Of a stretch of 27,465 nucleotides of DNA, positions 1 to 27,465 are shown one piece after another; within the stretch, counting starts at the first letter, position 1; every line of letters begins with the position of its first letter. The stretch spans positions 1 through 27,465 of IMG/VR virus record IMGVR_UViG_3300030419_003407. The stretch is one strand, 5' to 3'. The position numbers and the translations under genes were made by a program. The notes under the pieces are model-generated. The model saw only the letters and a program-made list of their open reading frames with translations, had not been told where the DNA came from and ran no database searches. This DNA is from a virus.

Positions 1-42
1 AGCATCAAAATAGATGGCGATTTTTTGACTGGGAGAAAGTAT

Positions 43-216
43 ATGTTTAGTTTCTATTGTAAGGCATGCGATCAAGAGGTAGATTCAGAAGCGTGCAGAC
101 TTGCAGATATAATTGAAACCTCGGGCGGTAGACTATATGTCTTTGAGTGCTGTGACTGTGGAGAGGTATCATCAAGCGAACTGTTACAGGAGTATCAATA
201 TGACCTCGAAAGATAA
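43..216 (+). CDS. Small zinc-ribbon-like protein (57 aa)
   Basis: The protein has two CxxC knuckles (Cys6/Cys9 and Cys36/Cys39, plus Cys18 and Cys37), a spacing typical of a small zinc ribbon. I place the start at ATG 43 because GGGAG lies at 31-35, 7 bases upstream. A TTG at 25 in the same frame has no site of its own. The frame is also open back to base 1, so a longer gene entering from outside the window cannot be excluded. The 3' end overlaps the next gene by 17 bp. No enzymatic motif is visible; a nucleic-acid or protein-binding role is only a guess from the Cys pattern. Confidence 0.7.
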   Translation: MFSFYCKACDQEVDSEACRLADIIETSGGRLYVFECCDCGEVSSSELLQEYQYDLER

Positions 217-901
217 CATCATAAAAGGTATCAATCAGGCCATGAGCGCTGAGATAGATTCTATAACCTACGATAAACCTCCCAGTGATAAGAACTCTAA
301 AGTACTACAGAAGAATCCCAACCTGCTCACTGTGGACTGGGAAAATGTATTGCCTGAACCACCTAAGAACAGTTCAGATATAACACGCAGAGAACTTGAA
401 CTTATTTCTGAGATGACTAAGGAGCTTTCTCAAGAAGAGTACGACTTAGTTATGGCTGTGGACGATGATCCCAACAACGTGTTTATGCCGTTGCTAAAGA
501 GAATTGGAAAACAGTTTCCGAAGGAGAAGTTTGATGAGTTTTTCTTTAGTCAGGTTGACCCAGTAATAACAAACTTAAAATATAAGTTCAGGAGAGCCAG
601 ACCTTTTCAGTTAGCCGAGAAGTATGGAATAGATATTAAAATTACCGAAACTGAAACACATCATACGCCAGCCTATCCATCTGGACACACGGCATATGCG
701 GCCTTTGGAGGCTCGATGCTTGCAACTCTTTATCCAGAACACACATCAGAGTTTTACGAGCTTATAAACTTGGCTGGTAGAGCTAGAATTCTACAGGGCG
801 TACACTACCCTTCAGACAATGATGCTTCTATGGTTATAGCATCTGTGTTATATGAAGATTTGAAATATGAGATATTTCCAGATATGAAAATTAGGGGGTG
901 A
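200..901 (+). CDS. PAP2-superfamily phosphatase / vanadium haloperoxidase-like protein
   Basis: This 233-residue protein carries the three PAP2 motifs in order: Lys127-x6-Arg134-Pro135, PSGH at 160-163 and Arg196-x5-His202-x3-Asp206. In the family, the two histidines form and resolve a phospho-enzyme and the Lys/Arg residues hold phosphate. There is no signal peptide or obvious membrane span, so it looks like a soluble acid-phosphatase or haloperoxidase-type member rather than an integral lipid phosphatase. The start is ATG 200, with AGGAG at 188-192; the longer reading from 113 has no such site and lies inside the upstream gene. The TGA stop (899-901) lies inside the tmRNA that begins at 894. 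The substrate cannot be told from sequence. Confidence 0.85.
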   Translation: MTSKDNIIKGINQAMSAEIDSITYDKPPSDKNSKVLQKNPNLLTVDWENVLPEPPKNSSDITRRELELISEMTKELSQEEYDLVMAVDDDPNNVFMPLLKRIGKQFPKEKFDEFFFSQVDPVITNLKYKFRRARPFQLAEKYGIDIKITETETHHTPAYPSGHTAYAAFGGSMLATLYPEHTSEFYELINLAGRARILQGVHYPSDNDASMVIASVLYEDLKYEIFPDMKIRG

Positions 902-1235
902 ATTGGAATCGACCAGTAATAAAGTTATTGATCGCATGTAGTAGTTGAACGAATGGCTACTTAAAAAATCGTTCTCATTTTTTTAAGTGTAGAAGAGAAT
1001 TTCGCACTAGCCGCTTAATGCGGCAGGGGTATCACAGCCCTGTAAACCAAATAGTGATGACGCAGATAACTCCGCTAGAGTTTATATACTTGAACTAAAT
1101 ATATATGATAACAATAATTTGTTTGACTCCGATAATTCGGATAGCCTAGTATAGTGGGCGATAACAATTATACTAAACATGTAGAAGTTAATAATAATAT
1201 TATGTGGCACGCGGGTTCAAATCCCGCCACCTCCA
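894..1235 (+). ncRNA. ssrA: tmRNA (transfer-messenger RNA), one-piece
   Basis: tmRNA rescues stalled ribosomes by acting first as tRNA-Ala and then as a short mRNA for a degradation tag. The acceptor 5' strand GGGGGTG (894-900) pairs with CACCTCC (1228-1234), with one G-U. The D-region GGAATCGACC (905-914) is characteristic. The T-arm is GCGGG (1211-1215), loop TTCAAAT, CCCGC (1223-1227), and A1235 is the discriminator. CCA is not encoded (C1236 is followed by T), so it must be added by an enzyme. The tag reading frame gives (V)EENFALAA with stop TAA at 1016-1018. The stop sits in the loop of a GCCGC/GCGGC hairpin (1010-1024), as in known tmRNAs. Pseudoknot-like segments follow. Length 342 nt is normal. 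The resume codon (GTA 989 or GAA 992) is uncertain. Confidence 0.95.
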
Positions 1236-1237
1236 CT

Positions 1238-1263
1238 TAGTAATTATACTACCTTTTTATTTT
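1238..1263 (+). terminator. Weak terminator-like hairpin after tmRNA
   Basis: TAGTA (1238-1242) and TACTA (1247-1251) can form a 5-bp stem around loop ATTA, followed after two C by a T-rich run. The stem is short and AT-rich, so it could equally be only a processing or spacer sequence. It directly follows the tmRNA 3' end. Confidence 0.3.
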
Positions 1264-1339
1264 GTCTCGCACAAACAAGTCCGATCATGGTATAGGGCTG
1301 GAGCCAGCTAAATCGTGTGTTTTTTGTTTTCGTCATGTC

Positions 1340-1345
1340 TAGAAT
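1340..1345 (+). promoter_or_regulatory. Possible -10 element (TAGAAT) for the glycosyltransferase/radical SAM cassette
   Basis: TAGAATATT here repeats the -10 region of the better promoter at 6747-6775 and sits 28 bases before the first gene of the five-gene cassette. No good -35 is present at 16-18 bases spacing (only T/G-rich sequence), so this is a weak call. The rest of 1236-1372 is T-rich spacer with a small GCTG/CAGC hairpin near 1300-1315 and no open reading frame I would support. Confidence 0.25.
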
Positions 1346-1372
1346 ATTGAGTAAGTTTTTTTTGAGGTGTAT

Positions 1373-2242
1373 ATGAAAGACATTCAGGTTTTTGTAATTA
1401 AAGACTCGACAAGTGTTGAGCAATTCCCGCAACACGAAGGATATTCTCCAGTTCTAACCGGACTAGAGAGGCAGGTAAAAACTATCGGCCTAGACTGCGA
1501 CATTCAGTTAGTGAATTCTAATGAGCTACCGACAAAGAGCGACTCTAGGATTACTTCGATATTCAAGCAGAACTGTCTGGTGCACAACAACTATCTACTT
1601 TCTTTGGTTTCTATAAATAACATATACCCAGAGTCAGCGATTATGTGTGGTTACATTGGAACACTCTTCTCCTCCTTCAACAAAGATTTTTTCGCTGGTA
1701 AGTTGGCATCCTCTTTTAACTCATATAAGTTACATTCTTTAGAAAATACTTTGCTATATGACTTAGCTTCCGAGCCTCACAATCTCCCGCCCGCCTACAA
1801 CATATCAATGAATTCTAGGCTATACAACAGTCTTGGGGGATACGCTTTTACACAAACACCAAAGGGCGAGATTTTAGACAACAGAAAGTTTATTCTTTCA
1901 CTTTCAAAAAAAGGTTCGGTACTTTACTCTAATATGTTATCAACCATAAACATATTTTCTGCAAATGACATTTCTACGTCTAACATATGCAAATACTTTT
2001 ATGAACTTGGATTTACCGCTGCGTCCACAATAAAGGAGACTGAAAAGCCTCACTTTGAAAGATTTTGGAAGCAGTTTGTTGAAAGTCCAGAATGTTTAGA
2101 CCATAGAGTTCTTGGTAATCTAACATTTGACCAAACAATACCAGAGGGAGAAAAGAAAGAATACGCTGAGAAGCTGGCTATGGTTAGATGTTCTTATCAA
2201 GCTGGTTTGTTTGAGGGTCTTTCGGGCGTGAAAGTATTATGA
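1373..2242 (+). CDS. Unknown protein, first gene of the glycosyltransferase/radical SAM cassette
   Basis: I do not recognise this 289-residue protein. It has no signal peptide, membrane span or cysteine cluster. It is mixed alpha/beta in character, with Asn/Ser-rich central segments and a charged C-terminal third. ATG 1373 is preferred over GTG 1367, because GAGG at 1364-1367 is then properly spaced. Its stop overlaps the next start as ATGA (2239-2242), which implies translational coupling to the glycosyltransferase. By position it may be a transferase partner, an acceptor-recognition protein or an unrecognised glycosyltransferase; none of these is shown by a motif. Confidence 0.75.
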   Translation: MKDIQVFVIKDSTSVEQFPQHEGYSPVLTGLERQVKTIGLDCDIQLVNSNELPTKSDSRITSIFKQNCLVHNNYLLSLVSINNIYPESAIMCGYIGTLFSSFNKDFFAGKLASSFNSYKLHSLENTLLYDLASEPHNLPPAYNISMNSRLYNSLGGYAFTQTPKGEILDNRKFILSLSKKGSVLYSNMLSTINIFSANDISTSNICKYFYELGFTAASTIKETEKPHFERFWKQFVESPECLDHRVLGNLTFDQTIPEGEKKEYAEKLAMVRCSYQAGLFEGLSGVKVL

Positions 2243-3210
2243 TCTCTCTGGATTTATCAAAATGTTATGGATTTGAAAAACATAGGAGTGGATGGGGATA
2301 TTGCATAAATTCCCTAAAGCCTTACCACTCAAAATCAGGTATATTTTTTGATGGCTTTCTAGAGCATAACTTCAGCTGGCATATAAGAAAATATATATAT
2401 GAAGGTTTTGATGGTATACCTTATACATTTCCGTGGGTTGGTGTAATCCACAATCCACCTAATCCACCAGATTGGTATGATGTTTATAATTCACCAAAAG
2501 CAATGTTTGATAGAGACGTTTTTCAGTATTCCTTGAGGTTCTGCAAGGCTATAATATGCCTATCAGATTATTTGGCTAACTGGGTAAGAGGTGTCTGTGA
2601 CACTCCAGTAATATCCGTTAAACATCCAACGCAAACAAACTGTAAGAAATGGGAGCCTATAAGATTTATTAAGTCTGAAAGACCAAAAATATTGCAGGTT
2701 GGCTACTGGCTTAGGAGACCAGAATCAATATGTTCCTTAAAGTCACCCTACCCTTACTCAAAAAAATGGCTACCAAGTGAGAATGAATATTCTCTACAGA
2801 TGCTTAACGTATACAATAAAACTGATACAAGATTTTTCGATGACCGACATAAGTGGGCCGGTGTAGAAATATTAGACTGGCTTCCTCATGAAGAATATGA
2901 CGACATACTGACATCTGGAATTGTATTTTTAGACCTTTACGATAGCTCAGCAAACAACGCTATCATTGAGTGTATAGCTAGAAACACACCGCTGCTTGTA
3001 AACAAACATCCTGCGGTTGTGGAATATTGTGGAGAAGATTACCCGCTATACTTTGATAACTTAGATCACGCATCTGACATACTGCATGACAGAGAACTTA
3101 TCATTAGCGCACATGAGTATTTCAAAAACATGGATAAGTCTTGGTTAAACGGTGGATACTTCGCCAATGATGTAGTAGCTAAGCTGGGAGAAGTAACAAA
3201 TGGAAGATAA
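2239..3210 (+). CDS. Glycosyltransferase-like protein (GT-B fold, GT4-like C-terminal half)
   Basis: This 323-residue protein has features of GT-B glycosyltransferases. An N-terminal acceptor half has IHNPP at 70-74 and an LSDYLANW-type segment (108-115), which resembles the usual 'cell/stop searching' helix. A linker strand, LQVGYWLRR (152-160), follows, and the donor-binding half has SSANNAIIEC (236-245) followed by NTPLLVNKHPAVVEY, the usual place of the nucleotide-sugar contacts with Glu244. It is shorter than typical GT4 enzymes and weakly conserved. The start overlaps the upstream stop by 4 bp, and the end overlaps the next gene by 11 bp. Expected role: transfer of a sugar in the cytoplasm; donor and acceptor are unknown. 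Confidence 0.7.
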   Translation: MISLDLSKCYGFEKHRSGWGYCINSLKPYHSKSGIFFDGFLEHNFSWHIRKYIYEGFDGIPYTFPWVGVIHNPPNPPDWYDVYNSPKAMFDRDVFQYSLRFCKAIICLSDYLANWVRGVCDTPVISVKHPTQTNCKKWEPIRFIKSERPKILQVGYWLRRPESICSLKSPYPYSKKWLPSENEYSLQMLNVYNKTDTRFFDDRHKWAGVEILDWLPHEEYDDILTSGIVFLDLYDSSANNAIIECIARNTPLLVNKHPAVVEYCGEDYPLYFDNLDHASDILHDRELIISAHEYFKNMDKSWLNGGYFANDVVAKLGEVTNGR

Positions 3211-4576
3211 AAAATATTATTGCACTAGACCCTTTGAGTGGTTTGCCGTCCTCGACAATGGAGATGTTTCTCCGTGCTGCCCGCCTTGGATTGATGGTTA
3301 TCGCATAGGAAATCTTTATGAACAGTCCGTAGATGAAGTATGGAACGGCGAAAAAGCTCAGGACTTCAGGCGCTCAATATTAGATGGGTCTTTTGAATAC
3401 TGCAACAGTCTCTCATGTCCATTTCTACAGTCCAAGACAGATTCCGTTTTGACCCTGCATCAAATTGAAGACATCAACCCCTTAGTCCATGACGACATAA
3501 AGAATGAGAAAACAAAACTAGAACATGGCCCAAGAGTAATCAGCTGCGAATACGACAGATCGTGCAACTTGGCTTGCCCGTCATGCAGAAGAGATTTAAT
3601 AATGGTCTTCGGAGAAAAGCGAAATAAAATTCTTGAACTTCAGGACAAGATCATATCAGAAGCTCTGCCTAGCGCCAGACACTTAACTGTAACAGGGTCA
3701 GGAGATGCCTTTGCTAGTCCGATATTTAGAAAGCTACTCCAGCGACTATCTAAAGAAAACGCGCCAAACCTAAGTGAGATTCTCATCTTAACCAACGGCT
3801 TACTTATTAAAAAATATTGGGAAACACTCAGTGAGTTCTCTAGGGAAAACATAAACTCTATTTCAATATCTATTGACGCAGCGACAGAAGAAACGTATGT
3901 TGTCAACAGAAAAGGTGGCAAGTGGAGTCAGCTACTAGAAAACTTGGAGTTCGTTCAAAAACTAAAACAATCCGACCAAATAGATGGCTTTGCTATGAGT
4001 ATGGTCGTACAAGAGAATAACTTTATGGAGATTAAAGATTTTGTTCTTCTTGCAGAGAAATACGGCGCGGGTTTAGTTCAGCTCCAAATCATAGAGCCAG
4101 ACTTTATAAGAGACTTAGGTTTTTTGGATTATTTTACAGAGTGGGAAAAGAAGGCCATACAGGAAAAAACACATCCCCTACATCAAAAGTTCTTAGCAGT
4201 GCTAAAAGACCCTTTCTTTGACGATTACATTAATAAATTTTCAGATCATATGAGATTGTCTAAAGGGCAAAGAGAACAAGATGCTTTATGTATGAACATT
4301 GGCCCCCTATACGACCTAAGAGAAGGCCGGGATATTTCTCAAAGAGATGAGGTCTTGAAGGAAGCAAACATAATTCAGGAAAACTCTGATAAAAAAGATG
4401 TTTTTTTTGACGGTAATGTATACTATGTAAACAATGATGATGTTATTTCCATAGACTATACAGATTTCGTCGTTCTCGATACGAAGCTGGTAGTTTTCTG
4501 GAACGGATCTTCTTGGCAAGAGTGCAAAGACAAAGAAAAGCTGAGGCTCATGGGGATGACAGATGAACAAACCTAG
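3200..4576 (+). CDS. Radical SAM protein with N-terminal SPASM-like domain (458 aa)
   Basis: The radical SAM cluster motif CxxxCxxC is at Cys122, Cys126 and Cys129. It is followed by the expected core elements: a TGSGD turn in place of GGE, ILTNG, and ISIDAATEETY. The N terminus carries a SPASM-like pattern, Cys8-x12-Gly-x4-Cys26 with Cys27, then GNLY...WN and Cys68/Cys73. This suggests one or more extra Fe-S clusters placed before the core, whereas SPASM normally follows it. A unique C-terminal extension of about 90 residues has no recognisable motif. Such enzymes use SAM-derived radicals to modify peptides, sugars or cofactors. Tandem with a paralogue and between glycosyltransferases, it probably belongs to a modification pathway. 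The substrate is unknown. Confidence 0.85.
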   Translation: MEDKKYYCTRPFEWFAVLDNGDVSPCCPPWIDGYRIGNLYEQSVDEVWNGEKAQDFRRSILDGSFEYCNSLSCPFLQSKTDSVLTLHQIEDINPLVHDDIKNEKTKLEHGPRVISCEYDRSCNLACPSCRRDLIMVFGEKRNKILELQDKIISEALPSARHLTVTGSGDAFASPIFRKLLQRLSKENAPNLSEILILTNGLLIKKYWETLSEFSRENINSISISIDAATEETYVVNRKGGKWSQLLENLEFVQKLKQSDQIDGFAMSMVVQENNFMEIKDFVLLAEKYGAGLVQLQIIEPDFIRDLGFLDYFTEWEKKAIQEKTHPLHQKFLAVLKDPFFDDYINKFSDHMRLSKGQREQDALCMNIGPLYDLREGRDISQRDEVLKEANIIQENSDKKDVFFDGNVYYVNNDDVISIDYTDFVVLDTKLVVFWNGSSWQECKDKEKLRLMGMTDEQT

Positions 4577-5705
4577 CAACCTTGACAACATAAATGAAGA
4601 TGTTACCAATTCAGATATTCCTGATTTTGATACAGCTGGATTTTTCTGTTCACAACCCTTCACTAACCTAGAGGTAAATACCAGAGGGGAAGTTAGGACA
4701 TGCTGTGCATATTGGATGAACCAGACTTTAGGAAATATAACATTCGACAAAACAGAAAATGTCCTAAACTCAGACACGGCACAGGACATACGGAAGTCCA
4801 TCCTTGATGGGAGCTTTTCTTACTGTAACAAAAAAACTTGCCCCAGAATACAATCTATACCAAAAGGCGGCGACGGGATACTCCAGAGAATAGAAGACAT
4901 AGAAGACCAACATCTATTAGATATAATAAAAAACAAAAAAACGAAGATTGACTCCATAAAGTATGTCAACTTCTTGTGGGATTTATCCTGCAACTTGAGA
5001 TGCCCAAGTTGTAGAGTTTCCACAATATTGAATACCAAAGGAGAGGCATACGAGAACAGTCTACAAATACAAAATAAAATACTTGACTACACCCTCCCCT
5101 TAGATAGTGACTTAATATTTAACATAACTGGATCGGGAGATCCTTTTGGTTCAAAAGTCTTTCGAGATTTTCTTACAAGTTTTGATGGTAATAAACATCC
5201 CAACGTAGTTATCAACCTGCAAACAAACGGTGTCATGTTTACTGAAAATATGTGGGAAAGAATGAGCTTATGTCACGATAATATAAGTACTGTTCTAATA
5301 TCTATTGATGCCGCAACCGAAGAGACATACAACAAGGTTAGGGTTGGAGGTAAGTGGGACATCCTGATGAAAAACATAGAGATGGTTGACGAACTCAGGA
5401 GATGTGGTGAAATTGATAGGCTTAGGCTCGACTTTGTTGTTCAACGACAAAACTACAGCGAGATGCCGCAGGCCGTAGAGTTTGCACAATCCTTACTTGG
5501 TGTAGACGGAATATATTTTGCGATCCTAACAGACTGGGGAACTTGGAGTAGGGATGAGTATAAGTGGCACGCCATATGGATGCAAGATAATGAAATGCAC
5601 GAAGATTTTATCCGAGTGTTAGATAATGATATTTTTGAAGATAAAAAGGTAGACTTAGGTAATGTCCGCCATTACTATGAGTTATCAAGAGGTAAAAATG
5701 ATTAA
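4563..5705 (+). CDS. Radical SAM protein with N-terminal SPASM-like domain (380 aa), paralogue of the upstream gene
   Basis: The architecture is the same as its neighbour. SPASM-like Cys29-x12-Gly-x4-Cys47 with Cys48, then SILDGSF-YC and Cys88/Cys93, precede the radical SAM cluster at Cys143, Cys147 and Cys150. TGSGDPFGS, LQTNG and ISIDAATEETY confirm the core. It lacks the C-terminal extension of the first copy and has about 25 extra N-terminal residues. The start overlaps the upstream gene by 14 bp, and its end overlaps the GT4 gene by 8 bp. The pair looks like a duplication followed by divergence, so the two may act on successive or different substrates, or as a heteromer. Function beyond radical chemistry is not visible. 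Confidence 0.85.
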   Translation: MNKPSNLDNINEDVTNSDIPDFDTAGFFCSQPFTNLEVNTRGEVRTCCAYWMNQTLGNITFDKTENVLNSDTAQDIRKSILDGSFSYCNKKTCPRIQSIPKGGDGILQRIEDIEDQHLLDIIKNKKTKIDSIKYVNFLWDLSCNLRCPSCRVSTILNTKGEAYENSLQIQNKILDYTLPLDSDLIFNITGSGDPFGSKVFRDFLTSFDGNKHPNVVINLQTNGVMFTENMWERMSLCHDNISTVLISIDAATEETYNKVRVGGKWDILMKNIEMVDELRRCGEIDRLRLDFVVQRQNYSEMPQAVEFAQSLLGVDGIYFAILTDWGTWSRDEYKWHAIWMQDNEMHEDFIRVLDNDIFEDKKVDLGNVRHYYELSRGKND

Positions 5706-6744
5706 CGTAACAGCACCTATAAACACGCTAGGCTATGGAGTAGCCAGCTATAACATTATTAAAAATCTTTACGGTATAGGCGAGCAGGTCAGTTACTTTC
5801 CCATTGGAAATCCTGAGCCCCCAGAAGAACAAGACTTTCTAAAGAGCATGATGTTACAGTTGCCATCTTCACGGGCTCCGTCAGTTAAGATATGGCACCA
5901 GAACGACATCCATCATCATGTCGGCAAGGGTCTTCATGTTGGATTTCCTATATTTGAGCTTGATAGATTTTCACAGCAAGAAATCTGGAGCATGTCCCAC
6001 AATGATAAAATTTTTGTCTGCTCTCATTGGGCAGAATCGGTTGTTAAAAACGCGATGAATATCGAAACAAGCGTTGTTCCTTTGGGTGTTGACACAGAGC
6101 TGTTTCAACCCTACGAGTCTAAGAGGCCAGCAACTATATTTTTTAACTGCGGAAAGTGGGAAATAAGAAAGGGTCATGACGTTCTTGTGGAATGTTTTAA
6201 TTCTGCCTTCAGTCATTCTGATAATGTAGAGTTATGGATGATGTGCGAGAACCCGTTTTACAACGACCAACAACAAAGGGAATGGATTAATCTCTATAAG
6301 CAATCAAAACTAGGAGATAAGATAAGAATTATACCCAGACAGAAGACCCATCAGGATGTGTATAATATAATGAAGCAAACTGATTGCGGGGTATTTCCTG
6401 CTAGGGCTGAGGGTTGGAACTTAGAGCTTTTAGAGATGATGGCCTGTGGGAAGCAAGTAATAGCCACTAACTATTCAGCTCACACTGAGTTTTGCAACTC
6501 ATCCAACTCTATGCTAGTAGATATAAACTCTCTTGAGTTAGCTAATGATGGGGTCTGGTTTAAGGGAAATGGCATGTGGGCATCACTTGATTCAGACGCA
6601 ATAGACCAGATAATTTCCCACATGAGGTCTGTACACGATCAGAAGCAACAGGGTTTTTCACATCAGAATATAGATGGTATACAAACATCCAGAGAGTTTT
6701 CGTGGGAAAACTCTGCAAAAAATTTCGTATGTGGACTAAAATAA
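5698..6744 (+). CDS. GT4-family glycosyltransferase
   Basis: This 348-residue protein has a standard GT-B/GT4 layout. The N-terminal acceptor domain includes VCSHWAESVVKNA and VVPLGVDTELF (residues about 107-137). The donor domain opens with FNCGKWEIRKGHDVL (149-163), the phosphate-binding Arg/Lys-Gly segment. It ends with FPARAEGWNLELLEMMACG (233-251), carrying the EG...E-motif that binds the nucleotide sugar. ATG 5698 is chosen because AAGAGG lies just upstream and the Met aligns with the usual N-terminal strand; the reading from 5662 lies inside the upstream gene. It closes the cassette and is followed within a few bases by a new promoter. Its role is probably retaining sugar transfer to an unknown acceptor. 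Confidence 0.88.
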   Translation: MINVTAPINTLGYGVASYNIIKNLYGIGEQVSYFPIGNPEPPEEQDFLKSMMLQLPSSRAPSVKIWHQNDIHHHVGKGLHVGFPIFELDRFSQQEIWSMSHNDKIFVCSHWAESVVKNAMNIETSVVPLGVDTELFQPYESKRPATIFFNCGKWEIRKGHDVLVECFNSAFSHSDNVELWMMCENPFYNDQQQREWINLYKQSKLGDKIRIIPRQKTHQDVYNIMKQTDCGVFPARAEGWNLELLEMMACGKQVIATNYSAHTEFCNSSNSMLVDINSLELANDGVWFKGNGMWASLDSDAIDQIISHMRSVHDQKQQGFSHQNIDGIQTSREFSWENSAKNFVCGLK

Positions 6745-6746
6745 AT

Positions 6747-6775
6747 TTGCAAATGCATGGCGTACATGCTAGAAT
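6747..6775 (+). promoter_or_regulatory. Sigma70-type promoter TTGCAA-N17-TAGAAT
   Basis: TTGCAA at 6747-6752, an exact 17-base spacer, and TAGAAT at 6770-6775. The only gene that follows before a terminator is the 57-residue membrane protein. The same -35 hexamer and spacing recur at 11006-11034. Confidence 0.7.
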
Positions 6776-6817
6776 ATTTGCAGTGACCAAGAATCTTTTT
6801 ATAATAGGAGAAAGAAA

Positions 6818-6991
6818 ATGGTAGATAAGCTAAAGAGCATGGTGAGATCGAGACGTTTTTGGACTGCCGTAGGTACTGTTGTTACCGTAGCACTTCAAGA
6901 CGTTGTTGGTATTCCACCAGAGACGGCGACCAGTATTGTAGCAGTTGCTGTAGCTTGGATTGTAGGTGATTCTCTTCGTCCAACGGAGTAG
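6818..6991 (+). CDS. Small membrane protein (57 aa), holin-like candidate
   Basis: ATG 6818 follows TAGGAG at 6805-6810. The peptide has a positively charged N terminus (MVDKLKSMVRSRR), a first hydrophobic stretch (about 14-31), a short polar turn with Pro-Pro-Glu, a second hydrophobic stretch (about 38-50), and a charged end (GDSLRPTE). Two short hydrophobic helices with a basic N terminus fit a small phage holin or another membrane-active peptide, but no family-specific motif proves it. It has its own promoter (6747-6775) and its own strong terminator (7018-7050), so it is expressed independently of both neighbours. It is too short for many gene callers. Confidence 0.8.
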   Translation: MVDKLKSMVRSRRFWTAVGTVVTVALQDVVGIPPETATSIVAVAVAWIVGDSLRPTE

Positions 6992-7003
6992 GTATATATA
7001 TAG

Positions 7004-7017
7004 AGAATCATGATTCT
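7004..7017 (+). repeat. 14-bp perfect palindrome
   Basis: AGAATCATGATTCT is identical on both strands. It sits 12 bases after the stop of the 57-residue gene and immediately upstream of the terminator stem. It could be a protein-binding site, or a hairpin that helps protect the RNA 3' end. No second copy was noticed. Confidence 0.5.
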
Positions 7018-7050
7018 GAGTCCAGCACAAGAAGTGCTGGATTCTTTTTT
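7018..7050 (+). terminator. Strong rho-independent terminator
   Basis: GAGTCCAGCAC (7018-7028) pairs with GTGCTGGATTC (7034-7044) over 11 bp with one G-T, loop AAGAA, followed directly by TTTTTT (7045-7050). It ends the mini-unit of the 57-residue membrane protein. Confidence 0.92.
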
Positions 7051-7064
7051 AACTAGGAGATAGA

Positions 7065-7307
7065 ATGAATATTGATTTTATTGTAGCAGCCGAATCACAT
7101 TACAAAGCAAAGATGGATGAAGCCGGCCTTACCATGAGAGTGTACATGAATTCACCTGTAGGTGTAGGAGAGCATCCACAAGTTTTCGAAGAGTTCAGGA
7201 ACGCACTGGAGGATTTCCAAAACGCGAGAGAAGTGTTTAACCTTGTTCAGGAACTTAAGAGTCAGTACCTAAAGTCACAAGAAGCAAAAGAAGAAGATGA
7301 AGATTAA
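7065..7307 (+). CDS. Unknown small acidic protein (80 aa)
   Basis: I do not recognise this protein. It begins with MNIDFIVAAESHYKAKMDEAG. Its C-terminal half is strongly helical and charged (about residues 40-80, ending in a run of Glu and Asp), which suggests a short coiled coil. ATG 7065 has AGGAG at 7055-7059. It starts a new unit just after a terminator, with no clear promoter between, and overlaps the next gene by 11 bp. Confidence 0.75.
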   Translation: MNIDFIVAAESHYKAKMDEAGLTMRVYMNSPVGVGEHPQVFEEFRNALEDFQNAREVFNLVQELKSQYLKSQEAKEEDED

Positions 7308-7683
7308 GTTAACTCTAGCGGCTGTTGCGTTTGACAATAAGTACGATACTTTCAACAAAAACAGAAATAGCGTACTTCTTCACAAAGATTCCCTTCCTAA
7401 TACTTTCCTTCTCTCAGAAGCTAGTATTGATGAGGCACTAGAGAAGCTATGCTCTAAGTATCTTAACTTTCATTTCAAATGGTTAGATATAAACTTAGTT
7501 GATTTTAGAAAATTAGATGACAAGACTTGCGAAGCTATATACTTTACCCAGTTCCCGTACTCGTCAGGATTTAACAGGCTCGGCACTCCGACAAAACTGT
7601 TCGGTTCCGACCTAGAAGAAAAATTAGGAGACTATTATCTTGATACAATCTCAAGACACACCACCAGAAAATTTGTTCTCTGA
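7297..7683 (+). CDS. Unknown protein (128 aa)
   Basis: ATG 7297 lies inside the end of the preceding gene. The N-terminal order (strand LTLAAVAFD, then SVLLHKDSLPNTFLLSEASIDEALEKL, then strand-rich C terminus) faintly resembles the fold order of Nudix proteins. However, the catalytic GX5EX7REUXEEXGU box is absent, so no hydrolase activity should be assumed. There is no signal peptide or membrane span. It overlaps the next gene by 44 bp. Confidence 0.7.
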   Translation: MKIKLTLAAVAFDNKYDTFNKNRNSVLLHKDSLPNTFLLSEASIDEALEKLCSKYLNFHFKWLDINLVDFRKLDDKTCEAIYFTQFPYSSGFNRLGTPTKLFGSDLEEKLGDYYLDTISRHTTRKFVL

Positions 7684-7954
7684 TTCAGCGTACTTTATAT
7701 GCTGGACAGACAAAGAGTCAAAGGATATATTCTTTAAATGCGGATGGGGACAAGAGTTAGAGGATATAGCCAATTTTGCCTTCATGCTTTATAAAATAAA
7801 TAATGGAGAATATGAGGGCAATATACTAGATGTACTAAAACGCCAAACTCAAGACACCAACGACTTGAGCGTTTTCATGGAGTTATACTTAAAATATAAG
7901 AATGATAAAGATTCAGATTTAGTTGTTCCTCCCTCGATGGTACACTTAAAATAA
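7640..7954 (+). CDS. Unknown protein with TTG start (104 aa)
   Basis: I place the start at TTG 7640, because TAGGAG at 7625-7630 is 9 bases upstream. This is the same site used by several ATG genes here, and the next in-frame ATG would remove about 45 residues. It therefore overlaps the upstream gene by 44 bp. The protein is rich in aromatic and acidic residues, with a central helical region (about 40-90). No known motif is seen. Confidence 0.65.
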   Translation: MIQSQDTPPENLFSDSAYFICWTDKESKDIFFKCGWGQELEDIANFAFMLYKINNGEYEGNILDVLKRQTQDTNDLSVFMELYLKYKNDKDSDLVVPPSMVHLK

Positions 7955-7958
7955 TGTG

Positions 7959-7964
7959 TATAAT
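7959..7964 (+). promoter_or_regulatory. Possible -10 element (TATAAT)
   Basis: A perfect TATAAT lies 32 bases before the strong site AAAGGAGG and ATG 7997. No convincing -35 is found at 16-18 bases (GATGGT region), so activity would depend on another contact. It lies just after the stop of the preceding gene, which is where a promoter would be expected. Confidence 0.4.
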
Positions 7965-7996
7965 ATGTAGTAACACCTACCAAAAGGAGGTATTCT

Positions 7997-8644
7997 ATGT
8001 CTGTTAACAAAAAAATAGCTTGGCAAAGCTGGAACGCCGTTGTAGAGGAAATCTACGAAAAGAATACTGAGATAGAAATGCTTGAAGAGCTTTTGCTAGC
8101 TCAAGAGATACAGGAATCTCATGGCGAAATGCCTATAAAATTTATTGATCCAGCACCAAGAGTGATTTACACGCCCTACGGTATGTTTCCAGTTGATTCT
8201 TTCCTGAAGCCTTCAGACAGATGGAATTGCTGGTTGGGTTACACGAATTTTGATATAACCCATACTGTTCAGGATATTTTAGAAGAAACAGAAGGCGTTG
8301 AAGCCATAAAGGTACTAGGAAGATACACTTTTTTTATAGGAGTGGGAAAACTTTTCAATCCTACGGATGTTAGATTAAATATTGAGAACATACTTACCGA
8401 TACTACTCATATAAGTAGCCCTGAAGCTGTCTCCAATGAAATTAGTGACGCAATAGAGTCAATAAAGAGTCAGGTAAGCGCTAAGAGATATTGGTCTATA
8501 TTTGTCTCCTCTGTAGGTGAAATTGATTATATTATGTCTGATGCTCTCGATGAACAGTATCTACATGAGTTAAATAAGTTTGAAGATTTACGTCAAAAAA
8601 TTGGTGGTATTATAATTAGGAGTTCAAATGAACAAAAATATTGA
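7997..8644 (+). CDS. Unknown protein (215 aa)
   Basis: I do not recognise this protein. ATG 7997 has one of the best ribosome binding sites in the window (AAAGGAGG at 7984-7991). The N-terminal 50 residues are a predicted acidic helix, rich in Glu and Leu. The middle contains aromatic-rich segments around the SDRWNCWLGY region, and the C-terminal third is helical again. No signal peptide or membrane span is present. The 3' end overlaps the sigma-like gene by 17 bp, so the two are probably made together; a link to transcription is possible but unproven. Confidence 0.75.
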   Translation: MSVNKKIAWQSWNAVVEEIYEKNTEIEMLEELLLAQEIQESHGEMPIKFIDPAPRVIYTPYGMFPVDSFLKPSDRWNCWLGYTNFDITHTVQDILEETEGVEAIKVLGRYTFFIGVGKLFNPTDVRLNIENILTDTTHISSPEAVSNEISDAIESIKSQVSAKRYWSIFVSSVGEIDYIMSDALDEQYLHELNKFEDLRQKIGGIIIRSSNEQKY

Positions 8645-9074
8645 TGAAGCTGTTAAGAATATTGATTACAAAAGAATTATGGATAAAGTTTGCTCGAAGT
8701 ATAGCAGATATGTTGACGAAGACGACCTGTCTTCAATCAGGCTACACACTTTGTGGCAATGTTTAAATAAATTCGATCCAGAAAGAAAGGTTAAATTCAC
8801 TACTTATCTTTATCAGCAACTCACATTTGCTATAAAGAATCATCTTAAAAAGCAGAGGAGGGAATATACAAATATTCCGTTCTCCGTGCGTCAGCGTCAA
8901 GATGTAGACATTGACATTGCTTTGCTAGATATGCCTAAAGAAATGGCTAAACTAATTGAGCAAAAATATGTTTCTCGAATGACCATGAATGAAATTGGCG
9001 AAGCGAACGGCTATAGCCGTGAAACCGCCAGAAGAAGATTAAAGAAAGCGGTTGAATACTACAAAAGCACCTAA
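8628..9074 (+). CDS. Sigma-factor-like protein (phage sigma, regions 2 and 4)
   Basis: This 148-residue protein has two blocks typical of small sigma70-family factors. The first is a region-2-like segment (about 28-75: YVDEDDLSS, then LWQCLNKFDPERKVKFTTYLYQQ), where core RNA polymerase and the -10 element are normally contacted. The second is a region-4-like helix-turn-helix (about 108-145: LIEQKYVSRMTMNEIGEANG, then SRETARRRLKKA), which reads like a -35 or co-activator contact. In T4-type phages an equivalently small sigma directs late transcription. A late-gene role here is inferred only; I did not find T4-type TATAAATA late promoters in the intergenic spaces. ATG 8628 is preceded by AGGAG. 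Confidence 0.8.
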   Translation: MNKNIDEAVKNIDYKRIMDKVCSKYSRYVDEDDLSSIRLHTLWQCLNKFDPERKVKFTTYLYQQLTFAIKNHLKKQRREYTNIPFSVRQRQDVDIDIALLDMPKEMAKLIEQKYVSRMTMNEIGEANGYSRETARRRLKKAVEYYKST

Positions 9075-9709
9075 TGCGTATAGAACTACTTTGCAATGAA
9101 CCAAAATACCCAGATATACTGGCTTGCATATTTGAGGGCAGCGAGAAAAGAGTCGATCAAATATGTACGCCTTCTGGGATAGTTCCTAGAATTGACGAAT
9201 CTTTCATTCGTGAATACTGCAACTTTTCTGGCATAGTAGATTTTCCATATGGTATTTCTGAAACCCGCATAAGAGTGCATGAAATATTGCTATGCGAAAA
9301 ACGTGGCATAAAAACAATAGACCTTGTAATAAACAGGCATGACCTAGAAAGCTCCAATCTTTTTGCTATAAGGAAGGACTTTAAGACCTGCTATGAAGCC
9401 TGCAAGGTCAATAAAATCCACATAAGGCCGGTAATAGAATATAGATTAGCAGAGACTATGTTCATTGAAGAGTTATGCTTTTCTCTCAGGGAAAATGGAG
9501 CTTCTGAAATAATACTAGGCACAGGCTCTATGGTTGATGATGTGCTAGACAATATTATATCATCGAAGCTAATAGAAGATAAATTAGGTCTTCCCGTCAT
9601 AAGTTGTTCGCCCATCCTATCTAACGACCATTATAATATGTTTTATGAATCAAAAATACATGGAATTAGGGTAAAGTCTTACAAGATACTCGATAATTTT
9701 GTGTATTAG
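9074..9709 (+). CDS. Deoxyribose-phosphate-aldolase-like TIM barrel protein, probably lacking the Schiff-base lysine
   Basis: The 211-residue protein follows the DeoC order: VDFPYG (55-60), then GIKTIDLVINRHDLES (78-93, keeping the family Asp at 83), RPVIEYRL (118-125), then NGASEIILGTGS (141-152). In true aldolases the last segment reads GADFxKTSTG, with the Lys that forms the Schiff base. Here that position is Ile147, and the second barrel lysine is not evident either. The normal reaction (deoxyribose 5-phosphate to acetaldehyde and glyceraldehyde 3-phosphate) is therefore doubtful. A changed reaction or a binding role is more likely. The start overlaps the sigma gene stop by one base (TAATG). 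Alternative: another aldolase-fold family. Confidence 0.65.
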   Translation: MRIELLCNEPKYPDILACIFEGSEKRVDQICTPSGIVPRIDESFIREYCNFSGIVDFPYGISETRIRVHEILLCEKRGIKTIDLVINRHDLESSNLFAIRKDFKTCYEACKVNKIHIRPVIEYRLAETMFIEELCFSLRENGASEIILGTGSMVDDVLDNIISSKLIEDKLGLPVISCSPILSNDHYNMFYESKIHGIRVKSYKILDNFVY

Positions 9710-9778
9710 ATATTAGGAACTGGACTCTTTCGGATAATTGTGGGAACATATTCATTTTTCGTATAGGAGTCATATATC

Positions 9779-10438
9779 ATGGCAGTTCCAAGTGGACATC
9801 ACATCTTTCCTTATGCCAACGTGCAAACTCAGGGTGGTACTATCTTAAACAATAATAGTACCAGTACAGATAGAATCACTAAGGCTTTTGAAATTCTTAC
9901 CGCAGTTGCTGACGCAGCTGACACTAACACTCTCCCTAAGATTACCGCCAGCGGAATCTATAACGTACACAAACCTCTTACGGGCGGAACATTCGCCTAT
10001 TCTGAAGCAGGCAAGTACGTTCTATCTCGTGTTTCTGACACGCTTTCTGGGGCAGCTAATACTAAGCTTCTCTTTATGGGCGCTGGACAGAGAAAAGCTA
10101 TTCCAAGATTCCAAGGCGATTATGGGGCTAAGCTCCTTACTGCTTGGAGACAAAATCAGTTTAGCTGGTTAGGTACTCTTGATAGTGGTGCTAAGATCAC
10201 CAACATGAGAACTCAATGGTTGAATAGCGGTGGTACAGCGGCTGCTTCCCCAGCTACCTTAAATGGTACAAATATGTGGGATCCAACCGCTGGCGCTACA
10301 TCCGCTAATAGCGATAGCGCAGCTAATCCTACCCGTGCCGTACCGGGTGAATTCGTTATGAAAGTTGACTTTGTTACCATCGACATCGGAGCCGGTGCTG
10401 GTGACTTCTTCGACTACAAGCCAATCACTGGTATGTAA
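9779..10438 (+). CDS. Probable virion structural protein (219 aa), highly expressed
   Basis: Composition is typical of a phage structural protein: rich in Ala, Gly, Thr, Ser and Asn, with no cysteine, charged clusters or membrane span. It has long Thr/Asn/Gly loops (about 150-190) and a glycine-rich C-terminal end. Codon choice is visibly more uniform (many GCT, GTT, CTT, ACC) than in neighbouring genes, as expected of an abundant product. It has TAGGAG at 9764-9769 and is followed 7 bases after its stop by a strong terminator. The 69-bp upstream gap (9710-9778) holds only a possible GATAAT (9733-9738) without a good -35. Head-decoration, tail or other capsid roles cannot be separated by eye. 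Confidence 0.65.
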   Translation: MAVPSGHHIFPYANVQTQGGTILNNNSTSTDRITKAFEILTAVADAADTNTLPKITASGIYNVHKPLTGGTFAYSEAGKYVLSRVSDTLSGAANTKLLFMGAGQRKAIPRFQGDYGAKLLTAWRQNQFSWLGTLDSGAKITNMRTQWLNSGGTAAASPATLNGTNMWDPTAGATSANSDSAANPTRAVPGEFVMKVDFVTIDIGAGAGDFFDYKPITGM

Positions 10439-10445
10439 TAATTCC

Positions 10446-10480
10446 GAGGGGGAGTTAACTCTCCCCCTCTTTATTTCTTT
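10446..10480 (+). terminator. Strong GC-rich rho-independent terminator
   Basis: GAGGGGGAG (10446-10454) pairs perfectly with CTCCCCCTC (10461-10469) around loop TTAACT, followed by a T-rich run (10470-10480). It closes the structural gene and separates it from the membrane/coiled-coil gene, which begins 17 bases later. Confidence 0.93.
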
Positions 10481-10497
10481 CACGAGGGGAAAACCCT

Positions 10498-10779
10498 ATG
10501 GACTGGGCATCAATCAACGATATAGCACAACTAATAGGCTTAATAGCACTACCTGCGATAGGCTGGGTTTTTCACACAGTTACAAAGCACGGGAGTAAGT
10601 TAATCATGTTAGAGGAGAAAGTTAACGACTCTATCCAAAGAAGAATGGATTCTTTAGAAAATAAGGTTGATGGATTAGAGGTAAAGATAGATAATAAGAT
10701 AGACAAATTAGAAGATTCGCTTCATCAAACTCAGCTAGACGTTGCTGAGAAGATACTAAAAGCGATCAATAACAAATAG
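10498..10779 (+). CDS. Membrane-anchored coiled-coil protein (93 aa)
   Basis: A hydrophobic segment (about residues 8-27) is followed by a long charged helix (about 35-90) with regular Leu/Val/Ile heptads, for example MLEEKVNDSI and NKVDGLEVKIDNKIDKLEDS. This topology matches small phage lysis-accessory or hemolysin-XhlA-like proteins, but also simple trimeric membrane tethers, so function is open. GAGGGG at 10484-10489 precedes ATG 10498. As it follows a strong terminator with no visible promoter, it must rely on read-through or an unseen start site. Confidence 0.7.
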   Translation: MDWASINDIAQLIGLIALPAIGWVFHTVTKHGSKLIMLEEKVNDSIQRRMDSLENKVDGLEVKIDNKIDKLEDSLHQTQLDVAEKILKAINNK

Positions 10780-10789
10780 GAGTTTTTTT

Positions 10790-10981
10790 ATGGCAAACAA
10801 AGAAGAAGTACTGCAAATGTTGGATGCTATCAATGGCGGCACATATAACCGTCGTGATTTAGCTAGGGTCTTTGAAAGCATGGTTGAAGCACTAGGTTTT
10901 GCACCTGCACCTGCTCCCGCACCAGCCCCTGTAGAGGAGCCGGAGGTTAATGACGATGAGCCAAATTTTTCCAACGACTAA
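10790..10981 (+). CDS. Small unknown protein with Ala-Pro linker and acidic tail (63 aa)
   Basis: The N-terminal half (1-36) looks like a compact helical domain (MANKEEVLQMLDAIN, then RRDLARVFESMVEALGF). It is followed by an Ala-Pro repeat (residues about 38-47) and an acidic tail ending in NFSND. Such a layout suits a small domain tethered by a stiff linker to a partner. The repeat is encoded by varied GCN-CCN codons (about 10902-10931), so it is not a simple DNA slippage tract. AGGAG precedes ATG 10790. No known family is recognised. Confidence 0.7.
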   Translation: MANKEEVLQMLDAINGGTYNRRDLARVFESMVEALGFAPAPAPAPAPVEEPEVNDDEPNFSND

Positions 10982-11005
10982 TGAGACGAAAATAAATCTT
11001 TTGTC

Positions 11006-11034
11006 TTGCAAATCGACACAACGACACGTATAAT
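11006..11034 (+). promoter_or_regulatory. Near-consensus sigma70-type promoter TTGCAA-N17-TATAAT (nrd unit)
   Basis: TTGCAA at 11006-11011, an exact 17-base spacer, and a perfect TATAAT at 11029-11034. The spacer holds a direct repeat of CGACAC (11014-11019 and 11022-11027) that could be an operator. The same hexamer recurs at 11088-11093 within the leader. The -35 and spacing match the promoter at 6747-6775. Confidence 0.8.
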
Positions 11035-11040
11035 AAAAAT

Positions 11041-11177
11041 GTTCGGAGACTAATGAAGCCCAGCTCTTAAAGCAAAAGCAGGCTAAACGACACTTTCTCC
11101 GGCTTGCCGAAAGGCACAGGATTCATCAAGATTTACTTGCTCTGTTACCTGTTTTTTTATAAGTGTCGTTTTTTTTG
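11041..11177 (+). ncRNA. Structured nrd leader RNA or small RNA
   Basis: Starting about 6 bases after the -10, this non-coding stretch contains several complementary pairs: CGGAGA (11044-11049) with TCTCCG (11096-11101); AGCC (11057-11060) with GGCT (11081-11084); TGCC-GAAA-GGCA (11105-11116), a tetraloop hairpin; ACAGG (11116-11120) with CCTGT (11147-11151); and AACGACACTT (11086-11095) with AAGTGTCGTT (11161-11170). The 5' strand of the last pair lies in the loop closed by the first. The RNA can therefore fold as a pseudoknot or switch between two forms, the second ending in a terminator-like T-run just before nrdA. I could not match it to a known riboswitch class. It may be an attenuator, a riboswitch-like leader or a free small RNA. 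Confidence 0.6.
11086..11177 (+). terminator. Terminator-like long stem and T-run before nrdA (attenuator candidate)
   Basis: A 10-bp perfect stem (11086-11095 with 11161-11170) closes a 65-base branched loop and is followed by TTTTTT, so eight T in a row with the end of the stem. The large loop makes it atypical for an ordinary terminator, but the position 27 bases before the nrdA start suits conditional termination. Confidence 0.5.
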
Positions 11178-11202
11178 TACCCCTTTTTACAACAGTGAGA
11201 GC

Positions 11203-13650
11203 ATGAGCCAGAATATAAAAATTAAAAAAAGAAACGGTCGTTTAGAAGAAGTAAATTTAGACAAAGTTAATAAATGTGTAGAGAGGGCATGCGAAGGATT
11301 AGAAGACGTTTCAGTTAGTGAAGTAGTTCTAGACGCAAGTCTTCAGTTATATAACAAAATTCCGACAGCTGAAATTAACAAGGCGCTCATTCTTTCCGCT
11401 AGATCAAAGATTGAAAAAGAACCGAACTATGCCTATGTTGCTGCGCGCATGCTGTTAAGCAATCTTTATAAGGAAGTCTTTGGCGAATCAGTAGATGTAG
11501 ACAGTTTTGAAGATCAGTATAAGAAATCTTTTATACGCAACACCAAAAAGCTAGTCAAGGAAGAACGTCTTAGCGAAAGACTTTTATCTTACGATCTTGA
11601 TGTTATAGCCGAAGCTATCAACCCTGCGCGCGACCATTTATTCAAATACCTCGGTATCCAGACACTTTATGATAGATATTTCATACACTTAGAGGGTCGC
11701 AGGATGGAAACACCTCAAGCCTTCTACATGAGGGTAGCTATGGGTCTGTGTCTATCAGAAGAGAATAAAGAGCAGAAGGCAATAGAAATATATAACATGA
11801 TGTCTGAGTTCAGATATTCACCCTCAACTCCCACTCTATTCAATAGCGGCACACGCAGATCACAGCTCTCGTCTTGCTACTTGAGTACTGTTGGTGATTC
11901 TATCGACGGTATATTTGGTACTCTTCATGGTCAGGCAAGGCTTTCTAAATATGCTGGTGGTCTTGGTGTGGACTGGTCTGCGGTCAGAGCTACGGGCGGT
12001 TACATCAAGGGAACCAACGGCAACTCTACTGGTTTAGTGCCTTGGCTTAAAATATTCAATGATTTGCTCGTAGCTGTCAATCAGGGTGGCAAGCGCAAAG
12101 GCGCTGGATGCGCATACATAGAACCTTGGCACTTGGATATAGAAGACTTCTTGGAGTTAAGAAAAAACACCGGAGATGATCGCAGGAGATGTCACGACAT
12201 GAACACAGCCCTCTGGATTCCAGATGAATTCATGTTGGCTGTAAAGAAGAATCAAAATTGGTATCTTTTTGATCCCTCTGAATGTAGAGAGCTGCATGAT
12301 ACCTACGGTAAAGAGTTTAGCAAGTATTATAAAAAGTATAAGAAGTTAGCCGATGCTGGGGAACTAAAGAATCACAGGGTCATAAATGCAAAAGACCTCT
12401 GGAAGAAAATGCTCACAGCCCTATATGAAACGGGTCATCCTTGGATCACATTTAAAGACCCATCCAATATTAGATACTCTAATAAACATGAAGGTGTAGT
12501 TCACTCCTCTAATTTATGTACAGAGATACTGCTACATACATCCCCAACCGAGTACGATGAGGGCAATGTTATTAAAGTTGGAGAGACAGCAGTTTGTAAC
12601 TTAGCTAGCATAAATTTGGCATCACACTTGAAGGTTCGTACAATAGATTGGAAGAAACTACAAAAAACTGTCGAGGTAGCTGTTAGAGGTCTGGATAATG
12701 TAATTAATTTGAACTTTTATCCAACAGAAGAAGCAAAGAAGGCCAACTTAAAACATAGACCTGTTGGCCTCGGTATAATGGGGACACATGATGTATTACA
12801 TAAGCTAGGAATACCCTATAATTCCAAGGATGCAGTTGTTATATGTGGCAAAATTCAAGAGTTCATTTCTATGTATGCAATCAAGACATCTGCGATGTTA
12901 GCTAAGGAAAAGGGCGCATACCCCTCTTTTGAGGGCTCCGAATGGAGCAACGGCAATTTTCCAATAGATACTTACTGCGATTTAATGAACCAGAGAGACC
13001 CTCAAAGGTCAGATAATGTGTATAAGAAAGAGGACTTCGAGAACTCAACCGAAGAGTGGGATGAGGTTAGGGAATTAGTGAGAAGGCACGGCATGCGTAA
13101 TAGCAACGTCATGGCAATCGCTCCTACTGCAACCATCTCGTATATTCAAGGTTGTTCTCAGTCTATTGAGCCAGATTACTCTGTTCTTTATGTGTACTCA
13201 ACACTTAGTGGGGAGTTCACTATGGTCAATGAACACTTTGTTGCAATGGCCAAGAAGAAGGGTATTTGGTGCCAAGAGCTAGTAGATGCTCTAAAAACTG
13301 CCGATGGCGATGTCATGGCGGTTGATCTGGATGAGGATATTCAGAGAGAATTTGTTAGCGCTTTTGATATAGAACCAGAAATTTTGATTGAGGCTGCGGC
13401 TGAAAGACAAAAGTGGATTGATATGGGTCAGTCACTTAACCTTTACAATAAGCATGACAGTCTCAAGTTTTTGAATGATCTTTATTTCAATGCTTGGGAG
13501 AGTGGTCTTAAAACTACTTACTATTTAAGAGGTAAGGCCGCAACTAGAGTAGAGAAATCGACAGTCAGCTTTAAGTCTACTGAAGAGCCAGAAGGCGAAG
13601 AGATCAAAGCATGCTCCGTCCTAGATCCCGGATGTGAGAGTTGTCAATGA
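11203..13650 (+). CDS. nrdA: Class I ribonucleoside-diphosphate reductase, large (alpha) subunit
   Basis: This subunit makes deoxyribonucleotides from ribonucleoside diphosphates for phage DNA synthesis. The 815-residue protein starts with an ATP-cone (about 5-92), the allosteric activity site. The catalytic set is complete: Cys225 in SSCYLS, NLCTE with Asn437, Cys439 (thiyl radical) and Glu441, and Cys465 in VCNLASIN. A Tyr-Tyr pair for radical transfer is present in KTTYYLRG, and the C terminus has the redox pair Cys811/Cys814. ATG 11203 begins the ATP-cone; the open frame back to 11104 runs through the leader T-run and has no homologous character. Its stop overlaps a 45-codon gene (ATGA). 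It partners with the NrdB encoded at 13771. Confidence 0.96.
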   Translation: MSQNIKIKKRNGRLEEVNLDKVNKCVERACEGLEDVSVSEVVLDASLQLYNKIPTAEINKALILSARSKIEKEPNYAYVAARMLLSNLYKEVFGESVDVDSFEDQYKKSFIRNTKKLVKEERLSERLLSYDLDVIAEAINPARDHLFKYLGIQTLYDRYFIHLEGRRMETPQAFYMRVAMGLCLSEENKEQKAIEIYNMMSEFRYSPSTPTLFNSGTRRSQLSSCYLSTVGDSIDGIFGTLHGQARLSKYAGGLGVDWSAVRATGGYIKGTNGNSTGLVPWLKIFNDLLVAVNQGGKRKGAGCAYIEPWHLDIEDFLELRKNTGDDRRRCHDMNTALWIPDEFMLAVKKNQNWYLFDPSECRELHDTYGKEFSKYYKKYKKLADAGELKNHRVINAKDLWKKMLTALYETGHPWITFKDPSNIRYSNKHEGVVHSSNLCTEILLHTSPTEYDEGNVIKVGETAVCNLASINLASHLKVRTIDWKKLQKTVEVAVRGLDNVINLNFYPTEEAKKANLKHRPVGLGIMGTHDVLHKLGIPYNSKDAVVICGKIQEFISMYAIKTSAMLAKEKGAYPSFEGSEWSNGNFPIDTYCDLMNQRDPQRSDNVYKKEDFENSTEEWDEVRELVRRHGMRNSNVMAIAPTATISYIQGCSQSIEPDYSVLYVYSTLSGEFTMVNEHFVAMAKKKGIWCQELVDALKTADGDVMAVDLDEDIQREFVSAFDIEPEILIEAAAERQKWIDMGQSLNLYNKHDSLKFLNDLYFNAWESGLKTTYYLRGKAATRVEKSTVSFKSTEEPEGEEIKACSVLDPGCESCQ

Positions 13651-13784
13651 GATTTATAGAATTTAAACAAAGTGAAACATCCCCTACAAAATATAGGCTA
13701 GAGCTTAATATTAAAGAGGCAGAAGAAGTCAAAGAACTATTGCAACAGATAATTGAAAGATTGAATAATAATGAAGAAAAGTAA
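13647..13784 (+). CDS. Small unknown protein between nrdA and nrdB (45 aa)
   Basis: ATG 13647 overlaps the nrdA stop (ATGA), and the TAA at 13782-13784 lies inside nrdB, so the frame bridges the whole gap between the two subunit genes. The peptide starts with a strand-like MRFIEFKQSE and continues as a charged amphipathic helix (about 21-44: NIKEAEEVKELLQQIIERLN). It may be a small regulator of the reductase, or simply a coupling gene that delivers ribosomes to nrdB, whose own binding site is weak. No family is recognised. Confidence 0.65.
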   Translation: MRFIEFKQSETSPTKYRLELNIKEAEEVKELLQQIIERLNNNEEK

Positions 13785-14778
13785 AGAAATTATATCAGAC
13801 AAAGTGGCTACCGTGAACCAGATATTACCACACACTAATAAATGGGCGTGGGATCTGTTCATTGATGGAGCTGCGAACAACTGGATGCCCACAGAAATTT
13901 CTATGGCTAAGGACATTGAACAGTGGAAGTCGAATACTCTCTCAGAAGATGAGAGGCTCGTCGTAAAAAGATGTCTTGGGTTTTTCGCTGGCTCGGAATC
14001 TCTAGTGGCTAATAACTTATTGCTTAGTGTGTTTAAATTCGTAACAGACCCAGAGTGTCGCCAGTATATATTAAGACAGGCTTATGAGGAAAGCCTACAC
14101 AACCTCACTGTAGTATATATTTGCGATTCACTCAACTTGGATATTGACGAAGTTTATCAAGCATATAATTCAATCCCTAGCATTAAAGCTAAGGATAATT
14201 TCTTGATGAACATAACAACAGACATCAACAGGCCCGACTTTAATATTAACACCCTAGAAGGGAAGAGAGAATTTCTTCGTAATATTATTACTTATTATGT
14301 CATCTGCGAAGGAATCTTCTTCTTCTCTGGGTTTGCCATGCTACTATCATTCAATCGTCAGAATAAACTGCCGGGAATTGGAGAACAAATCCAATATACG
14401 CTGAGAGATGAAAGTTTGCATATTAAGTTTGGCACTACATTAATTAATAGACTTAGGGAAGATAATTCTAAAATCTGGACTAAGGCTATGGAAAAAGAAA
14501 CTATTGAACACATAGAAACCGCAATGGAACTAGAGCTTGCATATGCTAGAGAGGTTTTACCAAACGGCATTTTAGGCTTGAACTCCGATATGTTTATTGA
14601 TTATGTGCAATATATAGCAAATAGAAGATTAAACAACTTAAATCTACCTTCACCATTTGAAGACACTCAAAACCCATTCCCGTGGATGAGTGAGATAATT
14701 GACTTAGAAAAGTGTAAGAACTTTTTTGAGACAAGAGTTACTGAGTATTCAGTTGGCAATTTGGTAGATGATTTTTAA
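13771..14778 (+). CDS. nrdB: Class I ribonucleotide reductase small (beta) subunit, tyrosine-free class Ic-like
   Basis: The beta subunit holds the metal cofactor that starts catalysis in NrdA. The six metal ligands are visible: Glu76, Glu107, His110, Glu180, Glu214 and His217. All are offset by exactly 13 from the ligands of Chlamydia trachomatis R2 (Glu89, Glu120, His123, Glu193, Glu227, His230). As in that Mn/Fe enzyme, the first ligand is Glu instead of Asp. The residue that bears the radical in normal enzymes is Val114 (Phe127 in Chlamydia, Tyr122 in E. coli). The C-terminal tail ENxx-free end VGNLVDDF is the usual contact with NrdA. At 335 residues the length is normal, and the start overlaps the 45-codon gene by 14 bp. 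Confidence 0.95.
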   Translation: MKKSKEIISDKVATVNQILPHTNKWAWDLFIDGAANNWMPTEISMAKDIEQWKSNTLSEDERLVVKRCLGFFAGSESLVANNLLLSVFKFVTDPECRQYILRQAYEESLHNLTVVYICDSLNLDIDEVYQAYNSIPSIKAKDNFLMNITTDINRPDFNINTLEGKREFLRNIITYYVICEGIFFFSGFAMLLSFNRQNKLPGIGEQIQYTLRDESLHIKFGTTLINRLREDNSKIWTKAMEKETIEHIETAMELELAYAREVLPNGILGLNSDMFIDYVQYIANRRLNNLNLPSPFEDTQNPFPWMSEIIDLEKCKNFFETRVTEYSVGNLVDDF

Positions 14779-14789
14779 TAGGTGAACTT

Positions 14790-15809
14790 ATGGCCGACAA
14801 GAGAGTATTTTACGCCTGTCAAGCAGTATATCTTGACGGGTCATTTCTCAAGAACGTACAGGCTGTCGGTCTAGACTATGCAAACTCCAATGAGAGCATA
14901 GTGGACAGAGGAAGGGGTTCCCAATCTGCAAATACCAACTTTCTTTTCTATAACAAACCTGAAGTCACAGTGACTATAGAAAAAGAATTAGACATAAATG
15001 ATGACTTTACCTTCAGATGTACTGACGGAAAGCTTCTAACCTCTACCGGCGTAGGAAACTCGGGCTGGGATGGCGGCCTTAAGCAATATAAAATAGAAAT
15101 AGCCTATGGTGACGATGACTATACTGGCGGCAGTAATACAGAGAGTATAACCATGAAGTATTGCTTGCTGTCAGAAGTTTCTTACAATCTTTCTGTTGAC
15201 GGTAGGTTCACAGAAAGTCTAACCTTTATAACTAATAACATTATAAGAGAAGGCTCGGCGGCAGGTTCTTTATCTAGTCCTCAGACGGGGACTCTGATAA
15301 GACGACAACATTTCGGTGTTGCGACACTTCCTGTGGACACAGATAAAGATGAGGCAAAAAATTTCTTCATCTCGGCGGATGAAAATAGCGATGCGGCTCT
15401 TCAATCTTTTAGCGTATCAGCTTCTTTTGAATATGCTGAAATGGCGGATAGAGGTCGATGGAAAGGTTCTGATCAAGGCAATGATCCATCTAATCAAAAT
15501 TATTGGAAATATGTCACACCACCAGTTACCGTATCATGTGATGCAACAGCGATAGTTACAAAATCATTACAAAGAGAAATACTTATTAGAGATTCAAACC
15601 TAATGGAAACAACATCTTATCCAGTACCGGACAGAGCTGTTAAGTTTACACTAGGTAATAGTAGCGGAGGAACTTACGATAAGGAAATAGACTTGGGAAG
15701 CAAAAATTATTGCACAGGTATTGGATTTTCAGGAGGAGACACAGGAGGCGGAAACGTAGAGGCTACAATAAGTTATGAAAACACTGAAAACTACTTAAAA
15801 ATAACATAG
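14790..15809 (+). CDS. Putative virion protein, tail-tube-like, with internal two-fold repeat
   Basis: This 339-residue, beta-rich, Thr/Ser/Gly-rich protein lacks a signal peptide or membrane span. Two halves resemble each other loosely: YANSNESIVDRGRGSQS...KPEVTVTIE in the first, and YAEMADRGRWKGSDQG...PPVTVSCD in the second. Each ends with a strand pair (SVDGRFTESLTFI and NVEATISYENTENYLKI). A duplicated beta-sandwich or barrel of this kind fits a tail-tube or other tail-associated protein. The assignment is from style and position only. AGGTGA at 14780-14785 precedes ATG 14790, just after nrdB, and the first DUF1501 gene follows after 9 bases. Confidence 0.6.
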   Translation: MADKRVFYACQAVYLDGSFLKNVQAVGLDYANSNESIVDRGRGSQSANTNFLFYNKPEVTVTIEKELDINDDFTFRCTDGKLLTSTGVGNSGWDGGLKQYKIEIAYGDDDYTGGSNTESITMKYCLLSEVSYNLSVDGRFTESLTFITNNIIREGSAAGSLSSPQTGTLIRRQHFGVATLPVDTDKDEAKNFFISADENSDAALQSFSVSASFEYAEMADRGRWKGSDQGNDPSNQNYWKYVTPPVTVSCDATAIVTKSLQREILIRDSNLMETTSYPVPDRAVKFTLGNSSGGTYDKEIDLGSKNYCTGIGFSGGDTGGGNVEATISYENTENYLKIT

Positions 15810-15818
15810 GAGACAATC

Positions 15819-17078
15819 ATGTTAGACTTTATTTTCGACCGTAGGAATTTTTTGAGGATAGGAAGTATTGGTGCAGGATTAAGTGCTGTTGGTTTGTCTG
15901 ATTACGCCCTTGCTCAAGAAGCTCTGTCGTATGAAGATAAAGCCGTTGTTTGGGTATGGCTTGGAGGAGGCCCAACTCAGTTTGAAACATTTCACGCTCC
16001 CAATGACACAGTTCCCACAGAGTGGCAACCAATTAACGGAGCAATCCACGATCCTAAAACTAATATAACGCTAGGCGCTGATTGGACAGGTCTAGCTAAA
16101 CATACCTCTAAATTGAACGTAGTAAATTCTTTTAGTCATAAAGATTCATCGCACAGACAAGGCACACACTTCATGATGACTGGGCATTACAACCCAGAAA
16201 GAACCACAACATCTATAGCTAAATACCCGTCTTTTGGTTCTATTGTTTCCGCTGTCTACGGTGCGAATCACCCCCAAAATGGAGTGCCAACTTATGTTAA
16301 ACAAGGTAAAATTGAAGGTGATGAAGGTGCTTGGTTGGGTGGAGCATTTAAACCATTTGATCCGTCCAATAAAGACAATCTCACACCAAGAATTGAAATC
16401 GACAGATTCAGCAACAGAAAACAACTCTTAGGAGCCATAGGCTCAGCGGCTAAAGATATATCTGGAGCAGGCGCTGAATCAGTTGGATTTTATAAGGGTC
16501 AAGCTTACGATGTTATTCTCGGTTCTGCTAAAAACGCATTTGCAACGGACAAAGAAACAGAACAGATGAAAGCTCTATACGGCTCAGAAAAAGCCAACGA
16601 CATCGGTGAACAGATGCTGTTAGCTCGTCGTCTTGTCGAGCATGGCACAAGGTTTGTTACCGTGCATTACGGAGGATGGGATATGCATAGTAATATCTCA
16701 GACGCATTAAAGAAAAGAGTAGCTCCTGTCGATAAAGCTATTAGCGGATTCCTACAAGATGTGTGGGATAAAGGCTTAAATGATAAAGTATTATTAGTGG
16801 TTACAGGAGAATTTGGAAGAACTAAAATTAATGCAAACTCTGGTAGAGATCACTGGCCTGCGATTACGCCAATGATGATGGCTGGTGGAAACTACGATTC
16901 AGGTAGAACTATTGGTGCATCAGACAGATCGTACAGCCCAGTAGAAAATCCGGTTGGGCCACTAGACTTACAAGCAACATTATTTAATCACTTCGGAATA
17001 GAAAAGGGAACCCAGCGTGTTGATAACGGCGGGAGACCAAGATACCTTTTAGAGGGAGAGGCAAAAGTAATACTATGA
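15819..17078 (+). CDS. DUF1501 protein with Tat signal, copy 1 (419 aa)
   Basis: DUF1501 (alkaline phosphatase/sulfatase-like superfamily) proteins are predicted metal-dependent hydrolases, usually exported. The N terminus has a Tat signal: Arg8-Arg9-Asn-Phe-Leu, a Gly/Ala/Leu core, and a cleavage-like ALA at 30-32. Family motifs follow in order: WLGGGPTQFETF (47-58), FMMTGHYNP, YGGWDMHSN, then GEFGRT with SGRDHW, the probable metal-binding His/Asp set. All key positions are kept. The start is ATG 15819 with TAGGAG upstream. Its stop overlaps the next gene (ATGA). The substrate is unknown; sulfate or phosphate esters of the cell envelope or of matrix polymers are possible by fold only. It is the most divergent copy (no Pro after GRT). 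Confidence 0.88.
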   Translation: MLDFIFDRRNFLRIGSIGAGLSAVGLSDYALAQEALSYEDKAVVWVWLGGGPTQFETFHAPNDTVPTEWQPINGAIHDPKTNITLGADWTGLAKHTSKLNVVNSFSHKDSSHRQGTHFMMTGHYNPERTTTSIAKYPSFGSIVSAVYGANHPQNGVPTYVKQGKIEGDEGAWLGGAFKPFDPSNKDNLTPRIEIDRFSNRKQLLGAIGSAAKDISGAGAESVGFYKGQAYDVILGSAKNAFATDKETEQMKALYGSEKANDIGEQMLLARRLVEHGTRFVTVHYGGWDMHSNISDALKKRVAPVDKAISGFLQDVWDKGLNDKVLLVVTGEFGRTKINANSGRDHWPAITPMMMAGGNYDSGRTIGASDRSYSPVENPVGPLDLQATLFNHFGIEKGTQRVDNGGRPRYLLEGEAKVIL

Positions 17079-18013
17079 GAAAAGAAGATTACGCAAAAGA
17101 CTTAAATCAGTTCTGCGCTGAAGGCGGGTATGCAGAAGAAATCACGGAAGATAATTTTGTGATACCTGCGGAAGCAGACTATGAGGATTTTGGTGAAGAT
17201 ACTGAAGACTGGGATATTGCGGAAGCAAAACCGGGACTTTGGGAAAACATCAGAAAGAAAAAGGAGAGAGAAGGCAAAAACTACAAACCTGCTCGTACCG
17301 AGAAGGAGGGTAGGCCAAGTCAGGAAGAACTTAAAAAAGCTCAGTCTTATGGCAACCCAGAAAACAAGTCTAAGTCTGATAAACCGGGCCCAAAAGACCC
17401 TCGCAGAACTCCTGCACCTAAGAAGGATCAAAAGAAAGGCTCTAAGAAGAACAAGCCTGATAGCGCTAAGAACCCTAGCGGTAAAATTACTTTTAGCAAA
17501 GAAGTAACTGCTCAGCTTTCCAAAAAGGTTGCGGAGCATAATGCTAAAGGTAAAGGCTCTAAGGCTACTCTTGGGATGCTAAAAGCTGTTTACCGTAGAG
17601 GTGCTGGCGCTTACTCTACTAGCCATGCCCCAAAAATGAGTCGTCATGGATGGGCTATTGCTAGAGTCAATGCTTTCTTAAAGCTTTTGAGAAGTGGCAA
17701 GCCTTCAAACTCAGGTTATACGCAAGATAATGACCTGCTACCAAAAGGGCATCCTAAAAAGTCAAAGGGTTCTGAATATCAAGGTAGAAAAGTAAAACTG
17801 AATAAGCCCTTCAGGACTCCTGATGGCCCAAAGAAGTTTTCTGTTTATGTTAAAAATGAAAAGGGTAATGTAGTCAAGGTTAACTTTGGCGACCCTAACA
17901 TGGAAATTAAAAAAGACGATCCAGCAAGACGCAGAAGTTTTAGAGCTCGTCACAAGTGTGACACTCCCGGCCCTAAATGGAAAGCAAGATACTGGTCGTG
18001 CAAGAAATGGTAA
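17075..18013 (+). CDS. Lysine-rich phage protein with conserved C-terminal 'RARHKC...YWSCKKW' domain (312 aa)
   Basis: The protein has four visible parts: an acidic N terminus (about 1-50), a Lys/Pro-rich disordered stretch (about 60-135), a compact basic domain (172-201, with YRRGAGAYSTSH and SRHGWAIARVNAF), and a C-terminal domain (285-312) with RARHKC, TPGPKWKARYWSC and a terminal KKW. The last two blocks are familiar from T4-like marine phage genomes, where they occur near head genes, but their function is unknown to me. The basic, partly disordered build suits nucleic-acid contact or a scaffold-like role. It is translationally coupled to DUF1501 copy 1. Confidence 0.7.
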   Translation: MRKEDYAKDLNQFCAEGGYAEEITEDNFVIPAEADYEDFGEDTEDWDIAEAKPGLWENIRKKKEREGKNYKPARTEKEGRPSQEELKKAQSYGNPENKSKSDKPGPKDPRRTPAPKKDQKKGSKKNKPDSAKNPSGKITFSKEVTAQLSKKVAEHNAKGKGSKATLGMLKAVYRRGAGAYSTSHAPKMSRHGWAIARVNAFLKLLRSGKPSNSGYTQDNDLLPKGHPKKSKGSEYQGRKVKLNKPFRTPDGPKKFSVYVKNEKGNVVKVNFGDPNMEIKKDDPARRRSFRARHKCDTPGPKWKARYWSCKKW

Positions 18014-18022
18014 GAGGGAATT

Positions 18023-19330
18023 ATGAATTGCAAAGGAAATAATATTGGTCGCAGATCTTTTCTGCATGTCGGCTTTTTGGGTGGCTTGGGTTTAACTTTG
18101 TCGGATTACTTCCGAATGAAGACGGCGCAGGCTGACCAAAAATTCTATGAAAGCATAGAAGGCCCAGCTAAAAGTGTTATATTTATTTATCTTCCGGGAG
18201 GTATGGCTCATCAGGAAACTTTTGATCCCAAACCTTTCGCTCCTCTGGAATACAGAGGGCCGATGTCTAGTATTGAAACGGTAGTTCCCGGAACTAGGCT
18301 AAATGAAATGATGGCTAAAACAGCTAAAGTTACCGACAAGATGACTATTATTCGCAGCATGACACATGGAGAAGCAGCTCATGAACGAGGCACACACAAT
18401 ATGTTTACTGGCTATAGACCTAGCCCAGCCCTTCAATATCCATCAATGGGATCAGTGGTTGCGCATGAGTTTGGGCCTCGTCAAAACCTTCCTCCATATG
18501 TCTGCATCCCAAACCAACCAAACGAATTTGCAGGTACTGGATATTTAAGTAGCTCGTTTTCGGGTTTTAGCTTGGGTGCTGATCCAGCAAGCTCTGGCTT
18601 TCAAGTACGAGACCTAAAACTTCCAACAGGAGTGAATGATGGAAGATTTGGTACTAGAAGAAAGATGCTTTCTGCGGTAAATGACTACTTTGCAAATAAA
18701 GAAAAGTCAGACTCTTTGGATGCTGTAGATTCGTTCTATGATAGAGCTTATAGTTTAATCAGTAGCGAAAAAGCTCGTGATGCATTTGATATTAATAAAG
18801 AAAGCGATGCTATGCGAGATAAATATGGCAGAAATACTGCTGGAGCTCGTATGCTTTTGGCTCGTCGTTTAGTTGAAGCTGGAACCCGTTTCGTCACACT
18901 AACTTATGGCGGTTGGGATATGCATGACAATATAGAAAATGGTATTCGTGGACAAGTGCCCGCATTGGATCAAGGGCTTGCGGCTCTTATTGAAGACCTC
19001 AGTGACAGAGGGCTGCTTGATTCTACTCTAGTATGTCTAGCATCTGAGTTTGGAAGAACACCGAAGATTAACGCTACCGCTGGGCGTGACCACTGGCCAA
19101 AAGTTTTCAGCGTAGTTATGGCTGGTGGAGGAATCAAAAACGGCATGGTCTATGGTACTTCTAATGCAACTGCAAGTGAGCCAGATGAAAATGCCATGAC
19201 GGTAGAGGACTGGGCTGCGACAATCTATAATCGAATTGGTATTGTTTCCGACAAAGAGCTTATGGCTCCCGGCGACCGTCCCATTGAAATTGTTGACGGC
19301 GGAGAAGTTAGACAAGAATTAATAGTATAG
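18023..19330 (+). CDS. DUF1501 protein with Tat signal, copy 2 (435 aa)
   Basis: The Tat signal has Arg10-Arg11-Ser-Phe-Leu followed by a Gly/Leu-rich core; the cleavage region is near TAQA at 34-37. The motifs are IYLPGGMAHQETFDPKP (55-71), RGTHNMFTGYRP, ALQYPSMGSV, YGGWDMHDN, and EFGRTPKIN with AGRDHW. This copy looks most like cellular DUF1501 proteins in its FDPKP and GRTPKIN spelling, so it may be the most recently acquired. The first 'GGGP' is PGGM, a small change from the other copies. It lies 9 bases after the Lys-rich gene, in the same apparent operon. Predicted location is the periplasm or outside; the substrate is unknown. Confidence 0.9.
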   Translation: MNCKGNNIGRRSFLHVGFLGGLGLTLSDYFRMKTAQADQKFYESIEGPAKSVIFIYLPGGMAHQETFDPKPFAPLEYRGPMSSIETVVPGTRLNEMMAKTAKVTDKMTIIRSMTHGEAAHERGTHNMFTGYRPSPALQYPSMGSVVAHEFGPRQNLPPYVCIPNQPNEFAGTGYLSSSFSGFSLGADPASSGFQVRDLKLPTGVNDGRFGTRRKMLSAVNDYFANKEKSDSLDAVDSFYDRAYSLISSEKARDAFDINKESDAMRDKYGRNTAGARMLLARRLVEAGTRFVTLTYGGWDMHDNIENGIRGQVPALDQGLAALIEDLSDRGLLDSTLVCLASEFGRTPKINATAGRDHWPKVFSVVMAGGGIKNGMVYGTSNATASEPDENAMTVEDWAATIYNRIGIVSDKELMAPGDRPIEIVDGGEVRQELIV

Positions 19331-19340
19331 GGAGAATAAC

Positions 19341-19559
19341 ATGCCTTTACCCAAGAGAAATAAAGACGAAGACGCTAAGAACTTTGTCAACCGCTGTATG
19401 TCAAGCGATGTTATGAAAAAAGAGTATCCTAGTCAGGAGCAGCGAGTTGCTGTATGTGTTAATCAATCACGAGCCGCTTCTACAGCAGAGGGTTTAGCCG
19501 CTGCTAGTGAAGAGCTTATTTATGAAAATATTAAAAAGGAGATACGAGATGAAGTTTAA
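19341..19559 (+). CDS. Small phage protein with MPLPKRNKDEDAKNFV-type N terminus (72 aa)
   Basis: The block from Pro4 to about Cys38 (with CMSSDVMKKEYP, then QRVAVCVNQ) is a recurring phage motif that I associate with head-gene neighbourhoods, often beside or fused to capsid-assembly proteins. Its exact role is not known to me. The two cysteines (Cys19, Cys38) flank a helical segment, and the C-terminal third is a helix rich in Ala and Glu. The 3' end overlaps the Cys-rich membrane peptide gene by 11 bp. There is no signal peptide. Confidence 0.7.
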   Translation: MPLPKRNKDEDAKNFVNRCMSSDVMKKEYPSQEQRVAVCVNQSRAASTAEGLAAASEELIYENIKKEIRDEV

Positions 19560-19743
19560 AATACCGCTGATAGCAATTATCATAGTTGCGGCAATATGTT
19601 TCATTAACAAAGAGGAGATAAAAGATATGTTTAGCGGCGATCAACCAGCGATTTGTGAAGTATGTGAACCAGAGTGTCCATGTCCAGAAGTAGATTGCAT
19701 TTGTGATGTTAAGGTCTGCAAATGTGAAAAGTGCATTAGTTAA
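19549..19743 (+). CDS. Membrane-anchored cysteine-rich peptide (64 aa)
   Basis: ATG 19549 is preferred over 19507 because AAAGGAG lies just upstream and the hydrophobic segment then begins at residue 4. The segment (about 4-19) is an uncleaved signal-anchor-like helix. After a short charged spacer, the C-terminal 29 residues hold nine cysteines (36, 39, 43, 45, 50, 52, 57, 59, 62) in CxxC and CxC spacings. With the expected topology the Cys-rich tail faces the periplasm, where it could form disulfides or bind metal. It sits between DUF1501 copies 2 and 3, so it may serve the same compartment. No known family is recognised. Confidence 0.75.
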   Translation: MKFKIPLIAIIIVAAICFINKEEIKDMFSGDQPAICEVCEPECPCPEVDCICDVKVCKCEKCIS

Positions 19744-19760
19744 AATATTAGAGGTGTATT

Positions 19761-21044
19761 ATGCTTAATTTATCACGTAGAAGTTTTTTGTCCGTAGGTG
19801 GTCTCGGTCTTCTTTCTATGCCACAAGTGTTGCGTGCCCAAGAGGAAAGTGGAACGTCTCATAAGGCTGTTATCAATATATTTCTTGGCGGTGGCCCACC
19901 GCACCAAGACATGTGGGATATAAAGACTCAAGCTCCATCGGAAATCCGTGGCCCATTTAAACCGATCTCGACCAATGTGGCGGGAGTATACATCGGAGAG
20001 TGTTTTCCACAAATTGCGTCTATGTTTGATAAATTTACTGCGGTTCGTTCTGTAGTTGGATCAGATGGCGCTCATGATGGATACCAGTGTGTTACCGGAT
20101 GGAGTCGGAAAGATATGGTCTCTGGAGTCAACTACCCTGCTATTGGAGCGTGCGCTTCTAAGATTTTGGGATCTGTCGATCCTGCCGTACCAGTTGCGGT
20201 AGGGTTGGCAGAACCTACACAGCACAACCCTTGGTCAGAAGCCGGAGGTGCTGGCTATCTTGGAGATACACACAAGCCTTTTAAGCCAAACGGCGAAATG
20301 ATGAAAGACCTCAAACTCAACATGCAAGTTGAGAGATTTAAGAATAGAAAAGATTTGTTAACAGGATTTGCAGAACTAAATAAAACTATAGACAAAGCTG
20401 TTAACGTAGACACTTTCACTGAAGAAGCCTTTGGTGTTTTAACATCAAGCTCTTTAGTAAACGCTTTGGATTTGTCAAAGGAAGACCCAAAGATCAGAGA
20501 AATGTATGGAGACGGTAAACCTTTTAAATTCCAATATGATGGAGCACCGACTGTTAATGAACATGTTCTCATGGCGCGAAGGCTTGTTGAAGCTGGAGCT
20601 CGTTCTGTTACTCTTTCTTATGGGCGCTGGGATAGTCATGGCTCTAACTTCGACTTGGTTAGAGATCATGGTGCAAAGCTTGACCAATGCGTGTCAGCAC
20701 TTGTTCGAGACCTTGACCAACGTGGCATGCTTGATGACACACTTGTTGTAGTGTGGGGAGAGTTTGGCAGGACACCTAAAATTAATCCAAAGGGTGGTCG
20801 TGACCACTGGCCTCAAGTGTCATGCGCATTGCTAGCCGGAGGCGGATTTAATCACGGACAAACTATCGGAGAAACAAATAGACTTGGCGAGGTTCCAGAG
20901 ACTAGACCAGTGCATATTCAAGAAATTTGCGCAACAATGTACAGAGGGTTGGGTATTGATACTATGTCAACCACTCTATTAGATAGAACCGGAAGACCTC
21001 AATACCTCTTAGATCATAGACAACCACTTAAGGAGTTGATATAA
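19761..21044 (+). CDS. DUF1501 protein with Tat signal, copy 3 (427 aa)
   Basis: The Tat signal is Arg6-Arg7-Ser-Phe-Leu, with a Gly/Leu core and the end LRA near residue 26. The motifs are IFLGGGPPHQDMWDIKT (40-56), GYQCVTGW, SYGRWDSHGSN (the usual GGWD is GRWD), and GEFGRTPKIN with GGRDHWP. All predicted metal or nucleophile positions seem present. Compared with copy 2 it uses DMWD in place of ETFD, a split shared with copy 4, so copies 3 and 4 may be a subgroup. It starts 17 bases after the Cys-rich gene and ends with a one-base overlap (TAATG) with the Pro-rich gene. Confidence 0.9.
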   Translation: MLNLSRRSFLSVGGLGLLSMPQVLRAQEESGTSHKAVINIFLGGGPPHQDMWDIKTQAPSEIRGPFKPISTNVAGVYIGECFPQIASMFDKFTAVRSVVGSDGAHDGYQCVTGWSRKDMVSGVNYPAIGACASKILGSVDPAVPVAVGLAEPTQHNPWSEAGGAGYLGDTHKPFKPNGEMMKDLKLNMQVERFKNRKDLLTGFAELNKTIDKAVNVDTFTEEAFGVLTSSSLVNALDLSKEDPKIREMYGDGKPFKFQYDGAPTVNEHVLMARRLVEAGARSVTLSYGRWDSHGSNFDLVRDHGAKLDQCVSALVRDLDQRGMLDDTLVVVWGEFGRTPKINPKGGRDHWPQVSCALLAGGGFNHGQTIGETNRLGEVPETRPVHIQEICATMYRGLGIDTMSTTLLDRTGRPQYLLDHRQPLKELI

Positions 21045-21532
21045 TGAAATATTTAGCATCACTACTATGTTTACTATTTGTGCCACTTTCTGTAAGTGCG
21101 GAACAGCCTGAACGCAAGGTTATTAAGCCTCCAACTACAGCGAGGCCGCAATCGAACCAAGAGCGAAGGGTCGTTTCGCCTCCAGCTACCGTGAGGCCAC
21201 AATTACCCCAAGGCTTTGGAAGACCAATACAGAAACCTGCGGGATTTGGGAAACAAGAGTGGCAAAAACCAGACCAACAAAAACCTCAGCAGCAACAGGT
21301 TAGACCTAGCCACAACTACAGACATGGAAGCGTGATAATCGGTAGACCATATGTTCACCCATTTAATTATCCTTCTGTAGAGACTAGGTTTCATCCGATA
21401 CATGGCTTCTACAGGGTATATCATCCCCCAGTAATTAATCCCTATTATGGCCCTCCGGTTATCGTTCAACCACAACCTGTCCCTGTTTACCCCGGCCCAT
21501 TTCATGGATTCTTCTTCCAGTTAAGGTGGTAA
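21044..21532 (+). CDS. Secreted proline-rich protein with Sec signal (162 aa)
   Basis: A classical signal peptide (residues 1-19, hydrophobic LASLLCLLFVPLS, cleavage after SVSA) is followed by a Pro/Gln/Arg-rich chain. Near the mature N terminus an imperfect repeat occurs twice: RKVIKPPTTARPQ and RRVVSPPATVRPQ. The second half is rich in Tyr, His and Pro (HPFNYPS, YRVYHPP, NPYYGPP), reminiscent of wall- or matrix-binding, cross-linkable low-complexity proteins. It has no mature cysteines and no known domain. It lies between DUF1501 copies 3 and 4, so it is co-expressed and shares their destination outside the cytoplasm. Confidence 0.75.
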   Translation: MKYLASLLCLLFVPLSVSAEQPERKVIKPPTTARPQSNQERRVVSPPATVRPQLPQGFGRPIQKPAGFGKQEWQKPDQQKPQQQQVRPSHNYRHGSVIIGRPYVHPFNYPSVETRFHPIHGFYRVYHPPVINPYYGPPVIVQPQPVPVYPGPFHGFFFQLRW

Positions 21533-21533
21533 T

Positions 21534-22748
21534 ATGAAAAGACGTAATTTTTTAGCTTCTGTAGCGAGCGTATTGTCGCTAGCGGAAACTGTACAAGCAA
21601 ACCAAGATCAGTTAAAGAAAAATGGCAAATCCGCTATCCTGTTATGGATGGGCGGTGGCCCTTCTACGATGGATATCTGGGATCTTAAATCGGGCGCTCC
21701 TACAGGTGGCCCGTTTCGCCCAATCGCAACCAGTGGGGATGTTCAAATTAGCGAACACATGCCGTTGATGGCCAAACAAATGCATCACGCCGCTATTGTT
21801 AGGAGCATGAGCACTCGTGAAGCAGATCATATGCGAGGTCGTTATTATATGCATACTGGGTATGTTCCCAACCCTAACATTGACCACCCTAGCTATGGTT
21901 CTGTCCTATCTCATCAACTAAGACGAAAAGATCTGGCAATTCCCCAGTTCATTTCTGTGGGTGGCGGTAGCATGGGAGCAGGTTTTCTAGGAGCTAAGTA
22001 CAATCCCTTTGTTGTAAACAGCGATGGTAGGATCAGAAATCTAGATATGAAAGTAGATCAGAGATTCTACCAAAGAGCATACGCTCTAGATGCTATAGAG
22101 AATGCATTTATAAACCAAAGACGAGGACAACTAGCAAAAGACCATCAAGCTATACTTAAAGAAACATTTAATGTTTTGACAAGCGCACAGATGGATGCAC
22201 TTAAGGTTGCTAGTGAGCCTGAAAACGTAAAGGAAAGATACGGGGACAATAGCTTTGGCAAAGGGTGTCTAATGGCTAGACGCTTGGTGGAAGCTGGCGT
22301 GCCTTTTATTGAAGTTAATCTAGGTGGCTGGGATAACCATCAAAACATTTTCCCAACTCTAAGAGACACGAAATTGCCCATGCTAGATCAAGGCATGAGC
22401 GCGCTGTATGAAGATTTAGAACAGCGTGGGTTATTACAAGACACAGCGATTATTTGGATGGGCGAGTTCAGTAGGACTCCTCGTATCAACGGTAATGCTG
22501 GTCGTGACCACTGGGCGCGAAGCTGGAGTGTTGTTGTTGGTGGGGCTGGAATGAATGGCGGCATAGCCATTGGCGAAACAAACTCAGATGGTACTCGTGT
22601 TGAGACCGAACCTTACACATCTCAGGATGTCATGGCTTCCGTTTGTAAAGCACTGGGCATTTCTTTGGGAACTACGTTTACTAGCAACAGTGGTAGACCT
22701 ATGAAGATCGCTAACTCCGGCAAGGTTATAACCGAACTGTTTGGTTAA
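21534..22748 (+). CDS. DUF1501 protein with Tat signal, copy 4 (404 aa)
   Basis: The Tat signal is the shortest of the four, Arg3-Arg4-Asn-Phe-Leu with the end VQA at 20-22. The motifs are LWMGGGPSTMDIWDLKS (37-53), MRGRYYMHTGYVPNP, DHPSYGSVL, LGGWDNHQN, and GEFSRTPRIN with AGRDHW. GEFSRT replaces GEFGRT. The closing residues PMKIANSGKVITELFG resemble the C-terminal 'R-P...DGG..I..L' ending of the family. It begins one base after the Pro-rich gene stop and is followed by a membrane protein. The mature part is the smallest of the four. Predicted location is outside the cytoplasm; substrate unknown. Confidence 0.9.
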   Translation: MKRRNFLASVASVLSLAETVQANQDQLKKNGKSAILLWMGGGPSTMDIWDLKSGAPTGGPFRPIATSGDVQISEHMPLMAKQMHHAAIVRSMSTREADHMRGRYYMHTGYVPNPNIDHPSYGSVLSHQLRRKDLAIPQFISVGGGSMGAGFLGAKYNPFVVNSDGRIRNLDMKVDQRFYQRAYALDAIENAFINQRRGQLAKDHQAILKETFNVLTSAQMDALKVASEPENVKERYGDNSFGKGCLMARRLVEAGVPFIEVNLGGWDNHQNIFPTLRDTKLPMLDQGMSALYEDLEQRGLLQDTAIIWMGEFSRTPRINGNAGRDHWARSWSVVVGGAGMNGGIAIGETNSDGTRVETEPYTSQDVMASVCKALGISLGTTFTSNSGRPMKIANSGKVITELFG

Positions 22749-22752
22749 TATC

Positions 22753-23085
22753 ATGAAATTTTTTAGAAACGCAGTGTATGTGTTATTTTCTCTATCTTTG
22801 CTAAATTTAGCGGGGTCTTTCTATATGTATAGACATATAATGAATAAGAGTGATGTAGTGCAGATAAGGATTCCTGTGTCAAAAGACCTCGAAGAACTGC
22901 CTTTACATGCAAAACTTAGAGATACACAGATATTACAAGCTATACTCATGACCCATCACCAGTTAGGGATACACAAACCCGGATCACAACCGATGTGTCC
23001 AATGTGTCGCGATACAGATTTACAAACAGTAGAAAAGGTTACATATAATAATGGCAAGACAACCGAAGAAGAAGCCCACAACTAG
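22753..23085 (+). CDS. Single-span membrane protein with CxxC (110 aa)
   Basis: ATG 22753 is chosen over TTG 22741, which lies inside the preceding gene; neither has a strong binding site. One hydrophobic segment (about 7-25) follows a basic start (MKFFRN). The rest is a soluble domain with a predicted helix (LRDTQILQAILMTHHQLG) and Cys82-Pro-Met-Cys85, a redox- or metal-type CxxC. If the N terminus is inside, the CxxC domain faces the periplasm, like the products of the preceding genes. It overlaps phoH by 35 bp. No family is recognised. Confidence 0.65.
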   Translation: MKFFRNAVYVLFSLSLLNLAGSFYMYRHIMNKSDVVQIRIPVSKDLEELPLHAKLRDTQILQAILMTHHQLGIHKPGSQPMCPMCRDTDLQTVEKVTYNNGKTTEEEAHN

Positions 23086-23749
23086 ACAGCGCCGCAAGAT
23101 ACTACGACCAAAAACTAGAAATCAAGAACATTACATGGGTCAGATTAATAAGTCTGATGTTACGTTTTGCTCTGGGCCTGCTGGATCTGGAAAGACGAGC
23201 GTGTCCGTAGGAATGGCCTGTGAATATTTGATTGAAAAGAAAGTAGACAAGATTATAATTACTAGACCTGTAGTAGAGTCAGGAAGGGGTTTAGGGCATT
23301 TGCCGGGAACATTAGTTGAAAAAATAAACCCATACCTAATACCTATACTAGAAGAAATGAATCAGTACTTAACAAAGAACACTGTTGAGACGTATAGAAA
23401 TAGAAATATTATTGAACTCTGTCCCCTAGAATATATGAGAGGGCGAAACTTTCATAACTGTTTTATGATCCTTGACGAAGCACAGAACGCTACGTTCGAG
23501 CAGATCAAAATGTTTATTACAAGAATTGGTAAAGAATCAAAGGCGGTAATAAATGGAGATCTAAGGCAGTCCGATTTAGGCAAGCAACAAGGAGGTTTGC
23601 ACACCTGTATGGAAAAACTAGTTGAGGTCTCCGGTGTAGGAGTTTGCGAGCTTGACTATAGCGATATTGTGCGAAGCGATATTGTATCCAAGATTCTCAT
23701 GAGACTAAACAAGAAAGAAGAAGACGATGAACCTGTCAAGTATTTTTAG
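23051..23749 (+). CDS. phoH: PhoH-like ATPase
   Basis: This 232-residue protein has the Walker A motif GPAGSGKT (42-49), ITRPVVESGRGLGHLPGT (69-87), Walker B FMILDEAQN (138-146), and the sensor-like INGDLRQSD. This is the PhoH family, an RNA-helicase-related ATPase common in marine phages and named for the phosphate-regulated E. coli gene. Its role in phage infection is not settled; RNA metabolism or phosphate stress are the usual suggestions. The N-terminal 25 residues are very basic. It starts within the end of the membrane CxxC gene and overlaps the next gene by 23 bp. Confidence 0.93.
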   Translation: MARQPKKKPTTRQRRKILRPKTRNQEHYMGQINKSDVTFCSGPAGSGKTSVSVGMACEYLIEKKVDKIIITRPVVESGRGLGHLPGTLVEKINPYLIPILEEMNQYLTKNTVETYRNRNIIELCPLEYMRGRNFHNCFMILDEAQNATFEQIKMFITRIGKESKAVINGDLRQSDLGKQQGGLHTCMEKLVEVSGVGVCELDYSDIVRSDIVSKILMRLNKKEEDDEPVKYF

Positions 23750-24044
23750 AGGACTTTTTCTAGCTGCCATTATTTTTATAGGCGTTAGAGCTGAATATAA
23801 CAACAGCAAACTAGACAAGAGACTTAGAATTTTGGAAGAAGGTATATACTATAATACCACAGTATCAGACAACACAGCCATGAAGTTTGAGACATTTCTT
23901 CAAGCTCTTTCTAATGAGCTTCCAATAGAGGTCGAGGCTTACGCTACTGAGGCCGCAAGAAAAGTGGCCAGAGAAGTCACAATAGACACGCTAGAAGAAT
24001 TTGCTGAAAATCTGAAAAAAGTAGATGTCAAACTCGATAAGTGA
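23727..24044 (+). CDS. Small single-span membrane protein (105 aa)
   Basis: ATG 23727 lies within the end of phoH. A hydrophobic segment (about 5-20, IFRGLFLAAIIFIGV) anchors a long charged helical domain (about 25-100) that may form a coiled coil, with LDKRLRILEEG and later EVTIDTLEEFAENLKKVD. There is no cysteine and no known family. This is the last gene before a promoter candidate at 24026-24053, so it probably ends the long 11.2-24.0 kb transcription unit. I saw no rho-independent terminator after it. Confidence 0.7.
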   Translation: MNLSSIFRGLFLAAIIFIGVRAEYNNSKLDKRLRILEEGIYYNTTVSDNTAMKFETFLQALSNELPIEVEAYATEAARKVAREVTIDTLEEFAENLKKVDVKLDK

Positions 24045-24053
24045 TCCTATAAT
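24026..24053 (+). promoter_or_regulatory. Candidate promoter TGTCAA-N16-TATAAT
   Basis: A perfect TATAAT at 24048-24053 has TGTCAA at 24026-24031, 16 bases upstream. It overlaps the end of the preceding gene and lies 27 bases before ATG 24081, the first gene of the group leading to uvsX. Confidence 0.5.
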
Positions 24054-24080
24054 ATCATAGATTATTTATAGGAGTTATAC

Positions 24081-24422
24081 ATGCCAACTTATGATTATGA
24101 ATGTAGCGAGTGCGGCTACTACAAAGAGGTTTTCCAGAAGTTCTCTGAAAAGCCTCTCGTAAGATGTCCCGAATGTAAAAAACATAAGTTTAGAAGAGTT
24201 ATTCTAAATGCCCCTCATGTTTCAGTGAAGGGCGAGCCTACTACTATTCAGCACCTAGCTGATCGCAATACTCAAAAGCTAGGCAAGTACGAACTACAGG
24301 CAAAAGAGCAAGCCGACAACATAGATAAGGTACGCAAAGACGCAGAAGCTAATAATCGCAGAAGAAAGATTAACAAGATGACTGCTGCACAGAAAAAGAA
24401 TTATATTGAAAAGGGTGAATGA
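24081..24422 (+). CDS. FmdB-family zinc-ribbon protein (113 aa)
   Basis: The start MPTYDYECSECG is the hallmark of FmdB/CxxC zinc ribbons, with the second knuckle at Cys29/Cys32 (RCPEC) paired with Cys8/Cys11. After the ribbon (1-42), a basic, mostly helical tail (about 60-113) is rich in Lys, Arg and Gln, which suggests nucleic-acid or ribosome contact. The family is often called regulatory, but its biochemistry is unclear. TAGGAG at 24070-24075 precedes ATG 24081. The end overlaps the next start. Confidence 0.85.
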   Translation: MPTYDYECSECGYYKEVFQKFSEKPLVRCPECKKHKFRRVILNAPHVSVKGEPTTIQHLADRNTQKLGKYELQAKEQADNIDKVRKDAEANNRRRKINKMTAAQKKNYIEKGE

Positions 24423-24646
24423 TGTCAGATTTAACTAGGTCAGAGGTGCCGCATAGCGCTGTAATTAGAATACAGATCAAGATACACCAACAGCTAAAAG
24501 ACGGTAGTCTTAGCCCTAAATATCTTTCTGTAGATGAACTAAATAAGCTAGGCATTGCGCCCTGCGCAGAGATGAAAATAGACGGTTTTGATAGAAACTC
24601 ATGCGTTAAAAACGTATTAGATAAATTGGAGAAGTTAAATGGCTAG
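24419..24646 (+). CDS. Unknown small protein (75 aa)
   Basis: Two ATGs in a row (24419 and 24422) can start this gene; AAGGGTG just upstream serves either. The sequence is an alpha/beta mix with the strand AVIRIQIKIHQQ, a Pro-Lys-Tyr turn, a helix with two cysteines (Cys49, Cys62), and the closing helix KNVLDKLEKL. I do not recognise a family. It overlaps both neighbours by a few bases, so it belongs to the uvsX-side operon. Confidence 0.7.
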   Translation: MMSDLTRSEVPHSAVIRIQIKIHQQLKDGSLSPKYLSVDELNKLGIAPCAEMKIDGFDRNSCVKNVLDKLEKLNG

Positions 24647-24974
24647 ATGGGAAAATGAGGGTTTGGAAGGTCTTGATCTACCAGATCCTGAAAACAAAGT
24701 TTCAACTTACTATGGGCTAGGAGCAGAAGAATCAGCGCCTAATGATGCCTTTGTGAAGGTTGTTGATAATAATGGATTCAAAACTCATTATATAAAATTT
24801 GGTAGAGGTGAATTGCTTGACCCTTTGGGAGCAGATAAAGGAAAGCACAATCGCCCTTATTTTGACTATAAAAAAGTAAACCAAAAAGTTTATGCTTACT
24901 ATATGCAATACTTAGAGAATAGAGAGCGTATCTTTTTGACTAGAGCTAGACGAGCATTAATGGAGATAAACTAA
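24639..24974 (+). CDS. Unknown protein (111 aa)
   Basis: No family is recognised. The first third is acidic with Gly/Pro turns. The middle holds Lys/Arg- and Tyr-rich segments (KGKHNRPYFDYKKVNQKVYA), and the end is a basic helix (ENRERIFLTRARRALMEI). It shares a one-base TAATG overlap with the next gene. A DNA- or protein-binding role would suit the charge pattern but is not demonstrated. Confidence 0.7.
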   Translation: MARWENEGLEGLDLPDPENKVSTYYGLGAEESAPNDAFVKVVDNNGFKTHYIKFGRGELLDPLGADKGKHNRPYFDYKKVNQKVYAYYMQYLENRERIFLTRARRALMEIN

Positions 24975-25297
24975 TGACAAAAAAAGGACCACTTTCCAAG
25001 AAAGAAAAAGCCTACATTGAAGAAAACAAATCCCTTCCTGTAGAAGAATTAGCTGAGGAGCTTGACAGATCAGAAGCTTCCGTCAATAAGCACATTGCTA
25101 CGCTAAAAGACGATGACAAGCCACAGAGTATTGCTGGTGAGCAATTCGCTAGAAACCAAAAGTATGGTGCCACAATCATGACTGAAAACGCTTCTATGGC
25201 TGGTGATGCAACTAAGGGTAGACGACAACCAGAAGAGAAAGAAGTCAATGTCGCAAAAAGACATAGAGGGGCTATCCATAAGATCAAAGGAGACTAG
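24974..25297 (+). CDS. Helix-turn-helix-like small phage protein (107 aa)
   Basis: Residues 7-44 read like a winged or simple helix-turn-helix: LSKKEKAYIEENKS, then LPVEELAEELDRSEASVNKH. This gives a first helix, a turn and a recognition helix with Ser/Asn/Lys. The rest is polar and probably disordered, with a basic end (KRHRGAIHKIKGD). Similar small proteins occur in marine T4-like phages, but I know of no assigned function. The likely action is binding DNA or a partner in transcription or packaging. TAATG overlap with the upstream gene. Confidence 0.7.
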   Translation: MTKKGPLSKKEKAYIEENKSLPVEELAEELDRSEASVNKHIATLKDDDKPQSIAGEQFARNQKYGATIMTENASMAGDATKGRRQPEEKEVNVAKRHRGAIHKIKGD

Positions 25298-25300
25298 TAA

Positions 25301-25810
25301 ATGATTTGCACAGTAAGGGATGACCACATCCGCAAGCTGATTATGGAAGACATTTCTATGACTTGGAAATGCACTCTAAATGATGGAACTGTAGTATGGG
25401 GTGATTACGAAAGACCCGGAGTTGAGGAAAGCCCTTGGCTGAGACTACAAAGATATTGTGAAGAGAACGACAAGTGTATTTGTAAAGCTCAGGTTATTGT
25501 AATGGGTGCCCCAGAAGAGGTTGTCTTTGAAGATGAGAACGGTCTTGATGGTTTCTTCATAGCTAGAGGTTTCTCTAGGGATATTGATATGGCAACCGGA
25601 GAAGGCCCTACCTTTCAGCACATGACCTTTGCTTTGCTAGAAGACAACCTAGAGTTTGTTGATGTTAAGAAGTACAGCTGGCCAGAATGTGAGTTTGAAG
25701 AATTTTCACAAAGAAGGCAGGCTTCACAAGAAAACCTTTCTTTTATGATATGGCGTAATGGCGAAACAAAGAAGTCAAGCGAGCAGGTTCAAGTCACCCT
25801 CAACGGGTGA
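25301..25810 (+). CDS. Unknown protein (169 aa)
   Basis: ATG 25301 has AAAGGAGA at 25287-25294, spaced slightly wide; ATG 25343 or 25358 are possible later starts. The body is beta-strand-rich, with a repeated 'short strand, acidic turn' pattern (WKCTLNDGTVVWGDYERPG and EFVDVKKYSW), three cysteines in the middle (YCEENDKCICKAQV), and no signal peptide. It is not recognised. The last 53 bp are shared with the next gene in another frame, an unusually long overlap for this window. Confidence 0.7.
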   Translation: MICTVRDDHIRKLIMEDISMTWKCTLNDGTVVWGDYERPGVEESPWLRLQRYCEENDKCICKAQVIVMGAPEEVVFEDENGLDGFFIARGFSRDIDMATGEGPTFQHMTFALLEDNLEFVDVKKYSWPECEFEEFSQRRQASQENLSFMIWRNGETKKSSEQVQVTLNG

Positions 25811-26213
25811 GTATTGTACGGTAGGACAGTATCTAGCTGAGATCCTCGTACAGCGTAAGGCGGAAAAAGAGAACGTAGGTTCCCTGTCTTACAAGTTCTG
25901 GAATAAAACACGCAAAAAGCAATATGAGCTACAGGTAAAAAAAGTATATCAACTCATCCGTGTTTTTGGTGAAGAAGCTGTCTATGATTACATTATAAAG
26001 AAGAACAAAAGAGTATACAGCGCTGCGCCCAAGTGGGTTAAAGACGAGATAGAGAAACACAAGAAACGGCTTGACCGAAGACCTAAGAAGAAAAACGCAG
26101 AAGTTATTGAAGTCAATAAAGACAACATTGAATCGCAGCCAAGAAAAACATTTGGAAGAAAAACACTTTTTACGAAATTGAGGAATACTAATGGCAAAGA
26201 CAAAGAAGAATGA
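25758..26213 (+). CDS. Unknown conserved phage-type protein (151 aa)
   Basis: The N-terminal stretch SRFKSPSTGEYCTVGQYLAE has the look of a protein I associate with cyanophage-type genomes, beside uvsX. The rest is basic and helical (many Lys, with QYELQVKKVYQLIRVFGEE and then KRLDRRPKKKN), so nucleic-acid binding is plausible. The start at 25758 is supported because no other in-frame Met occurs for a long way and removing the N terminus would lose the conserved block, although no strong binding site precedes it. It overlaps uvsX by 23 bp. Confidence 0.7.
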   Translation: MAKQRSQASRFKSPSTGEYCTVGQYLAEILVQRKAEKENVGSLSYKFWNKTRKKQYELQVKKVYQLIRVFGEEAVYDYIIKKNKRVYSAAPKWVKDEIEKHKKRLDRRPKKKNAEVIEVNKDNIESQPRKTFGRKTLFTKLRNTNGKDKEE

Positions 26214-27255
26214 CCCATCCTTCATCAAAGATATTGTTAAAAAATATGGCAACGTAATATCAACGGGAAACCAAATCTTAGAAAGACGAAAAGATTACAA
26301 GGTTGTTAGTGTTAGCCCCGCTATTGACTTAGCTCTTAACGGAGGCATAAAGGAAGGTTCTTGGGTTATCTTGACTGGAGATCCTAAATGTGGCAAGACT
26401 ACTACCGCCCTACAGATTGCGGCAAATTGCCAAAAAGAAGGAAGGCCAATCATATATCTTGATGCTGAAGGCAGACTTAAAGAAATGAATCTGCTTGGGG
26501 TTGATGGTCTCGACAAAGAGAAAATGCAGATCATCCATTCCGAAGATGAGCCACTCAGCGCCGAAGCATTTTTAGATATTGCTGTCAAGCTAGTTAGCGC
26601 AAAAGAAAATGAGGGCTGTGTCTGTATCATCGACTCTACGTCTTCTCTCATGCCAGAAAAAGAGTTAGACGGAGATATGACACCCGGTCGTGCTGGACTG
26701 CCAAAAATACTATCGGTGTTCTGTAAGAAAATGGGGCAGATCGTACCCAATCAAAAGGCGACTTTAATTATTATTACACACTTCATTGCCAATACCTCCG
26801 GCTATGGAGCATCTAGGATGCCAGACTGTGGCAGAAAAATCCAATACCAAGCCGACACAAGAATGGAGGTAAAGTCTATTAGTCCTTGGGTTCAGAGCGA
26901 CACTCAAGTTGGACAAGCTGTTAATTGGAAAGTGGTATGCTCATCAATGGGATCTCCCGGAACTGAGTGTCAAAGCTGGATTAAATATGGGCACGGCATT
27001 GATAAGATTCAAGAAATTATCATGCTAGCTTTAGACATTGGACTCATAGCCAAAGCAGGGGCTTGGCTAACATGCGAGTTCATGCTAGGGCATGCCGATG
27101 TAGTTAAAAAAATCAAACCAGAGATTAACGAAGAAGACTCAGAAGCCGTGCTGAAAGCCGTCAAGTTTCAGGGGCAGGAGAGGCTATATAATTTTCTGCT
27201 TGCAAATGAAGAAGTCTTTGACATCTTAGAAAAAGAAATTAAGGGTATGCTATAA
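26191..27255 (+). CDS. uvsX: UvsX/RecA-type recombinase
   Basis: This recombinase forms filaments on single-stranded DNA and drives strand exchange for phage recombination, repair and recombination-dependent replication. The Walker A motif GDPKCGKTT is at 63-71, an altered form of the RecA GPESSGKT. The helix IIYLDAEGRL (87-96) follows, then Walker B CVCIIDSTSS. The loop region RAGLPKILSVFCKK and the strand ATLIIITHFI come next, and the C-terminal region is long and Glu/Lys-rich. At 354 residues it is between T4 UvsX and RecA in length. It overlaps the neighbour at both ends (23 bp upstream, one base downstream). Confidence 0.9.
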   Translation: MAKTKKNDPSFIKDIVKKYGNVISTGNQILERRKDYKVVSVSPAIDLALNGGIKEGSWVILTGDPKCGKTTTALQIAANCQKEGRPIIYLDAEGRLKEMNLLGVDGLDKEKMQIIHSEDEPLSAEAFLDIAVKLVSAKENEGCVCIIDSTSSLMPEKELDGDMTPGRAGLPKILSVFCKKMGQIVPNQKATLIIITHFIANTSGYGASRMPDCGRKIQYQADTRMEVKSISPWVQSDTQVGQAVNWKVVCSSMGSPGTECQSWIKYGHGIDKIQEIIMLALDIGLIAKAGAWLTCEFMLGHADVVKKIKPEINEEDSEAVLKAVKFQGQERLYNFLLANEEVFDILEKEIKGML

Positions 27256-27465
27256 TGTATGTAGAAGGTCTCGATGGTAAAACTTGGAAATGGAACCCCT
27301 CTAGAAGTCAAGCCTCGGTAGATGAAAAAAACAGATCTTCTTTACATAAAAAAGCAAGATCCATCTTGAAAGAAGTGTACCCTTATGATAGAATACTAGA
27401 GGAAGTGACGCTGCCGGGAACCAAAACAGGTTCTAGGAGGACGCTTTTGTATGCTGATCTATATG
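27255..27465 (+). CDS. N-terminal part of a possible nuclease-type phage protein (runs off the window)
   Basis: The frame starts at ATG 27255, overlapping the uvsX stop by one base, and is open to the right end (70 codons seen). It reads MYVEGLDGKTWKWNPSR, then a basic helix LHKKARSILKEVYP, and then DRILEEVTLPGTKTGSRR followed by LLYADLY. The Glu-Glu-Val plus strand ending in Asp resembles the start of PD-(D/E)xK or Vsr-like nucleases in related phages, but the decisive Asp/Glu/Lys residues would lie beyond the edge. The call is tentative. Confidence 0.6.
   Translation, partial: MYVEGLDGKTWKWNPSRSQASVDEKNRSSLHKKARSILKEVYPYDRILEEVTLPGTKTGSRRTLLYADLY

Follow-up and report, generated by a model that had tools for sequence, protein, structure and literature searches.

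A run of five overlapping genes in a phage genome fragment appears to form a glycan module in which two radical SAM proteins, rSAM1 and rSAM2, act as a pair and tailor a glycan made by the phage itself; we put the probability of this reading at about 0.6. Radical SAM genes have repeatedly been reported in phage genomes without a function. The pair described here occupies a defined place within a glycosyltransferase cassette, occurs naturally fused in relatives and is linked to a cellular clade found in glycan clusters; this points to a concrete, testable class of substrate for the radical SAM enzymes of phages and, more generally, for those with an N-terminal twitch domain. If the reading is true, phages use oxygen-sensitive radical chemistry for unusual glycans, with a possible route to a changed host surface or a disguised virion. 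Phage radical SAM cassettes beside glycosyltransferases (PMC7029224), phages with many radical SAM genes (PMC2853527) and the reversed domain order (NCBIfam) are already known. New here are the gene frame conserved in 12 contigs, the radical SAM fusion, the exchangeable slot, the two cellular origins and the extra sugar-nucleotide enzymes in relatives; in the open-licence literature we found no paper on the paired or fused form, the exchangeable slot or the double origin.

Layout of the cassette

The window is the whole stretch of DNA analysed, 27,465 nucleotides (positions 1-27,465 of IMG/VR record IMGVR_UViG_3300030419_003407), which also encodes ribonucleotide reductase, PhoH, a UvsX-like recombinase and a sigma factor. 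The cassette at 1373-6744 consists of five plus-strand genes that overlap by 4-14 nt in the ORF listing. Its features and those just downstream are:

1373..2242, plus strand: g1, 289 aa, probable divergent GT-A (GT2-like) transferase; ATG at 1373
2239..3210, plus strand: GTB, 323 aa, probable GT-B glycosyltransferase; 4-nt overlap with g1
3200..4576, plus strand: rSAM1, 458 aa, N-terminal SPASM/twitch domain, radical SAM core and C-terminal extension of ~100 aa; 11-nt overlap with GTB
4563..5705, plus strand: rSAM2, 380 aa, N-terminal SPASM/twitch domain and radical SAM core; 14-nt overlap with rSAM1
5692..6744, plus strand: GT4, 350 aa, GT-B group 1/4 glycosyltransferase; open frame from 5662
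6818..6991, plus strand: small ORF, 57 aa, conserved in contig L003, holin-like look by inspection
7018..7044, plus strand: terminator-like hairpin of 11 pairs followed by a T run, from a pattern scan only

The start of GT4 seems better placed at 5692 than at the mechanical 5662 because homologues share the start MINVTAPIN; the 14-nt overlap with rSAM2 remains. The hairpin is the probable end of the unit. All five cassette genes are under purifying selection: dN/dS between the window and L003, its nearest relative (94%), is 0.04-0.08, close to the 0.03-0.045 of neighbouring phage genes in the same comparison. Together with the ORF listing and the gene order kept in 12 related contigs, these values confirm the single run of five overlapping genes described in the first-pass annotation.

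An N-terminal twitch-type domain in both radical SAM proteins

In rSAM1, PF13186 matches residues 8-73 (5e-15) and is followed by PF04055 at 121-282 (3e-11); in rSAM2 the corresponding matches cover residues 29-93 (7e-7) and 143-278 (3e-7). A SPASM-like domain therefore stands at the N terminus of both proteins, as had been proposed. The cysteines are arranged as C8-x12-G21-x4-C26C27, C68-x4-C73 and core C122-x3-C126-x2-C129 in rSAM1, and as C29-x12-G42-x4-C47C48, C88-x4-C93 and core C143-x3-C147-x2-C150 in rSAM2, exactly the Cys-x12-Gly-x4-Cys-Cys motif and later Cys pair ahead of a CxxxCxxC core that the annotation had read from the sequence. Of the eight cysteines (five N-terminal and three in the core), seven occur in all 88 phage and cellular relatives and the remaining one in 87, the other sequence having a gap there; near-invariance on this scale argues that the pattern is not due to chance. 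With five near-invariant cysteines and no CX2CX5CX3C stretch, the N-terminal domain has a truncated SPASM cysteine set of the twitch type.

Canonical SPASM/twitch radical SAM enzymes carry the auxiliary domain C-terminal to the core (PMC9012708), whereas in rSAM1 and rSAM2 it is N-terminal. The reversed order noted earlier is thus present in both proteins but is not new, since NCBIfam family NF033640 (N_Twi_rSAM) already covers a SPASM/twitch-type domain ahead of the radical SAM core. NF033640 is also the best curated family for both proteins and matches over nearly their full length. As rSAM1 (89.8 bits) and rSAM2 (87.2 bits) score below its cut-off of 170, we regard them as related to the family by architecture and do not file them as members. 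Five cellular relatives tested scored 63-91 bits, and the fused protein of contig L008 reached 171.6 bits, above the cut-off only with both halves summed. The phage proteins further differ from the family in that two copies, with single domains at 87-90 bits versus 170, are paired or fused within a glycosyltransferase cassette.

Another close known system is BtrN, a twitch radical SAM dehydrogenase of an aminocyclitol in butirosin biosynthesis (PMC9012708), which holds a single extra cluster with four cysteine ligands (PMC6231123; PMC9012708). The domain profile aligns with the twitch (auxiliary-cluster) domain of BtrN at 1.8e-5. This alignment and the near-invariance of the cysteines suggest a placement suited to binding an auxiliary cluster, and a twitch-type domain would be expected to bind one. 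BtrN differs in that its twitch domain is C-terminal, and its core is only weakly similar to those of the phage proteins. The AlphaFold model of rSAM2 (pLDDT 77, pTM 0.74) gave Foldseek matches to NifB, DesII, BlsE, viperin, SuiB, CteB, SkfB and TigE.

Probable glycosyltransferase genes frame the pair

The first gene, g1, had been thought to have no known fold and to encode the acceptor or a new transferase. No Pfam or NCBIfam match was obtained for it. Its AlphaFold model is weak (pLDDT 54, pTM 0.56), and all 50 of the best PDB matches of this model are GT-A enzymes, among them TarP, GalNAc-Ts, RmlT and cellulose synthase (best E 1.8e-3, TM ~0.3); many named matches in BFVD are likewise GT-A/GT2-type. 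Neither an acceptor nor a new fold is supported by these matches, and g1 is probably a divergent GT-A transferase. Proof from sequence profiles that it belongs to GT2 was not obtained, the g1 profile matching GT2 weakly. A candidate metal-binding DxD site, at a likely position in an alignment read by eye, is DEN in L030, LEN in L008 and KQN in the window. Across related contigs g1 is 32-93% identical.

GTB matches PF13439 at 0.008 (16.6 bits, below the cut-off of 28.5), and its profile aligns with the GT4 group over the C-terminal half (hhalign, E 1.8e-4). It is a probable GT-B glycosyltransferase, 50-97% identical in the 12 related contigs. The assignments of both g1 and GTB, resting on weak fold or profile matches, are probable. 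The last gene, GT4, matches PF13692 (5e-15; 56.5 bits, cut-off 27), PF00534 (4e-14; 53 bits, cut-off 26.4) and the glycosyltransferase family PHROG 2170 (1.7e-24).

An exchangeable slot and a natural fusion

A scan anchored on GTB recovered 12 related contigs, about six lineages by sequence. The order g1-GTB-[slot]-GT4 is kept in all 12, confirming a conserved linkage with a variable slot. In most of them a PAP2 gene precedes the cassette, and small genes, a sigma factor gene and a possible structural gene follow it. The slot contents are:

rSAM1 and rSAM2 as separate genes: window, L003
fused radical SAM protein alone, 841-845 aa: L024, L027
Sulfotransfer_2 and fused radical SAM protein, 812 aa: L007, L008, L009, L023, L028
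241-aa P-loop sulfotransferase-like protein, DUF6473 and cytidylyltransferase-like protein (nucleotidyltransferase), with no radical SAM gene: L030-L033

The 241-aa protein of the last type is a sulfotransferase-like P-loop protein by inspection, without a Pfam match, and no radical SAM gene was found in the two L030-type records searched. Because what lies between GTB and GT4 varies from contig to contig, the slot behaves like a site for exchangeable tailoring enzymes. In 7 of the 12 contigs rSAM1 and rSAM2 are fused into one protein of 812-845 aa, which indicates that the two work together in one process.

Enzymes of sugar-nucleotide metabolism accompany the cassette in relatives. Related phages have an epimerase gene just upstream of it, and an upstream gene in several shows a weak GT11 resemblance. 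Among the related contigs the largest (L120-L126, 145 kb) has genes for two proteins resembling GDP-mannose 4,6-dehydratase, a further epimerase, part of a DegT aminotransferase, an NTP transferase, a second sulfotransferase and additional glycosyltransferases. A large minus-strand glycan gene cluster of this phage, from L123 3159-19998 to L124 2880, adjoins tail genes and contains GDP-mannose dehydratase, epimerase, aminotransferase, sulfotransferase, NTP transferase and several glycosyltransferase genes. The terminase of the 145-kb contig is at most ~27% identical to that of any isolate phage. rSAM1, g1 and GTB had no tblastn match among 50,697 phage records, and rSAM2 matched isolate phages weakly and in the core only. 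By these comparisons, the phages that bear the cassette are far from any isolate.

The slot also bears on the alternative of a RiPP-like modification of a protein or peptide (a virion protein, for instance) by the pair, with the glycosyltransferases then glycosylating the same protein. SuiB, CteB, SkfB and TigE among the fold matches would fit such a role, and SPASM enzymes are often peptide maturases (PMC6231123). However, neither the overlapping cassette nor the 320-bp gap downstream contains a precursor-like gene; the conserved small ORF at 6818..6991 looks membrane-like and is unlike a RiPP precursor in position and composition, and no RRE-type Pfam match was found. A glycan target fits better, because sulfotransferases and a cytidylyltransferase-like protein also occupy this slot, and we consider a peptide target unlikely.

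In the window, a complete tmRNA gene (894-1238; Rfam RF00023, 106 bits; ARAGORN tag VEENFALAA) begins within the terminal part of the PAP2 gene. L003 and L004 yielded no tmRNA, and in L003 a recombination endonuclease VII gene (4689-5105) lies at the tmRNA position.

The two radical SAM proteins descend from different cellular lineages

A genome scan yielded 204 cellular relatives; the best of them shows 43% identity across residues 26-373, N-terminal domain included. In a tree of 54 phage and cellular radical SAM sequences, rSAM1 groups with a Planctomycetota/Nitrospirota/Nitrospinota/Elusimicrobiota/Methanoregula clade (support 100/99) and rSAM2 falls close to a group that is mainly proteobacterial (93/89, not starred). 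Forcing all phage copies into one clade costs 61 log units and is rejected (AU p 2.3e-7). By this tree, rSAM1 and rSAM2 come from different cellular lineages; the rejection of a single clade indicates that genes of two lineages came together before they were fused, and tandem duplication inside the phage is rejected at the same p value.

Glycosyltransferases are the commonest neighbours of the cellular sister clade of rSAM1 (32 of 104 match GT2 and 17 match GT1/GT4), and DUF6473 and sulfotransferases also occur there. The glycan clusters of Brocadia, Scalindua and Nitrospinota resemble the phage cassette in placing an N-terminal-SPASM radical SAM protein of this clade among GT2/GT4, DUF6473 and sulfotransferase genes. 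They differ in being cellular and in usually having a single radical SAM gene, with no rSAM2-type partner at the loci inspected. The cellular relatives of rSAM2 are mostly orphans beside housekeeping genes (carAB, dnaJ, dapB and similar), with no glycosyltransferase among their 25 commonest neighbour families. At three cellular loci (L047, L052, L055), in Lysobacterales and a related gammaproteobacterium, an orphan N-terminal-SPASM radical SAM gene adjoins carAB and dnaJ.

This orphan context would suit a pair that makes a small molecule or cofactor, such as a viperin-like nucleotide, a tetrapyrrole or a metallocofactor, with the glycosyltransferase neighbourhood reflecting gene packing only. 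Viperin and NifB are among the fold matches, and PADLOC returned weak matches to the pVip core. Against this, viperins are not known to have an N-terminal cysteine domain, the rSAM1 clade is glycosyltransferase-associated in cells, and the slot alternates with glycan-type enzymes; a small-molecule product thus seems rather improbable. A role in defence was rejected, as the PADLOC matches were weak and confined to the viperin core.

Proposed mechanism and alternative targets

The suggestion of a sugar-modification pathway in a phage finds support in the conserved frame with its glycosyltransferases and slot contents, in the glycosyltransferase-rich context of the rSAM1 sister clade and in the sugar-nucleotide genes of relatives. 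The BtrN twitch alignment and the sugar enzymes DesII and BlsE among the fold matches point the same way, as do the radical SAM cassettes that pelagimyophages keep among glycosyltransferase genes (PMC7029224). Counted against it are the fold matches to SuiB, CteB and SkfB (peptide), viperin and NifB, the context of the rSAM2 relatives, which has no common glycosyltransferase, and the report that a shared neighbourhood of SPASM/twitch enzymes in sequence space is no guide to function (PMC6231123).

In the mechanism we propose for glycan tailoring, two to three glycosyltransferases (g1, probably GT-A, with GTB and GT4 of GT-B type) would build a short sugar chain, to be tailored by the slot enzymes, in the window rSAM1 and rSAM2 acting as a pair. 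Each would use the [4Fe-4S] cluster of its C-x3-C-x2-C motif with SAM to generate a 5'-deoxyadenosyl radical, which may abstract a hydrogen from a sugar carbon of a nucleotide sugar or of the growing glycan. The N-terminal auxiliary cluster could be the partner to or from which an electron passes, as proposed for BtrN, and the outcome on the sugar might be oxidation, epimerisation, deoxygenation or a new bond. The two proteins would act one after the other or at two positions, and we propose this as the reason for their fusion in relatives. No flippase or polymerase was recognised within the cassette, so assembly is probably cytoplasmic. The acceptor may be a surface or virion glycan. More tentatively, two N-terminal-twitch modules of different cellular origin might constitute a two-headed enzyme that performs consecutive C-H activations on a phage-built glycan, yielding a sugar structure not known from hosts, with the tailoring step (radical, sulfation or nucleotidyl-activated group) swapped between phages.

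Nucleic acid had been listed among the possible targets, and the cassette could instead hypermodify a DNA base by radical and glycosyl steps and so protect the genome of the phage. In other phages a radical SAM gene does adjoin a TET-associated glycosyltransferase (L012, PF20691 1e-28). Yet six related records, which are partial, contained no match to PF20691, PF12851 (Tet_JBP) or ThyA-type PF00303, the PF12851 query being without a positive control; this target is not borne out, and we hold it to be quite improbable. In the L011-L021 phage group (for example L012 6101-10593), the radical SAM gene lies between a ParB-like gene (by inspection) and the PF20691 gene, just upstream of apparent terminase genes, which may indicate a radical step in DNA modification there.

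The window also carries four DUF1501 (PF07394) genes (15819-17078, 18023-19330, 19761-21044 and 21534-22748), each encoding a protein with a twin-arginine signal, whose RRxFL is invariant in 19 homologues, and lacking a formylglycine motif. Five related phage records have 3-4 copies each, and such Tat-exported phosphatase/sulfatase-like proteins look unusual in a phage. The radical SAM proteins might be their maturases, like anaerobic sulfatase maturases, a family to which they show weak NCBIfam matches, and DUF1501 genes occur in all six records tested. The [CS]xPxR formylglycine motif, however, is found in none of the 19 phage DUF1501 proteins, and three DUF1501 genes are retained in G006, an L030-type phage that gave no radical SAM match, making this role very improbable. 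The DNA-modification, RiPP and sulfatase-maturase readings lack support, and these and a small-molecule product are all less likely than glycan tailoring.

Comparison with other phage radical SAM loci

Pelagimyophages have radical SAM cassettes in a glycosyltransferase-rich host-recognition region, read by the authors as host surface modification (excerpts of PMC7029224). The present phages likewise combine radical SAM cassettes with glycosyltransferases; those excerpts make no mention of N-terminal-twitch enzymes in paired or fused form. Campylobacter phages CP220 and CPt10 carry an exchangeable module with several radical SAM genes (PMC2853527). They differ in having 11-12 such genes and a glycine amidinotransferase (PMC2853527), and the match to them is weak and confined to the core (E 0.5). 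Contig L010 has several radical SAM-like genes on both strands within 10 kb (4480-14219), one of the N-terminal-twitch type (NF033640, 70.6 bits). In the cultured Vibrio phage K566 (L127 4711-9113), three annotated radical SAM genes lie close together, and a weak match there includes the N-terminal cysteine domain of the query.
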